Assembly: GCA_902558815.1 (NCBI GenBank)
Contig: CACEFF010000002.1
Location: 1-64,000 of the forward strand
Origin: an uncultured Pelagibacteraceae bacterium
GTDB taxonomy: Bacteria; Pseudomonadota; Alphaproteobacteria; Pelagibacterales; Pelagibacteraceae
Length of the DNA stretch: 64,000 bases
Reading direction: 5' to 3'
The notes under the pieces are model-generated. The model was not told the DNA's origin and ran no database searches. It saw only the letters and a program-made list of their open reading frames with translations. Positions within the stretch are counted from its first letter, which is position 1, and each line of letters opens with the position of its first letter. A program made the translations under genes and the position numbers. Below are positions 1-64,000 of this stretch, one piece after another.

Positions 1-1250
1 TATGCAGTTTTTTCATTAATATTTTTATTATAGAAACTATAAAAAACAGTTAATACAAAAGCACAGCAAAATAAGTCAGCCAATAAAAATAAATATAAAA
101 TATCAAATCCTCTAGATGCAATAACGAAAGAAATCAAAGATAAAAATAAAATTATATATTTAGAAAAATTTAAATAATTTATTTTTTTTCTCAAACTTAA
201 AGTTGCTTTACCATCTACAACAATTAGGCTTGATATTGCATTTATTAAAGTGTCAACTGTAGAAATTGTTAATGCTAAACCAAGTACTACAACAAATAAA
301 GATAATAGCTCTGTTTGTTCTTTAAGCAATAATGTAAAAAATCCTAGATCAGGTCTATTTGTTGGGTCTATTGAAAAAGCAACCATTCCAGTAAATCCCA
401 TATAAAAAACTACTGGTACAATTATAAAGAAAGATATAATTAAACTTTTTCTTAAAATTTCATAATTTTTTGCTGCATATACTCTTTGCCAATTACCCTG
501 GTGAAATAGATTGGTAGCAGCAACTGCAATAAAAAAGGTTAAACCAGCAGTATAACTAGGTATATAAGATGAACTTAAAAGATGAGGATTCTTTTTATTT
601 ATAAAATCAAAAGAAAATTCTGATCCATAGAAGGAGTTTATATATACTAACGAGATCAATAAAAGAATTCCAACGACAATCATCTGTATATTGTCTGTAA
701 AAATTGATGCTCTTAAACCTCCATACAAAGTATAGGCTAATGTGGATAGTAGTACAATCAAAGCAGTAATCCAAAGTTCAGTACCTGATATATAATTTAT
801 CAAAACTGCAACTGCTGTAACCTCAGCACATAAAAAAATAAACATATAAAAAATTGTCATTAATAAAATTAGTTTGAATAAACTTTTTCCAAATTTTTTT
901 CTCATAAACTCAATTAAAGAAGATCCCTTGGGAAACTCTTTTCTAATTTTTTTCCCTAAATATATTAAAAAAAACATTGGAAAGGCTGTACCTAATGAAT
1001 AACCAATAATTGCACCAATTCCTCCCCATGTTGAAGCAGAAGCAGGCCCAAATAAAATCCATGCTCCTAATGCTGAGGCAGTTAAACTTGTTGTTAAAGA
1101 AAATGTTCCAATATTTCTATTCGCAGTTAAATAATTGTTAAGACCTTGATATTTTTTTGAATTATATAAACCAAGAAAAAGAAATATTAGACTTATAAGG
1201 ACTACTAATATTAATGATGTAGATTGGCTTAAAAAATATGTTTTATCCAT
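1..1250 (-). CDS. thiV: Sodium:solute symporter, ThiV-like (partial, 3' end beyond window)
   Basis: About 416 residues are visible, starting at the ATG at 1248-1250; the 3' end lies beyond base 1. The translation (starts MDKTYFLSQSTSL) is a chain of hydrophobic segments typical of the SSS family, with the family-like stretch GPASASTWGGIGAIIGYS near residue 70 and a conserved LYGGLRASIFTDNIQMIV-type segment further on. A TPP riboswitch lies directly upstream, and its closing stem reaches the ribosome binding site (AAAGGGAAAATT before ATG). In Pelagibacter a symporter with this arrangement, ThiV, is the proposed importer of the thiamin pyrimidine precursor HMP. The family assignment is seen in the sequence; the substrate is inferred from the riboswitch and the published SAR11 precedent. 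Confidence 0.85.
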   Translation of the reverse strand, partial: MDKTYFLSQSTSLILVVLISLIFLFLGLYNSKKYQGLNNYLTANRNIGTFSLTTSLTASALGAWILFGPASASTWGGIGAIIGYSLGTAFPMFFLIYLGKKIRKEFPKGSSLIEFMRKKFGKSLFKLILLMTIFYMFIFLCAEVTAVAVLINYISGTELWITALIVLLSTLAYTLYGGLRASIFTDNIQMIVVGILLLISLVYINSFYGSEFSFDFINKKNPHLLSSSYIPSYTAGLTFFIAVAATNLFHQGNWQRVYAAKNYEILRKSLIISFFIIVPVVFYMGFTGMVAFSIDPTNRPDLGFFTLLLKEQTELLSLFVVVLGLALTISTVDTLINAISSLIVVDGKATLSLRKKINYLNFSKYIILFLSLISFVIASRGFDILYLFLLADLFCCAFVLTVFYSFYNKNINEKTA

Positions 1251-1253
1251 AAT

Positions 1254-1320
1254 TTTCCCTTTCTGAATTACCGGACAGGTTCTAAGGGTTTAATCTCAGT
1301 CTGTTAAGACACCCCTTTAA
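1254..1320 (-). promoter_or_regulatory. TPP (THI-box) riboswitch
   Basis: Read on the minus strand, this contains the TPP aptamer landmarks in order: GGGGUGU, a small P3 hairpin (GUCU...AGAC), CUGAGA, ACCC, GAACCUG, a P4/P5 hairpin with CCGGUAAU, and AGGGAA. A closing P1 helix can form between AUUUU just upstream and AAAAU just downstream of the core, which covers the spacer between the Shine-Dalgarno and the thiV start. TPP binding would therefore hide the ribosome binding site, so control of translation initiation is the likely mode; no separate terminator hairpin is seen. Confidence 0.92.
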
Positions 1321-1327
1321 AATATTT

Positions 1328-1615
1328 TTATACTTTATTATCCATAATTTCAACCATGCATTTAGTTGCGTACTCGCGCCATTCTGAAGAACTTTTTCCT
1401 TTAAGACTATTTAGATGATTTCGATTATTTTGAATGTCATCTTTATGTTTAATTTTATCTTTTTCCTCTAAATTTTTTTCCATGTTATTTAAATTTAATT
1501 CCATTGCATTAATCCAATTATTTCCAAGTTCTATACATTTATTATCATCTTTTTCATCACAAATTTGTTTAAAAAAATTAAAGATAACATCGTCTGTTTT
1601 TATCGAGTCATTCAT
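1328..1615 (-). CDS. Hypothetical protein, 95 aa
   Basis: I do not recognise this small protein. It is polar and charged, rich in Lys, Glu, Asp and Asn, with no signal peptide or membrane segment, and it is probably mostly helical. It has three cysteines (in ICDEKDDNKCIELG and ATKCMVEI) and a Trp-containing SSEWREYATKC segment near the end. Its ATG overlaps the stop of the upstream flavin oxidoreductase (TAATG), which suggests translational coupling and a place as last gene of the tct operon. Its stop lies just before the thiV riboswitch. The translational coupling supports it being real; no function is proposed. Confidence 0.7.
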   Translation of the reverse strand: MNDSIKTDDVIFNFFKQICDEKDDNKCIELGNNWINAMELNLNNMEKNLEEKDKIKHKDDIQNNRNHLNSLKGKSSSEWREYATKCMVEIMDNKV

Positions 1616-2199
1616 TATATTTTTATCTTATCTATTTGAGCCTCTGCTTCTCTTATAGATTTTTCGTAATCTAATGCCATCTGATCAGCGCTGATAATTT
1701 CTACTTTATTTATACCAAAAAAATTCAAAATAAATTTTAACCAGGGTGTTAAAAAGTCCTCTTCACTGTTTAATTTTGTTCCTCCTGAGGTAATTACTAA
1801 AAAAGCTATCTTATTTTTAAGGAGCCCCTCTCTTCTACCATTTGGTTTAAATCTAAAAGTTTCACCAATTCGTGCTGCAAGATCAGACCATGCTTTCAAA
1901 GTTGCTGGAGGTCCATAGTTGTAAATAGGTGCTGATATTATTATAATGTCACTTTCTTTAAGCTCTTTAACTAAAGTGTCAGATAACTCAAACATTTTTT
2001 TATGATGTTCTGTCTGATCTTTTTCTTCTATTTTCATTCCAGACTCTGTGAGGCCAGATACAAAAACCATTTCGTCATCAAGATCTCTGTATATAACTTC
2101 ATCCTCAGGTTTTTTTATTTTATCTAATAGTTTTTTTGCTAATGCCCTTGAAGTTGAACCTTTTTTTCTAGCACTTGAGTCTATTTGATAAATTTTCAT
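1615..2199 (-). CDS. FMN-dependent NAD(P)H oxidoreductase, AzoR/flavodoxin-fold family
   Basis: A 194-residue flavodoxin-like protein. The N-terminus has the beta-strand plus phosphate-binding loop of the NAD(P)H quinone/azoreductase family (IDSSARKKGSTSRALAK, residues 6-22), a PIYNYGPPATLKAWSD segment around residue 91 that shapes the FMN and quinone site, and a later VITSGGTK loop. Such enzymes are cytosolic homodimers that reduce quinones or azo compounds by two electrons at the expense of NAD(P)H. It lies 6 bases after ccdA and shares TAATG with the next small gene, so it is in the same transcription unit as the tct cluster. The physiological substrate cannot be told. Confidence 0.82.
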   Translation of the reverse strand: MKIYQIDSSARKKGSTSRALAKKLLDKIKKPEDEVIYRDLDDEMVFVSGLTESGMKIEEKDQTEHHKKMFELSDTLVKELKESDIIIISAPIYNYGPPATLKAWSDLAARIGETFRFKPNGRREGLLKNKIAFLVITSGGTKLNSEEDFLTPWLKFILNFFGINKVEIISADQMALDYEKSIREAEAQIDKIKI

Positions 2200-2205
2200 A
2201 ATTTA

Positions 2206-2913
2206 TTATCCAAAGTTTTGTAAGAATGGAAAAATATTTAATAAATAAAATCCTAAACCTTGCAGTTGATTAGTTAATATCAAAATACCAGTAATTAAAA
2301 GAATTATTCCCCCAATTTTAGATACTAAATTAATATTTCTTTTGAAATTTTTTGAAAATATCAAAAATTTCTGCATTAAATAACCTGATAAAATAAATGG
2401 TATTGCTAAACCAAAAGAATAAAAGAATAAAAGTAAAATTCCTTTTATTATGTTTTCCTCAGTGGCTGCTAAAACTAAAATTGATCCTAATATTGGACCT
2501 ATGCAAGGAGTCCATCCAAAAGCAAAGGCCATACCAATTAAAATTGGACTATAAAAATTCTTATTTGTTTTAGTTTCAATTCTTTTTTCATAATTTAAAA
2601 ATTTTAAATTAATGATCCCAATAATGTGAAGTGAAAAGAGAATTATTACTAATCCAGCTGCTATTCGAAGTTCATTAGAATTTTGAAGCAATACTTGGCC
2701 TAAGAAAGTAGATGCAGCCCCAAAAATTATAAAGACAATAGAAAAGCCAACAGTAAATAATATAATTGGTATTAAATTAATATTTTTTTTTTCAATTAAT
2801 TCATTTATTGAGCTTCCTGAAATATAAGAAATATATCCTGGTATTAGTGGTAAGACACATGGGGATAGAAAGCTTACTAAACCAGCTCCAAAAGCAATAA
2901 TTAATTCAAACAT
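2206..2913 (-). CDS. ccdA: Cytochrome c biogenesis protein CcdA (DsbD transmembrane-domain family)
   Basis: A 235-residue, six-helix membrane protein of normal CcdA length. The two redox cysteines are in the expected motifs: C19 in SFLSPCVLPLIPGY and C137 in FGWTPCIGP. CcdA moves electrons from cytosolic thioredoxin across the inner membrane to periplasmic thiol proteins for cytochrome c maturation or general disulfide reduction. It lies 19 bases after the FAH-family gene and 6 before the flavin oxidoreductase, inside the tct run, although no functional link to that cluster is obvious. The family call is firm; which periplasmic partner it serves is unknown. Confidence 0.93.
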   Translation of the reverse strand: MFELIIAFGAGLVSFLSPCVLPLIPGYISYISGSSINELIEKKNINLIPIILFTVGFSIVFIIFGAASTFLGQVLLQNSNELRIAAGLVIILFSLHIIGIINLKFLNYEKRIETKTNKNFYSPILIGMAFAFGWTPCIGPILGSILVLAATEENIIKGILLLFFYSFGLAIPFILSGYLMQKFLIFSKNFKRNINLVSKIGGIILLITGILILTNQLQGLGFYLLNIFPFLQNFG

Positions 2914-2932
2914 TAATTTTATTTAAAATATT

Positions 2933-3781
2933 TTATCCTTTGTATGGAAAAACTTTATGTTTTTGTGTTCCAAGATTATCAACACCTAAAACAACTTCTT
3001 CACCACCCTTCAAAAAATGTGGGGGTGACATATTTTCTCCCACTCCTGGTGGAGTTCCAGTACAACAAATATCTCCAGGATGCAAACTCATACAAGAACT
3101 CATATAAGAAACTAGAGTTTTAATATCAAATATCATTTGTTCTGTATTTCCTGTTTGCATTCTTTTACCATCAACATCTAAAAACATATTAAGTTTTTGA
3201 AAGTTTGGTAGTTCATCCTTTGTGACAATATAAGGGCCTATAGGGCCAAAAGTATCAAAACCTTTTCCTTTATCCCAAGTTAAACCTTTATTTTTTTGAA
3301 AGTCTCTCTCACTAACATCGTTCACCAAAAAAAATCCCAACACATGGTCTAAAGCAGATTCTACACTAACATTAACTGCTTTTTTCCCAATTACAAAACC
3401 TAACTCCACTTCCCAATCTGTATGATTGGAACCTTTTGGAACTATAATTGGATCATTGGGTCCCGTTATACAACTGGTAAATTTAGAGAATATAATTGGT
3501 TCTTTTGGTATTGGTAAATTTTGTTCTTCTGCATGATCTTTAAAATTTAATCCTATTCCTATAAATTTTGATGGATTTAAAACACAAGCTCCGATTCTTG
3601 TGTTAGATTCTAGTTTGGGTAAACTTGAAATATCAGTTTTGTTTATTTTATCAATTGTATCAAAATTTAATGTTTCAGGATTAAAATCAGTAATTAATGA
3701 TGATAAATCTCGATAGTTATTATCCTTATCTATAATGGCTGGTTTTTCTTTTCCAATTTGACCTATTCTACATAACTTCAT
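2933..3781 (-). CDS. Fumarylacetoacetate hydrolase (FAH) family protein, probable 2,4-diketo acid hydrolase
   Basis: 282 residues, standard for bacterial FAH-superfamily C-C hydrolases. The divalent-metal ligands are visible as E124 and E126 (DWEVELG) and D155 (LVNDVSERD), and the catalytic-dyad region NFKDHAEE has H83. The family cleaves 2,4-diketo acids or related oxo acids, usually releasing pyruvate. Placed right after an SDR dehydrogenase and close to an enolase-superfamily acid-sugar dehydratase, it fits the hydrolase step of the L-rhamnonate/L-fuconate diketo pathway (2,4-diketo-3-deoxy acid to pyruvate plus lactate). That role is inferred from neighbours; homoprotocatechuate-type or oxaloacetate activities are alternatives. 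Confidence 0.85.
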   Translation of the reverse strand: MKLCRIGQIGKEKPAIIDKDNNYRDLSSLITDFNPETLNFDTIDKINKTDISSLPKLESNTRIGACVLNPSKFIGIGLNFKDHAEEQNLPIPKEPIIFSKFTSCITGPNDPIIVPKGSNHTDWEVELGFVIGKKAVNVSVESALDHVLGFFLVNDVSERDFQKNKGLTWDKGKGFDTFGPIGPYIVTKDELPNFQKLNMFLDVDGKRMQTGNTEQMIFDIKTLVSYMSSCMSLHPGDICCTGTPPGVGENMSPPHFLKGGEEVVLGVDNLGTQKHKVFPYKG

Positions 3782-3794
3782 TCATTCTCCTTTT

Positions 3795-4544
3795 TTAATA
3801 AGTTGCTCTTCCACCACTCAAGTCGAAAACTGCTGCAGTGCTAAAAGAGTTTTCATCGCTTACCAACCAACAAACTAAAGAGGCCAGCTCTTCTATTTTT
3901 GCAAATCTATTTCTTGGTATCTTAGATAGCATATAATTAATATGTTCATCTGTCATCTGGTCAAAAATTCTCGTTTTTGCTGCTGCAGGTGTTACACAAT
4001 TAACAGCAATATTTTTATCAGCAAGCTCTTTACCTAAAGATTTTGTTAAACCAATTACACCAGCTTTAGATGTGCTATAGGCACTAGCGTTTGGGTTACC
4101 TTCTTTTCCAGCAATAGAAGCTATATTTACAATTCTTCCATAATTATTTTTAATCATATGTGGAACAATAGCTTTGCAACAATAAAATGTTGAATTCAAA
4201 TTCAATTCGATTACTTTCTGCCATTCATCTAAAGGATAATCCCATACTTTAGCGTTCATTCCTGTCATCCCTGCATTATTCACAAATATATCTATTTGAC
4301 CCAATTTCTTCTCAAGTTCATCAATTGATTTTTTTACAATTTTGAAATCTGTTATATCAACTATTTGATAACTAAAATTTTCAGAATTAATTTCTTTTTT
4401 AGCTTTTTCAGACTCTTCTTTATCTATATCCCAAATTACAACTTTACCACCTGATTGAATAATTCTTTTTGTAATAGCTAAACCAAAGCCTTGGGCACCA
4501 CCAGTTACTATCGCAACTTTATTTGTTAAATTATATTTATTCAT
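3795..4544 (-). CDS. SDR-family dehydrogenase, probable 2-keto-3-deoxy acid-sugar dehydrogenase
   Basis: A 249-residue classical short-chain dehydrogenase. It has the NAD(P)-binding TGGAQGFG (residues 14-21), NNAG at 89-92, and the catalytic S143, Y156 and K160 (YSTSK). The C-terminus FDLSGGRATY resembles SDRs that oxidise 2-keto-3-deoxy-L-fuconate or -rhamnonate. Its ATG overlaps the tctA stop (ATGA), so it is translationally coupled to the transporter, and the FAH hydrolase follows after 13 bases. This supports a 4-dehydrogenase step that makes the 2,4-diketo acid for the hydrolase. The substrate is an inference; the family is certain. A FabG-like reductase is less likely because fabG is at 55370. 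Confidence 0.88.
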   Translation of the reverse strand: MNKYNLTNKVAIVTGGAQGFGLAITKRIIQSGGKVVIWDIDKEESEKAKKEINSENFSYQIVDITDFKIVKKSIDELEKKLGQIDIFVNNAGMTGMNAKVWDYPLDEWQKVIELNLNSTFYCCKAIVPHMIKNNYGRIVNIASIAGKEGNPNASAYSTSKAGVIGLTKSLGKELADKNIAVNCVTPAAAKTRIFDQMTDEHINYMLSKIPRNRFAKIEELASLVCWLVSDENSFSTAAVFDLSGGRATY

Positions 4545-6007
4545 ATTTTTTTCTTTCTTAATAATGGAAAAATTAATGCAATAAAAGATAAAATGAAAAA
4601 CGTAACAACTATTGGTCTAGTCAAAAACAATAGCCAATTCCCCTCAAATATTACCAAAGATTGCCTTAAGGTACCTTCAACTAATTCTCCTAAAATTAAA
4701 CCTATTATTACAGGAACTACTGAAAAACCATAACGTCTCATAAAAAAACCAATTACTCCAAAGAATAACATTATCCATACATCTAACATTGATTGGCTTA
4801 GTGAATAAGTTCCACACACAGAAACTGCAAAAATCATGGGCCAAAGCAATTTGTTTGGCACTAAAGTAATTCGAGCAAATATTTTGGCTCCAAAAAAACC
4901 AAATATAAAAAATAAGATATTTGCAATCAACATTGACCCAAAAATACCATATAAAAATTCTGGTTGCTCTCTAAAGAGATCAGGTCCAGGTCTAACCCCG
5001 TGTATTATTAATCCAGTTAAAATTACAGCTGTGGTAGCACTTCCAGGTATCCCTAATGCTAAAGTGGGAACCATAGCACCACCAGTAGCCGCATTATTTG
5101 CTGCTTCAGCACCTGCTATTCCTTCTACTGAACCTTTTCCAAATTCCTCAGGATTTTTAGACCATCTTTTTGCCTCAGAATATCCTATAAGAGATGCAAC
5201 TGTTCCTCCTTCTGCAGGTAATACTCCAATAAAAGATCCAATTCCTGAAGATCTTAAAATGGTTTTCCAAGTTTTTTTATAATCCAATAGTGATGGAAGT
5301 TTTACTGCTTTTAAAGCTACTCTTTTAAAAACTTTATCCAATAAAGTTGACTGAGTTAACATTTCACTTATTGCAAACAATCCAACAACTACAGGAATAA
5401 AACCTATTCCTTCTGACAATTCATTAATTCCATAAGTAAATCTTTCAATTGAAGTCATAAAATCTTTACCAATTGTAGATATCAATATTCCAAATGCTCC
5501 AGCTATTAAGTTCTTAATTGGGCTTCCTTCACCAATAGATGCGAGCATAGTTAAACCAAAAATTGCTAAGGCAAAATATTCAGGCTGTCCAAACTCATAA
5601 GCAAGCTGTGCAAGTAAAGGTGCGAAAAAAACTAAAACAACCACACTAAAAATACCTCCAATAGTACTAGATACTGTTGCCATGCCTAAAGCTCTTCCAG
5701 CTTCCCCTTTTTGAGCCAGTGGATAGCCATCAAGACAAGTTGCCGCCGCCGCTGGTGTTCCCGGAGTATTGATTAGGACTGCCGTGATCGCTCCACCATA
5801 AGTAGCTGAACAATAAATTGCTGTTAATAAAACTATCGCTGATAGAGGGTCCAAGGTCATAGTAAATGGTAAAATTAATGCACCACCTGTGGTTGGCCCA
5901 AGACCAGGTAGTACTCCAAGTATCAAACCAAATAATGTTCCAAAAACTAAAACAATCATTAATTTTGAACTCATTAAAGGTGCAAACATTAAAGAAAGAT
6001 TTTCCAT
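4541..6007 (-). CDS. tctA: Tripartite tricarboxylate transporter large permease TctA
   Basis: 488 residues with about a dozen membrane helices, the normal size for TctA. The signature PGLGPTTGGALILPFT (from about residue 34) and the later INTPGTPAAAATCLDGYP loop are conserved in the family. TctA forms the inner-membrane channel of a secondary transporter fed by the periplasmic protein TctC with the small subunit TctB. It follows tctB by one base and overlaps the SDR gene start. A short part of the coding strand around 5720-5790 is clearly more G+C-rich than its surroundings, matching the PGTPAAAA loop. The imported substrate is a carboxylate of unknown identity. Confidence 0.95.
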   Translation of the reverse strand: MENLSLMFAPLMSSKLMIVLVFGTLFGLILGVLPGLGPTTGGALILPFTMTLDPLSAIVLLTAIYCSATYGGAITAVLINTPGTPAAAATCLDGYPLAQKGEAGRALGMATVSSTIGGIFSVVVLVFFAPLLAQLAYEFGQPEYFALAIFGLTMLASIGEGSPIKNLIAGAFGILISTIGKDFMTSIERFTYGINELSEGIGFIPVVVGLFAISEMLTQSTLLDKVFKRVALKAVKLPSLLDYKKTWKTILRSSGIGSFIGVLPAEGGTVASLIGYSEAKRWSKNPEEFGKGSVEGIAGAEAANNAATGGAMVPTLALGIPGSATTAVILTGLIIHGVRPGPDLFREQPEFLYGIFGSMLIANILFFIFGFFGAKIFARITLVPNKLLWPMIFAVSVCGTYSLSQSMLDVWIMLFFGVIGFFMRRYGFSVVPVIIGLILGELVEGTLRQSLVIFEGNWLLFLTRPIVVTFFILSFIALIFPLLRKKKI

Positions 6008-6008
6008 T

Positions 6009-6518
6009 TTAAACTTGATAGTAAATATTAGTAATTATACCCGGGGGAAATCTTAAACCCAAAATCGTTTCAAAAAAAATAAAAACGATTATTGGAAAAA
6101 TTATACTTACTAATATCAAATAAAATAATCTTCTCTCACCCCAGCTATAAGAGACAAAAACTGACAATAATGATATCGCTAAAAAAAAGTCTAATGTTTT
6201 TGATACAATAATAAAAAATATAAAACTTAATAAAGTTAAGAAAAAAGTTTTAGGTAGTTTTTTTTCGATTTTCCAAGGATTTTTAATAGATAAATAATAA
6301 ACTACTAAAGTTAAACTAATTATTAAAAGCAATAATCCTTTTGGAAATGTTGCTGGCTGTATACCTCTATTTAGAATTGGTGGGACAATATCAAAAGTAA
6401 AGGTACTGAATAATAAAATAGTAGAAACAAGAATTATTGTAAAAGAAACTTTAAATTCATCTTTAAAAAAAAAGGGCAAGTTTTTACTTGCCCTTTTTTG
6501 CTTTTGTACATTACTCAT
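6009..6518 (-). CDS. tctB: Tripartite tricarboxylate transporter small subunit TctB
   Basis: 169 residues with four predicted membrane helices, typical of TctB. The ATG at 6516-6518 is the only reasonable start: no other Met lies before the first helix (FTIILVSTILLFSTF). Codons 7-19 (Lys-rich, then KNLPFFFK) lie inside a perfect 14-bp hairpin followed by nine U residues, an intrinsic terminator placed within the reading frame. TctB is the poorly conserved accessory membrane subunit of the TctABC importer. The gene lies 25 bases after tctC and one base before tctA. Readthrough of the hairpin would be needed to express tctB and everything downstream. Confidence 0.9.
   Translation of the reverse strand: MSNVQKQKRASKNLPFFFKDEFKVSFTIILVSTILLFSTFTFDIVPPILNRGIQPATFPKGLLLLIISLTLVVYYLSIKNPWKIEKKLPKTFFLTLLSFIFFIIVSKTLDFFLAISLLSVFVSYSWGERRLFYLILVSIIFPIIVFIFFETILGLRFPPGIITNIYYQV
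6465..6499 (-). terminator. Intrinsic terminator inside the 5' end of tctB
   Basis: On the minus strand a perfect 14-bp stem (AAAAAAGGGCAAGT / ACTTGCCCTTTTTT; arms 6486-6499 and 6468-6481) with a four-base AAAA loop is followed by a run of nine T, down to 6465. It begins about 45 bases past the tctC stop and about 16 bases into tctB. It is one of the most stable hairpins in the window. Partial termination here would give much more tctC (binding protein) than permease mRNA. Confidence 0.85.
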
Positions 6519-6543
6519 TTTTAAATGTACTTACTTTTTATAA

Positions 6544-7515
6544 TTACTTTATGTAACCTAAAGCTTTAAGCTGTGCAGTCATTTCAGTAAGCATTTCTTC
6601 CATTTGCTTACCCCATTCATCAGCACCAACAACACTTGATTCATCAAGTCCAATTTCCGTTAAGAAATTTTTGTAATAGTTGTGGCTCATAGCTTTCATC
6701 ATTCCAGCTTCTAGTTCTTTTACTCTTGCAGCTGGAGCTCCTTTTTTAGTTACAAATCCTCTAACAGTAGATAAAGAAACAGGAATACCTAATTCTTTTG
6801 CTGTTGGAGAATCTCCAATTTTAGCCATTCTATTATTTGCTAATACAACAGAAACACATAAAGTTCCGTCATTAATTTCTGTCAATGCTTCACCTAAATT
6901 TAAAACACCTACATCAATATCCCCCTTGACCAAGTTCGTTTTAATTGGTGCTACACCTTTGTATGCAACAATAGTTGGATCTTTTAATCCACCTTTTTTT
7001 GTGAAAGCGATTGCACTAACATCATCAATACCACCAACGTGAGTTGTTCCATATTTAAGTGACTTTGACTTTTGGACGCTAATAAATTTTTTAGCATCTT
7101 TGATGTCAGACTTACAATTAACAACAAATAATTGTGGGTCATCAGTACCTCTAGCTAGAGGTTGCATATCACTAATTTTAACTTTAGTTTTTCCTAAAGC
7201 CATAGAAACAGCATGACCAGTAGTCCATGTTAGAGTGTGTTGACCATCAGCTGGTAAGCTCATCATATAATCCATAGATACAGCTCCACCACCACCTTTT
7301 TTGTTAACTAATTGCATGTCTTGTTTAAGAACCCTTCTTGCTCTTAAAAGCATCATTCTAGTAGTAACGTCAGTACCACCACCAAATCCAGCGTGAGTAA
7401 TTGCTTGTATAGCACTATCTGCTCTTGCAGATACAGTCATTAAAGGTATTGCTATAACAAAAAATTCAGTCACAAAGAACGCAGCGGCTAAGAAAAGTTT
7501 AAAACTTTTTTTCAT
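6544..7515 (-). CDS. tctC: Periplasmic tricarboxylate-binding protein TctC (Bug family)
   Basis: 323 residues with a clear N-terminal signal peptide (basic MKKSFK, hydrophobic core, likely cleavage after VSARA near residue 32). The mature part begins with the Bug-family stretch HAGFGGGTDVTTRMMLLRA and has the expected two-lobe binding-protein length. It captures a carboxylate in the periplasm and delivers it to TctA/TctB. It is the first gene of the minus-strand run, divergent from the PdxA-family gene by 68 bases that must hold both promoters. Its codon use and G+C are a little richer than its neighbours, as expected of a highly expressed binding protein. The ligand is unknown; the catabolic genes around it suggest a sugar acid. 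Confidence 0.95.
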   Translation of the reverse strand: MKKSFKLFLAAAFFVTEFFVIAIPLMTVSARADSAIQAITHAGFGGGTDVTTRMMLLRARRVLKQDMQLVNKKGGGGAVSMDYMMSLPADGQHTLTWTTGHAVSMALGKTKVKISDMQPLARGTDDPQLFVVNCKSDIKDAKKFISVQKSKSLKYGTTHVGGIDDVSAIAFTKKGGLKDPTIVAYKGVAPIKTNLVKGDIDVGVLNLGEALTEINDGTLCVSVVLANNRMAKIGDSPTAKELGIPVSLSTVRGFVTKKGAPAARVKELEAGMMKAMSHNYYKNFLTEIGLDESSVVGADEWGKQMEEMLTEMTAQLKALGYIK

Positions 7516-7583
7516 TATTTCCCTCTTTAGTTAATTTATAATTAAATATTTAAGCATAATCTGTTACAAAGTTTAAGAACAAA

Positions 7584-8582
7584 ATGAGTAAAAATAAAAT
7601 TAAAATTGCTATATTATTAGGTGATCCATCGGGTATTGGGCCCGAATTGGTCTCAAAGCTACTATGTGAAGAAATTATTAATAAAGCAAACATAGTTTTA
7701 ATTGGTGAGAAAAAAATTTTAGAAGAAGGAAATAAAATTTCTGGAAAATCACAAGATTTAAATTATGTTGAAAAATTTGAACAGATAAATTTTGAGGAAG
7801 GAAATAAATTTTTTTTAGACATCTCAAAAGGTAAAAATCACAAATATAACTTATCTGAATGTTCAAAAGAGTCAGGAGAAAGTGTTCTAGAGGCTCTCAA
7901 TTTAGCATTAGATCTTGCGAAACAAAATAAAATAGATGCTATTAACTTTGGTCCATTTAATAAGACAAGTATGAAGATGGGTGGAAATACCCATTCTGAT
8001 GAACTTCATTTAATGGCTGAAAAATTAGATGTAAAAAATTTTTTCTGTGAATTTAATGTTGTAGACAACTTTTGGACTGCTAGAGTGACATCACATATTC
8101 CTATTAGAGAAGTGCCTAATCATGTTAAGAAAGAAAATATTATTAAACCAATAAAACTTATAGATAAAGCAATGAAACTTAATGGAATTAAAAATCCTCG
8201 TGTAGCTGTACAAGCATTAAATCCTCATGCAGAGTTTGGTGTTGAAGAAAAGAATGAAATAATTCCAGCAATAGAAGAGGCAAAAAAACAAGGTATTAAT
8301 GCAGATGGTCCTTTGCCATGTGATACTTCTTTTATTACAGCTTATAAAAATAAAAATCATGATTGTATAGTTGGCATGTATCATGATGCACTACAATCTG
8401 GTCTCAAAGCATTTGGTTTTGACAGAGGTGTTACGGTTCAAGGTGGTTTGCCATTGCCTATTACTACACCAGCTCATGGTACCGCTTTTGATATTGCAGG
8501 AAAAAATAAAGCAAACTTAGAACCAACCTTACAATCGTTTAAAATAGCATTAACGATGGCAGAAAATAAATCTAAAACATGA
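7584..8582 (+). CDS. PdxA-family dehydrogenase, probable catabolic paralogue
   Basis: 332 residues, full length for the 4-hydroxythreonine-4-phosphate dehydrogenase family. Signature motifs are intact: GDPSGIGPE (13-21), metal ligands H171 (TSHIPI), H215 (LNPHAEFG) and H267 (MYHDAL), and the nucleotide-loop [13 protein letters not shown] near the C-terminus. It is divergent from tctC and overlaps the next gene by four bases (ATGA), so it belongs to a catabolic cluster rather than a vitamin B6 operon. Relatives in such settings (PdxA2, TphB) oxidise hydroxy-acid phosphates or dihydrodiols with decarboxylation. A second, more diverged PdxA is at 52731. Whether this copy acts in catabolism, in B6 synthesis, or both cannot be decided from sequence. 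Confidence 0.85.
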
Positions 8583-9754
8583 CAAAAATTAAAGATGTTA
8601 AAACCTCTATTTATAAATGGACAGGTGAAATAGTTCCACCCGCTCAAAATTTTTGCACTAACCCGACTGATGCTCTCAGAGAGTCAGGTGATAAAATGAA
8701 ATCATTTAGATTTCATCAGTGGATGGTTTGTGAAGTAATAGCTGATGATGGAACTGTTGGTTTGGGTAATGCTGCACTGGCACCTGAGGTAACAAAAAAA
8801 GCGATAGATTGTTATTTAAAAGATTTAGTAATTGGTGAAGACCCTTTTGATTACGATTATTTATGGGATAAAATGTATAGAAGTACAATGGCTTGGGGGA
8901 GAAAAGGAATTGGAATGATTGGAATTTCAGCAATTGATCTTGGAATTTGGGACTTAATGGGTAAGTTAAAAAAAAAACCAGTATTTGAATTGCTCGGAGG
9001 TAGAACCAAAGATAAGATTCCAGTATATGCCTCAAAATTATATAGCCAACCAATAAAAGATCTACAAATAGAAGCTGAAAAATATTTAAATGAAGGTTTC
9101 AAAATGTTTAAAATGCGCTTTGGTTGGGGACCAAAAGACGGTGCTGAAGGAATAAAAAAAAATATTGAGTTAGTGAATGCTGTTAGAGAAGTGGTTGGAT
9201 ACGAAACTGATCTTATGCTTGAAGCTTATATGGGATGGGATTTAGAATATTCAAAAAAAATAATACCTGAGCTAATAAAATTCAAACCAAAATGGTTAGA
9301 AGAGCCAGTAATACCTGATGATATTCCTGGATATGCAGAATTAAATGCTATGGGAGATGTTCCTATTGCAGGAGGCGAACATGAATTTAGTTATTTAGGA
9401 TTTAAACATTTATTGGAACTTAAAGCAGTCAGTTTTATTCAATATGATGCAAATAGAGTTGGAGGTATAACACCCGGACATAAAATAAATACATTAGCTG
9501 AAAAATATGGAGTGCCTGTAATTCCTCATGCAGGTCAAATGCATAACTATCATTTGACAATGGCGCATAACAACTGCCCCTTTTCAGAATTTTTTCCTGT
9601 TCACCAAGTTGAGATAGGAAATGAATTATTTTATTATTTATTTAAAGGGGAACCTGAGCCCAAAAATGGCTTTATTAATTTAGATGATGATACTCCAGGA
9701 TTAGGGATTTCTATTAATGAGAGATATAAATCAGATTTCAAAATTGTAGAATAG
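8579..9754 (+). CDS. Enolase-superfamily acid-sugar dehydratase (L-rhamnonate dehydratase-like)
   Basis: 391 residues of the mandelate racemase/muconate lactonizing enzyme superfamily: N-terminal capping domain (about 1-125), then a TIM barrel. Likely Mg ligands are E215 ([10 protein letters not shown]), E241 (WLEEP) and E267 (AGGEHE), with H317 in [12 protein letters not shown] as the barrel-end general acid/base. The run from WLEEP to PFSEFF closely follows L-rhamnonate dehydratase RhmD. Such enzymes remove water from a sugar acid to give a 2-keto-3-deoxy acid. Position 215 is Glu where RhmD has Asp, so the exact substrate may differ. It is coupled to the PdxA-family gene and lies opposite SDR and FAH genes that would take the product further. 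Confidence 0.85.
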
Positions 9755-9758
9755 TTGA

Positions 9759-11201
9759 TTAACCTTTAATACCCATGTGAGTATATTTCACATTTAAATA
9801 ATCCTTTATAGCCATAGAACCACCTTCTCTACCGTATCCGCTTTGCTTAATTCCGCCAAAAGGAGCTTCTGCAAGAGCAACCATCGGTGTGTTAACAGCA
9901 ACTGAGCCTGTTTCTAATTGTTCTGATGCAAGATGTGCTGTCTCCATTGAGTTGGTACAAACATAACTGCACAAACCAAGCTCATGATTGTTAGCTCTTT
10001 TAATTACATCATCAAAAGATTTAAATGATAACATCGGGACCAATGGCCCAAAAGGTTCTTGTTTCATTATCGTAAAATCGTCTTTTACATTATCAAATAT
10101 TGTAGGCTCATAATAAAAACCTTTGTTAAATCCTGATGGTCTTTTCCCGCCTAACAAAACTTTTGCGCCTTCTTGTTTTGTTTTTTCAACTAATTCCTCT
10201 ATTTCATTCAATCTCTTTTTTGTAGTTAATGGACCTAATTGAGTTGCAGGATCCATACCGTCGCCTATTTTCAGTTTTTTTGTTTTCTCAATAAATAAAT
10301 TTACAAATTCATCTTTTTTTCTCTCATGAATATAAAATCTATTTGGAGAAATACAAACTTGACCATTGTTTCTAAATTTAGCAGCAATTGCCATATCAGC
10401 TGCTTTTTTTATATCAGCATCATCAAATACTATAAAAGGTGAATGACCTGAAAGCTCCATTGTTACTCTTTGAACTTTATCTGCAGCTTGTTTCAATATT
10501 AATTTACCTACTCTGGACGATCCAGTGATTGAAATTTTTTTGACTATATCTGAAGATATTAATTGTTGAGCAATACTCGGTGGATCACCTGATAAAAGAT
10601 TTACTACGCCTGGGGGGACACCACACTCTCTACATATATCAACCATCTCCATTACAATTCCTGGAGTTATTACATCAGGTTTAATTATAACAGAACAGCC
10701 TGCTGCTAATGCAGTTGAAATTTTTCTAGCAGATAATACTGCAGGAAAATTCCAAGGTGTTAAAGCTGCAACAACACCAACTGGTTGATAGTAGACATGC
10801 ACTCTTGTATCCTCAAATCTGCTTTCAACAGTTTGTCCATAAATTCTTTTTGTTTCTTCAGCATTCCATTCAAAAATATCTGCAGCACCACCTACTTCAC
10901 CTTTAGCTTCTGCAAAAGGTTTTCCAACTTCAAAAGTCATCCATTTAGCAAGGACATCTTGTTTCTCTCTTATTTTGTCTGCTATTTTTCTGATAATGTA
11001 AGATCTTTGCCATGGAGCAGTTTTTTTCCAAACCTCTAATCCTTTTGCAGCAGACTTTAATGCTCTATCAACATCCTCTGGTGTAGCTTTAGATGCATAC
11101 CCAATAATTTCTTCATTTGCAGGATTAATTACTTCGTATGTAGATTTATCAGATGATTGACTCCACTTACCATCAATGAATTGACCAAAATTTTCGTACA
11201 T
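9759..11201 (-). CDS. NAD(P)-dependent aldehyde dehydrogenase family protein
   Basis: 480 residues, a typical soluble ALDH. Visible catalytic features: N151 in TPWNFP, K174 in IIKPD, general base E249 in MELSGHSP, nucleophile C283 in NNGQVCISPNR, and the C-terminal GGIKQSGYGREGG motif. The sequence leans towards succinate-semialdehyde or lactaldehyde dehydrogenase subgroups. It converges on the RhmD-like gene with four bases between the stops. If the cluster does degrade deoxy-sugar acids, oxidation of lactaldehyde or of a semialdehyde would be its natural job, but this is an inference from position. Confidence 0.88.
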   Translation of the reverse strand: MYENFGQFIDGKWSQSSDKSTYEVINPANEEIIGYASKATPEDVDRALKSAAKGLEVWKKTAPWQRSYIIRKIADKIREKQDVLAKWMTFEVGKPFAEAKGEVGGAADIFEWNAEETKRIYGQTVESRFEDTRVHVYYQPVGVVAALTPWNFPAVLSARKISTALAAGCSVIIKPDVITPGIVMEMVDICRECGVPPGVVNLLSGDPPSIAQQLISSDIVKKISITGSSRVGKLILKQAADKVQRVTMELSGHSPFIVFDDADIKKAADMAIAAKFRNNGQVCISPNRFYIHERKKDEFVNLFIEKTKKLKIGDGMDPATQLGPLTTKKRLNEIEELVEKTKQEGAKVLLGGKRPSGFNKGFYYEPTIFDNVKDDFTIMKQEPFGPLVPMLSFKSFDDVIKRANNHELGLCSYVCTNSMETAHLASEQLETGSVAVNTPMVALAEAPFGGIKQSGYGREGGSMAIKDYLNVKYTHMGIKG

Positions 11202-11303
11202 AAATTCAATTTAGCATTACTATAGGTTGTGTCTACTATGTAATTTTTACACATTAATTTTTAAAAATTAGATGGTAATCTATTTAAAAAAAAGGAGTTC
11301 AAT

Positions 11304-11621
11304 ATGAAAGCATATATAATGGGAAACTACACTGAAAAAGCTTTTATGGGTTTTTTAAAAGATCCAACGAGCGATAGAAAAGCTGTTGTAGAACAATTAA
11401 CTAAGGCTATGGGCGGAACTATGCATAGCATGGACATTGTTAGAGGTTCTTACGATTTTATAGTTGTTACTGACGTTCCAAGTTTTGAGGACTTTGCAGC
11501 AATTAAATTAGTTGTTGAGTCATCAGGCGCTGTAAAAAACTTGACGATACTTGAGGCGATTGATTTTACAAAAGCTACAACAAAAGCTAGTAAAATTGGT
11601 TACAAGGCTCCGGGTCAATAA
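11304..11621 (+). CDS. GYD domain-containing protein
   Basis: A 105-residue protein of the GYD family, small alpha/beta ferredoxin-like proteins found mostly as single-domain homo-oligomers of unknown function. The family pattern is visible: MKAYIMGNYTEKAFMGFLKDP at the start, then MGGTMHSMDIVRGSYDFIVVTDVPSFE in the middle. A strong Shine-Dalgarno (AAGGAG) stands 8 bases before the ATG. It is a single-gene unit between divergent and convergent neighbours and has its own hairpin terminator, which suggests good expression. No role can be assigned. Confidence 0.88.
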   Translation: MKAYIMGNYTEKAFMGFLKDPTSDRKAVVEQLTKAMGGTMHSMDIVRGSYDFIVVTDVPSFEDFAAIKLVVESSGAVKNLTILEAIDFTKATTKASKIGYKAPGQ

Positions 11622-11629
11622 TTTTTTAG

Positions 11630-11673
11630 TATAACTTCTGGCTGCGGACTGGAAGTTATATTAATTCTTTTTT
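11630..11673 (+). terminator. Probable intrinsic terminator after the GYD gene
   Basis: A perfect 9-bp inverted repeat (TATAACTTC at 11630-11638, GAAGTTATA at 11652-11660) with a 13-base loop, followed by a run of six T at 11668-11673. It starts 8 bases after the GYD stop. The T-run is about seven bases from the stem, so it is not an ideal terminator. On the minus strand the bases past the hairpin are A-rich, so it should serve the plus strand only. The run extends into the 3' end of the convergent thioesterase gene. Confidence 0.55.
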
Positions 11674-12134
11674 AATTTTGAAGAAAATTTAAGATTCTCA
11701 TTATTAAACTTTGAAGAATGTTGTTGGATATAATCATCCATAATTTTTACTTTTTCATCCTCAAATTCAGAAACTTTTCTACTATTTAGATCAACATATA
11801 GAGCAAGGACTTCAATGGTTGATGCAAGAAACTTTTTTTCTTTATGGATCATTTCCATTTTATATTGTAGCCTTTTTTTATCATGGTCAAAATAAACTAA
11901 ATTAACATCAACCTCATCATCAACTTTGAGCTCTTGATTATAAGTAATATTAGACTCTACGATCATGGTACTTTTACCAGTTGTTTTTGCTGAATGCTCA
12001 CCCATTTTAAAAGTATCATTTAAAATATCTGCTCCAAATTTATCAAATATCAAAAGATAATAGGATACATTCATATGATTATTGTAATCGATCCAATCCT
12101 TAATTATTTTTTGTGAGCTTAAAAAAACTGACAT
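11661..12134 (-). CDS. Hotdog-fold acyl-CoA thioesterase
   Basis: 157 residues with the 4-hydroxybenzoyl-CoA-type thioesterase pattern: IIKDWIDYNNHMNVSYYLLIFDKF near the start, with the D-x-N-x-H-M-N catalytic motif, then a beta-rich region (MIVESNITYNQELKVDDEVDV and RLQYKMEMIHKEKKFLASTIEVLALYVDL). It resembles the thioesterases found in carnitine/betaine metabolism, which hydrolyse betainyl-CoA and similar esters; that is only a resemblance. The Lys-rich C-terminal tail is not conserved in the family. It follows the DUF779 gene by 24 bases on the same strand. Confidence 0.82.
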   Translation of the reverse strand: MSVFLSSQKIIKDWIDYNNHMNVSYYLLIFDKFGADILNDTFKMGEHSAKTTGKSTMIVESNITYNQELKVDDEVDVNLVYFDHDKKRLQYKMEMIHKEKKFLASTIEVLALYVDLNSRKVSEFEDEKVKIMDDYIQQHSSKFNNENLKFSSKLKKN

Positions 12135-12158
12135 GGCTATTAAAACTTTGATTTTTAT

Positions 12159-12530
12159 TTAATGATTTGGATTTTCATTGTCTACTACGAGACATATTTC
12201 AGATTTCGTTAAAAATCTTCTTCCTGTTCCGTTGTCTAAAGAAAACATTCCACCAATGCCTTTAACAGCATCAATTGTTAAATCTGTATGTTTCCACTTC
12301 TCATATTGGTCTGCATTCATATAGAAAGGAACTCCACCAATCTCACCTAATTTTATATCATTGTCACCTAATGGAAATTCACCCTCCTGGAAACACATAG
12401 GTGCACTTCCATCACAACATCCCCCAGATTGGTGAAACATTAATTTTTCTCCATATCTCTCTTGGAGTTCTGATAATAAATTTAGTGCTGAGTGAGTTGC
12501 AGATACTTTCATTTTTAATCTCTGGCCCAT
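12159..12530 (-). CDS. DUF779 domain-containing protein, aldehyde dehydrogenase partner
   Basis: 123 residues with the DUF779 signature: LMFHQSGGCCDGSAPMCF (three closely spaced cysteines that may bind metal), IGGVPFYMNADQYEKWKHTD, and GTGRRFL at the C-terminal side. DUF779 genes commonly sit next to acetaldehyde-type aldehyde dehydrogenases, as here, with the ALDH 34 bases upstream. The biochemical role is not established. Two starts are possible: ATG at 12528-12530 inside a stable hairpin, or M7 at 12510-12512 just past it, preceded by AGAGATTAAAA; M7 would free the start codon from the hairpin. Confidence 0.88.
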   Translation of the reverse strand: MGQRLKMKVSATHSALNLLSELQERYGEKLMFHQSGGCCDGSAPMCFQEGEFPLGDNDIKLGEIGGVPFYMNADQYEKWKHTDLTIDAVKGIGGMFSLDNGTGRRFLTKSEICLVVDNENPNH

Positions 12531-12550
12531 GATTACGAATCATGGACCAG
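12522..12550. promoter_or_regulatory. 29-bp near-perfect palindrome/hairpin over the DUF779 start
   Basis: CTGG, one mismatch, CCATGATT, a 3-base centre ACG, AATCATGG, mismatch, CCAG. The 8-bp inner arms are perfect and a C:A mismatch separates them from the 4-bp outer arms. It lies between the ALDH stop and the DUF779 coding region and covers the first possible ATG. There is no T-run after it, so it is not a classic terminator. It could be an RNA stability or translation-control hairpin between the two cistrons, or a protein-binding dyad. Confidence 0.6.
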
Positions 12551-12564
12551 TATATATTATTTGT

Positions 12565-14109
12565 TTAAAAGAAACCTAATTTCTTTTCAGCATAAGACAC
12601 ATGCAAGTTCTTATTTTGTCTGTAGTGACTTAGCATCATTTTATGAGTCTCTCTTCCAACTCCTGATTGTTTGTAACCACCAAATGGTGAGTGAGCTGGA
12701 TAAGCGTGATAACAATTAGTCCACACAATTCCTGCTTGTATTGCTCTACCCATTCTATAAGCAATATTTCCATTTCTTGTCCATACACCTGCACCTAAAC
12801 CATAAAGAGTATCATTAGCAATTTCTAATGCTTCTGCCTCATCTTTAAATTTAATCACAGATACAACAGGGCCAAATATTTCCTCTTGAGAAATACGAGA
12901 TTTGTTGTTGGTCTCAAATATTGTAGGTTGGATATAATTCCCTTTTTCCAATCCACTATTTAGTTTACCAACAGCTCCTCCAGTAAGAACTTTTGCACCT
13001 TCTTTTTTTCCAAGATCAAGATAAGACTTAATCTTTTCCATTTGTTCAACTGAAGCTTGAGCCCCAATCATAGTTTCCATTTTTAACGGATTATCCTGAA
13101 CAACTGCTTTAGTTCGAGCTATACACTTTTCCATGAATTTATCATAAATAGATTCTTGAACTAATGCTCTACTTGGACAAGTACATACTTCACCTTGGTT
13201 TAAGTTAAACATTACAAAACCCTCAACACATTTGTCTAAAAAATCATCATCTTTTTCCATGATATCTTCAAAGAAAATGTTTGGAGATTTTCCACCTAAT
13301 TCCAATGTAATTGGAATAATGTTTTGGGCAGCGTACTGCATGATCAATCTTCCAGTAGAGGTTTCGCCAGTAAAAGCAACTTTTGCAACTCTTTTAGAAG
13401 ATGCTAAAGGTTTACCTGCCTCTAATCCAAAACCGCTCACTATGTTTACAACTCCTGGAGGTAATAAATCACCAATCAGTTCCATCATAACCATAATTGA
13501 AGCTGGTGTTTGTTCTGCTGGTTTTAAAACTGAACAATTACCTGCAGCTAAAGCTGGAGCTAATTTCCAAGTAGCCATCAATAATGGAAAGTTCCACGGA
13601 ACAATCTGACCAACTACACCTAGTGGTTCAGGTATATTGTAAGAGTATTGAGAATTACTTATCTCAGCAACAGAACCTTCTTCAGCTCTGATTACTCCAG
13701 CAAAATATCTCCAGTGGTCAATCACCAATGGTAAATCTGCCGCCATACACTCTCTTATAGGTTTTCCATTATCTAAACACTCAGCTGTAGCTAATAAATT
13801 TAGATTTTTTTCAAGAACATCAGCTATTTTCATCATTATATTTGATCTCGTAGTGATGTCAGTTTTTCCCCAAGTTTTAAAAGCTTCGTGAGCTGCATCT
13901 AATGCTGCTTCAACGTCTTTTTCATTTGATCTTGCCACTGAACAGATAGTCTCATTTGATATCGGGCTAGGATTATCAAAATACTTGCCTGATAAAGGTT
14001 CTACAAATTTACCATTAATGTAGTTTCCATATTTAGATTTAAATGGAAATTTTACCTTTAAATGAGATGTATCTAATACAGATGACACTTTCATTGCTTC
14101 TGCACTCAT
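12565..14109 (-). CDS. Aldehyde dehydrogenase (AldB/ExaC acetaldehyde-type)
   Basis: 514 residues from the ATG at 14107-14109, chosen because a strong Shine-Dalgarno (AAGAGGAG) lies 8 bases upstream and the length then matches the AldB family. Catalytic residues in this numbering: N173 (PWNFP), K196 (VLKPAEQ), E270 (LELGGKSP) and C309 (GEVCTCPSR). The C-terminal [17 protein letters not shown] matches acetaldehyde/chloroacetaldehyde dehydrogenases that oxidise short aldehydes to acids with NAD(P). The DUF779 partner follows. The frame stays open for 64 more codons to an ATG at 14301, giving a Lys/Arg-rich extension described separately. Confidence 0.92.
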
Positions 14110-14301
14110 TTTATTTCTCCTCTTTTTATTGTTAGTTGACTTAATGTTATTGTCTTTTCTAGACTTTTTTAAACGTTTCTTAGTCGCAGTTTTTTTTGCA
14201 ACTTTTTTTTTCGTTTTTATTTTTTTTCTAGAAGTTTTGACCAATTTTAATTTTCTATTTTTGGTCTTTTTTTTTGCTATTTTTTTTCTTTGAATAGCCA
14301 T
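14110..14301 (-). other. In-frame Lys/Arg-rich extension upstream of the aldehyde dehydrogenase
   Basis: From the ATG at 14299-14301 the frame runs without a stop for 64 codons into the aldehyde dehydrogenase. The peptide is extremely basic (repeated [21 protein letters not shown]-like pattern, some Thr, Ser and Asn), resembling histone-H1-like or nucleic-acid-binding tails. The ATG has only a weak upstream Shine-Dalgarno, whereas the internal start at 14109 has a strong one. It may be an alternative long isoform, a translated leader, or non-coding A-rich DNA that happens to be open. The lack of any stop in such an AT-rich stretch mildly favours translation. Confidence 0.5.
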
Positions 14302-14416
14302 GACTTATTAAACTAGATATTGTTAAGAGTTACTATTTTTATTAATTTTTATTTTCTACTTATAATTGTAAAATACCATATATTGTGTTTAAAATTTTAA
14401 TTATTAATATTTATTA

Positions 14417-15325
14417 ATGGATAAAAACTTTTTTAAAATAACAAGAATATTAGACGGTGGAATGGGTCAAGAGCTTCTTAGTAGAGGAATGAAGCCCAAG
14501 GGAACCTTATGGAGTGCTACCGCTTTACTAAATGAAAACTATCACGATCTTTTACTAAATACGCATTTAGATTATATCAAGGCGGGAGCAGAAGTTATCG
14601 TTACAAATACATTTGCAACTAGAAGAATTAGATTAATAGAAAATAAGGTTGGGAACAAGTTTGAGTATTTAAATATTAAAGCTGGTGAAATTGCAAAAAA
14701 AACAAAAGATGATTATCCAAATATATTGATTGCTGGAGGGCTGCCTCCCCAAAATTCTACTTACAAAGCTGATGATAGATCTAAAAATATAATAAAAGAT
14801 GATTTTTATAATCAAGCAAAGTTAATAAACCCATTTATTGATTTTTTTTATTTTGACGTTTTGAGCAGTATTAAGGAGATAAATATTGCAATCCATAGTA
14901 TTGAAGAATTCAAAAAACCTTATTTAATAGGAGTACATATTTCTGAAGGCACTAGATTACCAAGTGGTGAGAAAATTTCAGAACTAATAGATAAATTAAA
15001 AAATCAAAAATTACTTGGTGTTATTTTGTCTTGTGTCTCACCTGAAAACTATAAATTAAATTTAAATGAAATTAAAAGCTTAGGAGTTCCGTTTGGATTT
15101 AAATTAAATGGATATTTAAAAACTGCACCATTATCTAATATAAACAAAGCTAGTAATAAAAATGATTTCTTACAGCCAAACAATTTTTTAGGTAAAAGAA
15201 AAGATTTATCTCCTAATAAAATGCTAGAGTTTGTGAAAGAGTTTAAAGATTCTGGAGCTACAATTCTAGGTGGGTGTTGTGAAACTACACCAGCACATAT
15301 TAAATCATTTGCATCACTTAAGTAA
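14417..15325 (+). CDS. Homocysteine S-methyltransferase family protein
   Basis: 302 residues, a single TIM-barrel methyltransferase domain. The N-terminal DGGMGQELLSRGM is typical, and the three zinc-binding cysteines are in place: C206 (VILSCVSPE) and C287, C288 (ILGGCCETTPAHI). The family transfers a methyl group from betaine, S-methylmethionine or a similar donor to homocysteine to form methionine; in SAR11 betaine or a sulfonium donor is plausible. It is alone, and its end overlaps the convergent EamA gene by 12 bases. The methyl donor cannot be read from the sequence. Confidence 0.87.
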   Translation: MDKNFFKITRILDGGMGQELLSRGMKPKGTLWSATALLNENYHDLLLNTHLDYIKAGAEVIVTNTFATRRIRLIENKVGNKFEYLNIKAGEIAKKTKDDYPNILIAGGLPPQNSTYKADDRSKNIIKDDFYNQAKLINPFIDFFYFDVLSSIKEINIAIHSIEEFKKPYLIGVHISEGTRLPSGEKISELIDKLKNQKLLGVILSCVSPENYKLNLNEIKSLGVPFGFKLNGYLKTAPLSNINKASNKNDFLQPNNFLGKRKDLSPNKMLEFVKEFKDSGATILGGCCETTPAHIKSFASLK

Positions 15326-16204
15326 TTTTTCGTTATCTGCTTTTCTAACAAAATAAATACCTACAGAAACTGCTATTAAAGAAATTAATACTTTCGTTGT
15401 AATCAATTCTTTCAAAAATATATAACTTAGAATAGTACCAAAAATAGGTATTAAATAGGAAACTTGAGATTGGAAAATTAATCCATTATTAACTAAAACT
15501 CGAAATCTAAGTAACCAAGCTAAACCAGTTGAAACAAGTCCTAAGTAAATTACAGAAATTGTTGAGTCAAGTCTTGGAGTTACATTCCAGGGTTGTTCAA
15601 TAAAACTAACCAATGGAATTAAAATAATTGTAGCCCAAATTAATATTGAACCAGTTACATTTTCATTTTTTTTCTTACTGATCTTTAAAGTTAAAACTCC
15701 ACCAATCACATAACATGTAGAGCCTAAAAGAATTAAAATAGCTGATACAAAATTATTTTCATCGATTAATAGATTATCTGAAAATAAGTAAAGTATACCA
15801 GAAAAGCCAATCAAAATTCCAAAAGTTTTTATAAAATTAAATTTTTCATTTTTTGTATAAAAATGACCCAGCACAGTTGAGCTAAGGGGTGTAGTGGACA
15901 TTAAAATTGCTGCAAGATTACTCTGTACTGATTTAATTCCATATGCAATAAGGAAAAATGGAGCTACCAAATTAATAAACCCTATTAATGCAAACCAATA
16001 CCAATCTTTTGAAAATGCCTCTATCTTAATATCCTTATAGTAACAAAGAAGCAAAACAGGCATGGCTCCAAAAAAAACTCTTAGAAAAGCAATTGTTACT
16101 GGTCCAAATGAATATGTAGCAATTTTAATATTAAAAAAAGCTGAAGCCCAAATCAATGCTAGCAAAACTAATAATACATAATCTAATAATTTTGGTTGTC
16201 TCAT
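15314..16204 (-). CDS. EamA/DMT-family transporter
   Basis: 296 residues with ten predicted membrane helices in two tandem EamA repeats, the usual drug/metabolite transporter size. The first repeat begins LLALIWASAFFNIKIA, a typical EamA start, and the second begins around ILLGSTCYVIGGVLTL. These inner-membrane exporters carry amino acids, nucleotides or other metabolites; the substrate is not evident. The ATG overlaps the stop of the upstream ybaK gene by four bases, so the two are co-translated. Confidence 0.88.
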   Translation of the reverse strand: MRQPKLLDYVLLVLLALIWASAFFNIKIATYSFGPVTIAFLRVFFGAMPVLLLCYYKDIKIEAFSKDWYWFALIGFINLVAPFFLIAYGIKSVQSNLAAILMSTTPLSSTVLGHFYTKNEKFNFIKTFGILIGFSGILYLFSDNLLIDENNFVSAILILLGSTCYVIGGVLTLKISKKKNENVTGSILIWATIILIPLVSFIEQPWNVTPRLDSTISVIYLGLVSTGLAWLLRFRVLVNNGLIFQSQVSYLIPIFGTILSYIFLKELITTKVLISLIAVSVGIYFVRKADNEKLLK

Positions 16205-16680
16205 TCTACTAATTCTTTAATCGACCCTTTGGTAATTTTAGTTAGATCAGTGAAGCTTATTTTGAATATACAGTTAGGATGACCTGCTGCAGCAAATAAA
16301 TATTTAAATCTTTGTAAAGAATTATCTATTAGAACAGTGATATTCTTTAAATGACCAATCGGTGAAACACCTCCTATTGTAAAACCCGTAACATTTTTTA
16401 CATCATTGGCTGAGGCCATAGATGCATCTTTTATGTTAAGAATTTTTTTAATTTTATTTAGAGAGGCTTTTTTGTCTCCAGCAACAAGACACAAAGTATA
16501 TTTTTGCTCTGTTTTAAAAAGTAAACTCTTAACAATTGCACCAACATCACAACCTAAAGATGAGGCAGCCTCTAATGCTGTTCTTGCTGAGCTATCAAGT
16601 GCAATTACCTCTTGATTTTGATCAAATTCTTTCAATAATTTTTGAACTCTTTTAACAGGTTCTTTGAGTAATAAAGTCAT
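16201..16680 (-). CDS. YbaK/EbsC-type aminoacyl-tRNA deacylase
   Basis: 159 residues, a stand-alone YbaK/ProX-like editing domain. Landmarks are IVKSLLFKTEQKYTLCLVAGDKKAS, with the catalytic Lys region, and FTIGGVSPIGHL, the GxxPxG loop that holds the tRNA acceptor end. Such enzymes hydrolyse mischarged Cys- or Ala-tRNAPro in trans. It starts a two-gene unit with the EamA transporter and is divergent from glnA by 141 bases. Confidence 0.88.
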   Translation of the reverse strand: MTLLLKEPVKRVQKLLKEFDQNQEVIALDSSARTALEAASSLGCDVGAIVKSLLFKTEQKYTLCLVAGDKKASLNKIKKILNIKDASMASANDVKNVTGFTIGGVSPIGHLKNITVLIDNSLQRFKYLFAAAGHPNCIFKISFTDLTKITKGSIKELVE

Positions 16681-16821
16681 TATTCAACTTATAATTGTTA
16701 GTTATTTCAAATGTTTAATTATACACTCATGTAAAAAATGCATAGGTGTTATTAAGTAAAAGTACAATCTTTAACAGTCTTTATTTGGTATCACAAGGCC
16801 CAGAATTATAAAGGAGAGAAA

Positions 16822-18228
16822 ATGAGTGCAAGCGATGTTTTAAAAACTATTAAGGATAAAGAGATTGAATACGTAGATTTAAGATTTACTGATCCAAGAG
16901 GTAAACTTCAGCATGTAACCATGGATGCTAAAATGGTTGATGATGAAATGTTAAATGATGGAATATTTTTTGATGGTTCCTCTATCGCAGGCTGGAAAGC
17001 TATAAACGAGTCAGACATGATACTAAAGCCTGATTTATCAAGATCAATTGTAGATCCTTTTACATCTCATAATACTTTAAATCTTTTTTGTGATATTTTG
17101 GATGCAATAAAAAAAGATCCTTACGAAAGAGATCCTAGAGGTACAGCAAAAAAAGCTGAAGCATACTTAAAGAGTTCAGGTATTGGAGATAAAGCATTTT
17201 TTGGACCTGAGGCAGAATTTTTTGTATTCGATGACGTAAGATTTAAAAATGATATGAATGAAACAGGTTTTAAAATTGACAGTAAGGAAGGCCCTTACAA
17301 TTCTGGCAGAGAATATGAAAATGGAAACATGGGTCATAGACCTGGAATTAAAGGTGGCTATTTCCCTGTTCCGCCAGTGGATAGTGAACAAGATATGAGA
17401 AGTGAATATTTGAAAGCAATGAAGGACATGGGTATTAAAGTTGAAAAACATCACCATGAAGTTGCTCCAAGTCAACATGAGCTTGGAATGTATTTTGGAA
17501 CTTTAGTAGATCAAGCAGATAATTTACAACTTTACAAGTATGCAGTACATATGGTTTCTCATTCATTTGGAAAAACGGCAACATTTATGCCTAAACCTGT
17601 TAAAGGTGATAACGGTTCAGGAATGCACGTTCATCAATCAATTTGGAAAGGAGATACAGCATTATTTTCTGGAGATAAATATGCTGGTTTATCCGATACT
17701 GCACTACATTATATTGGTGGAATTTTAAAACATGCTAAGGCTATAAACGCATTTTCAAATGCAACTACTAATAGCTACAAAAGATTAATTCCAGGATTTG
17801 AAGCTCCTGTTTTATTAGCTTACTCAGCAAGAAACAGATCAGCATCATGTAGGATTCCTATTACTTTAAGTAAAAAGGCTGCAAGATGTGAAATTAGATT
17901 TGGTGATGCGGCAGGTAACCCTTATTTAACTTTTGCAGCTATGTTAATGGCTGGTTTAGATGGAATTAAAAATAAAATCGATCCAGGTAAGTCATTTGAT
18001 AAAGATCTTTATGCATTATCAGAAGATGAAGTTAAAAAAATTCCAACTGTTTGTGGATCTCTAAGAGAAGCTATGGAGAGTTTAGATAAAGATAGAGATT
18101 TTTTAAAACAAGGGAATGTTTTCACTGACGATCAAATAGATGCCTACATTGCATTAAAATTTGAAGAAATACACAACTTTGAACATACTCCTCATCCGAT
18201 TGAGTTCGAAATGTATTACAGCTGTTAA
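16822..18228 (+). CDS. glnA: Glutamine synthetase, type I
   Basis: 468 residues, exactly the size of proteobacterial GS-I. The beta-grasp N-domain is followed by the catalytic barrel with [17 protein letters not shown] (metal-binding), [10 protein letters not shown] (ATP/glutamate) and FMPKP. Tyr397 in DLYALSEDE corresponds to the adenylylation site, so GlnE-type control looks possible. The enzyme makes glutamine from glutamate, ammonia and ATP. A strong AAGGAGAG precedes the ATG. In most alphaproteobacteria glnB (PII) is adjacent; here it is not, which agrees with the PII-independent nitrogen response reported for SAR11. No sigma-54 site was seen in the 141-base upstream gap. Confidence 0.97.
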
Positions 18229-18231
18229 ATA

Positions 18232-18402
18232 TTACTGTCTAGTTTTAGCAATTTTATTTTTGCCAGAACCTTTTTTAACAATGTAATCTTGTGTTCCGTT
18301 TGCTCCAGTTTCTACAGACTTAATAAGAGATCTTAAAAATCCTTTTCTCTTTTCTTTTCTGTCTTCACTATTTAGCAAATTTCTAAATTCAAAAACATTC
18401 AT
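18232..18402 (-). CDS. Small hypothetical protein, 56 aa
   Basis: An uninterrupted 56-codon frame from ATG 18400-18402 to TAA 18232-18234, filling the gap between glnA and sufA. The peptide (starts MNVFEFRNLLNSEDRKEKR, ends KNKIAKTRQ) is basic, has a mixed amphipathic N-terminal part, a GTQDYIVKKGSGKNK tail, and no membrane segment. Its use of all codon positions and the absence of other content in the gap support coding. A TATAAT box lies on the minus strand only about 15 bases upstream of the ATG, so the message would have a very short leader. I do not recognise it. Confidence 0.6.
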   Translation of the reverse strand: MNVFEFRNLLNSEDRKEKRKGFLRSLIKSVETGANGTQDYIVKKGSGKNKIAKTRQ

Positions 18403-18459
18403 GTAAAATAAATATATTATATATGCATTTTTTGCAATACTGATATGTTCAAAATGGGA

Positions 18460-18792
18460 CTATACTTTAAAAGACTCCCCACAGCCACAACGCTCAGTTT
18501 CATTTGGGTTATTAAAAACAAATGTTGAGGAAAAGTCCTCTTTCTTATAATCCATTTCTGTTCCTAAAAGATACATAACTGCTGCTGAATCGATGTAAAC
18601 TTTAACACCTTTATCCTCTATTACTTCATCATTAGGATTAACCTGTTTTGAATATTCCATAACATAAGACATCCCAGCACATCCTCCAGACTTTACCGAA
18701 ATTCTCAACCCAACTGTATTTTTTTTAGCACTAGACATTATTTCTTTTATTCTTGAAGCAGCATTGTCACTTAATTTAATTATTGAATTCAT
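18460..18792 (-). CDS. sufA: A-type iron-sulfur carrier (SufA/IscA/ErpA family)
   Basis: 110 residues with the three conserved cysteines of A-type carriers: C38 (KSGGCAGMSY), C102 and C104 (ERCGCGESF). It receives Fe-S clusters from the SufBCD scaffold and passes them to target apoproteins. It is the last gene of the suf run and overlaps the sufT stop by one base. The start ATG 18790-18792 and length fit the family. Which A-type subclass it is cannot be told from motifs alone. Confidence 0.93.
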   Translation of the reverse strand: MNSIIKLSDNAASRIKEIMSSAKKNTVGLRISVKSGGCAGMSYVMEYSKQVNPNDEVIEDKGVKVYIDSAAVMYLLGTEMDYKKEDFSSTFVFNNPNETERCGCGESFKV

Positions 18793-19088
18793 TATAAATT
18801 TAACTCCAATTTAGCTGCATCAGACATCATATCCTTTGTCCATGGTGGATCCCAAACTAACTCAACATCAACATTCTCTATTTCTTCCACTTGCATAGCA
18901 CTGTCTTTAACCTCTTTTGGCAAACTCTCAGCTACTGGACAGTTTGGACTTGTTAGAGTCATTTTTATTTCAGCTTTATCTTTATTGACCTTAACATCAT
19001 AAATCAAACCTAGTTCATAAATATTTACTGGTATTTCAGGATCGTAGATTTTTTTAAGTTCTGCAATAATTTTATCTTTTATTCCCAT
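18792..19088 (-). CDS. sufT: Iron-sulfur assembly factor SufT (MIP18/DUF59 family)
   Basis: 98 residues, one MIP18-family domain. The pattern DPEIPVNIYELGLIYDV, then LTSPNCPVAESLP with the conserved C50, and the C-terminal WDPPWTKDMMS are diagnostic. Proteins of this type help mature Fe-S proteins and are common in SUF operons of alphaproteobacteria. It follows sufU by five bases and touches sufA, so it is cotranscribed with the rest of the suf genes. Confidence 0.93.
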   Translation of the reverse strand: MGIKDKIIAELKKIYDPEIPVNIYELGLIYDVKVNKDKAEIKMTLTSPNCPVAESLPKEVKDSAMQVEEIENVDVELVWDPPWTKDMMSDAAKLELNL

Positions 19089-19093
19089 AAATA

Positions 19094-19558
19094 TTATTCC
19101 TCTGTACTAATTTCTTTTCCATTGTTCTCCATTGCTGAAACTAACGTATGCCATGATAATGTAGCACATTTCACTCGCATTGGATATTGTTTTACTCCTG
19201 ATAAACACATCAATTTTGTTTTATCATCTTCTTTTAAAATATTAGATTTAAGTGCTGGGTTTTCTTTTATCATACCTAAAAAATCTTCAATAATTTCCTT
19301 TGCTTCGTTATCGCTTTTACCTTTGATCAAATCTGTCATAATAGAAGCTGATGCCATTGAAATAGCACAACCACTACCTTCAAAAGAAATATCCTCTACT
19401 TTTCTTTGATCATTTAATTTTAAATAAACATGTACATTATCTCCACATAATGGATTATTTCCTTTAGCATCTTTATTAAAATTATTTGTCTTACCTAAGT
19501 TTCTAGGGTTCTTACCATGCTCTAGTATTATTTCTTGATATAATTCTTTTAAGTTCAT
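19094..19558 (-). CDS. sufU: SufU/IscU-like iron-sulfur scaffold or sulfur-transfer protein
   Basis: 154 residues with the IscU fold and the three ligand cysteines C38 (NNPLCGDNV), C64 (GSGCAISMAS) and C131 (RVKCATLSWHT). The insertion of about 20 residues before the last cysteine (around KENPALKSNILKEDD) is a mark of SufU rather than IscU. SufU accepts persulfide from SufS. Its ATG overlaps the end of sufS (19555-19558). Confidence 0.92.
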   Translation of the reverse strand: MNLKELYQEIILEHGKNPRNLGKTNNFNKDAKGNNPLCGDNVHVYLKLNDQRKVEDISFEGSGCAISMASASIMTDLIKGKSDNEAKEIIEDFLGMIKENPALKSNILKEDDKTKLMCLSGVKQYPMRVKCATLSWHTLVSAMENNGKEISTEE

Positions 19559-20775
19559 TTTAAATCAAAAATCTTTTTACATTTATTAATAGACTCATTT
19601 AGTTGGTCAAAATCTTCTTTTGTATTGTACACACCTACTGAAGCTCTAGCGCTTGCTGGTATTTCTAATTTATCATGAAGTATTTGACAGCAATGATGGC
19701 CAGCTCTTATTGCTACACCATCTTCGTCTAAGATCGTTGCAATATCGTGTGGGTGCACACCTTCTATAGTAAATGATAAAACTCCACCTTTATTTTTTGG
19801 ATTGCCAATTATTTTTACAGAGTTATTTTTTCTTAAAACTTCTTGACCATACTCAATTAATTCTTTTTCATGTTTTATAATATTTTCAATGCCAATATTT
19901 TCTAAAAATTTAATTGACTGATCAAATGCTATTACTTGTGCAGTAGCCATTGTTCCTGCTTCATATTTATTTGGTAAATCTCCATAAGTAATTCTATCTT
20001 TCTTTACTTCTTTAATCATTCCTCCTCCACCTTGATAAGGTGGTAATTCCTCAAGCCATTTTTTTTTACCATATAAAATTCCTAATCCTGTAGGTCCATA
20101 CATTTTATGACATGAGATAGCATAAAAATCACAATCAAGATCTTGTACGTCTATTTTTAAATGAGGGGCACCCTGACACCCATCTACTACTACTATAATT
20201 CCTTTAGAGTGAGCAAGTTCAGTTATCTCTTTGATTGGTAGTATTGCTCCAGTAACGTTTGATAGATGATTAACTGCTATAACCTTGGTTTTTGGTGTTA
20301 TCATTTTTTCAATATTCTCAATAGGAATTTCACCTTGATCATTAATTTCTGCAAAATTAATCTTTATATTTTTTGATTTTCTTAAATAATGCCATGGCAC
20401 ATAATTAGAATGATGTTCAAGTTCAGTTAATAATATTTCATCCCCCTCATCTAGGTATTTTTGTCCTAAAGTATTTGCCACTAGGTTAAGTGCTTCGGTC
20501 GCACCTTTTGTAAAAACAATCTCATTTTTATCCTTTGCATTTATATATTTTTGAACTGAGGACCTTGTGTTTTCATACAAATTAGTGGCGGCTACTGCTA
20601 AATAATGGATACTTCTTCCTACATTAGAAAATTGTTTTGTATAAAACTCATTTATCCTATCAATAACCACTTTAGGTTTTTGAGAAGAGTTAGCGCTATC
20701 TAAATAAACTAAGTCATTATTTTGTATCTTTTCATCAAATATAGGAAATTCTTTTTTAATATTATCTATATTCAT
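19555..20775 (-). CDS. sufS: Cysteine desulfurase SufS
   Basis: 406 residues, group II cysteine desulfurase. PLP is bound by K224 in AISCHKMYGPTG, next to the H-K motif; the active cysteine is in RAGHHCCQIL (C362 or C363). It removes sulfur from cysteine and passes it, as persulfide, to SufU. Coding overlaps sufD upstream by four bases and sufU downstream by four, showing tight coupling. No irregularities were seen. Confidence 0.96.
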   Translation of the reverse strand: MNIDNIKKEFPIFDEKIQNNDLVYLDSANSSQKPKVVIDRINEFYTKQFSNVGRSIHYLAVAATNLYENTRSSVQKYINAKDKNEIVFTKGATEALNLVANTLGQKYLDEGDEILLTELEHHSNYVPWHYLRKSKNIKINFAEINDQGEIPIENIEKMITPKTKVIAVNHLSNVTGAILPIKEITELAHSKGIIVVVDGCQGAPHLKIDVQDLDCDFYAISCHKMYGPTGLGILYGKKKWLEELPPYQGGGGMIKEVKKDRITYGDLPNKYEAGTMATAQVIAFDQSIKFLENIGIENIIKHEKELIEYGQEVLRKNNSVKIIGNPKNKGGVLSFTIEGVHPHDIATILDEDGVAIRAGHHCCQILHDKLEIPASARASVGVYNTKEDFDQLNESINKCKKIFDLK

Positions 20776-22019
20776 TCTTTAAATCCAATCATGTTTTTAA
20801 TTAAATCTTTAATTTCTGTATCTGTTATTTTTTCAACTACATCTATTAAAAAACCATTAATCAAAAGTTCTTTTGACTGTTGATAGTTTAATCCTCTCGA
20901 CATTAAATAAAATATTGAGTTTTCATCAAGACTTCCTGATGCAGATCCATGAGAGCATTTAACATCATCTGCATATATTTCTAATTCTGGCTTAGCATTA
21001 AATTCAGAAGTTTCATCAAGTAAAATTGCTTTACTTAATTGATATCCATCAGTTTTTTGTGCTTTAGAGTCTACAAATATTTTACCTTGATATGCAGATT
21101 TTGAATTTTTTCCCAAAACACTTTTTATTAATTGATAACTTTTTGTATTTTCAACTAAATGGTTAATTATAGTTCTTATTTCGTGATGTTGCTCATTATT
21201 AAGAGAAAAAATACCATTTACAAATGCTGAAGAATATTCTCCTTTTAAGTTACAATTAATTTCATTTTTTGAAAAACTCGATCCTGAAGATAAGATAAAA
21301 GTCTCTGAGATACTGTTGTTATCTTGTTCAATATTATTATATGAATATCTAATATTCTTATTTTGCACTTTATCAATCTTATAATTTTTTAAAATAGCAC
21401 CTTCTTTTAAATCAAAATTATAAAAAATATTTATAAAATTACTTTCTGCTGCATCATTAAATAAGTCTATTAATTTTAAAGAACTATTTTGTTCTAGTTG
21501 AAATTCTAATTTAGGATTAATATTTTTAGATTTTATTTTATTATTTGTGGTGTGATAAATCACAAGAGGTTTTTTCAAAGAATAGTCTTTTTTTACTGTT
21601 ATTTTATAATTTTTATTTGAAAAAGCATTATTTAAAGATAATAGTGAATTACTGTCTTCTAATTCATTCACAAATTTAAAATTGTCATTAATTTCAATCT
21701 TATCATGATCTTCATGAGTAAAATCAACCTTCTCTATACTTCCATTTATAAATATAATTTTATTATGTTCAAAATCTTTTACAAAAATTGAAGTATCAAG
21801 TTCGTTAGAGATTGAATAATCGTTATAAAAACTTAATTCTCCAATATTTTTTTTAATGATTTGGCTTAAGTCTGAAAATTTCCAATTTTCAAGTTTTTTA
21901 CTTGGAAAACCAGTATCTAAAAATTTATTTAAATGTTTTTTTTTTAACTCAACATCTTTTTCGGTAAGAGCTGAAGTTTTAACTATTTTTTCAAAATCTA
22001 TTTTAATTTGTTCAGTCAT
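20772..22019 (-). CDS. sufD: Fe-S assembly scaffold component SufD
   Basis: 415 residues. The N-terminal half is poorly conserved and Lys/Asn-rich; the C-terminal part has the SufB/D beta-helix and motif pattern, with SAYQGKIFVDSKAQKTDGYQ and DDVKCSHGSASGSLDENSIFYLMSRGL. With SufB and two SufC it forms the SufBC2D complex on which new clusters are built. The gene starts one base after the sufC stop and overlaps sufS by four bases. Confidence 0.94.
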   Translation of the reverse strand: MTEQIKIDFEKIVKTSALTEKDVELKKKHLNKFLDTGFPSKKLENWKFSDLSQIIKKNIGELSFYNDYSISNELDTSIFVKDFEHNKIIFINGSIEKVDFTHEDHDKIEINDNFKFVNELEDSNSLLSLNNAFSNKNYKITVKKDYSLKKPLVIYHTTNNKIKSKNINPKLEFQLEQNSSLKLIDLFNDAAESNFINIFYNFDLKEGAILKNYKIDKVQNKNIRYSYNNIEQDNNSISETFILSSGSSFSKNEINCNLKGEYSSAFVNGIFSLNNEQHHEIRTIINHLVENTKSYQLIKSVLGKNSKSAYQGKIFVDSKAQKTDGYQLSKAILLDETSEFNAKPELEIYADDVKCSHGSASGSLDENSIFYLMSRGLNYQQSKELLINGFLIDVVEKITDTEIKDLIKNMIGFKE

Positions 22020-22755
22020 TTAATTAAAGTTTTCATATCCTTTTTTTTCTAATTCTAACGCTAATTCTGGTCCTCCAGATTTTATTATTTTTCCGTTCAT
22101 TAAGACATGAACGAAATCTGGTTTTATATAGTCTAATAATCTTTGATAGTGAGTGATAATTAAAAAAGAATTTTCTTTACTCCTCAATGTGTTTACTCCA
22201 TCAGACACAACCTTTAAAGCATCAATATCTAAACCAGAGTCAGTTTCATCTAAAATAGATAATTTAGGTGCCAAAATCGACATTTGTAAAATTTCGTTTT
22301 TCTTTTTTTCTCCTCCAGAAAAACCAACATTTAGTTGCCTATTTAATTTTTCTTCATCAAATTTTAATTCTTTGGCTTTTTCTTTTACAAGTTTCAAAAA
22401 TTCTATTGCATCAAGTTCCTTTTTTTCCTTTTGCTTTTCTTATTGCATTTAAAGAGGTTTTTAAAAAAATATTGGTATTTACTCCTGGAATTTCTAATGG
22501 ATATTGAAAAGCTAAAAATATTCCTTTATGGGCTCTTTCTTCAGTTTCAAGTTCAAATAAATTTTTATCCTCAAAAAGTACTTCTCCAGATATTTTATAT
22601 CCTTTTTTACCAGATAAAATATTAGACAATGTGCTTTTACCTGAGCCATTCGGACCCATGATTGCATGAACTTCACCAGGATTAATATTAAGTGAAAAAT
22701 TTTTTAAAATTGATTTGTCCTCAATGTTTGCAGTTAAATTATTTATTTTTAACAT
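22020..22755 (-). CDS. sufC: Fe-S assembly ATPase SufC, with an apparent one-base frameshift
   Basis: The region encodes a complete SufC of about 244 residues, but in two frames. Residues from MLKINNL through Walker A (GPNGSGKST) to [10 protein letters not shown] are in one frame, which then stops at 22411. The rest ([18 protein letters not shown], signature FSGGEKKK, Walker [13 protein letters not shown]) is in another. The switch is at a run of seven A on the coding strand (T7 at 22420-22426); six A would give one intact frame. SufC powers the SufBCD scaffold and should be essential. A sequencing error, polymerase slippage on the run, or a real mutation are all possible. Confidence 0.88.
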
Positions 22756-24197
22756 TAACCGACGCTCCCCTCTAAGCTAATACCAACAAGTTTTTGGGCT
22801 TCTACAGCAAATTCCATTGGTAATTGTTGGAGTACTTCTTTGCAAAATCCGTTTACGATTAATCCAACAGCCTCCTCTGGATTTAAACCTCTTTGTTGAC
22901 AATAATGTAATTGTTCCTCACTTATTTTAGAAGTTGTGGCTTCATGTGCAATGTTTGAGTCAAAATTTTTGTTTTTAATATACGGGACAGTATGAGCTCC
23001 ACATTTATTTCCCATTAATAAAGAATCACACTGAGTGTAATTACTTGAATTTTTTGCTTTTGAATTGATATCAACTAATCCTCTGTAAGTCATATCTGAA
23101 AATCCTGCGCTAATACCTTTTGATATAATCTTGCTCTTAGTATTTTTTCCCAAATGAATCATCTTAGTCCCAGTATCAGCTTTTTGATGATTATTTGTTA
23201 TAGCGATAGAATAAAATTCACCTATTGAATTATCTCCTTTTAATATACAACTAGGATATTTCCAAGTTATGGCTGAACCAGTTTCTACCTGGGTCCAAGA
23301 AATTTTAGAATTTTTTCCTTTACACAAACCTCTTTTAGTTACAAAATTATATATTCCCCCTTTACCATTTTCGTCTCCTGGATACCAGTTTTGAACTGTT
23401 GAATATTTTATTTCAGCATCATCGAGAGCAATTAATTCTACATTGGCAGCATGTAGTTGGTTTTCATCTCTCATTGGTGCTGTGCACCCTTCTAGATAAC
23501 TTACATAACTTCCCTTATCTGCTATAATTAAAGTCCTCTCAAATTGCCCTGTTTCCGATGCATTGATTCTAAAATAGGTAGATAGTTCCATTGGGCATTT
23601 GATTCCTTCGGGGATATAAACAAATGATCCATCGGTAAATACAGCAGAATTTAAAGTTGCAAAGAAATGATCTGTTGTTGGTATGACTGTTCCTAAATAT
23701 TTTTTAACTAGATCTGGATGTTTTTGAATAGCTTCAGACATAGAACAAAAAATTATTCCTTGTTTAGTTAATTCATCTTTAAAAGTTGTTGCAACAGAAA
23801 CAGAGTCAAAAACAGCATCAACAGCAATACCATTTAACCTTGCTTGCTCTTGCAATGGTATGCCGAGCTTTTTATAAGTTTCTAAAAGTTTAGGATCAAG
23901 TTCATCAAGGCTTTTCGGTTTATCATCCATACTTTTAGGTGCTGAATAATAATATAAATCTTGATAATCTATTTTTGGATATTTTGGTTTTTGCCAATTA
24001 GGTTCTTTTAACTGTTTAAATCTTTCAAATGCTTTTAATCTAAAATCTAACATCCATTTTGGCTCCTTTTTAATATTGGAAATAAATTTAATTACATCCT
24101 CATTCAAACCTTTTGGTGCTCTGGTATTTTCTATATCAGTTGAAAACCCATATTTATAATCTTTTAACTTTTCTATATCTTTTTCTCTTTTATCCAT
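22755..24197 (-). CDS. sufB: Fe-S assembly scaffold SufB
   Basis: 480 residues, normal for SufB and highly conserved. Landmarks include [25 protein letters not shown]-type sequence around the middle, [19 protein letters not shown] with a conserved cysteine, and [21 protein letters not shown] near the end. It is the core scaffold of SufBC2D. It is the second gene of the operon, overlaps the iscR end by eight bases, and touches sufC. Confidence 0.97.
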
Positions 24198-24624
24198 TTG
24201 AAACTCTTCTTTCAGAATTATCTTTAACTAAATCCTCTAAACTTTTTTTATCAAAAAAATTATTAATATGATTTTCAAGTTCATCCCAAAGATTATGTGT
24301 AAGACATTTTACAGCCTTACCATTACATCCTTTTTTTGACTCTTTTTTACATTGAACTGTTTTGACTTTTTCGTCTACTGCCTCAAAAATATTTATAAGC
24401 TTTATTTCTTTAGCTTTTTTATTTAAAATGTAACCCCCCTGAGTGCCTCTCACACTTTGAACAATTTCTTTTTTTCTTAATTTTAAGAATATTTGCTCTA
24501 AATAATCCAAGGAAATTCCTTGTCTTAGTGAGATGTCTCTTAGAGAAACTGGATTAATATTATTAAATCTCGCCAGGTCTACTAAGGCCATTACCGCATA
24601 TCTACCTTTAGATGTAAGTTTCAT
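24190..24624 (-). CDS. iscR: Rrf2-family iron-sulfur regulator IscR
   Basis: 144 residues: winged helix-turn-helix ([18 protein letters not shown], then [19 protein letters not shown] and VRGTQGGY), a linker, and a cluster-binding segment with C92, C100 and C107 plus H110, almost the spacing of E. coli IscR. It should sense Fe-S status and repress its own suf operon when loaded with a cluster. An IscR type-1 site overlaps the -35 of the promoter just upstream. RBS AAGGAT precedes the ATG. Confidence 0.93.
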
Positions 24625-24643
24625 AAATCCTTATTTTACGGGA

Positions 24644-24671
24644 TATATATAAACCCGACTAAAATAGTCAA
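24644..24671 (-). promoter_or_regulatory. Promoter of the iscR-suf operon
   Basis: On the minus strand, TTGACT (24666-24671) is a near-consensus -35 and TATATA (about 24644-24649) a -10, with 16 bases between them. Transcription would start about 10-15 bases before the iscR RBS. The -35 lies inside the IscR-like palindrome, which suits repression by holo-IscR. Confidence 0.65.
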
Positions 24672-24675
24672 GTAT
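24651..24675. promoter_or_regulatory. IscR type-1-like operator
   Basis: AAACCCGACT AAAAT AGTCAAGTAT read on the plus strand matches the published type-1 IscR consensus ATASYYGACTRWWWYAGTCRRSTAT at 24 of 25 positions by hand alignment. It covers the -35 of the iscR promoter. It implies autorepression of iscR-suf as in other proteobacteria. Confidence 0.8.
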
Positions 24676-24699
24676 CTAAAATAAAAAAAAGCTAACATT

Positions 24700-24728
24700 T
24701 TGTCACGCAGTTGTGATAAACCTAATTT
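24700..24728 (+). promoter_or_regulatory. Candidate promoter for the alpha/beta hydrolase gene
   Basis: TTGTCA at 24700-24705 and TAATTT at 24723-24728 with a 17-base spacer. This puts the transcription start close to 24735, the first base of the Fur-like box. The -10 is weak, so this is tentative. Confidence 0.4.
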
Positions 24729-24734
24729 TTTTTT

Positions 24735-24753
24735 GAGAATGATAATCAATAAC
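24735..24753. promoter_or_regulatory. Fur-like box
   Basis: GAGAATGATAATCAATAAC matches the classic 19-bp Fur box GATAATGATAATCATTATC at 16 of 19 positions. It ends four bases before the hydrolase ATG and lies about 110 bp upstream of iscR on the other side. Iron-dependent repression of the hydrolase gene is the simplest reading. Alphaproteobacteria often use Irr or RirA instead of Fur, so the protein that binds it is not certain. Confidence 0.65.
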
Positions 24754-24757
24754 AATT

Positions 24758-25414
24758 ATGGATAATAAAATTTTAGAAATATTTATTCCAGGACCAGCTG
24801 GAAGGCTTGAAGCTAAGTATTATAAAAGTAAAAAAAATACGTCCCCTATTGCTCTAGTATTACAACCGCATCCTCAATATGGAGGAACAATGAATAATAA
24901 AGTTGTTGTTGAAACTTTTAATACATTTTTGGAAAATGATTTTTCAGTTTGTAGAGTTAATTTTAGAGGTGTTGGTAAAAGTGATGGAGAATTTGATAAT
25001 GGACAAGGTGAATTAGCTGATGCAGCTGCTGCTTTAGATTGGTTAGAAAGAGAAAACTTTGATAATTCTCAATGCTGGGTATCAGGTTTTTCTTTTGGTT
25101 CATTAATTGCTATGCAATTATTAATGAGAAGACCAGAAATAAATAGATTTGTTGCTATATCCCCTCAACCAAATGTTTACGATTTTTCTTTTTTGTCACC
25201 ATGTCCTACATCAGGTTTAGTTATTTTCGGAAAAAAAGATGAGCTGGTCCCAACCGAATATATTTTAGAACTCGACAAAAGATTAAGCGCACAAAAAGGA
25301 ATAAAGGTTGATTTTCAAGGCTTAGCAGAAACAAACCATTTTTTTACTTCAAAAGAAGATTTGTTAGTTAAAAATTTAGATAAATATATCAAAAAAGAAA
25401 CAGCGTTATATTAA
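24758..25414 (+). CDS. Alpha/beta hydrolase (COG2945-like)
   Basis: 218 residues, a small serine hydrolase with no signal peptide. Nucleophile S112 in SGFSFGS, acid D161 in FGKKDELV, and H194 in AETNHFF form the triad; QPHPQYGGTMNNKVV near residue 36 is the family oxyanion region. This group is widespread in alphaproteobacteria with unknown substrates. A Fur-like box directly precedes the ATG, so iron control is likely. Its stop shares TTAA with the stop of anmK on the other strand. Confidence 0.85.
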   Translation: MDNKILEIFIPGPAGRLEAKYYKSKKNTSPIALVLQPHPQYGGTMNNKVVVETFNTFLENDFSVCRVNFRGVGKSDGEFDNGQGELADAAAALDWLERENFDNSQCWVSGFSFGSLIAMQLLMRRPEINRFVAISPQPNVYDFSFLSPCPTSGLVIFGKKDELVPTEYILELDKRLSAQKGIKVDFQGLAETNHFFTSKEDLLVKNLDKYIKKETALY

Positions 25415-26559
25415 TAATTTTCAATAATTACTCCACCACAACTAGGTTTTTTACATCCAGTTGTTTGTGGAAATGTAATTGGTAATCTTAAAAAAGATCT
25501 GATCGCAAGATAACCAAAAGCCTGTGACTCTACATAATCACCATTAATATTATATAAGTCAATTGAGTCAAATTTTAGATTATCAAAGTCGTCTAAATAT
25601 CTTTTAATATTTTCTATTAAAAATAAATTTTTTCTGCCTCCTCCACATATTAAATGATTACAAATATCATATTTATTCTTTTTATTAAAAAGTTTTATGC
25701 CTTCTGCAATTAGATAGGCTGTAAAGTTTGTAATAGTTGCGCACCCATCCTCAAAAGATAATCCTCTTAAAAAAGAGATATTAAAATCTTTTACGTCTAT
25801 TGATTTATCAAGATAAGTTATATCAAAGTTTTCTATTGCCTGATTTAGAATTAACTTATTTATTTTTCCAGATTTACCAATTAAGCCATCCTTATCAAAT
25901 TTTTTATTAGAGTTTTTTCTTATCCATTCATCTATTAAAAAATTTCCTGGACCTATATCCCTTGCTTCAATATCATTTTTGTATAAATCTGATTCCTTAA
26001 TTGTTTTAGTAATATTTGATATACCTCCAATATTTAAAACATTTACTGGAAATTTGATTTTGTTTTTTTTGTAAATTTTGTTGACTAATAAATTATGAAA
26101 AATTGGTGTTAGAGGTGCCCCTTGCCCAGCATCTTTTAAGTCAGCACTTCTAAAGTCGTAAACAACTTTTTTTTTAATTAATTGAGATAAAAGTTTACCA
26201 TTTCCAAGTTGTTTGGATATTTTATGCTTGGCGCTATGAAAAATTGTTTGGCCATGAAACCCTACTAAATCAACCTCTTCTTTATAATTAGATAAAATAT
26301 TACTTACAATGTTGCTATGAAAAATTGTTATTTCTCTCTCTAAATCATTTAGCTCATCAGAAAAGGTATCTAAATCATTTTTACTTGAAATTTGATCTCT
26401 TAATTTAATCAATTTTTCTCTTAATTTTTCATCAAATTTGTAATATTTGTCTAAAATGTTACTAAATTGACTGTAACCATCTGATTTTATTATTGATGCG
26501 TCTACTCCATCCATCGATGTTCCACTCATTAGACCTAAAGCTGTATAAATTTTTTCCAT
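25411..26559 (-). CDS. anmK: Anhydro-N-acetylmuramic acid kinase AnmK
   Basis: 382 residues, the normal size. ATP-binding GLMSGTSMDGVDA at the N-terminus, VGFHGQTIFHSAK, a DAGQGAPLTPIFH region, NIGGISNIT, and CGGGRKN near the C-terminal part are all family motifs. It phosphorylates and opens anhydro-MurNAc from peptidoglycan turnover, giving MurNAc-6-phosphate. It diverges from tyrS with only 47 bases between the starts, the usual alphaproteobacterial neighbourhood. Confidence 0.95.
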   Translation of the reverse strand: MEKIYTALGLMSGTSMDGVDASIIKSDGYSQFSNILDKYYKFDEKLREKLIKLRDQISSKNDLDTFSDELNDLEREITIFHSNIVSNILSNYKEEVDLVGFHGQTIFHSAKHKISKQLGNGKLLSQLIKKKVVYDFRSADLKDAGQGAPLTPIFHNLLVNKIYKKNKIKFPVNVLNIGGISNITKTIKESDLYKNDIEARDIGPGNFLIDEWIRKNSNKKFDKDGLIGKSGKINKLILNQAIENFDITYLDKSIDVKDFNISFLRGLSFEDGCATITNFTAYLIAEGIKLFNKKNKYDICNHLICGGGRKNLFLIENIKRYLDDFDNLKFDSIDLYNINGDYVESQAFGYLAIRSFLRLPITFPQTTGCKKPSCGGVIIENY

Positions 26560-26606
26560 TCTTATTCTTTTTTAATAAAATTTGTATATTGTGGAACTAT
26601 AAACTT

Positions 26607-27836
26607 ATGAATAAATTTTTAAAAGAATTTAAAGATAGGGGCTTGTTTTATCAATGTACTGATGAGACTAGCTTATCAGATTTATTGGATAAAAATAAAA
26701 TTAAGGCGTATATCGGTTTTGATTGCACTGCTGAAAGTTTACACGTGGGTAGTCTGCTCCAAATAATGTGTTTAAGACTACTACAGCAACATGGACATCA
26801 ACCCATTGTTCTTTTAGGTGGTGGAACTACTAGAATTGGAGATCCTTCTGGAAGAGATAAAACTCGTAAAATATTGAAAAATAACGAAATAAAAAGAAAT
26901 TCAAAAAATATAGAGAAAATATTGAAAAAATTTTTAACTACACACAATAAAAAAACAAAACCTATTTTTGTAGACAATTTCAAATGGCTTAAAGGATTAA
27001 ATTATATTTCTTTTTTAAGAGATATTGGAAAACATTTTACAATAAACAAGATGCTAACATTTGATAGTGTGAAAACAAGGTTGGATAGAGAACAATCATT
27101 AAGTTATATGGAATTTAATTATATGATTTTACAAGCTTATGATTTTTTGGAATTAAACAAAAAAGAAAATTGCTCTCTTCAGATTGGTGGTTCAGATCAA
27201 TGGGGAAATATTGTAAACGGTGTTGATTTAATAAAAAGATGTTCTAATAAAAAAACTTTTGGTTTAACAACACCCTTAATTACTTTAGCTAGTGGGGCTA
27301 AAATGGGTAAAACAGTAGATGGAGCTATCTGGTTAGACAAAAAATTTCTGTCTCCATATGATTATTGGCAATTTTGGAGAAATACAGATGACAGAGATGT
27401 AATTAAATTTTTAAAATACTTTACTGACATTAAAATCGAAGAAATTGAAAATATAAAAAATAAAAACATTAATGATTTAAAAATATTACTTGCAAACAAA
27501 ACCACATCAATGCTTCATGGAGAAAAAGAGGCTCAAAGCTCTGAAAAAACTGCCAAAGAAGTATTTTCAGAACATTCGACCGGTTCTAGATTACCTTCTA
27601 TAAAATTGATTAAAAGTTTATTCGATAAAAAAATTAATTTAATTGATTTGATAATTTTTTCAAAATTAGAAAATTCAAAAAGTGAAATTCGTAGATTAAT
27701 TAAAGGTAACGCAATAAAGATCAATAACGAAATAATAAATGACGAAAAGTTTTTGATCAATAAAAAATTATTTAATGATAATTATTTAAAACTTTCAATT
27801 GGAAAAAAAAGACATCTAAAAATTGAATTAGATTAA
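26607..27836 (+). CDS. tyrS: Tyrosyl-tRNA synthetase
   Basis: 409 residues from ATG 26607; the frame is open further upstream across the anmK start, but the family starts at MNKFLKEFKDRGLFYQCTDE. Class I features: the HIGH-like LHVGSLLQI, tyrosine pocket residues in QLGGSDQWGN-type IGGSDQWGNIVNG, KMSKS as KMGKT, and a C-terminal S4-like RNA-binding domain (LIDLIIFSKLENSKSEIRRLI). It charges tRNATyr. The stop shares TTAA with the AsmA-like gene. Confidence 0.96.
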   Translation: MNKFLKEFKDRGLFYQCTDETSLSDLLDKNKIKAYIGFDCTAESLHVGSLLQIMCLRLLQQHGHQPIVLLGGGTTRIGDPSGRDKTRKILKNNEIKRNSKNIEKILKKFLTTHNKKTKPIFVDNFKWLKGLNYISFLRDIGKHFTINKMLTFDSVKTRLDREQSLSYMEFNYMILQAYDFLELNKKENCSLQIGGSDQWGNIVNGVDLIKRCSNKKTFGLTTPLITLASGAKMGKTVDGAIWLDKKFLSPYDYWQFWRNTDDRDVIKFLKYFTDIKIEEIENIKNKNINDLKILLANKTTSMLHGEKEAQSSEKTAKEVFSEHSTGSRLPSIKLIKSLFDKKINLIDLIIFSKLENSKSEIRRLIKGNAIKINNEIINDEKFLINKKLFNDNYLKLSIGKKRHLKIELD

Positions 27837-30013
27837 TTTTTTTTAATTTTTTCTAATGTTCTTGTAATAAATCTTGGTGTTAGTGATTTAATTGGGTTAA
27901 CAGAAGTTTCAAGTTTTTTTGGTGGTCCCTTTATCTTAAAACTCACACCAAAAACACCTTCACCAGTTTTCGATCCTACAAGAATATCCCCCAAAAAAGG
28001 TATTGATCCTATAACTTTGTTTAAAGTTGTAGCAGGAACCAACGTACCTCTTAAGCTTATTAATTGTTTTTTTTCTATATAACCATCCATTAAAATTGAA
28101 ATAGCTGGACCAATTGCATAGATTTCATCAATTGTCATCAAAGAGCCTTTTGAATTAAAATTCATCTCGAATTCTTTAAATCTTATTCCCTCTCCTGTTA
28201 ACAAGTCTGCTATACCTTGAAGGGAAGCAAGAGTTAATAATTTTGTTAATGCAGGTAATTCATTTAACTTAAAATCATAAATTCTAATCGAAGAAGTTGT
28301 TTTAGTGTTTATTTTACTTGAGTGAAAATCAATAGAACCTCCATCAAAACCTTTAATAAATTTATATCTTTTTACAAAGGGTTTTGCATAATCAGAATAT
28401 AAAGTCGTAATTTTCTCATTATCAGTTGAATTAACAGTAATTTTAATTTTTTTCTCATTATTAAACGAACCACCTAAATTGGCCTGTGCAAAAGTATTTT
28501 TTTTAAAAGTTAAACTTCCTTTAAAATTGTTAATCGTAAATTCCTCATCAAGACGTACTTGATCAAGGTTAACATTCAAATTAAATCTATTTTTAAAAGG
28601 AAAAGAGTTATCATCATCACTATTTAACAAATTTTCAACAAAACTATTCGCATTTAATAGACTGCCTTCTAAAGAATAATTTTTATCATTATTTAATATC
28701 TGAAAATAGTTCTTAATATCTTCATTGTCAAAATAATCAAACTTAGCTTTTAAAAGATTTAAAACTTTCAAATCTTTATTTAGTAAAATATTATCAAGTT
28801 CAATCTTATTTTTTCCATTCTTTAATAAGATTTTTTCAATCTTAATATTTTTCTCATTTATTTCTCCTTTAAAATTAATTTTGGCTCTATCATTTGTGTC
28901 TTTTTTAAAGTTCAAAAAATTAATTGATAAGGGATTATCTTTGACCTCAATTAATGTATCAAATTTTATACCACCCTTATCTTTCATAATGATATAATCT
29001 AATTTATCATTTGAATTTTGTAATAATATGTTTCCGCCTCCATTAATTTCAAATTTTTTTTTATCATAATTTATTTCAATATCGTGATTATTAAAATTAA
29101 TTTCTGATTTTACATTAGGAAAAATTTCTTTTAATTCATAATTATTTTTAATTACTAATTTATTTATTTTTGCTTTAGAATTAAATGCTAAATCTTTAAG
29201 TCTTAATTTTTTATCTATTTTAAAAGAAAAAATATTTCTCGAATCAAGATTTGCCTCTTTAATTTCATAATTATCCGAGTTAAAAAACTGTTTAATAATC
29301 TCATTATTTAATGACAGATTTTTGTTTTTTAATTCACCATTTATTAAAAAATCTGTTTTATCATTTTTGATTAATATTTTTTCAAAGAATAGATCCAATT
29401 TGTTATATGAAAGTTGTATTTTTTCAAGATTTGTTTCTTTTTGATTATGGTAAAAAATAAAATTTACTTTTTCAAACTTATGTTTTTTTAAAAAATTAAT
29501 TTTTGTATCTTTAATAAATCCTTTTAAATCATAATTATCTTTTATATTTCCTTTTTGATCAAATTCCAATTTTATATCAGCAATCAAAAATCCTTCTTTA
29601 ATAAAATTTTGTAATATTAAAAGTTTTGTGTTTCTAGTTATGCCTCTAACAAATGAAATAATTTCTTTTATCTCTACTGATTTCGTGGAAATATCTATAT
29701 TTGAGATTGAAAATTCATTGTTAATTATTGATTTTAATGAAATAGAAGATTCTACCGACTGTAATTCAATTATAGAATTCTGTAAACTTAACTTTGTGCC
29801 TAGTGTTTTTGCGCTTATTTTAAGATTAAAAGGATCAAAAACTAATTTAATTTTTTTAATATCAATTTCTAAATTTTTATCTATCTTTTTTATTTTTTCT
29901 CTAATTTGATTATTGAATTTATCAGTTTCTATTCCCATAATACTTAAATAAGTAATCAATAAAAATACTGATGAAATTATTATTATAAAAAACCTGAATA
30001 TTAATTTTTTCAT
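27833..30013 (-). CDS. AsmA-like / DUF3971-type membrane-anchored protein (YhdP-like)
   Basis: 726 residues. One N-terminal membrane helix (FFIIIISSVFLLITYLSIMG) is followed by a long, beta-rich periplasmic region and a C-terminal AsmA-like domain (KLPALTKLLTLASLQGIADLLTGEGIRF, then GSIPFLGDILVGSKTGEGVFGVSFKIKGP). Proteins of this family span the periplasm and are thought to help move phospholipids to the outer membrane. Its start overlaps the prfB stop by four bases. It is shorter than E. coli YhdP (about 1260 aa). Function in this organism is inferred from the family. Confidence 0.8.
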   Translation of the reverse strand: MKKLIFRFFIIIISSVFLLITYLSIMGIETDKFNNQIREKIKKIDKNLEIDIKKIKLVFDPFNLKISAKTLGTKLSLQNSIIELQSVESSISLKSIINNEFSISNIDISTKSVEIKEIISFVRGITRNTKLLILQNFIKEGFLIADIKLEFDQKGNIKDNYDLKGFIKDTKINFLKKHKFEKVNFIFYHNQKETNLEKIQLSYNKLDLFFEKILIKNDKTDFLINGELKNKNLSLNNEIIKQFFNSDNYEIKEANLDSRNIFSFKIDKKLRLKDLAFNSKAKINKLVIKNNYELKEIFPNVKSEINFNNHDIEINYDKKKFEINGGGNILLQNSNDKLDYIIMKDKGGIKFDTLIEVKDNPLSINFLNFKKDTNDRAKINFKGEINEKNIKIEKILLKNGKNKIELDNILLNKDLKVLNLLKAKFDYFDNEDIKNYFQILNNDKNYSLEGSLLNANSFVENLLNSDDDNSFPFKNRFNLNVNLDQVRLDEEFTINNFKGSLTFKKNTFAQANLGGSFNNEKKIKITVNSTDNEKITTLYSDYAKPFVKRYKFIKGFDGGSIDFHSSKINTKTTSSIRIYDFKLNELPALTKLLTLASLQGIADLLTGEGIRFKEFEMNFNSKGSLMTIDEIYAIGPAISILMDGYIEKKQLISLRGTLVPATTLNKVIGSIPFLGDILVGSKTGEGVFGVSFKIKGPPKKLETSVNPIKSLTPRFITRTLEKIKKN

Positions 30014-31105
30014 TTAATTTGGTATAGTGATTGTTCTAGAAAGTCATCAATCTCACCATCCAATACTTTTTCTGGACTACTACTTTCAAAATTAGTTCTA
30101 TTATCTTTTACCAATCTATAGGGCTGTAAAACATAAGATCTTATTTGATGACCCCATCCAATATCTGATTTGATTGCCTCATTATTTTCATTTTCTTTTT
30201 CTTTTTTTTTAATTTCAAAATTATAAAGTCTAGCCCTTAACATGTTCATACATGTATCTTTATTTTTATGTTGTGAGCGTTCATTTTGACATTGAACCAC
30301 AATTTTAGATGGTATGTGTGTAATCCTTACGGCACTGTCTGTTGTATTAACATGCTGACCACCTGCGCCACTTGAGCGATAAGTATCAATTCTCAAATCT
30401 TTATCTAATATTTCAATGTTTATATTTTCATCTACAGCAGGGTAAACCCAGATACTTGCAAAACTTGTATGTCTTCTTCCTCCTGAGTCAAATGGAGAAA
30501 TTCTAACTAGTCTATGAATTCCTGACTCTTTTTTTAAAAGCCCAAATACAAAATCTCCCTCAACTTTAATAGTGGATGACTTTATTCCAGCCTCATCTCC
30601 TTTATGTTCACTTATTAATCTTGTTTTAAATTTTTTACCATCTGACCATCTTAAATACATTCTTCTCAACATGTCGGCCCAATCTTGACTTTCAGTTCCT
30701 CCTGCACCTGCATGAATTTCAACATAACAATCTAAAGAGTCTGCTTCGTTAGATAAAAAACATTTTATTTCGTTTTTTCTAACTTTACTTTTTAATGTTT
30801 TTATATTCTCATAGATTTCGTTTATTAAATCTTGATTATTTTCCTCAATAGCTAATTGTTTATATTCATCTAGTTCTCTCAATTTTTTTTTGGACTCTTC
30901 AAACGAAATAACTAGGTCTTCAAATAACTTTTTTTCTTTGACTACAATTTTAGAATTTGTTTTATCTTGCCAAAAATTAGCATCAAGCATTTTTTTGTTA
31001 TGATTTTCTAATTTTTTGTAAATTTCATTCTTTTCAAAGATACTCCTTGACTCTTTGGTTTATCTTTTCGATTTCCTTTTTATGATTTAAATATTTATCT
31101 TCCAT
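30010..31105 (-). CDS. prfB: Peptide chain release factor 2, expressed by programmed +1 frameshift
   Basis: The gene starts at ATG 31103-31105 and reads 23 codons (MEDKYLNHKKEIEKINQRVK...YL) to an in-frame TGA at 31034-31036. A +1 shift at CTT-TGA continues as EKNEIYKKLENHNKK and through the rest, giving 364 residues, matching E. coli RF2 (365). RF2 landmarks are present: the stop-recognition SPF-type motif (RISPFDSGG) and the catalytic GGQ (SSGAGGQHVN). RF2 terminates at UGA and UAA, and low RF2 promotes the frameshift, so the gene is autoregulated. The start overlaps the mrcA stop (TAATG). Confidence 0.95.
31034..31047 (-). other. Programmed +1 frameshift site of prfB
   Basis: On the minus strand AGGAG TAT CTT TGA: an internal Shine-Dalgarno (31043-31047), three-base spacer, CTT slip codon (31037-31039) and UGA stop (31034-31036). 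Spacing equals that in E. coli prfB. It is the canonical RF2 recoding signal. Confidence 0.95.
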
Positions 31106-33441
31106 TAATAAAACCTTAATATATTATTTAAAACTAATCTATTTTTATTTAAATATAAAACTTTTCCATCAATAACATTCTTACTTTTGTAAGCTTCCAT
31201 AATCATATCTTTCGATGAAAATTTAGCTTTTTGTCCTGTTTGAGAATCAACAACCATCATAACTATATCATCTGAAACTTTGAATGGTCTTGCATCAGAT
31301 TTTTTAACAGCTTTTTCGATAAAATCTTTAAAAATTGGAAGTGCAGTTTTTGAACCAGTTTCAAATTTTCCTAATGGTGTTGGATTATCCATTCCTACAT
31401 AAACTCCTACTACTAAGCTGGAAGTAAATCCAATAAACCATGCATCAGTATTTTCATTAGTTGTTCCTGTTTTACCTGCTAGGTTTAATTTCAATTTTTT
31501 TAATTTTTTTCCTGTTCCTCTGTGTATTACACCTTCTAAAAAAGATGTAATTTGATAAGCAGTTTGGGGAGAGAAAACTTGTTTATAGTTGTCTTTTATT
31601 TTTGGATATAATTTACCTGTAAAAGAAATTTGATCGCAATTTGAGCAAAACCTTTTATCATTATTAACAATTGTTATTCCTTCACTGTCTTGAACTCTAT
31701 CAATAAGAACAGGTTCAACTATTTTACCCCCGTTAACAAAAGCAGAGTATGCTGAACTTAATTTAACTAATGTTGTTTCTGCAGAACCTAGAGATATAGA
31801 TAGTAATTCTTGTGGGTTTTCATAAATTCCTAAGTCTTTAGAAAATTTAGCTATCTTATCAATACCCAAATTCTGGGCAATCCTTACTGTCATTAAATTT
31901 CTGGACTTTTCTAATCCAACTCTAAGTGTAGATGGTCCATAGAATTTTTTTCCATAGTTTTCAGGCTTCCACATTTTTAAATCAGAACCTTGGTCAAGAA
32001 CTAATGGAGCATCTAAAACTAGAGATGAAGGAGTATAATTATTTTCTAAAGCAAGAGCATACACAAAAGGTTTAAACGCTGAGCCTGGCTGTCTCAAAGC
32101 TTGAGTTGCTCTATTAAATTCACTATTTTTAAAACTAAATCCCCCACTTAGTGCTAAAATTCTACCAGTGAATGGATCCATGACAACGATGCCACCATTA
32201 ATTTTAGGGAGTTGTTTTAAGCTAAATTTATTATCTTTTATTTTTTCTAAATAAACAATATCGCCAACTTTTAAAATTTCATTTAATTCTTTTTTTGTCC
32301 AAGTAATATCTTTGTATTCTAAAATACCTTCAACTTTATCTTGAGTTTCAATTTCAGCTGAAAATTGATTTATCTTTTTAATTATTGCAATACGCCAATT
32401 AATTGATTTTTCTAAACTAAATTTTTCTAATCCTTTATACCAGTTGGTAGTATAAACTTTGTTAGTAAGGCTTCCACGCCAACCTTTTCTTTTGTCATAT
32501 TCTATCAATCCTTTTCTTAGAGATTCTGTTGCAATTTTTTGTAATTCTAAATTAATTGGTGTGTTGATGTTGAAACCTTGATTGTACACTTTTTCATATG
32601 TTAATTTTTCAATAATATTTTTTCTTACATCCTCAATGTAATATTGTGAATCCTCTAAGAAAATTTTTTTATTTTTCTTTAAATTGATTTTTTTATTCTT
32701 CAGATTAAGATACATTTTAGAGTCAATAAATTCATTATCTAATAAGTTTTTTAGTACTAGATCTCTTCTGAATTTAGCTAATTCTATATCTCTAAAAGGA
32801 TTGTATTTACTTGGAGCTTTAGGTAAAGCTGCTAGTAAAGCAGCTTCTTCGTAACTCAACTCTTTAATTGACTTATCAAAATACTCCAAACTAGCTGCAG
32901 CCACACCATATGCACCGCTCCCCAAATAAATTTGATTTAAGTATAATTCTAGAATTCTTTCTTTAGATAATGCTCTTTCGATTCTAAATGCGAGAATTGC
33001 TTCTTTAATTTTTCTATTAATGCTTACTTCATTGGTTAGTAGAAAATTTTTTGCAACCTGTTGAGTAATTGTTGATGCTCCTTCCAATCTTTTTGATGTA
33101 AAAATATTTTGAATATTGTTTAAAGAGGCTCGTATAACTCCTTTAGCATCAACCCCAGGGTGAGAAAAAAAATTCTTATCCTCAGCTGACAAAAATGCAT
33201 TTATTACATTTTTTGGGATTGAGCTGTATGGAACAAAAATTCTTTTTTCCTTTGAAAAATCAGCTACCAATTCTCCATTACCTGAATAAACCTTGCTTGA
33301 AACAGGTGGTTTATAATTTTTTAAAAATTTATAATCAGGTATTTTGTTAGAAAAAGACCATAAAACACTAAAAATTATTGATGAAAATAACAATAATAAA
33401 CTTATGAAAATCAAAAAAGTATTTTTAATAAATCTGTTCAT
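31105..33441 (-). CDS. mrcA: Penicillin-binding protein 1A (bifunctional transglycosylase/transpeptidase)
   Basis: 778 residues. N-terminal membrane anchor, then a GT51 transglycosylase (SAEDKNFFSHPGVD, GASTITQQVAKN, ALSKERILELYLNQIYLG), a linker/OB-like region, and a transpeptidase with the active Ser in QPGSAFKPF, SRN-type motif LEKSRNL, and KTGTT. It polymerises and cross-links peptidoglycan. It is divergent from rne with 96 bases between, where an ATTCCA...TGGAAT inverted repeat is seen. No abnormality. Confidence 0.95.
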   Translation of the reverse strand: MNRFIKNTFLIFISLLLLFSSIIFSVLWSFSNKIPDYKFLKNYKPPVSSKVYSGNGELVADFSKEKRIFVPYSSIPKNVINAFLSAEDKNFFSHPGVDAKGVIRASLNNIQNIFTSKRLEGASTITQQVAKNFLLTNEVSINRKIKEAILAFRIERALSKERILELYLNQIYLGSGAYGVAAASLEYFDKSIKELSYEEAALLAALPKAPSKYNPFRDIELAKFRRDLVLKNLLDNEFIDSKMYLNLKNKKINLKKNKKIFLEDSQYYIEDVRKNIIEKLTYEKVYNQGFNINTPINLELQKIATESLRKGLIEYDKRKGWRGSLTNKVYTTNWYKGLEKFSLEKSINWRIAIIKKINQFSAEIETQDKVEGILEYKDITWTKKELNEILKVGDIVYLEKIKDNKFSLKQLPKINGGIVVMDPFTGRILALSGGFSFKNSEFNRATQALRQPGSAFKPFVYALALENNYTPSSLVLDAPLVLDQGSDLKMWKPENYGKKFYGPSTLRVGLEKSRNLMTVRIAQNLGIDKIAKFSKDLGIYENPQELLSISLGSAETTLVKLSSAYSAFVNGGKIVEPVLIDRVQDSEGITIVNNDKRFCSNCDQISFTGKLYPKIKDNYKQVFSPQTAYQITSFLEGVIHRGTGKKLKKLKLNLAGKTGTTNENTDAWFIGFTSSLVVGVYVGMDNPTPLGKFETGSKTALPIFKDFIEKAVKKSDARPFKVSDDIVMMVVDSQTGQKAKFSSKDMIMEAYKSKNVIDGKVLYLNKNRLVLNNILRFY

Positions 33442-33537
33442 TTTGATTCCATTATATACTGGAATTTGTTAAAGATAAGGCATAAGAATTAAACAAAATT
33501 TTGCAACTTATTAAATGAAACATTCAAAAATCGATTT

Positions 33538-35316
33538 ATGGAAAAAAATTTATACATTGATGCATCGCATCCAAATGAAACTAGGGTTGTGGTTAAATCA
33601 AGAGATAACATCGAAGATTACGAGTACGAAGGTTTAAAAAACAATCTAATTAAAAATAACATTTATTTAGGTAAAGTAAGCAGGATTGAACCATCTCTCC
33701 AAGCAGCATTTATAGATTTTGGAAGAGAGAAACATGGATTTTTATCCTTTAATGATATTCAATCTGATTACTATCAAATTCCTAAAAGTGATCTCGAAAA
33801 AATTAAAGAGGAAGAAGAAAGAGCAAGAGAGGAACTTTCAAAAAAAACTGAAGCAAAAGAGGATGAAAATTTAGCAGAGGGAAAATTAGAGATTAATGAT
33901 CCAATCGAAAAAAGTGAAGTTGATGTTAATGAAAATTTGTTAGAGAAAGAAAAAAAAAATAACTTAAAAATACCTTTTAAAAGATATAAAATTCAGGAAG
34001 TAATAAAACCTAATCAAGTAATTTTAGTTCAAGTTTCAAAAGATGAACGTGGTCAAAAAGGTGCTGCACTAAGTACTTTTATTTCTATAGCAGGTAAATA
34101 TATCGTATTAATGCCAAATACCCCCAAAGGTGGTGGAATTTCAAGAAAAATTTTTAATCCTGCAGATAGAAAAAAAATAAGATCTATTCTTAATGAAATA
34201 GATATTCCAAAAGAAATGGGGTTAATTGTGCGAACTGCAGGAAGTAATAAAACTAAAAATGAAATAAATCATGATCTTGATACTCTTATTAATACATGGA
34301 ATCAAATCAAAAACGATGCAATTAATTCAATCGCTCCTACTTTAATACATCAAGAAAGTGACATCATAAAAAGAACTCTTAGAGATATTTATGATGAAAA
34401 TACAAAACATATAATTGTTGAGGGCAACGAGGGATATAAAAAAGCTCAAAATTTTATGAAAATGACAATGCCTTCTCACGTAAAAAAAATAAAAAAATAT
34501 AGAGGTAAAACACCGTTATTTATTGAGGAAGGAATAGAACAAAAACTAAATCAAATTTTTGACTCGGAGATTAAACTCAGTTCAGGTGGATATTTAGTAA
34601 TTAATCCCACTGAAGCTTTGGTGTCAATTGATATCAACTCAGGAAGTTCAATCAAACAAAAAAATGTAGAAAATACAGCTCTAGATACAAATCTTGAAGC
34701 TGCAGATGAAATTGCGAGACAAATCAAAATTAGAGATTTGTCTGGATTAATTATTATAGATTTTATCGATATGTTGAGTTATGGAAATCGGAAATTAGTA
34801 GAAAGAAGATTAAAAGAAAAATGTAGATTAGATAGAGCAAGAATTCAAATTGGTAGAATAAGTAATTTTGGTTTGCTTGAGATGTCTAGACAGAGATTAA
34901 GAGAGAGCGCTATAAAATGGAAAATCAATCTCACAGATGAGTCATTTGCTCAAAAACTACTTAAACTAGTCGAGTTAAAAGCTGTTATAAATAAAGCAAA
35001 ATTTGTTGAGCTTAAAGTTTGTGAAAAGATATCGAATTTTTTAAAAGAAAATTTTATTGAAGATTTAACTTATTTTGAAAAAAAAAATAAATTAAAAATT
35101 GATATCATAGTTGATAATAAATTGATAATTCCTGAATATATTATTGATTTAAAAAACAAATCAAAAAAAACAATCGAACTAATTGAGCACATTGAAAAAT
35201 TGAAAAATTTAGCATTACAAAAAAAAGAAGGAAAAATCATTGAATTTAAAGATAAAAAAAAATTTATAAAAAAACCATACAGAAGAAAAAAAAAATTTTT
35301 AAAAAGAGCTAAATAA
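33538..35316 (+). CDS. rne: Ribonuclease E/G, short form without Zn-link or scaffold arm
   Basis: 592 residues. S1 domain at the N-terminus with the long acidic/charged insertion (about 85-145) typical of alphaproteobacterial RNase E; 5' sensor and RNase H regions; DNase-like catalytic core with Mg ligands D365 (VSIDINSG) and D408 (IIIDFIDM); and [16 protein letters not shown]. Where the family has CPxCxG zinc-link cysteines (just after residue 455) the sequence is [16 protein letters not shown], without cysteine. The C-terminal degradosome arm is absent, replaced by a basic tail ([15 protein letters not shown]). It cuts single-stranded A/U-rich RNA for mRNA decay and rRNA processing. Confidence 0.93.
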
Positions 35317-36082
35317 TACCCTTTGTAGGAGATGATGCTGATCCCATCAAAGTTTTTTGAATTCTACCTGAGAGGAAACTTTTTCTACCAGCTATAACTG
35401 CATACCGAAAAGCAGAAGCCATCTCAAAAGGTTTTTTAGCTTTAGCAATAGCTGTATTTACCAATACTCCATCACATCCTAATTCCATTGCAATAGTAGC
35501 ATCTGATGCTTGTCCTAATCCCGCATCAACTATCAAGGGTAATTTTGTTTGATTCCGAATAATTTTAATATTTATCTTATTTAAAATCCCTAAACCTGAA
35601 CCAATCGGTGCTGCTAAAGGCATAATCGCGCAAGCTCCAGCATTTTCTAACCTCTTAGCCATTAACGGGTCATCGTTACAGTAAACCATAACTTTAAAAC
35701 CTTCCTTTGAAAGTATCTCAGTTGATTTAAGTGTTTCTATCATCTCAGGAAACAAATTTTTTTTATCTCCAAGGACCTCTAGCTTTACCAATTTCCATCC
35801 ACCTATTTCTCTTGCTAATCTCAAAGTCCGTAATGCCTCAATAGAATTAAAACAGCCAGCAGTGTTAGGTAAATAAGTAATTTTTCTTGGATCGATATAG
35901 TCCATTAATAAGGGTTTTTTTTTGTCAGTAATATTAACTCTTCTAACTGCCACTGTAACTATTTCTGCTCCAGCTAATTTAATAGCTTTAGCACATTCTT
36001 TCATATTTTTGTATTTTCCGGTACCTACTATGAGTCTGGAATTAAATTTTTTACCAGCTATTAAGAGTTTTTCTTTTTTCAA
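35309..36082 (-). CDS. thiG: Thiazole synthase ThiG (TTG start)
   Basis: 257 residues, a TIM barrel. It has the substrate Lys in [18 protein letters not shown], and glycine-rich phosphate loops ([18 protein letters not shown]). It joins DXP, dehydroglycine and ThiS thiocarboxylate into the thiazole half of thiamin. The start must be TTG at 36080-36082: the next Met is residue 27, inside the fold. A GGAGG Shine-Dalgarno 9 bases upstream lies within the last codons of thiS. Its 3' end overlaps rne by eight bases. Confidence 0.94.
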
Positions 36083-36084
36083 TT

Positions 36085-36303
36085 TTAACCACCTCCAATA
36101 AAATGAACTATTTCAAGTTCATCATTTTCTTTTAATTTAATTTTGTTAAGTTTTTTTTTATCTAATATCTCATGATTTAACTCAATTGCCACTTTTTTAA
36201 TAGGTATTTTTAACTTACTTATAAGACTTTGGAGTTCAAAGTTATCGTTAACTATTTTAAATTTACCATTTATTTTAATTTTTATTTTTTTTATTTTTTT
36301 CAT
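36085..36303 (-). CDS. thiS: Sulfur carrier protein ThiS
   Basis: 72 residues, beta-grasp ubiquitin-like protein with a Lys-rich start and the C-terminal glycine tail (VHFIGGG) on which the thiocarboxylate forms. It donates sulfur to thiazole synthesis with ThiG, two bases downstream after its stop. The start lies 16 bases from the divergent aroQ. Ending in GGG rather than GG is a small oddity; if GG is the true active terminus one Gly may be trimmed or simply tolerated. Confidence 0.88.
36086..36096 (-). promoter_or_regulatory. thiG Shine-Dalgarno embedded in the thiS glycine codons
   Basis: The last thiS codons GGA GGT GGT (36088-36096) form a near-perfect Shine-Dalgarno GGAGGTGG placed 9 bases before the thiG TTG. 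It decides that start and couples thiG translation to the end of thiS. Confidence 0.75.
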
Positions 36304-36319
36304 CGTATATAAGAGACTA

Positions 36320-36760
36320 ATGAATAATAAAATTATTATTATTAATGGTCCAAATATTAATCTATTAGGTGAAAGAGAACAATCACAATATGGTGATATA
36401 ACGTTTAAAGAATTAAAAGAAAATTGTATAGATAAATCAAAGGAATTAAATTTAGATATTGAATTTGTTCAATCAAATGTTGAAGGTGAAGTAGTAAATC
36501 TAATTCAAAATTCTAGAAAAAATTTTGATGGAATGATTATTAATGCTGCTGCTTTTACACATACATCTATAGCAATTAGAGACGCATTAAGTGTTTTCAA
36601 GAAACCTATTATTGAATTACATTTATCAAATATTTATAAAAGAGAAGAATTTAGACATAAATCACTTATAAGTGATGTTGTTGATGGTGGAATTTTTGGT
36701 TTGGGTGCCAATGGTTATATTTTAGCCATAATTGCAATGCAAAAGATCTTGAAGAAATGA
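36320..36760 (+). CDS. aroQ: 3-Dehydroquinate dehydratase, type II
   Basis: 146 residues, the normal size for the type II enzyme. NGPNINLLGEREQSQYG at the start, the catalytic Tyr in EQSQYG, INAAAFTHTSIAIRDAL, and ELHLSNIYKREEFRHKS in the middle are all diagnostic. It forms 3-dehydroshikimate in aromatic amino acid synthesis. It is the first gene of an aroQ-accB-accC run, overlapping accB by four bases, and starts 16 bases from thiS. Confidence 0.96.
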   Translation: MNNKIIIINGPNINLLGEREQSQYGDITFKELKENCIDKSKELNLDIEFVQSNVEGEVVNLIQNSRKNFDGMIINAAAFTHTSIAIRDALSVFKKPIIELHLSNIYKREEFRHKSLISDVVDGGIFGLGANGYILAIIAMQKILKK

Positions 36761-37188
36761 AGATTGATAAAAAAATTATAAAAGAGCTAAGCGATTATTT
36801 AGATGAATTTAATCTGACTGAGTTAGAATACACTGAGAAAGATACAAAAATAAAAGTTTCAAAAAATAATATTTCAATCAGCAATCAACCTCTATCAACA
36901 ACTAATAATATAAAATCTACTATAGAAAATCCAATAGAACTTAATCAAAAAGATGGAATTCAAATTACATCTCCTATTATTGGAACAGCTTATCACTCAC
37001 CTGAACCAGGTGCAAAAAAATTTGTTGAAGTTGGAAAAAAAATTAAAAAAGGTGATACTGTTATGATAGTTGAAGCAATGAAAACTATGAACCATGTACC
37101 TTCATCCACTGACGGAATCGTTAAAGAAATATGTGTTAAAGATGGTCAACCAGTTGAGTTTGGGCAAACAATAATCATACTCGAGTAA
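36757..37188 (+). CDS. accB: Biotin carboxyl carrier protein of acetyl-CoA carboxylase
   Basis: 143 residues: an N-terminal variable region and a C-terminal biotinyl domain with EAMKTMNHV, biotinylated at K109. The prosthetic arm carries carboxyl between AccC and the carboxyltransferase for malonyl-CoA synthesis. It overlaps both aroQ (four bases) and accC (one base), so it is made with AccC. Confidence 0.96.
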   Translation: MKIDKKIIKELSDYLDEFNLTELEYTEKDTKIKVSKNNISISNQPLSTTNNIKSTIENPIELNQKDGIQITSPIIGTAYHSPEPGAKKFVEVGKKIKKGDTVMIVEAMKTMNHVPSSTDGIVKEICVKDGQPVEFGQTIIILE

Positions 37189-38525
37189 TGTTTAAGAAAA
37201 TTTTAATTGCGAACCGTGGGGAAATTGCAGTTAGAGTTATTAGAGCTTGTAAAGAATGGGGAATTTCTACTGTAGCAGTTCACTCAGATGTAGACAGAGA
37301 TAGTATGCATGTAAAATTAGCTGATGAAAGTATTTGTATAGGATCACATCAACCAGCTAATAGTTATTTAAATATTCCAGCACTATTATCTGCTATTGAC
37401 TTAACAAATACTGAAGCTGTTCATCCAGGCTATGGATTCTTATCTGAAAATGCAAATTTTGCAAAAGTTTTAGAAGATAATAATATAAAGTTTATAGGTG
37501 CTTCTTCAAAACATATAGAAATGATGGGGGATAAAATTCAAGCAAAAAAAATTGCTAAAGAAAATGGTCTACCTGTCATAGAGGGTTCTGAAGGAGGAGT
37601 AAAAAATGTTTCAGAAGCTAAAAATCTTTGTAAAAAAATTGGATTTCCAGTTTTAATTAAGGCATCAGGTGGAGGTGGTGGAAAAGGAATGAAAATTGTA
37701 CATAAGGAAAATGAATTTGAAACACTTTTTTCTACTGCAAAATCAGAGGCTATGAAGTATTTTGGTAATGATGAAGTTTATATAGAGAAATTTTTTCAGA
37801 ACCCAAGACACATAGAGGTTCAAATATTAGCTGGGAAAAATAGAACTATTCATTTACATGAGAGGGATTGCTCTGTTCAAAGAAGACATCAAAAACTAAT
37901 TGAGGAAACTCCAAGTCCAGTATTAAACGACGAAATTAGAAAAGACTTATTCGAGAAGACAGTAAAAATGGTAAGCAAAATTGGATACGAGGGTGCTGGA
38001 ACAGTCGAATTTATTTATGAAGACGGAAAATTTTATTTTTTAGAGATGAATACACGTGTTCAAGTTGAGCACCCAGTTACTGAAATGGTAACTGGAATAG
38101 ATATTATAAAAGAACAAATTTGGATTGCTTTTTCAGGTGAAACAGCACTTAAACAATCCGACATTAAACCAAGAGGACATGCTATAGAGTGTAGAATAAA
38201 TGCAGAAGACCCAAGTAAAAATTTTCAACCTTCTCCTGGAACAATCGGTATGTGTCATCAACCATCAGGTTTTAGAACTCGAGTAGATGGAGCAATTTAT
38301 CAAGGGTATAAAGTAACTCCATACTATGACAGTATGATTTGTAAATTAATCTGCCATGGACGAAATAGATTAGAAGCTATTCAAAGAATGAATAGGTCTT
38401 TAGACGAATTTGTCATTGAGGGTATAACAACTACAATTCCATTACATAAAAAAGTTCTGAATCATAAAAAATTTATTGATTCAAACTTTAATGTTAGTTG
38501 GCTTGATAATGAAAAAATAATTTAA
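37188..38525 (+). CDS. accC: Biotin carboxylase AccC
   Basis: 445 residues, standard length. IANRGEIAVRVIRA at the N-terminus, ATP-grasp glycine loop KASGGGGGKGMK, HLHERDCSVQRRHQKLIEE, and FLEMNTRVQVEHPVTE are all present. It carboxylates biotin on AccB using ATP and bicarbonate. The stop shares TTAA with the convergent DUF2155 gene. In many alphaproteobacteria aat comes next; it is missing here. Confidence 0.97.
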   Translation: MFKKILIANRGEIAVRVIRACKEWGISTVAVHSDVDRDSMHVKLADESICIGSHQPANSYLNIPALLSAIDLTNTEAVHPGYGFLSENANFAKVLEDNNIKFIGASSKHIEMMGDKIQAKKIAKENGLPVIEGSEGGVKNVSEAKNLCKKIGFPVLIKASGGGGGKGMKIVHKENEFETLFSTAKSEAMKYFGNDEVYIEKFFQNPRHIEVQILAGKNRTIHLHERDCSVQRRHQKLIEETPSPVLNDEIRKDLFEKTVKMVSKIGYEGAGTVEFIYEDGKFYFLEMNTRVQVEHPVTEMVTGIDIIKEQIWIAFSGETALKQSDIKPRGHAIECRINAEDPSKNFQPSPGTIGMCHQPSGFRTRVDGAIYQGYKVTPYYDSMICKLICHGRNRLEAIQRMNRSLDEFVIEGITTTIPLHKKVLNHKKFIDSNFNVSWLDNEKII

Positions 38526-38935
38526 TAACACCCAACTAACCAAATATCGTAAACTGGATGATCAAAAGGAGTAATAGATGGACTTGAAGAAAACATCCAA
38601 CCATTAAAAACAAATACACCATCCTTATTTTTGACAGTTAAATCCTTGGCTTGAACATATGCTGTAATCTCTGGATTATCATCAAATTCAGAATTTTTAC
38701 ATTTAAAACTTTTTATTAAAAGATCTTTATGTTTAAACTCTTTACCATTCTCAATTTTTATTAATATATTTTTTGAACTAATTTTATCTAAAATTTTAAT
38801 ATAAGTATAATTTCCTTCTAATTCATCAGAAGAAGTTGAATATGACTTATTGCCAATTAAAAAGATAATAAAAAAAACTAATAAAAATAGATTAAGTTTA
38901 ATCTTTCCAACTCTTATATTTTTTTTTAGTAGCAT
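38522..38935 (-). CDS. DUF2155 domain-containing exported protein
   Basis: About 137 residues from M at 38933-38935 (an ATG nine codons further upstream would lengthen it into the NDUFA12 gene and has no visible RBS). A membrane/signal segment (LFLLVFFIIFLIG) is followed by the DUF2155 region, with FNGWMFSSSPSITPFDHPVYDIWLVGC at the C-terminus. The family is alphaproteobacterial and of unknown function, usually next to NDUFA12 as here. The frame overlaps the end of the NDUFA12 gene by about 38 bases. It should sit in the periplasm or be membrane-anchored. Confidence 0.8.
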   Translation of the reverse strand: MLLKKNIRVGKIKLNLFLLVFFIIFLIGNKSYSTSSDELEGNYTYIKILDKISSKNILIKIENGKEFKHKDLLIKSFKCKNSEFDDNPEITAYVQAKDLTVKNKDGVFVFNGWMFSSSPSITPFDHPVYDIWLVGCY

Positions 38936-39257
38936 CTTTATTTTTATTTGGATAGTAGGCATGTTCTGTGCCAGTTAAATTTGGTTTATGTGATTTTTGC
39001 CAATCGTATTTTTGCAAATTTTGTTTTTTTTCTATTTTGTTTGGAGTGAAATGCATCCATGAAAACCACTCAACTGGAATTTTAGAAGCGTCTATTTCAT
39101 TGGAATAAATGACCCATCTTCTACCTTTTTTATTTTCATAATACTTATTACCGAATGAGTCCTTTCCTACGAATGTGCCAAACAATATAGTTTCAATTCT
39201 AGTTCCAAAGGTATCCTGATTCCACCAAGTAAAAATTTTATTAAATATTGTCAACAT
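38898..39257 (-). CDS. NADH:ubiquinone oxidoreductase subunit NDUFA12 family protein
   Basis: 119 residues from ATG 39255-39257; a TTG seven codons upstream is less likely. The sequence (FTWWNQDTFGTRIETILFG, then GRRWVIYSNEIDASKIPVEWFSWMHF) matches the B17.2/NDUFA12 supernumerary subunit of alphaproteobacterial and mitochondrial complex I. It helps assemble or stabilise the peripheral arm. It starts a two-gene unit with DUF2155, a pairing common in alphaproteobacteria. Confidence 0.88.
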   Translation of the reverse strand: MLTIFNKIFTWWNQDTFGTRIETILFGTFVGKDSFGNKYYENKKGRRWVIYSNEIDASKIPVEWFSWMHFTPNKIEKKQNLQKYDWQKSHKPNLTGTEHAYYPNKNKDATKKKYKSWKD

Positions 39258-39328
39258 ATAATTATAATAAAGTTTCAATTCAAAATTGTATAAATTAAAT
39301 TAGACTAAAATTTGATTTTGTATATAAA

Positions 39329-39352
39329 TAATTTGAATCATTATTCAAATTA
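39329..39352. promoter_or_regulatory. 24-bp perfect inverted repeat upstream of the TSCPD gene
   Basis: TAATTTGAAT at 39329-39338, four-base centre CATT, ATTCAAATTA at 39343-39352, with ten matching positions on each arm. A possible -10 (TATAAA) lies just upstream at 39321, and the ATG is 21 bases downstream. It could be an operator or a 5' leader hairpin. It does not match the NrdR box. Confidence 0.45.
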
Positions 39353-39372
39353 ATTTTAAAAATTGGGGTCAA

Positions 39373-40197
39373 ATGGCAAAATACTTAGTTGAGACTTATT
39401 ATACTTGTACGTTTAAAGTAAATCATTATCTAGACGATATTAACGAAACTGAGTTAAAAAATCTGGAAAAAAGGGATGATGGAAAATTTGAAGTTTTGGA
39501 TGTTAAGCTCGATAATAGAAAAACAAAAAATCTTGACCCAAAAAACAATAAAATAATTGAAAATAAAAATATTGATGTAGTCTCAGAGGCTGAGCAATTA
39601 AAACCTAAAAGTCTAGAAAATATTATTAAATCGCAAAATTTAAACTCCGATGCTAATAGCAAAAGATTTAGTATGCCAGATAGAAGAAAAGGTTATATTC
39701 AAAAAGCTACTATTGGTGATCACAAAGTTTATCTTCATACAGGTGAATATGAGGATGGTAAAATTGGTGAAATTTTCATAGATACAAGTAAAGAAGGTGA
39801 ATTAGTTAAAGCTTTAATGAATAATTTTGCAATTGCTGTTTCCTTAGGGTTGCAATACGGGGTCCCTTTAGACGAGTTTATAAGCGCATTTGTAGGAACA
39901 AAATTTGAACCCTCAGGTAAAGTTTATGGGAACGATAGAATTCTTAGTGCAACTTCAATATTAGATTATATTTTTAGAGAACTAGCTATTTCGTATCAAA
40001 ATAGAGAAGATCTTGCTCATACTCCTGCTATTGGTAATTCTGAAAACTCTAATCTAGAAGAACAAAATTCAGATGATCAAAATAAACTATTAAAGATTGT
40101 AAAAGATATAACTAGTAAAGGATTTGTTAGAAATAATTATAAAAAAAATTTAGTAGATTTGTCTGATGTAAAAATAAATCTAAAAGGAAAAAAATAA
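39373..40197 (+). CDS. Stand-alone TSCPD-domain protein resembling the C-terminus of class II ribonucleotide reductase
   Basis: 274 residues. Residues about 1-50 form a separate N-terminal motif ([19 protein letters not shown]), then a charged linker, then the TSCPD domain: [60 protein letters not shown], and [23 protein letters not shown]. This second part closely follows the C-terminal region of B12-dependent NrdJ, but the catalytic reductase barrel is missing. No NrdJ gene is next to it. It may be an RNR-linked regulator or an independent protein; its function is not established. It ends one base before the convergent aspS. Confidence 0.8.
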
Positions 40198-40198
40198 G

Positions 40199-41983
40199 CT
40201 ATTTTTTTAACTTTAATAATAAACTCAATTCTTTTAATTGATTTTCACTAACATTTGAAGGAGCATCCATCATTAAATCTTGCGCATTTTGGTTCATTGG
40301 AAACATTGTAACCTCTCTTATATTTTTTTCATTAGCTAAAAGCATTACAATTCTATCTATTCCTGGAGCAATACCTCCATGGGGTGGAGCACCATAACTA
40401 AGTGCATTAATCATACCACTAAACTTTTCATCAACTTGTTTTTTATCATATCCAGCAATTGAAAAAAGTTTATACATCAGTTCGGGTATATGATTTCTAA
40501 TAGCTCCCGAAGAAAGCTCTATACCATTACAAACAATGTCATACTGATAAGCTAATATGTCTAGTGGTTTTTCAAAATTAATTTTTCCTATATCTCCTTG
40601 GGGCATTGAAAATGGATTATGACTAAACTCAATTTTATTGGTTTGTTCATCTCTTTCAAACATTGGATAATCGATAACCCAACAAAATGCAAAAATATTT
40701 TCATCTATCAAGTCTAAATCTTTAGCAATTTTATCTCTTGCCAAAGAAGTAATTTTCTCCAATTCTTTTTGTTTATCACAGGCTAAAAAAACACTGTCCC
40801 CCACTTTTGCTTGAGTTTTTTCCATAATTTTTTCTAAAGCTTCTCTCGAAAAAAATTTACCGATTGGTCCTTTTGCAAAAATTTCATCACTTTCCTCAAT
40901 TGTAAAATAAGCCAAACCAGATGCTCCTTGATCTTTTGCCCATTTGTCAATATTATCAAAAAAACTTCTTGGTTTGTCTTGAGTACTTTTCGTTACAATA
41001 CACCTTACTCTTGACCCAGTCTTCACAAGCTTTTTGAATATTTCAAAAGAAACATCTTCCCTAGTAAAAATATCAGTAATATCATTTATAATTAATGGAT
41101 TTCTTAAATCTGGCTTATCACTACCGTATTTTAACAAAGCATCTGAGTAAGTAATCTTAGGAAATTTATTAAACATTAATTTCTTGTTTGAAAATTTTTT
41201 AAAGGTACTAATTAATAATTTTTCAACTACATTGAATACATCTTCTTGTTCAACAAAAGACATTTCTAAGTCTAATTGATAAAATTCGCCTGGACTTCTG
41301 TCTGCTCTTGCATCTTCGTCTCTAAAACATGGTGCAATTTGAAAATATTTATCAAAACCTGAAACCATTATAAGCTGTTTAAATTGTTGTGGTGCCTGAG
41401 GTAATGCATAAAATTTTCCTGGGTTTAATCTACTTGGAACAAGAAAATCCCTAGCACCCTCTGGACTTGAAGAAGTCAATATAGGCGTTTGAAACTCCAA
41501 AAAACCTAAATTACTCATCTCATTTCGAATAAAAGAAATTACTTTTGATCTTAGAATAATATTTTCATGAATTTTTTTTCTCCTTAAATCCAAAAATCTA
41601 TATTTTAATCTTATTTCTTCTGCATATTCTTGGTCACTAAAAATAGGCATTGGTAATTCTTTGCAAGTTCCCAAAATGTTAAAGCTTTCTATCGAAACTT
41701 CTATTTCACCAGTTTTAATTTCTTTATTTATTGTTTCTGTAGATCTATCTAAAACTTTTCCATTAATACTTATTACAGTTTCAAGCTGTATTTTTTCTAT
41801 TTTAGAAAAATTCTTGTTTTCATTATCGATTATGCACTGGGTGATACCATAATTATCTCTTAAATCTAAAAACAATAAATTGCCATGATCTCTTATCTTA
41901 TTTATCCAGCCAGATAAAAGTACCTTTTTGCCCACGTGACTCTTATTAAGTTCATTACAATTATGACTTCTATATTTGTTCAA
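40199..41983 (-). CDS. aspS: Aspartyl-tRNA synthetase (TTG start)
   Basis: 594 residues, bacterial-type class II: OB-fold anticodon domain (KKVLLSGWINKIRDHGNLLFLDLRD), catalytic core with FLDLRRKKIHENI, FRDEDARADRSPGEFYQLD, the GAD insertion, and motif 3 (GAPPHGGIAPGIDRIVML). The start codon is TTG at 41981-41983, directly after the hdaA stop, with GGGGGA as RBS; it gives the expected MNKYRSHNCNELN start. A short out-of-frame ATG (41985-41987) overlaps it but makes only five residues. Confidence 0.95.
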   Translation of the reverse strand: MNKYRSHNCNELNKSHVGKKVLLSGWINKIRDHGNLLFLDLRDNYGITQCIIDNENKNFSKIEKIQLETVISINGKVLDRSTETINKEIKTGEIEVSIESFNILGTCKELPMPIFSDQEYAEEIRLKYRFLDLRRKKIHENIILRSKVISFIRNEMSNLGFLEFQTPILTSSSPEGARDFLVPSRLNPGKFYALPQAPQQFKQLIMVSGFDKYFQIAPCFRDEDARADRSPGEFYQLDLEMSFVEQEDVFNVVEKLLISTFKKFSNKKLMFNKFPKITYSDALLKYGSDKPDLRNPLIINDITDIFTREDVSFEIFKKLVKTGSRVRCIVTKSTQDKPRSFFDNIDKWAKDQGASGLAYFTIEESDEIFAKGPIGKFFSREALEKIMEKTQAKVGDSVFLACDKQKELEKITSLARDKIAKDLDLIDENIFAFCWVIDYPMFERDEQTNKIEFSHNPFSMPQGDIGKINFEKPLDILAYQYDIVCNGIELSSGAIRNHIPELMYKLFSIAGYDKKQVDEKFSGMINALSYGAPPHGGIAPGIDRIVMLLANEKNIREVTMFPMNQNAQDLMMDAPSNVSENQLKELSLLLKLKK

Positions 41984-42658
41984 TCATTCCCCCAAAGCTT
42001 CTTTAATAATTTTAAAATCAATAGATTTTTTTTTTTTTAAACTTATTTTATCGATCTTATATATAAAATTAAATATTTCACTATATGATCTATTAATTCT
42101 TTTAATTATATAATCAATTAACTTTTTATCTAAAGAAATTTGACGATCAGACAAATTTTTTAAAATTAAGGCAAACATTAATTCATCATCAGGTTTTTCT
42201 ATATTTTGTAAAAGGAAATTTTTTGCTCTTGATTTAAGATCAGCAAGTTTAAAATTTATATCGACAATTGAACTTGTGGAAGTCACGATCAAAAATTTGT
42301 TATCTTGTTCAACAATATTGAATAAAGTAAATATGGATTTTTCATCAACTTTTTCGTTTAAATTTTCTAAAATTATATTTTGATAAACTTTAATTTCATT
42401 TAAATTTTTTTCGTTGAATAAACTTGCTTCAAATTTGATGCCCTTAAAACGTTTTAAGAAAATATCTACCAAGTGAGTTTTTCCCGAAAATCTTTCTCCA
42501 CTAATATTTAAAAAATTTTTTTCCCATTTTGGCCATTTTTGTAAAAATTTAAATATATGAATATTACTGTTGGAAACATAAAAATCATCATCTTTGAAAT
42601 TTTGTTCATAATCAAAATTAATAATAAGTTGATTATAATCTTTCACTTTAGTATCCAT
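41984..42658 (-). CDS. hdaA: DnaA-related regulator HdaA
   Basis: 224 residues, an AAA+ protein lacking the DnaA DNA-binding domain. An N-terminal QLIINFDY resembles the clamp-binding motif, Walker A is SGERFSGKTHL, and Walker-B-like VYQNIILENLNE and a lid with NLSDRQISLDKKLIDYII follow. With the DNA clamp it stimulates ATP hydrolysis by DnaA after initiation. It overlaps the DUF2066 gene by 16 bases and its stop abuts the aspS TTG. Confidence 0.88.
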   Translation of the reverse strand: MDTKVKDYNQLIINFDYEQNFKDDDFYVSNSNIHIFKFLQKWPKWEKNFLNISGERFSGKTHLVDIFLKRFKGIKFEASLFNEKNLNEIKVYQNIILENLNEKVDEKSIFTLFNIVEQDNKFLIVTSTSSIVDINFKLADLKSRAKNFLLQNIEKPDDELMFALILKNLSDRQISLDKKLIDYIIKRINRSYSEIFNFIYKIDKISLKKKKSIDFKIIKEALGE

Positions 42659-43722
42659 GTTTTATTTTGAGTATCGAAATTATAATCATAATTTTTCATT
42701 GATTTTAAAAAATTATTTGTTGTCCCATTAAATATAATTTGATAATAAATATAATCTTTATCAAATTTTAAAATATTATAGTCATATATTAAATTTATTT
42801 TTTTTAAATTTTCCTCAAATTTTGAAATTTTAGAGTTATTCAACGTATCAATTTTGATATTAAGAGTTAATTTAATTGATGTATTAATTAAATTAAAATT
42901 TTTCCAATAATCCTCATAAACAACTTTTAAAGACTTAATTATTTTTTCAACTTGTTCTATTTTATAAACGTTAGTATTACTAAAAGATTGATTTTTAAGA
43001 ATTATGTTATCTGAAATATCAATTTTTGTTAAAACTCGTAACTGATTTTCATTTTTAAATATTAATGCTATAATTGAATCCTTCAAATCATATTTAGTAA
43101 TTATTTCTTTAAAATCATATTGTTCAATAAATTCATATTTACTTTTAATTATTCTTAGATCCTCTAGATCTTCTGTTGGCAAAACATATTCAATAAGATG
43201 GAAGTTTTCAGAAAAATTATTCCATTCTTTAAATATTTTATTATTAGAGAATAATAAAAGATCTTTTTTATTTTCATCAATTATGATTGGGATAAATAAA
43301 ATTTTTTTTCTTTCAGGAACAGATGGAAAAATGTTTTTTTCTTCCAAATATTTAAAAACTTTTTTTTTATTAAATGATACCCCTAAATTTACATAATATA
43401 TTTCATTAATAAACTTTTCCTCTTTAATAGTAAAAGTTTCTATCATTCCCTTTATTTGATTCAATTTAGTTTGATTAATCTTTTTTTGATCAGATGATTT
43501 CACTATTAACGAAATTAATTTAAAAAAAGCTTTATTAAAACCCTCATCGATGACTTTATTTTTATTAAAATTTATCTCAAATGGCTTGGATACTTCGATG
43601 TTGTTGATATCAAATGCTTTTCCTTCAACATTGCTTGTGGAAAAAAAAAATATTGTTAGAGATAGGGATATAAAAAAAATATATAAGATTTTAAAGTGAA
43701 ATATTTTAAATTTAGTTACCAT
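42643..43722 (-). CDS. DUF2066 domain-containing secreted protein
   Basis: 359 residues. A signal peptide (ILYIFFISLSLTIFFFSTS) is followed by a long Lys/Asn/Ile-rich periplasmic region with the DUF2066 pattern (SVPERKKILFIPIIIDEN, then LPTEDLEDLRIIK). The gene lies between hdaA and the divergent purM, as in many alphaproteobacteria. Function is unknown. The ATG is only 11 bases from the purM ATG, so its promoter must lie within purM, or vice versa. Confidence 0.78.
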   Translation of the reverse strand: MVTKFKIFHFKILYIFFISLSLTIFFFSTSNVEGKAFDINNIEVSKPFEINFNKNKVIDEGFNKAFFKLISLIVKSSDQKKINQTKLNQIKGMIETFTIKEEKFINEIYYVNLGVSFNKKKVFKYLEEKNIFPSVPERKKILFIPIIIDENKKDLLLFSNNKIFKEWNNFSENFHLIEYVLPTEDLEDLRIIKSKYEFIEQYDFKEIITKYDLKDSIIALIFKNENQLRVLTKIDISDNIILKNQSFSNTNVYKIEQVEKIIKSLKVVYEDYWKNFNLINTSIKLTLNIKIDTLNNSKISKFEENLKKINLIYDYNILKFDKDYIYYQIIFNGTTNNFLKSMKNYDYNFDTQNKTWILK

Positions 43723-43733
43723 ACCATATATTA

Positions 43734-44765
43734 ATGAATAAAAGCTTATTTACATATAAAAAAAGTGGTGTTGACATTAAAGCTGCAGATAAGTTTGTTA
43801 ATTTTATTTCAAATACCTCAACAAAAAAAAGAGGCAAAAAAAGGTTCAAAAACATAGGTGGCTTTGGCTCCATTTCTGATTTGCCAAGAAATATCAAAAA
43901 CCCAAAAATTGTAGCATGTACTGACGGAGTTGGCACAAAAATCGAAATCGCCAATATAATTAAGAAGTATGATACAATTGGAATAGATCTTGTTGCTATG
44001 AGCGTTAATGACTTAATTGTTCAGGGTGCAAAACCTCTTTTTTTTTTAGACTATATTTCTATTAATAAAATTGACCTTCCAAAGTTAAAATCAATCATGA
44101 AAGGTATCCTGGAGGGTTGCAAAATATCTGACTGTGAACTAGTTGGCGGAGAAACAGCTGAAATGCCAGGAACATATGAAAAAAATAAATTCGATATTGC
44201 TGGATTTGCAGTTGGTGTAGTTGGAGAGAAAAAAATTTTAGATAACAAAAAAATAAAAAATAATGACCTGGTTTTAGCTGTTCCCTCTAGTGGCTTGCAT
44301 TCAAATGGGTATTCTTTAGTAAGACATCTTCTTAAAAAAAAAAAGATTAATTTAAAAAAGAATAAGTTTTTAAGAAATGAACTAATTAAACCTACAAAGA
44401 TTTATGTAAAAGAGGTCCTTAAACTAATAGATAGAGGTTTAGTTAATGGGTGTGCAAATATTACAGGTGGAGGATTGTCAGATAATATTAAAAGAATAAT
44501 ACCACAAAATTTTTGTGCAAATTTAAATTTAAATAAAATAAATTCCTTAAAAATATTCCAGTGGCTTAAGAATAATAATATTAAGGATAAAGAAATGTTA
44601 AAAACTTTTAATTGTGGTGTAGGATTTTGTTTAATTATAAATCCTAAAAATTTTAATGAAGTAGTCAAGTGTTTCTCAAAAGAATATAAGCCCTATGTGA
44701 TTGGTAAAATCACAAAAGGACAAAAAAAAGTAAAGTTGAATGACAAAATTAATTGGTTTCAATAA
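43734..44765 (+). CDS. purM: Phosphoribosylformylglycinamidine cyclo-ligase PurM
   Basis: 343 residues, standard length. YKKSGVDIKAADKFV, DGVGTKIEIA, DLVAMSVNDLIVQGAKPLFFLDY, GGETAEMPGTY, and GLHSNGYSLVR match the family exactly. It closes the imidazole ring of AIR in purine synthesis using ATP. It overlaps purN by 26 bases. Codon use is like its surroundings. Confidence 0.97.
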   Translation: MNKSLFTYKKSGVDIKAADKFVNFISNTSTKKRGKKRFKNIGGFGSISDLPRNIKNPKIVACTDGVGTKIEIANIIKKYDTIGIDLVAMSVNDLIVQGAKPLFFLDYISINKIDLPKLKSIMKGILEGCKISDCELVGGETAEMPGTYEKNKFDIAGFAVGVVGEKKILDNKKIKNNDLVLAVPSSGLHSNGYSLVRHLLKKKKINLKKNKFLRNELIKPTKIYVKEVLKLIDRGLVNGCANITGGGLSDNIKRIIPQNFCANLNLNKINSLKIFQWLKNNNIKDKEMLKTFNCGVGFCLIINPKNFNEVVKCFSKEYKPYVIGKITKGQKKVKLNDKINWFQ

Positions 44766-45324
44766 AATAAAAACAGCTATTTTTATTTCTGGAACTGGTA
44801 GCAATTGTAGAAATCTCATTAAGTTTTCAAAATTGAAAAATTCACCAATCTCAGTCCATTTAATTTTGTCCAATAATCCAAAAGCTAAAGGGCTCGTCTT
44901 TGCTAATAAATTTAAGATAAAAAAAAAAATTTTTAAATTTAAAAAGCAAAGAAAAGATGAAAAAGAAATTCTTAAATATTTAGAAAAAAATCAAATTAGC
45001 CTAATTTGCCTTGCTGGTTTTATGAAGATTCTATCTAAAAATTTTATTAAAGAATTTAAAGGTAAAATTTTAAATGTTCATCCATCACTTTTACCAAAAT
45101 ATAAAGGCTTAAATACCCACATGCGCGCTATAAATAGTAAAGAAAAATTTTCGGGTTGTACGATTCATTTTGTAAATTCCAATCTAGATTCAGGAAAAAT
45201 AATTGTACAAAAAAAAGTTAAAATAAATAAAAACGATACACCAAAAGTTTTAGCTAAAAGAATATTAAAACAAGAACATATTTTATATCCTAAAGCTATA
45301 ATTAAATTGTTTGCTAATCTTTAA
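44740..45324 (+). CDS. purN: Phosphoribosylglycinamide formyltransferase PurN
   Basis: 194 residues. N-terminal AIFISGTGSNCRNLI, the formyl-folate region ICLAGFMKILS, catalytic HPSLLPKYKGLNTHMRAI (Asn/His), and CTIHFVNSNLDSGKII (with Asp) are present. It uses 10-formyl-tetrahydrofolate to formylate GAR. It overlaps purM by 26 bases and runs 11 bases into the convergent ndk gene. Confidence 0.96.
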   Translation: MTKLIGFNKIKTAIFISGTGSNCRNLIKFSKLKNSPISVHLILSNNPKAKGLVFANKFKIKKKIFKFKKQRKDEKEILKYLEKNQISLICLAGFMKILSKNFIKEFKGKILNVHPSLLPKYKGLNTHMRAINSKEKFSGCTIHFVNSNLDSGKIIVQKKVKINKNDTPKVLAKRILKQEHILYPKAIIKLFANL

Positions 45325-45724
45325 AAAAAAAATCTATTTCAATTTTAGCGTTTTCTATACTATCTGATCCATGAACGGAGTTTTTATCTATTGAAATTCC
45401 ATACTTTTTTCTAATTGTTCCTTCAATGGCGTCTTGAGGATTTGTAGCTCCCATTAATTCTCTATTTCCCAATACCGCATTCTCTCTTTCGAGCGTCATA
45501 ACTACTATTGGTCCTGAAGACAAATATGTGCATAAATCATTATAAAAAGGTTTAGTTTCATGAATTTTATAGAATTTTTCAGCTTCTGATTTATCAATTT
45601 GAATTTTTTTCTCTTTCAATATTTTAAAACCTTTATTTTTAAACATTTCTTTAATTTCGCTCTCTAGATTTCTTTCAACCGCATCAGGTTTAATAATTGA
45701 TAATGTTTGTTCTAAGCTACTCAT
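45314..45724 (-). CDS. ndk: Nucleoside diphosphate kinase
   Basis: 136 residues, slightly short of the usual 140. TLSIIKPDAVERNL, ARG-like active-site region with LGNRELMGATNPQDA, and phospho-acceptor H118 in NSVHGSDS are seen. It balances NTP pools by ping-pong phosphate transfer. It overlaps the pepA end by eight bases and is therefore cotranscribed with it. Confidence 0.96.
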   Translation of the reverse strand: MSSLEQTLSIIKPDAVERNLESEIKEMFKNKGFKILKEKKIQIDKSEAEKFYKIHETKPFYNDLCTYLSSGPIVVMTLERENAVLGNRELMGATNPQDAIEGTIRKKYGISIDKNSVHGSDSIENAKIEIDFFFKD

Positions 45725-47174
45725 AATGATCCTTTATAAGTTGATTTAATAACCTTACTCCATAACCAGTTGCACCACCTGAATTTAATGCTCCCCCATA
45801 TTTTGAAAAAGCCATTCCAGCAATGTCTAGATGTGCCCAAGGAGTATTGTTTAAAATAAATCTTTGTAGAAATTGAGCTGCAGTAGTTGAACCAGCACCA
45901 CCAACATAATTTATATTCTGCATATCTGCATTTTTAGAATTTATTAATTTATCATAATTTTTATGTAAAGGCATTCTCCACAACTTTTCTTGAACTTTCT
46001 CTCCAGCATTAATTAATTCTTTTGATAATTTGTCATTATTAGAAAAAAGTCCTGCATACTCAGAACCTAAGGAGACTATAATTGCACCAGTTAAAGTTGC
46101 TAAATCAACCATAAATTTTGGCTTAAATTTTTTTTCGGTAAATGTTAGTGCGTCTGCCAAAACTAGTCTTCCTTCAGCATCAGTATTTAAAATTTCTATT
46201 GTTTTGCCACTGTAAGATTTTACAATATCTCCAGGTCTTTGAGCATTTCCACTTACCATATTTTCTACAAGTCCTACTACACCAACAGCATTTATTTTTG
46301 CTTTTCTTAACGCTAAGTTTTTCATTAAACCAACGACAACTGCTGAACCAGCCATATCATAGGTCATGTCTTCCATAAACTTAGCTGGTTTAAGCGAATA
46401 ACCACCAGTATCAAAACAAACTCCTTTACCAATAAAAGCTAAAGGTTTTGAATTGTTTCTGGCGCCATTCCATTCAATGGTCACTAAATATGATCCTCTA
46501 ATACTACCTTGTCCTACTCCAAGTAAGGCATTCATACCCAATTTTTTTAATTTTTTTTCATTATATATATTGACCTTAAGTCCAAACTTTTTTAGGGAAT
46601 TAAGTCTTTTTGCATACTCATCTGGATGTAAAACATTTCCAGGTTCAGAAACTAAATCCCTAGTATAGAAAGTTCCCTCCTCTAAAGCTTTAAATTTTAA
46701 AAGTTCATTCGGTGGTAGTTTGTTTTTATTACCTATTACATTTATATTTATTATCCTGCTGTCTTTTTTTGACTTATATTTTTTAAATTCATAAGATTTT
46801 AATTTTAATCCATGAAGAAAATATCCAATAAAGTTTTTTTGATTTATTGCTATACTGTCCGAGTTAATAAAATATTCACTATTTTTTCCATAATTAATAC
46901 GTCCAAAAAGTTCAGCACCTAAATTTTCTATTTCTGAATTTTTAATATTTTTTTTAATTGAGACTAAAACTACTTTTTTTTTGGAACTAAGTTCAAAAAC
47001 TAACAAATTTTTACTCAAATCCGTTGTTTTTAATAAATCGCTTATGTATGACAATTCTGAATTTGAAATGTATTTTCTTAGTGAATTTGTACTAAACTTT
47101 TCATCCACAAATAAGACAAGATTTGCAGAGGTTTTTTTCAAGGCGCTATTTTTAAAGTTTACTTTTATTGGCAT
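45717..47174 (-). CDS. pepA: Leucyl aminopeptidase PepA (M17 family)
   Basis: 485 residues: a variable N-domain and a C-terminal catalytic domain. The signature NTDAEGRLVLADAL, zinc-binding IGKGVCFDTGGYSLKP, and MEDMTYDMAGSAVVVGLM are intact. It trims N-terminal Leu and other residues from peptides in the cytosol. It precedes ndk and diverges from lptF by 61 bases. Confidence 0.95.
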   Translation of the reverse strand: MPIKVNFKNSALKKTSANLVLFVDEKFSTNSLRKYISNSELSYISDLLKTTDLSKNLLVFELSSKKKVVLVSIKKNIKNSEIENLGAELFGRINYGKNSEYFINSDSIAINQKNFIGYFLHGLKLKSYEFKKYKSKKDSRIININVIGNKNKLPPNELLKFKALEEGTFYTRDLVSEPGNVLHPDEYAKRLNSLKKFGLKVNIYNEKKLKKLGMNALLGVGQGSIRGSYLVTIEWNGARNNSKPLAFIGKGVCFDTGGYSLKPAKFMEDMTYDMAGSAVVVGLMKNLALRKAKINAVGVVGLVENMVSGNAQRPGDIVKSYSGKTIEILNTDAEGRLVLADALTFTEKKFKPKFMVDLATLTGAIIVSLGSEYAGLFSNNDKLSKELINAGEKVQEKLWRMPLHKNYDKLINSKNADMQNINYVGGAGSTTAAQFLQRFILNNTPWAHLDIAGMAFSKYGGALNSGGATGYGVRLLNQLIKDHYE

Positions 47175-47235
47175 AAATTTTTAATTACAAAGAGTTTTAA
47201 ATGAATGCTATATATTTGGAAATTTATTATTTTCA

Positions 47236-48351
47236 ATGAAAAAATTAATATTTAGAAAATTTGCCTTAGATACATTGATTTTTTTCTCAATAATGTGTTT
47301 AACTGTAGGCCTAATTGTTTGGACTCTCCAAGCAGTCAATTACTTTGATTTTGTAACACAAGATGGCCATGGATTAAAAACTTATTTTTCTTATATTATT
47401 TTTAATTTTCCAAAAATAATTCATCGAATTATTCCATTTATATTTTTTATTTCATTATTTTACATGATTATAAATTACGAAACTAGAAATGAATTGTTAA
47501 TTTTTTGGACTTCAGGAATAAGTAAGATTAACTTCACTAACAAAATTTTAGCCCTTTCGATTATCTTAACAATATTACAAATGATTATTGGAGGATTTTT
47601 TTCTCCCTTTTCACAATTAAAAGGTCGTGAAATTTTGAAAAATTCAAATATAGATTTTTTTACATCATTAATAAAAGAAGGGAAATTTTTAAACATTGTT
47701 GAGGGTTTGACAATCTTTATAAACACCAAAAATTTAGATGGTTCCTATTCAAATATTTATATAGATGATTCATCTAAAGTAGTGTCGAGAATAATTTATG
47801 CAAAAAATGGTAATCTTATTGATGTTGACGATAAAAAAATTTTCAAACTTTTTGATGGAGAAGTTATAAATAAGAATGAACAAAAAATAAATGTATTTCA
47901 ATTTGACCAAATTGATTTTAATTTAGATGAATACTCTACTAGCACTATTCTAGTACCAAAAATACAAGAGCTTAAATCTTTAAGTCTTTTAAAATGTTTA
48001 TTAGATTTAAATACTATTCAAATAAACAAAAGTTTTTACAATTTTAGTTGTGAAATTTCTTTAAAAAATGAAATTAAACAAGAGCTATTTAAAAGATTTT
48101 ATAAACCACTGTATATTCCAGTAATTGCTTTGTTGTGTTGCTTTTTAATAATCTTACCTAAAAATAATATTAAATTTGAAAAAAATAAAAGAATAATATT
48201 TTTAATTACTTTCATCATTATTTTGCTCTCAGAAGTGTCTTTAAGATATTCATCAGTGTCCAATTTAGCAAATGTAATTTATTTAATTTCACCTTGGGTG
48301 TTTTTTGTAATCACTTATCTTATTTTATATAGAAAAATAAAGAATGTTTAG
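47236..48351 (+). CDS. lptF: LPS export permease LptF
   Basis: 371 residues, six membrane helices in two groups of three with a periplasmic jellyroll domain (about 110-270) between them, as in all LptF proteins. The N-terminus FALDTLIFFSIMCLTVGLIVWTLQAVNYFDF-like helix is typical. With LptG and LptB it extracts LPS from the inner membrane. It begins a six-gene outer-membrane biogenesis run and overlaps lptG by eight bases. Confidence 0.92.
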   Translation: MKKLIFRKFALDTLIFFSIMCLTVGLIVWTLQAVNYFDFVTQDGHGLKTYFSYIIFNFPKIIHRIIPFIFFISLFYMIINYETRNELLIFWTSGISKINFTNKILALSIILTILQMIIGGFFSPFSQLKGREILKNSNIDFFTSLIKEGKFLNIVEGLTIFINTKNLDGSYSNIYIDDSSKVVSRIIYAKNGNLIDVDDKKIFKLFDGEVINKNEQKINVFQFDQIDFNLDEYSTSTILVPKIQELKSLSLLKCLLDLNTIQINKSFYNFSCEISLKNEIKQELFKRFYKPLYIPVIALLCCFLIILPKNNIKFEKNKRIIFLITFIIILLSEVSLRYSSVSNLANVIYLISPWVFFVITYLILYRKIKNV

Positions 48352-49423
48352 AATTTATCAAAAACATATAATTAAAAACTTTATAGGTAAATTTTTGACC
48401 GTTAGTTTAATTTTTCTATGTCTAGTTATTATTTTAAATATCCTTGAAGAGATATCTTTTTTTAAAGATTTAAAAGTAAATTTTTTGTTTCCATACATGC
48501 TTACTTTATTAACTGCTCCAATAACTCTTTTTGAGATATTTCCTTTTATTTTTTTAATTTCTACACAACTTTTTTTTTATGATCTTTTTAAAAAAGATGA
48601 GCTCAATCTTTTTAAAACTAATGGTTTAAGTAATATTAAAATTATCAATATATTATTCATTTCTTCATTTATTATTGGTCTATTTTCAATATTTATATAT
48701 TATAATGCAGCTTCAAAACTGAAATTTGTATATACTGATATCAAAAATAATTTTTCTGATGACAATAAATATTTAGCAGTTGTTACAGATAGCGGCTTGT
48801 GGCTTAAAGATGAAGTTGATGACAATATAATAATAGTCAAAGCTAAATTTATAGAAAATGATTTTTTAATTGATGTTATTATCAATGAATTTGATAACAA
48901 TTTTAATCTTAAAAATACGTATCAATCGAATAAAATAGATATCAAGGATAAAGAATGGATTATAGAAAATCCAAAGATAACTAATAAGAATATTTCAACC
49001 CAAAATCAGCAAATTTTATTTTATCAAACTAACTTTGATAAAGATAAAATTAAAAATTTATTTTCAAATATCTCCACTTTAAATATTTTAGAACTTTTTA
49101 ATTTAAAGAAAGATTATGAAAATCTAGGATACTCATCAGATGAGATAGTAATTCATTTATTAAGACTATCCTCAACTCCACTTTTTTATGGGATTTTAAC
49201 GGTTTTATCTGCAATTATAATGTTTAATTTTAGAAGAACTCAATCACTCTTTTTTCACGTTATTCTTGGGATTTTAATGTCTGTAATAATTTATTATATA
49301 ATTTTTATGTTCAGTTCTCTTGGAAACAATGGAAAAATACCAATTTTATACTCTATTTTTATGCCGATTTTATTTATTTCCATATTTGCAATCATAGGTT
49401 TAATAAGAGTAAATGAAAAATAA
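48344..49423 (+). CDS. lptG: LPS export permease LptG
   Basis: 359 residues with the LptF/G architecture: three helices, a periplasmic domain, and three helices (the last ILFISIFAIIGLIRV). The start RIYQKHIIKNFIGKFLTVSLIFLCLVI is characteristic. It pairs with LptF in the LptB2FG ABC transporter. It overlaps lptD by 11 bases, so the chain of overlaps continues through the operon. Confidence 0.92.
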   Translation: MFRIYQKHIIKNFIGKFLTVSLIFLCLVIILNILEEISFFKDLKVNFLFPYMLTLLTAPITLFEIFPFIFLISTQLFFYDLFKKDELNLFKTNGLSNIKIINILFISSFIIGLFSIFIYYNAASKLKFVYTDIKNNFSDDNKYLAVVTDSGLWLKDEVDDNIIIVKAKFIENDFLIDVIINEFDNNFNLKNTYQSNKIDIKDKEWIIENPKITNKNISTQNQQILFYQTNFDKDKIKNLFSNISTLNILELFNLKKDYENLGYSSDEIVIHLLRLSSTPLFYGILTVLSAIIMFNFRRTQSLFFHVILGILMSVIIYYIIFMFSSLGNNGKIPILYSIFMPILFISIFAIIGLIRVNEK

Positions 49424-51797
49424 ATTTTTTGCTTTTTTTATAGTTTTTATTTTTTTTAGTCATGAGTCGTTTGCAAATCAATTTATATTTGAAACTAAAG
49501 AAATTAAGATAGTTGAGTCTGGGAATATTATTTATGCTAAGGATGGTACTGCTAAATCATTTGATGGATTATTGAAAATAATTGCTCAAGATTTTGAATA
49601 TAATAAAGATTTAAATATATTAAAAGCAATTAACGGTATTGCTTTTATAGAAAAATATAATCTGGAAATTGAATTTGATGAAGCTATATTTGATCAAACA
49701 AAATTGACTGCATCTGTTACTGGAAATATTAAAATTATTGAAAGAAAAAAGAATTTAATAATAGAGACTGAGAATATTAACTATGATCAAAATCTTAATA
49801 TTATAAAATCATCTTCTGAATCAACTATAAGAGATAAAAATGATAATGTCTTAAAAACAAAAAGCTTTGAATACAATAAGAATAGAAATATCCTTAAAAT
49901 AAAAGAGTCTAAACTTAAAGATTTTAATCAAAATATCTATCTTATTGACTTAGCGTATATAGATACTGTCTCAAATAAATTGTTTGGAAAAGATTTAAGT
50001 ATGGATCTTAATAATAAATCTTTCAATAAAGATAATGAGCCTAGACTAAAAGGAAAAAGTATAATCAAAGATGAATTATCGACTGAAATTACTAAAGGAG
50101 TATTTACAACTTGTAAAAAAAGAGATGGCTGCCCTCCTTGGCAACTATCTGCTGAAAAAATTGAACATAACCAAAAAAAACAAACTATAAATTATAAAAA
50201 TGCTTTACTAAAAGTCTATGACATTCCAGTGATGTATTTCCCTAGATTTTTTCACCCAGATCCTACAGTAGATCGAAAATCTGGATTTTTAATTCCAACA
50301 ATTAAAAATTCACCAAATTCTGATAATTTTTTATCAGTTCCATATTTTAGTGTTTTAAGTCTTAATAAAGATATTACTTTTACACCTAGATTTTATGCTG
50401 ATGATAAATTGCTCATGCAGTCAGAGTATAGACAAGTAAATAAGAATAGTAGCCATTTATCTGATTTCAGTATTTTTGCAAAAAAAAACTCTAATTCCAA
50501 AAGTCATTTCTTTTATAAATACAATAAAAATTTAGATTATCTTGGCTTCGAAGAAAGTATTTTAAATTTACAAGTGCAACAAACCTCTAATGATACATAC
50601 TTAAAAGCAAATAAAATAGAAAATGAGATTAGTGATGATAGCGATGTTTTGCAATCTTCTCTTGGTTTTAATTTTTATTCAGAAGATTTAGCAATTGATA
50701 CTGAATTCATGGTTTATGAAGACTTAAGTAAAAAAAATAATGATAGATATGAATATATTTTACCTAAATTGAGTTTAATTAAAAATATTGAAAATAGAAC
50801 AGCTCTTAATGGGAATTTTTATCTAAAGTCAGACAACTTGATAAAAAACTACGATACAAATATTTTTGAAACCGTAAACATAAATGATTTAATTTTTAAT
50901 TCTAATCCTAAGATAACAGATAAGGGACTTTATAATAATTATGATTTAATTTTTAAAAATGTGAATTCAGATACTCAAAATTCAAATAATTTTAAAAAAG
51001 ATACTAATCACTATCTTTCTGGATTATTACAATTAAATTCCTCTTTGCCACTAGTAAAAGAGAGTAATAAATATAAAAAAATTATTAAACCAAAAGTTTC
51101 TCTTAAAATAAGTCCAAATAATAATACCAAAAATATAAGTAAAAATGTAAATAGATTAGATGTTAACAACATTTATAGCCTTAACAGATTGTCCTCTAAT
51201 AACACTTTAGAAGGTGGACTTTCTTTAGCATATGGAAATGAATTTATAATTTCAGAAAAAGAAAACCTTAACGAAATTTTCAGTCTTAAATTGGCGAATA
51301 ATGTTAGAGTAAATAAGAATGAAGATTTGCCTAAAAACAATCAAATGGGGTCTAAAACATCTAATTTTTTGAGTGAATTGAGCTATAGCCCAAATCAATT
51401 TTTTAAAACTAGATATATAACTTCAACAAAAAATAACTTTTATGATATAAATTACGAAAATCTCACAGCTGAATTTAAATTGAATAATTTCGTTACAACA
51501 TTCGATTACCTAAATGAAAATGATACAGTCGAAAAAAACTCTTACTTGTTAAATACTACGAAATATTCATTCAATAAATCTAATAATATTTCATTCTCTA
51601 CAAGAGAAAATAAAAAAACAGATTTAACTGAATATTACAAACTAATGTATCAATATAAGAGTGATTGTTTATCTGCATCAATAGAATATAACAAAGATTA
51701 TTACAGTGATCGTGATATTAAACCAGAGGAAAGTGTATTTTTTAAATTAACAATAATACCATTCGGACAAACTAGCAGTCCAGATTTAAAAGAGTAA
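49413..51797 (+). CDS. lptD: LPS assembly outer-membrane protein LptD
   Basis: 794 residues. Signal peptide (FFAFFIVFIFFSHESFA), an LptA-like beta-jellyroll N-domain, and then a large C-terminal beta-barrel beginning after PVMYFPRFFHPDPTVDRKSGFL, the most conserved LptD stretch. Cysteines in TCKKRDGCPPWQL may make the periplasmic disulfide. It inserts LPS into the outer leaflet with LptE. It overlaps surA by one base. Confidence 0.93.
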   Translation: MKNKFFAFFIVFIFFSHESFANQFIFETKEIKIVESGNIIYAKDGTAKSFDGLLKIIAQDFEYNKDLNILKAINGIAFIEKYNLEIEFDEAIFDQTKLTASVTGNIKIIERKKNLIIETENINYDQNLNIIKSSSESTIRDKNDNVLKTKSFEYNKNRNILKIKESKLKDFNQNIYLIDLAYIDTVSNKLFGKDLSMDLNNKSFNKDNEPRLKGKSIIKDELSTEITKGVFTTCKKRDGCPPWQLSAEKIEHNQKKQTINYKNALLKVYDIPVMYFPRFFHPDPTVDRKSGFLIPTIKNSPNSDNFLSVPYFSVLSLNKDITFTPRFYADDKLLMQSEYRQVNKNSSHLSDFSIFAKKNSNSKSHFFYKYNKNLDYLGFEESILNLQVQQTSNDTYLKANKIENEISDDSDVLQSSLGFNFYSEDLAIDTEFMVYEDLSKKNNDRYEYILPKLSLIKNIENRTALNGNFYLKSDNLIKNYDTNIFETVNINDLIFNSNPKITDKGLYNNYDLIFKNVNSDTQNSNNFKKDTNHYLSGLLQLNSSLPLVKESNKYKKIIKPKVSLKISPNNNTKNISKNVNRLDVNNIYSLNRLSSNNTLEGGLSLAYGNEFIISEKENLNEIFSLKLANNVRVNKNEDLPKNNQMGSKTSNFLSELSYSPNQFFKTRYITSTKNNFYDINYENLTAEFKLNNFVTTFDYLNENDTVEKNSYLLNTTKYSFNKSNNISFSTRENKKTDLTEYYKLMYQYKSDCLSASIEYNKDYYSDRDIKPEESVFFKLTIIPFGQTSSPDLKE

Positions 51798-52741
51798 TGA
51801 TTAGGATAATCTTATTTTTACTATTAATCTTCAATTTATTATCTTCAAGTTTAACTGCAAATACAAAACTATATATAAATACAAAAGTAAATAATGAGAT
51901 AATTACAAATTACGATATAGAAAAAGAAGGAAATTATCTAAAAAAATTGAATCCTGATCTCATAAACCTTGAAGAAAAAAAGATATTCAAAATTGCTAAA
52001 GAATCTTTAATTAATGAAAAGATAAAAGAAAGTGTCATTATTAATGAAAGCAAAATTCAAAATTACAATCTTGATGAAGATGAAGAGGTAATTGAGCAAA
52101 TTTTGAGGGATTTTTATACACAATTAAATTTTCAAAATAAAGAGGATTTTATTAGATCTCTTAAAAATGAAAAAGAATATAAAATTGATGAAATAAAACA
52201 AAAATTAAAAATAGAATTTTTTTGGAATAAACTAATTTATACAAAATATAGAAATCAAATTAAAATCAATAAACCTGACTTAATGAAAAAGATTGATAAA
52301 TTTGAAAATGAAGAAATCAAAGAATATTTTGTTTCTGAAATTGTTTTTAGAAAAGACAAAGATAAGGACATAAATGAAAAGATTAATCAAATAAAGTTAA
52401 GTATCAATGAAATTGGCTTTAGCAACACTGCTAATACATACAGTATTTCCGAAACATCAAAGTTTGGGGGACAAGTTGGATGGATTAATTTGAATAATTA
52501 TTCTGAAACAGTACAAAATAGTTTGAGAAATAAAAAAGAAGGTGATCTGACAAATGTTATTCAAGTTGGAAATAATTATATTTTTATTAAAGTTAAAGAA
52601 ATTAGAACTAAAAAATTACAAATTGATAAAGAGGCTGAGCTAGATAAATTAATCAATTTTGAAACAAATAATCAACTAAATCGATTTTCAAAGATTTTTT
52701 TTGATAAATCAAAAATAAATTACACGATTAATGAAAAATAA
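51797..52741 (+). CDS. surA: Periplasmic chaperone/peptidyl-prolyl isomerase SurA
   Basis: 314 residues with a signal peptide (IILFLLLIFNLLSSSLTA), a SurA N-terminal helical domain (VNNEIITNYDIEKEGNYLKKL), and one parvulin domain near 185-285 (SEIVFRKDKDKD, then KFGGQVGWINLNNYSE). E. coli SurA has two parvulin domains; only one is seen here, as usual in alphaproteobacteria. It assists folding of outer-membrane proteins such as LptD, its neighbour. Confidence 0.9.
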   Translation: MIRIILFLLLIFNLLSSSLTANTKLYINTKVNNEIITNYDIEKEGNYLKKLNPDLINLEEKKIFKIAKESLINEKIKESVIINESKIQNYNLDEDEEVIEQILRDFYTQLNFQNKEDFIRSLKNEKEYKIDEIKQKLKIEFFWNKLIYTKYRNQIKINKPDLMKKIDKFENEEIKEYFVSEIVFRKDKDKDINEKINQIKLSINEIGFSNTANTYSISETSKFGGQVGWINLNNYSETVQNSLRNKKEGDLTNVIQVGNNYIFIKVKEIRTKKLQIDKEAELDKLINFETNNQLNRFSKIFFDKSKINYTINEK

Positions 52742-53666
52742 ACCTATATTAATTGTTGCTGGAGAACCTAAAAGTATATTTTTTGAAATATTTTTAAAAT
52801 CCATAAAATCAAATAAATTTAAAAGTCCTATTGTATTAATTGCTTCCTCAAAATTATTTTTATCTTTTTTAAGAATTAATAGATATCGACTTAAAATTAA
52901 TTTGTTAAATGAAAAAAAATTAAGTTCTTATAAATTGAATAATAAAAAAATTAATTTATTAGATATGAAATATACTAACAGAAAAAATTATATAAGAGAC
53001 TGTTTAAATTTAGCATTTAAAATTTTAAAGTCAGGCTTTACCAACAAGTTTATCAATGGGCCAATTAATAAATCAAAATTTTTAAATAAAAAATTCTTAG
53101 GAATTACGGAATATATTTCAAGAAAATTTAAGACTAATAAAGTTGCTATGTTAATTTACAACAATCATTTATCTGTTTGTCCTATAACAACACATCTTCC
53201 AATAAAAATGGTTTCGAAAAAAATTAATCAAAATTTAATTAAAGAAAAAGCAAAACTTATAAATAGTTTTTATGTTAAAAATTTTGGATTTAAACCAAAA
53301 ATAGCAGTGACTGGTTTAAACCCTCACTGTGAAACCATCGATCAGTTTAATGAGGACAAAAACATAGTTTTACCTGCTATTAAGTCCTTAAAAAAAAGAG
53401 GTATTAAAGTTAATGGACCATATCCTGCTGATACAATATTTTTGAAACAAAATAGAAAAAAATTTAATGTTATTTTAGGTATGTATCACGATCAAGTGTT
53501 GTCACCTTTAAAAGCTTTGAAAGAGTATGATGCAATAAATATTACACTTGGTCTTCCTTTTTATAGAATTTCACCAGATCATGGTCCAAATGAAAAAATG
53601 ATTAATAAAAATTTATCTAATCCGTTAAGTCTTATACAGGCAATTAAATTTTTAGAAAAAAGGTGA
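52731..53666 (+). CDS. pdxA: 4-Hydroxythreonine-4-phosphate dehydrogenase PdxA, diverged copy
   Basis: 311 residues in the conserved surA-pdxA-ksgA position. The metal-binding histidines remain in TTHLPIKM, GLNPHCETI and MYHDQVL. However the N-terminal GEPAGIGP-type motif reads GEPKSIFFE, and the loop normally DHGTAxxxAGxGxA reads DHGPNEKMINKNLS. It should make 3-amino-2-oxopropyl phosphate for pyridoxal phosphate synthesis, but these changes near the substrate and cofactor sites leave that uncertain. The intact paralogue at 7584 may matter. It overlaps surA by 11 bases and ksgA by four. Confidence 0.85.
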   Translation: MKNKPILIVAGEPKSIFFEIFLKSIKSNKFKSPIVLIASSKLFLSFLRINRYRLKINLLNEKKLSSYKLNNKKINLLDMKYTNRKNYIRDCLNLAFKILKSGFTNKFINGPINKSKFLNKKFLGITEYISRKFKTNKVAMLIYNNHLSVCPITTHLPIKMVSKKINQNLIKEKAKLINSFYVKNFGFKPKIAVTGLNPHCETIDQFNEDKNIVLPAIKSLKKRGIKVNGPYPADTIFLKQNRKKFNVILGMYHDQVLSPLKALKEYDAINITLGLPFYRISPDHGPNEKMINKNLSNPLSLIQAIKFLEKR

Positions 53667-54451
53667 TCAAAACCAAAAAAAGTTTAGGGCAAAATTTTTT
53701 AGTTGATAATAATATAATTGAAAAAATTGTTAATTCTGCTCAAATAAAAGACCAAACTGTTCTTGAAGTTGGTCCGGGGACAGGAAATTTAACCAAATTT
53801 ATATTAAAAAAAAAACCAAAAAAATTATATGTTATAGAAAAAGATAATAATCTTGTATCTTTTTTAAATAAAAATTTTCAAAATCAAATAACGATAATAA
53901 ATGAGGATATTTTGAAAATAAATGAAAATTATATTAGTAATGAGAAATTAACCGTCTTTGGAAATTTGCCATATAATATTTCAACAGAAATTCTGTGTAA
54001 ATGGATTCTTAATATAAATGACCACAAAATTTGGTTCAGTAATTTAGTGTTAATGTTTCAAAAAGAAGTAGCCGATAGAATAATTTCAAATTTTAATTCC
54101 TCAAGTTACAGTCGATTAACAGTTTTGTCTAATTGGAAGTTAGATATTAAAAAAATTATAGATATAAAACCCAATAGTTTTTACCCTAAACCTAAAATAG
54201 ATAGTACTTTGTTACTTTTCTCACCAAAAAAAAATTTTTTAAAATTGAAAGATCCATATACATTAGAAAAAGTTACAAGAATTTTTTTTTCTCATAGGCG
54301 AAAAATGATAAAAAAATCGTTTAATCAAATATTTCAAAATAATAATCAAATATTAAATAAACTTAATATAAATCTAAATTTAAGGCCTCAAAATTTGGAT
54401 TTTGAAACATATTATAAGTTAGCCGACGAATATGAAAAGTTAAGAAGTTAA
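53663..54451 (+). CDS. ksgA: 16S rRNA dimethyladenosine transferase KsgA/RsmA (GTG start)
   Basis: 262 residues, a normal size. It starts GTG at 53663, overlapping the pdxA stop (GTGA). Motifs: [13 protein letters not shown]-binding [12 protein letters not shown], and NLPYNIS; the C-terminal helical domain is present. It dimethylates two adenosines near the 3' end of 16S rRNA in late 30S maturation. The end overlaps the convergent gmk by 12 bases. Confidence 0.96.
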
Positions 54452-55072
54452 TTTTTCAACATGAGATCTAACATAATCGTGATCATAATCTTTTGAACCA
54501 TTATTGATCTCAGCCAAAATTAGATTGAAAATTTTTGAGTAACATTTGTCTAAATTTTCGTTAATAACCACATAATCATAATTAATCCAATGCAATACAT
54601 CTCTTCCAAATTGTTTCATTCTCTCATCAACAATTAATTTGTCTTTCATATCTCTATTCGATAACCTTTCAAATAAAACTTCTTTACTAGGTGGTAATAT
54701 AAAGAATGTTATTAATTTATAATCTAGTTTTTTGTTCTTTATTTGATCTGCACCTTGCCAATCAATATCGAACAAGATATTTTTACCTTTGTCTAATTTG
54801 TCAATTACTGGAGTTCTAGTAGTGCCATAAAAATTGTTAAATACTTTTGCATACTCTAAAAATTCTTCATTTTTAATTAATCTTTTAAATTTTTCCTCTG
54901 TAACAAAATAATAATCTTTATCAGGAACTTCATTAGGTCTAGGCTGACGAGTAGTATGAGAAATGGAAATTTCGAAATTTTCCATTTTTGAAAGAAGATT
55001 TACCAAAGTTGTCTTTCCTGCTCCTGAGGGAGAGGATAAAACTATCATTACCCCATCATTACTAGTGGGCAT
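54440..55072 (-). CDS. gmk: Guanylate kinase
   Basis: 210 residues from ATG 55070-55072; a TTG just before it only adds one residue. P-loop [22 protein letters not shown] and DYYFVTEE (GMP-binding), and [13 protein letters not shown] are as expected. It phosphorylates GMP to GDP. It follows acpP by eight bases and is the last gene of the fab run. Confidence 0.96.
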
Positions 55073-55080
55073 CAATTAAA

Positions 55081-55320
55081 TTAGTTTGCTTTTCCTTCAA
55101 TAAATTTCACAGCATCTCCTACTGTTAAAATTTTTTCAGCTTCACTATCTGAAATTTCTGAACCAAACTCTTCTTCAAAAGCCATTACTAATTCAACTGT
55201 ATCCAAACTATCAGCACCTAAATCATCTATGAAACTAGATTCTTCTGTAACTTTAGCTTCATCTATACCAAGGTGATCTGCTACTATTTTCTTAACTTTG
55301 CTTGAAACATCTTCTGACAT
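55081..55320 (-). CDS. acpP: Acyl carrier protein
   Basis: 79 residues, acidic four-helix protein with the phosphopantetheine site S38 in [16 protein letters not shown]. It carries growing acyl chains in fatty acid synthesis. It lies 49 bases after fabG on the same strand. This is a highly conserved gene and no variation stands out. Confidence 0.97.
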
Positions 55321-55369
55321 ATCGATCCTTTATTGTTTTAATTTCTTATTAGTTTAAAAACCTGTTTTG

Positions 55370-56116
55370 TCAAGCCATATACATGCCCCCGTTAACATGT
55401 AGTGTTTCCCCATTAATATAATTAGATTGATCTGATGCTAAAAAAATAACAGCATTTGCAATATCCTCTGGATTGCCTAATCTAGCTGAGGGTATTTTTG
55501 ATACTATTATTTCTTTAAATTTTTCATCTATTTTATCAGTCATAGCTGTCTTAATAAAACCAGGAGAAATACAATTAATATTAATATTTTTTTTTGCATA
55601 TTCAATTGCAAGAGTTTTTGACATTGCAATTATTCCTGCTTTAGAAGCAGTATAATTAGCTTGACCTATATTACCTGTATGACCAACTACAGAAGTAATA
55701 TTAATAATTTTACCTGATTTATTTTTAAGCATCTTTTTAATTGCAAATTTACTTAATAAAAAAGTTGAAGTTAAATTAATATCAATTACCCTTTTCCATT
55801 CATCTAGGCTCATTCTTATTGCCAAATTATCTTGGGTAATGCCAGCGTTGTTAATTATACAATCTAAATTATCTCCAAGTTCTTTTGTTGCTTTATCTAT
55901 AAATTCTTCAATTTTATCACTCTCAGATATATTAAACTTTAATGTCTTAATATTTTTAAATTCAGATTTTAATTTTTCTAATTTTTCTAAGTTTGTTCCA
56001 GATGCTAATATATTTGAGCCACAGTCGTTTAACCTTCTAACTATAGAATTTCCTATTCCTCCAGATGCACCAGTAACAATTATATTTTTATTTTTCAAAT
56101 TATTCATATTATTCAT
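55370..56116 (-). CDS. fabG: 3-Oxoacyl-ACP reductase FabG
   Basis: 248 residues, classical SDR. TGASGGIG (15-22), NNAG (89-92), S142, Y155 and K159 (YTASK). It reduces 3-ketoacyl-ACP with NADPH. The start carries a tandem ATGAATAAT repeat, giving MNNMNN, so either Met 1 or Met 4 could be used; the first overlaps the fabD stop (ATGA). The order fabD-fabG-acpP fixes the role. Confidence 0.95.
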   Translation of the reverse strand: MNNMNNLKNKNIIVTGASGGIGNSIVRRLNDCGSNILASGTNLEKLEKLKSEFKNIKTLKFNISESDKIEEFIDKATKELGDNLDCIINNAGITQDNLAIRMSLDEWKRVIDINLTSTFLLSKFAIKKMLKNKSGKIINITSVVGHTGNIGQANYTASKAGIIAMSKTLAIEYAKKNININCISPGFIKTAMTDKIDEKFKEIIVSKIPSARLGNPEDIANAVIFLASDQSNYINGETLHVNGGMYMA

Positions 56117-57039
56117 ATTATTAATTCTTTTATATCACTCTCACTATTAATTGTATTTATTTTTACACTTTTGTTAATTCTTTTAATTAAGCCTGATAGT
56201 ACTTTTCCTGGTCCTATTTCAATAAAATGGTTAACTCCTTGGTTAGTCATATTTATAACACTCTCTCTCCATCTTACTCTATTTTCAATTTGATCAATTA
56301 ACAATCTCTTTAAATCATCTTTATTTGAAATTTCATTCGCTGTAACATTCGAAATCAATTTATTTAATCCATCTTTAAAATTTACTTTATCTATTTCTTC
56401 TTTCATTACCTCAGTAGCTTTACTCATCAATTTACAATGAAATGGTGCGCTTACTGGTAGTTTTATATTTTTAATTTTTTCTAATTTTAAAACCTCTATC
56501 AAATTCAATAAATCATTATTTTTACCACTTAATACAATTTGACCTTCCGAGTTATCATTCGCTATTTGAGCAAAAAATTTATTTTTATTATCATTTAAAA
56601 TATTCTCTATCTTTTCAACTGTTGAACCTAATACTGCTAGCATTCCCCCTACTCCTTCAGGAACAGCATTTTGCATTGCCTCACCTCTCACTCGTAAAAT
56701 TTTTATTGTGTCTGAAAAATCTAAATATCCTGCAGATGATAAAGCAGAATATTCTCCTAAGGAATGACCAGCAAAAAACTTCGCATCATTTAAATTTATA
56801 TCAAATTTTTTTTTAACAACATTAAAAATAGCATAGCTAATTAAAAAAATAGCTGGTTGTGTATTTTTTGTGAGATCTAATTCATCTTTTGAACCTTTTA
56901 AGATTAATTTTGATAAAGAAAAACTTAGTGTGTCATCAGCTTCTTTAAAAAGTTCTTTAACTAAATCGTATTTTTCAAAAAATTCTTTTCCCATCCCAAT
57001 TACTTGAGATCCTTGGCCAGGAAAAACAACTGAAAACAT
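56113..57039 (-). CDS. fabD: Malonyl-CoA:ACP transacylase FabD
   Basis: 308 residues. PGQGSQVIGMG at the N-terminus, nucleophile S93 in GHSLGEYSAL, and the His in VSAPFHCKLM complete the active site. It loads malonyl onto ACP. First gene of fabD-fabG-acpP-gmk; divergent from rpsF with 87 bases between. Confidence 0.96.
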   Translation of the reverse strand: MFSVVFPGQGSQVIGMGKEFFEKYDLVKELFKEADDTLSFSLSKLILKGSKDELDLTKNTQPAIFLISYAIFNVVKKKFDINLNDAKFFAGHSLGEYSALSSAGYLDFSDTIKILRVRGEAMQNAVPEGVGGMLAVLGSTVEKIENILNDNKNKFFAQIANDNSEGQIVLSGKNNDLLNLIEVLKLEKIKNIKLPVSAPFHCKLMSKATEVMKEEIDKVNFKDGLNKLISNVTANEISNKDDLKRLLIDQIENRVRWRESVINMTNQGVNHFIEIGPGKVLSGLIKRINKSVKINTINSESDIKELII

Positions 57040-57065
57040 CTAAAAAGACCTACTTTTTTTGCCCA

Positions 57066-57094
57066 TTTTGCTATTGTAATTGAAGATTTATAAT
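57066..57094 (+). promoter_or_regulatory. Candidate promoter of the rpsF-rpsR-rplI operon
   Basis: A perfect -10 TATAAT at 57089-57094, 33 bases upstream of the rpsF ATG. The -35 region is weak (TTTTGC at the 17-base spacing, or TTGCTA with 15 bases). No S6:S18 leader structure could be drawn by eye. Confidence 0.5.
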
Positions 57095-57126
57095 AGTATA
57101 TCCTCAATTTTTAATAAAGAACATAA

Positions 57127-57480
57127 ATGAATTTATACGAGCATACTATTATTACAAGACAAGACACTTCACCAAGTGAAATAAAGCTGTTAACAGAAAA
57201 ATATTCTAAAATTGTTGAGAAAAATGACGGTGAAATTATAAAAACAGAAAATTGGGGATTACTAAACCTCTCTTACTTGATTAAAAAAAATAAAAAAGGT
57301 AGCTACATTCACTTTAAGATTAAAGGTAAAGGAACTGTGATTGACGAATTAGAAAAAAATGAATCAATTGACAAAAAACTCTTGAGATATCTAACAGTAA
57401 GAGTAAAAAAATTTGATCTTGACACAAATTATTTTGCAATAAAAGATGAGAAAGAAAAAAAAGAGAATAATAAAAACTAA
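57127..57480 (+). CDS. rpsF: 30S ribosomal protein S6
   Basis: 117 residues. [18 protein letters not shown] at the start, then [22 protein letters not shown] and LLRYLTVRV, the S6 ferredoxin-like fold. A Lys/Glu-rich tail follows. It binds S18 on the 30S platform. First of rpsF-rpsR-rplI, with two bases to rpsR. Confidence 0.96.
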
Positions 57481-57482
57481 AT

Positions 57483-57755
57483 ATGCCTAAAAGACAAAGT
57501 GGAAATAGAAAAGGTAAACAAAGCAATTTTGCTAAACTTAGTATTTTTCAACCCAACAAATACAAATTTAAAAAAACTTGTCCACTTTCTGTGAAAGGTG
57601 CCCCAAAAATTGACTATAAAAATATTAAGTTATTAAAGCGCTATGTTTCTGAAAATGGTAAAATTTTACCCTCAAGAATAACAAATGTAAGTCAAAAAAA
57701 ACAGAGAGAATTATCTTTGTCAATTAAAAGAGCAAGAAACTTGGCATTATTATAA
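57483..57755 (+). CDS. rpsR: 30S ribosomal protein S18
   Basis: 90 residues. The core [47 protein letters not shown] pattern is the most conserved in S18, with a Lys/Arg-rich N-terminus. It pairs with S6 on the 30S subunit. The rplI ATG follows the stop immediately. Confidence 0.97.
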
Positions 57756-58214
57756 ATGAAAGTTGTACTTTTAGAAAATTTGAAAAAAATTGGATCTATT
57801 GGGGAAATAATAGATGTAAAAAGAGGTTTTGCTCGAAATTTCTTAATTTTAAACAAGAAAGCTTTATATGCATCAAAAGAAAACATTACTCAAGTTGAAA
57901 AAATCAAATCAGAACTAGCAAAAAAAGACAGTCAGAAAAAAAAAGATGCTAAAGAAATTTTAGAAAAAATTAATAAAAAAGAATATATAATAAAAAAACT
58001 TAGTACTGAAAATAATGAATTATATGGTTCTGTAAAACCAACTGAAATTTCGAAATTAATCCAAGAAATAGATAAGGTTGATGTTAAGCCATCTATGATA
58101 CAACCAGTAAAAGATATTAAATCTATTGGAAAGTTTAAAGTTAAAATCTCTTTACACTCAGAAGTTGATGCTGAAATTAGTATTTCTGTTGAGTCAGCTG
58201 AGAGTATTCAATAA
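57756..58214 (+). CDS. rplI: 50S ribosomal protein L9
   Basis: 152 residues. N-domain KVVLLENLKKIGSIGEIIDVKRGFARNFLI with the L9 signature, a connecting helix (Lys-rich), and the C-domain NNELYGSVKPTEIS. It sits at the base of the L1 stalk. It is the third gene of the ribosomal run; dnaB follows after 67 bases without a clear terminator. Confidence 0.97.
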   Translation: MKVVLLENLKKIGSIGEIIDVKRGFARNFLILNKKALYASKENITQVEKIKSELAKKDSQKKKDAKEILEKINKKEYIIKKLSTENNELYGSVKPTEISKLIQEIDKVDVKPSMIQPVKDIKSIGKFKVKISLHSEVDAEISISVESAESIQ

Positions 58215-58281
58215 TTATACAATTTTTTCCCCAGGCCTTTTTAAAAATTTTTATACCAATATTTTATTGTAATATAAGTAT

Positions 58282-59700
58282 ATGGAACAAAATCTTAGCA
58301 TTGTTAAAGATAACTTTAAAGAACTTCCAAACAATATAGAAGCAGAACAGGCTGTCATAGGCTCTATATTAGTAACAAATGAAATATTCGATGAGATAAG
58401 CACAATAATTTCAAATATAAATTTTTATGATCCCATGCACCAAAAAATATTTGGTGCAATTGAAGGTCTTATATTCAAAGGTATGCTTGCTAATCCTATT
58501 ACGCTCAAAAATTATTTTGAGGATGAAAAGGATGATTTAAATGTTCCAGAATATTTGGTAAAAATTACAAAGTTTTCCACTTCAATACGTCAAGCAATAG
58601 AATATTCAAAAATAATTTATGATATGTTTGTTAGAAGAGAACTTATTAAAATCTCTGAACAAACAATTGATACAGCAAAATTAAATGACCTAAATACATC
58701 TGGTCAAAATATTATTGAAAATTCTGAAAGATTATTATTTGACCTTGCTGAAAAGGGATCATTTAACTCCTCATTAGTAAAATTTGATGAAGCTATGAAG
58801 CAAACAATTGAAATGGCATCTGCTGCTTATAAAAATGAGGAAGGTATAGTTGGTGTTCCTACTGGGTTAAGAGATTTGGATGATAGACTTGGAGGTTTAC
58901 ATCAATCTGACTTAGTTATAATTGCTGGTCGACCATCTATGGGTAAGACAGCACTAGCAACTAACATTGCTTTTAATGCAGCTCAAAAGTTACAAGACAA
59001 TGGAAAAAAATCCTCAATAGCCTTTTTTTCTTTAGAAATGTCATCTGAGCAACTATCTACAAGAATTTTAGCTGAACAATCTAGAATTAAATCAAACGAT
59101 ATAAGGCGAGGAAGAATTTCTGATGAACAGTTTGATAAATTTATAGAAACTTCAAAAAATATTTCTGAATTACCACTATACATTGATGAAACACCAGCAA
59201 TAAGTATAGCTGCATTAAGTAATAGAGCTAGAAGAGTAAAAAGGTTGTTTGGCCTTGATATGATAGTTGTTGATTATATTCAATTAATGAGGGGAACTTT
59301 TAATAACAAAGATGGTAGGGTTCAAGAGATTTCAGAAATTACTCAAGGTTTAAAAGCCATAGCTAAAGAACTATCTGTTCCTGTAGTTGCTCTTTCTCAA
59401 TTATCTAGGGCGGTTGAACAAAGAGATGATAAAAAACCTCAATTATCTGATTTAAGAGAGTCGGGCTCAATTGAACAAGATGCTGACGTTGTTATGTTCG
59501 TATATAGGGAGGCATATTATTTAGAAAGAAAAGAACCAAGACCAGCTACTGTTGAGCATGCAGAATGGCAAGCAAAAATGAACGAGGTATCTAATTTAGC
59601 TGAAATAATTATAGGTAAACAAAGACACGGTCCTACTGGAAACATTATGTTAGAGTTTGAGGCAATGTTTACTAAATTTAAGGATACTCAAAACAGTTAA
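58282..59700 (+). CDS. dnaB: Replicative DNA helicase DnaB
   Basis: 472 residues. The N-terminal collar domain (NNIEAEQAVIGSILV) and RecA-like motor with Walker A AGRPSMGKTALA, FSLEMSSEQL, Walker B DMIVVDYIQLM, and LRESGSIEQDADVV are intact; no intein. It unwinds DNA ahead of the replisome. Downstream of rplI, as is common in bacteria. Confidence 0.97.
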   Translation: MEQNLSIVKDNFKELPNNIEAEQAVIGSILVTNEIFDEISTIISNINFYDPMHQKIFGAIEGLIFKGMLANPITLKNYFEDEKDDLNVPEYLVKITKFSTSIRQAIEYSKIIYDMFVRRELIKISEQTIDTAKLNDLNTSGQNIIENSERLLFDLAEKGSFNSSLVKFDEAMKQTIEMASAAYKNEEGIVGVPTGLRDLDDRLGGLHQSDLVIIAGRPSMGKTALATNIAFNAAQKLQDNGKKSSIAFFSLEMSSEQLSTRILAEQSRIKSNDIRRGRISDEQFDKFIETSKNISELPLYIDETPAISIAALSNRARRVKRLFGLDMIVVDYIQLMRGTFNNKDGRVQEISEITQGLKAIAKELSVPVVALSQLSRAVEQRDDKKPQLSDLRESGSIEQDADVVMFVYREAYYLERKEPRPATVEHAEWQAKMNEVSNLAEIIIGKQRHGPTGNIMLEFEAMFTKFKDTQNS

Positions 59701-59720
59701 ATTCCCTTATAAAAGGTTTA

Positions 59721-62105
59721 ATGTTTATCCAGTTGTATCAAAATATAATATTAAAAAACCCAAAGTCTGTTCTTTTAATATTACTTATAACTCTAATAAG
59801 TTTTGGATATCATTCTAAAGATTTTAGACTAGATGCTTCTTCAGAGACTTTGCTAATTGAAGGAGACCCTGATCTTAAATATCTTCAAGAAATATCTGAA
59901 AAATATGGTTCTAAAGAATTTCTTATTTTAACATACACACCTAATGAGGCAATGGTCTCAGATAGTTCTATAAATAACCTTTTAAGTCTTAAATATAAAA
60001 TTCAAAGTTTAAATTGGGTGCATAGTGTAATTACTCTTTTAGATATTCCTCTTTTAAATAGTTCAGATGCACCCCTTCAAGAAAGACTTGAAAAATTTAA
60101 AACATTAAAAGATAAAGATATTGATCGAGAAAGAGGTTTTAATGAAATTCTTAGTAGTCCTGTTTTTAGAAATTTTGTAATTAGCGAAGATGGTAAGACT
60201 AGTGGTATAATTGTTAATATTAAAAAGAACCAAGAAAAAAATCTCTCTAGCAAATCAAAAAAAGAATTAGAAAAATATAAAGATCAAATTAAAAAACAAA
60301 ACCATCTAAATATTCTTGAGATAAGAGATGTAATTAAAAGTTATGAGAGCATAGGAAAAATTCATTTGGGGGGTATACCTATGATAGCTGATGATATGAT
60401 GTCATTTATTAAAAGTGACATAATCGTTTTTGGAATAGGAGTGTTCTTGTTTATTGTTGGAACCTTATGGTTTGTTTTTCGAAAATTGATATGGATAATA
60501 GTGCCAATAAGTAGTTGTTTTTTTTCTGTAATAATAATGATGGGTATACTTGGATTATTAGGATGGAAAGTGACTGTCATTTCATCAAACTTTATTGCTT
60601 TAATGTTAATCTTAACAATGGCAATGAATATTCATATGAGTACTAGATTTTTACAGCTTAAAGAAAATTATCCAGATAAAAAAATTTTTGATTTGATTGT
60701 ATTATCTACAAGTAAAATGTTTTGGCCAATATTATATACTGTCTTGACAACGGTTATTGCTTTTTTATCTTTAATTTTTAGTGAAATTAAACCTATTATT
60801 GATTTTGGATGGATGATGACTTTAGGCTTAATAACTTCATTCATTATTACTTTTTTACTACTTCCTACTCTTATCAATTTCGTAGACAAAGAAAATATTT
60901 CTCTTAGAAAAAATGAAAATTCAATAATAACATCTTTTTTTGCAAAGATATCTCAAAAAAATCATATAACAATTTTTGTATTAACTGGCTTAGTCATTAT
61001 ATCAAGTTTAATTGGAATAAGTCGTCTAGAGGTAGAAAATAGTTTTATAAATTATTTTAGTAAAAAAACTGAAATTTATAAAGGGATGAAACTTATAGAT
61101 GAAAAGTTAGGTGGAACTACTCCTCTTGAAGTAATTCTTAAATTCCCAGAAAAAGAAAAAAATAAAGTTGATGAAGAGGATGAGTTTGAAAATTGGGGTG
61201 AAGAAGATGAAAAAGATCAAGAAAAATATTGGTTCACAAAAGATAAGATTGATAAAATTTCATCAGTACACAATTATCTTGATAGTTTGCCACAAGTTGG
61301 AAAAGTTTTATCCTTTTCTTCAATAATTGATGTAGCTACCCTACTTAACAACAATAAACCTTTAGGTACATTGGAGATGGGTGTTTTATATTCAAAGATA
61401 CCTGAAAGTATTAAAACAGAAATTATAGATCCTTATATTTCAATAGAAGATAATGAGGCTAGAATTAATCTCAGAATAATAGATTCTCAAAAAAATTTGA
61501 GAAGAAATGATTTAATAAAAAAAATTAATTATGATCTTAAAAATAAAATTGGTTTAGAGGAAAATGAGTTTAAGCTTGCTGGTGTTCTTATTCTTTTTAA
61601 TAATTTACTTCAAAGTCTCTTTAAATCCCAGATTCTTACTTTGGGCTTAGTAATGGTAGGAATATTTGCTATGTTTGTAATTCTTTTTAAAAATATTAAA
61701 TTATCTCTCATCGGTGTTGTTCCAAACTTTATAGCTGCTTTTTTTATCTTGGGGATTATCGGATTACTCGGTATTCCACTGGATATGATGACTATTACGA
61801 TTGCGGCTATTACCATTGGAATTGCTGTGGATAATAGCATTCATTATATATATAGGTTTAAAGAAGAATTTGATGTTTTAAAAGATTACAATAAAACTGT
61901 TAATTTATGTCACGCTACAGTAGGTAAGGCAATTTTAAACACTTCAATTACAATTGTCTTTGGTTTTTCAATTTTAATTTTATCTAAATTTATTCCAACA
62001 ATTTATTTTGGAGTTTTTACAGGATTAGCAATGCTATTAGCAATGGTCTCTGTTTTGACACTTCTTCCATCTTTAATATTATTAGTTAAACCATTTGGAA
62101 AGTGA
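59721..62105 (+). CDS. RND/MMPL-family exporter
   Basis: 794 residues with 12 predicted helices: one, a large periplasmic domain, five, then the same repeated. It resembles the MMPL/HpnN group rather than tripartite AcrB (about 1040 aa). A highly acidic stretch (VDEEDEFENWGEEDEKDQEKY) stands in the second periplasmic loop. The group moves lipids or hydrophobic molecules; the cargo is not evident. It lies 20 bases after dnaB and 3 before cvpA, so it may be in the same unit. Confidence 0.82.
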   Translation: MFIQLYQNIILKNPKSVLLILLITLISFGYHSKDFRLDASSETLLIEGDPDLKYLQEISEKYGSKEFLILTYTPNEAMVSDSSINNLLSLKYKIQSLNWVHSVITLLDIPLLNSSDAPLQERLEKFKTLKDKDIDRERGFNEILSSPVFRNFVISEDGKTSGIIVNIKKNQEKNLSSKSKKELEKYKDQIKKQNHLNILEIRDVIKSYESIGKIHLGGIPMIADDMMSFIKSDIIVFGIGVFLFIVGTLWFVFRKLIWIIVPISSCFFSVIIMMGILGLLGWKVTVISSNFIALMLILTMAMNIHMSTRFLQLKENYPDKKIFDLIVLSTSKMFWPILYTVLTTVIAFLSLIFSEIKPIIDFGWMMTLGLITSFIITFLLLPTLINFVDKENISLRKNENSIITSFFAKISQKNHITIFVLTGLVIISSLIGISRLEVENSFINYFSKKTEIYKGMKLIDEKLGGTTPLEVILKFPEKEKNKVDEEDEFENWGEEDEKDQEKYWFTKDKIDKISSVHNYLDSLPQVGKVLSFSSIIDVATLLNNNKPLGTLEMGVLYSKIPESIKTEIIDPYISIEDNEARINLRIIDSQKNLRRNDLIKKINYDLKNKIGLEENEFKLAGVLILFNNLLQSLFKSQILTLGLVMVGIFAMFVILFKNIKLSLIGVVPNFIAAFFILGIIGLLGIPLDMMTITIAAITIGIAVDNSIHYIYRFKEEFDVLKDYNKTVNLCHATVGKAILNTSITIVFGFSILILSKFIPTIYFGVFTGLAMLLAMVSVLTLLPSLILLVKPFGK

Positions 62106-62108
62106 TAA

Positions 62109-62654
62109 ATGCTTGATGTACTCCAAGATTTTTATCAAGCTACCTCAATTTTAGATATTTTTTATCTGATCATTACAATTTTTTCTTTAATCAAATGTTA
62201 TAAAAAAGGTTTTGTTTTAAGTATTTTATCAATGTCTAAATGGTTATTAGCTTATGTACTAACTTTATTTATCTTTCCAAAAATTAAACCTTACTTGAAA
62301 GATATTATTGATAATGAATATGTGCTTGATATAGGATTGGGTCTGACAATTTTTATTATTGTGATATTTTTAATATTAATGGTTAATAAAGGGGTAAGTA
62401 AAGCTATTAGCTATAGTGGGATTGGAAGTTTAGATACTGTGTTTGGATTCTTTTTTGGATTTATTAGAGCTTATATTATATCTATTTGTATATTTTCGGG
62501 TGTTCACATAGTCTATAATAACGATAAATGGCCAATAAATTTAAGCAAATCATACACCTTTCCATATTTAGAAAAAGGTAGTAATTATTTATTAAAAGTG
62601 TTTCCTAATGAAAAAACATATCAAGACTCAAAAGAGAAAATTGAAGAACTTTGA
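62109..62654 (+). CDS. cvpA: CvpA family membrane protein
   Basis: 181 residues with four predicted helices. DIFYLIITIFSLIKCYKKGFVLSILSMSKWLLAY and GSLDTVFGFFFGFIRAYII are the family core. CvpA is needed for colicin V production and for envelope or stress tolerance in other bacteria. It precedes purF, its classic neighbour, and overlaps it by 47 bases. Confidence 0.88.
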   Translation: MLDVLQDFYQATSILDIFYLIITIFSLIKCYKKGFVLSILSMSKWLLAYVLTLFIFPKIKPYLKDIIDNEYVLDIGLGLTIFIIVIFLILMVNKGVSKAISYSGIGSLDTVFGFFFGFIRAYIISICIFSGVHIVYNNDKWPINLSKSYTFPYLEKGSNYLLKVFPNEKTYQDSKEKIEEL

Positions 62655-64000
62655 TCCTAAATTAAAAGAGGAATGTGGAGTATTTGGTATTAGTAATGCT
62701 TCAGATGCCTCTGCTTTGACAGCACTTGGACTTCACGCTCTTCAGCACCGGGGTCAAGAAGGATGTGGAATAGTCTCTTTTGATGGTAAGAATTATTATT
62801 CAGAAAAAAGATTTGGTCTAGTGGGAGATAATTTTAATAAAGAAAAAGTCCTCAATAATCTTAAGGGTAATTACGCTATTGGCCATAATCGTTACAGTAC
62901 AACTGGAAATAATACTCTTAGAAATATTCAACCCTTTTTTGCCGACACAAATGCTGGTGGTATAGGTGTTGCTCATAATGGAAACTTAACAAATTCAATT
63001 TCATTAAGAAATAAATTGGTTGAAGAAGGTGCTATATTTTATACTACCTCAGATACTGAAACAATTGTTCAATTAATTGCGAAATCTAAAAGATCAAAGA
63101 CAATTGATAAAGTTGTAGATGCTATATTTCAAATACAAGGAGGATATGCTTTGGTAATGCTTACTCAAAACTCTTTGATAGGAGTAAGAGATCCATATGG
63201 AATAAGACCACTGATAATTGGTAAATTAGGTAAGAGTTATGTTTTAGCATCCGAAACTTGTGCTTTAGATATTATTGGAGCAAAATTTTTAAGAGAAGTT
63301 GAAAATGGTGAAATAGTTTTTATAGAAAATAATGAATTAACGAGTATCAAACCTTTTCCCCCAAAAAAAGTAAGGCCATGTGTTTTTGAATATATATATT
63401 TTGCAAGACCAGATAGTCTTATAGATAACAAAACTGCTTACGAACATAGAAAAAACTTAGGGAAAGAACTTGCAAATGAGAATAATATTAATGCCGATAT
63501 AGTGGTGCCTGTGCCAGACTCTGGTAATGCAGCTGCCTTAGGATTTTCTCAAAAATTGAAGATTAATTTTGAACATGGTCTCATAAGAAATCATTATGTT
63601 GGTCGAACTTTTATTGAGCCTAGTCAAAAAATTAGAAGTTTAGGTGTAAAACTAAAATTAAATGCAAATGAAACAACAATTAAAAATAAAAAGATAATTC
63701 TTATTGATGATTCGTTGGTGAGAGGAACTACATCGCATAAGATTGTTAAAATGCTTTATGACGCTGGAGCAAAAGAAGTTCATGTAAGAATCGCTTGTCC
63801 AGAAATAAGATATCCAGATTTTTATGGAGTAGACACTCCTACTAAAAAAGAACTTCTTGCAGCAAACAAATCTAATGATGAGATATGTAAATATATAGGA
63901 GCTAAATCTCTAAAGTTTTTATCAATAGATGGTTTGTATAGAGCCATTGGTTTTGAGAAAAGAAATGATACTTATCCACAACTAACAGATCATTACTTCA
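62608..64000 (+). CDS. purF: Amidophosphoribosyltransferase PurF (partial, 3' end beyond window)
   Basis: About 464 residues are visible from ATG 62608 (a TTG at 62641 with GAGA upstream is an alternative, giving MKNFDPKLKEECGVFG). The active cysteine follows KEE in ECGVFGIS, and the leader would be removed in the mature enzyme. ALQHRGQEGCGIV, GHNRYSTTG, VPVPDSGNAAALGFS and the PRPP loop IILIDDSLVRGTTS are present. It is the first committed step of purine synthesis. The end is cut by the window edge at 64000. Confidence 0.95.
   Translation, partial: MKKHIKTQKRKLKNFDPKLKEECGVFGISNASDASALTALGLHALQHRGQEGCGIVSFDGKNYYSEKRFGLVGDNFNKEKVLNNLKGNYAIGHNRYSTTGNNTLRNIQPFFADTNAGGIGVAHNGNLTNSISLRNKLVEEGAIFYTTSDTETIVQLIAKSKRSKTIDKVVDAIFQIQGGYALVMLTQNSLIGVRDPYGIRPLIIGKLGKSYVLASETCALDIIGAKFLREVENGEIVFIENNELTSIKPFPPKKVRPCVFEYIYFARPDSLIDNKTAYEHRKNLGKELANENNINADIVVPVPDSGNAAALGFSQKLKINFEHGLIRNHYVGRTFIEPSQKIRSLGVKLKLNANETTIKNKKIILIDDSLVRGTTSHKIVKMLYDAGAKEVHVRIACPEIRYPDFYGVDTPTKKELLAANKSNDEICKYIGAKSLKFLSIDGLYRAIGFEKRNDTYPQLTDHYF

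Follow-up and report, generated by a model that had tools for sequence, protein, structure and literature searches.

Why does a structure with the features of an intrinsic terminator lie inside the reading frame of a transporter gene? The question is raised by the tctCBA operon in a 64,000-nt stretch of DNA (the window) from the 1.1-Mb draft genome (G000:C2) of an uncultured Pelagibacteraceae bacterium. The closest relatives of the window's tctB are found in Pelagibacteraceae and Pelagibacterales, i.e. in SAR11, bacteria that rely on binding proteins, with few regulators and very little room between their genes.

Pfam matches to the ORFs place the genes of a tripartite tricarboxylate transporter on the minus strand in the order tctC-tctB-tctA. 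The solute-binding protein (SBP) is encoded by tctC (6544–7515; PF03401, 1.8e-19), the small membrane subunit by tctB (6009–6518; PF07331, 1.9e-11, residues 28–158) and the large membrane subunit by tctA, which lies 3′ of tctB (4541–6007; PF01970, 8e-159). SDR and FAA-hydrolase genes follow tctBA on the same strand, and the neighbours of tctCBA between 2933 and 11201 also include PdxA-like, enolase-superfamily and aldehyde dehydrogenase genes. The top NCBIfam match of the enolase-superfamily neighbour was L-rhamnonate dehydratase, under the cut-off of that model. These neighbouring genes suggest that the substrate of tctCBA is a sugar acid.

A hairpin and a U tract inside the tctB reading frame

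On the minus strand, positions 6468–6499 form a perfect 14-bp stem-loop, which we call H2, with the loop AAAA at 6482–6485. It reads AAAAAAGGGCAAGT-AAAA-ACTTGCCCTTTTTT and then TTT, and has five G-C and nine A-U pairs closing the 4-nt loop. The G-C-rich core comprises 8 bp (6474–6493). The U9 tract (6465–6473) is codons 16–18 of tctB (Phe-Phe-Phe), and its first six U also pair with the A tract of H2. Counted along tctB, the stem starts at base 20 with A6 GGGCAAGT, followed by the AAAA loop, ACTTGCCC and U9, and the G-C core starts at base 26. A sequence-only reading of this DNA had described a perfect 14-bp, GC-centred hairpin with U9 inside tctB, which was confirmed by sequence and folding; it had put the beginning 16 bases into the gene, a position that our coordinates correct. 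It had also proposed that the same bases encode residues about 7–19 of TctB, and the stem and U9 indeed make up codons 7–18.

Folding of the RNA of 6460–6545 (minus strand) gave −24.5 kcal/mol, whereas dinucleotide shuffles averaged −9.38 (sd 2.49) and none of them was as good (0/200); the observed energy is 6.1 standard deviations under the shuffles. Such a hairpin is rare in the window. Among 2138 overlapping 75-nt sense coding windows from mechanically picked ORFs of at least 300 nt, only two reached a hairpin score of at least 18, both at H2, and tctB was alone among 59 gene starts in doing so. At the 41 same-strand junctions, tctC/tctB scored 24 and 12530/12565 scored 23, and the remaining 39 scored 4–10. 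The hairpin at 12522–12550 (minus strand; CTGGTCCATGATTCGTAATCATGGGCCAG) is strong, has no U tract and overlaps the beginning of the DUF779 frame; it stands between an aldehyde dehydrogenase gene (12565–14301) and the DUF779 gene (12159–12530).

A consensus terminator scan of positions 1–20000 returned 14 sites where 8.7 (sd 3.3) were expected. H2 was reported on the plus strand only, with six T after the stem; it was absent from the minus-strand list because the minus-strand U run had been assigned to the stem, and so the scan alone gives no support for the minus-strand reading. H2 is terminator-like on both strands.

A G-C-rich stem followed by a U-rich tract, as expected of an intrinsic terminator, was thus found between the leading SBP gene and the genes of the membrane subunits; we infer co-transcription of these genes from their spacing. 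The core lies 50 nt past the tctC stop codon. Its position is not intergenic: it falls within codons 7–18 of tctB, so that the putative terminator overlaps translated codons. No Rfam family matched at gathering scores anywhere in the window, and H2 was therefore rejected as a known RNA family.

The stem is kept while its bases change

We compared 129 tctB loci, made up of 49 orthologues (six genera of one family) and 80 relatives kept out of 176. As the same strains are partly repeated, counts were made on distinct sequences, which comprised 79 distinct junctions. The orthologue list had 68 rows; besides the 49 loci, 15 of 18 others were read (all except G158, a contig-end fragment, G198:C1 and G069:C5), and G218 has two overlapping rows that count as a single locus.

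The H2 stem was kept in 129/129 loci. In every one of them the core had an energy of −10 to −15 kcal/mol, at least seven T occurred among the first nine bases after the stem, and a d'Aubenton-Carafa-type score was positive. The stem core stands 24–26 nt from the start codon in 127 of the 128 loci for which an ATG was called.

RNAalifold, run on the 79 distinct junctions, gave a consensus stem of 12 bp with six pairs changed on both sides. Five of them are in the G-C-rich core and the sixth is the A-U pair directly below it. The window itself is a compensatory variant at two of the six: it has AGT AAA AAC (Ser-Lys-Asn) where its relatives have AAC AAA AGT (Asn-Lys-Ser), and the stem is still perfect despite this exchange of residues. 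Loop-adjacent pairs were broken in three of the 79 sequences (L048, L051 and L052).

The peptide over the core is variable. We observed sixteen different peptides, all with the stem. In L050–L052 a reading phase unused elsewhere runs through the stem, which therefore encodes a very different peptide (KGGFLSAL, KGRFNSAL and KGRFNAAL in place of the usual RANKSLP). In L086, RANKSLP is kept and one stem pair is weakened to U-G. No relative that keeps the peptide and loses the stem was present among the 129 loci. The comparison that the sequence-only reading had called for, namely a stem retained while the TctB peptide changes, thus came out in its favour, with compensatory changes and sixteen peptides.

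Two irregular loci were seen. In L028 (~1494–1530), an extra A in the A tract makes the called frame open at the next ATG (MYKNKKRANK..), and tctB of L049 (G218) is apparently frameshifted further down; either irregularity may be a sequencing error or a real change.

Selection on the RNA structure

If the hairpin were a matter of chance or a by-product, its bases would be conserved solely through the N-terminal peptide of TctB. Of the 128 loci in which an ATG was called, 92 do have RANKSLP over the core, and in 91 of these 92 the hairpin letters are identical, as this explanation would have it. However, when codons were redrawn synonymously with the peptide fixed (74 distinct sequences, 200 redraws each), none of the 14,800 redraws reached the observed stem. 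Synonymous codon use is frozen as well. Over codons 9–18 of tctB the majority codon had a frequency of 0.997 and 10/10 columns were frozen, including codons 16–18 as TTT; in conserved columns further down the gene the majority codon had 0.735 and 6/93 columns were frozen (106 distinct sequences in both cases). The rows for this test were chosen by hairpin position alone (116 loci, 106 distinct), which left out 13 of the 129: ten with another hairpin centre, two that were too short and one without a called ATG.

These results, together with the compensatory changes, the varied peptides and the three loci read in another phase, lead us to reject chance or peptide constraint as the source of H2. 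On the evidence of conservation, compensatory pairs, stems in another frame, failed redraws and synonymous freeze, the RNA structure of H2 is under selection, as judged from sequence comparison.

An inverted repeat around the tctB start codon

A second element, absent from the sequence-only reading, brackets the tctB start codon. This inverted repeat, H1 (6506–6530, minus strand), consists of GTACATT and AATGTAC (6524–6530 with 6506–6512), and the ATG (6516–6518) stands between its arms. The 3′ arm is codons 3–4 of tctB, which are as frozen as H2. Among 66 distinct start regions, a helix of at least 5 bp was found in 64 and of at least 6 bp in 63. H1 is altered on both sides in L043 (GTACACT/AGTGTAC), L048 (CGTGC/GCACG) and L050 (TACTAT/ATAGTA); the L048 (5 bp) and L050 (6 bp) variants are within reach of chance, being matched by 15% and 6% of shuffles, respectively. 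It is absent in L051 and L052 (genus g12). In L028 the called ATG lies inside the 3′ arm.

H1 and H2 considered jointly were 98.8% paired, against 22.8–59.3% for slid controls, and they contained seven double-change pairs, against 1.3 (sd 1.0) in shuffled alignments, none of which had as many (0/500). H1 contributed one double-change pair on the alignment, where L048 and L050 are misaligned, and taken by itself H1 has weak support from the alignment. Its role may be to gate readthrough, or to leave termination undisturbed by hiding the start codon.

Hairpins in other tctB genes and after other SBP genes

A second tctCBA operon in the same genome (L177; G000:C8:30843-31253 plus flanks) has a stem of its own within tctB (AGAGCAGTG..CACTGCTCT followed by U6, at bases ~1470–1530 of L177), and the GTG start codon of this tctB is inside the 5′ arm of the stem. 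The stem was present in 30/30 close loci and in 11/11 more distant ones (41/41); 7 of these 11 have a compensatory change to AAAGCA/TGCTTT. At least six U follow the stem in 40/41, the run being interrupted in L265. The 41 were read out of 55 listed places; L208 is the same as L177, and four unread places are C-terminal fragments.

More divergent tctB genes (L136–L147; 22–26% identity) all had a strong hairpin within bases 14–55 (12/12), with a poor U tract. In L133–L135 the hairpin lies between the genes (3/3). By eye, relative to a TFTFD motif, the TctB of these three loci begins ~17 residues later than that of the window, which looks as though carrying the RNA signal were the purpose of the N-terminal tail. 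At the level of the class (29 TctB loci, four cut by contig ends), strong hairpins were intergenic, absent or inside tctB; the last group includes L151 and L162 (bases 21–50) and L150, L164 and L166 (further in). These genomes are mostly GC-rich, and more strong hairpins are to be expected there by chance. The tctC-tctB hairpins of other Alphaproteobacteria are mostly without a U tract.

Strong hairpins are not confined to tct operons. For TRAP transporters, a strong intergenic hairpin was found at 25/25 dctP-dctQ junctions, always 5′ of the next start codon; the single dctM-dctQ junction had none. Here 30 of 42 places were read (L178–L207), and 26 of them have a long frame ending beside dctQ; L201, L205 and L206 have no such frame, and L198 is cut by a contig end and unplaced. 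Among ABC loci (L238–L263, with L245 unreadable), a strong hairpin followed 21 of 25 readable SBP genes, and none was seen in L238 and L253–L255; the next gene at these loci is a presumed permease. The hairpins stand ~8–55 nt past the stop codon in 25/25 dctP and 20/25 readable ABC cases, and at 70–102 nt in L239. Some TRAP and ABC hairpins have a long U tract and some do not. In L241 the hairpin, 20–45 nt past the stop, covers the ATG that opens the following frame and is possibly in-gene.

This distribution suggests a hairpin that goes with the end of the SBP gene; in tct operons it falls within the next gene. The sequence-only reading had proposed that H2 provides an excess of binding protein; strong hairpins after TRAP and ABC SBP genes, and none at dctM-dctQ, point in the same direction and leave that role probable rather than settled.

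Comparison with known systems

In Ruminiclostridium cellulolyticum, internal intrinsic terminators after ABC-importer SBP genes were demonstrated experimentally (PMC9045158). As at H2, the hairpin there follows the leading SBP gene, and the SBP transcript is in excess over that of the translocator; unlike H2, those terminators were sought in intergenic regions of >50 bp of ABC operons (PMC9045158). Internal terminators after SBP genes are already known from Clostridia, and H2 differs in its placement inside tctB.

Stabilising hairpins of the malE-malF REP and puf kind are intercistronic and are not known to need a U tract. Like H2, they stand between genes of unequal demand and favour the upstream product; unlike them, H2 has a conserved U tract and is in-gene. 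In pyrBI attenuation, the ribosome on pyrL decides readthrough. H2 resembles this type of attenuation in having an intrinsic terminator near translated codons that a ribosome can oppose, as seen in tests of ribosome-opposed intrinsic terminators in E. coli (PMC5021804). It differs in that pyrL is a leader peptide before the operon; here the codons are those of a structural transporter gene, and a regulatory effector is not known.

Candidate structured RNAs have been described in Ca. Pelagibacter ubique (PMC2704228). Among the examples of one motif in that survey, apparently the rhtB element, about half have 6–9 U behind them. A term search for 'tct' found nothing in its main text; the survey was aimed at long intergenic regions, and an in-gene element would therefore be outside its scope. 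RNA 3′ ends inside coding sequences are reported for E. coli (PMC7815308), and a Term-seq survey reports terminators that lie no more than 200 nt past a coding sequence (PMC12207403). Under iron limitation, sfu transcripts of Ca. P. ubique increased by factors of 16 (SBP), 10.4 (permease) and 5 (ATPase) (PMC2864753); these figures are inductions, not abundances, and concern an operon other than tct, and by analogy they are consistent with our reading of H2. Among titles and abstract openings, searched with terms that included tctC/tctB plus terminator, we found no description of the H2 element.

A probable leaky terminator and its alternatives

Given its structure, its rarity, its conservation through compensatory pair changes, its frozen codons and its placement after SBP genes, the best explanation is that H2 acts as a partial intrinsic (Rho-independent) terminator which gives an excess of TctC over TctBA. 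We put the probability of this at about 0.77. Most transcripts would end just past tctC, at the U tract of H2, and a minority would continue past it to cover tctB, tctA and the SDR and FAA-hydrolase genes; the cell would then produce more periplasmic TctC than membrane subunits. We infer the stopping of the polymerase at H2, its efficiency and the protein ratio. Because the stem and the U tract are within the frame, past the start codon, no internal promoter can bypass H2 for full-length TctB, and every full-length TctB message would have to pass it. The bases of H2 would be read twice, as an RNA structure and as codons 7–18 in a short N-terminal tail of TctB.

The main rival to the leaky terminator is a 3′-end stabiliser, in which the hairpin blocks 3′-to-5′ exonucleases, the tctC part outlives tctBA, and termination is secondary or absent. 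For H2 we regard this as unlikely. Its U tract is as conserved as its stem (at least 7/9 T in 129/129 loci, with the TTT codons frozen), which stabilisation alone would not need. A stabiliser is, however, the better fit for the related hairpins without a clear U tract, namely those of L136–L147, of several TRAP and ABC operons and, mostly, of the tctC-tctB junctions in other Alphaproteobacteria; hairpins such as those of L136–L147 imply that termination is not the sole use of hairpins here. The R. cellulolyticum study also argues that such stem-loops stabilise the upstream transcript (PMC9045158). It is improbable that the true tctB start lies 3′ of the hairpin, which would make the terminator an ordinary intergenic one with an unused upstream ATG. 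The window does have an in-frame TTG in the 3′ arm of H2, and the late-starting TctB of L133–L135 goes with an intergenic hairpin. Yet in 128/129 loci an ATG was called whose frame runs through the stem, insertions in the loop are of 3 nt, L030, L048 and L050 lack such an in-frame TTG, and past the U tract the window has no in-frame ATG, GTG or TTG ahead of the first membrane helix. Still less probable is action on the plus strand against antisense transcription, alone or bidirectionally: the scan did report H2 there with its six T, but the minus-strand run is longer (U9), the TRAP and ABC hairpins keep the sense position, and no plus-strand gene of the operon ends at H2. Nine unbroken U, in frame and after a stem, could also invite slippage of RNA polymerase and regulation of TctB by frameshifting; we give this hardly any weight and rejected it, as the homopolymer is broken or short in L035, L050, L051 and L052 with U-richness kept, and tctB is in frame as encoded.

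An addition to the leaky terminator, and not an exclusive rival, is that readthrough is decided by a ribosome that initiates on tctB or is in early elongation there, with H1 as the sensor. Such gating would provide the feedback link between tctB initiation and operon expression that the sequence-only reading had proposed. We consider this doubtful. The start-to-core spacing of 24–26 nt (127/128 ATG loci) and the conservation of H1 would agree with it, but the spacing may merely mirror the reading frame, and H1 is missing in L051 and L052. The GTG start within the 5′ arm of the second operon's stem is also in its favour; the TRAP hairpins all precede the next start codon, which argues that ribosome gating is no general need. 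The footprint of an initiating ribosome extends to about +15 to +19. The sequence-only reading had placed the hairpin inside this footprint; with the core starting at base 26 it is probably just outside, and a ribosome must probably advance several codons to melt H2. Inside translated frames, an intrinsic terminator can be opposed by ribosomes (PMC5021804), and a ribosome that follows close behind RNA polymerase on tctB could suppress termination, to an uncertain extent in vivo.

We also suggest, tentatively and as a possibility well short of even odds, that H1 and H2 form one module in which the tctB start codon is hidden during the terminator decision. H1 would fold once the start codon leaves RNA polymerase and keep ribosomes off while H2 forms. 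The terminator would thus be able to work inside a reading frame, and readthrough messages would open H1 later and be translated. The second tctCBA would combine both jobs in one stem, whose 5′ arm contains the start codon. The N-terminal tail of TctB would have been acquired to carry the RNA signal.

Implications for SAR11

SAR11 is among the most abundant groups of ocean bacteria. If the leaky terminator is real, the stoichiometry of SAR11 transporters would be set by a simple rule at the RNA level, namely that most SBP genes are followed by a hairpin, and tct operons would carry this signal within the codons of the next protein. The odd tail of TctB would be explained, and metatranscriptome counts of SBP and permease genes would differ by design. 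The tct operons would also offer a natural test of terminator function inside a translated frame.
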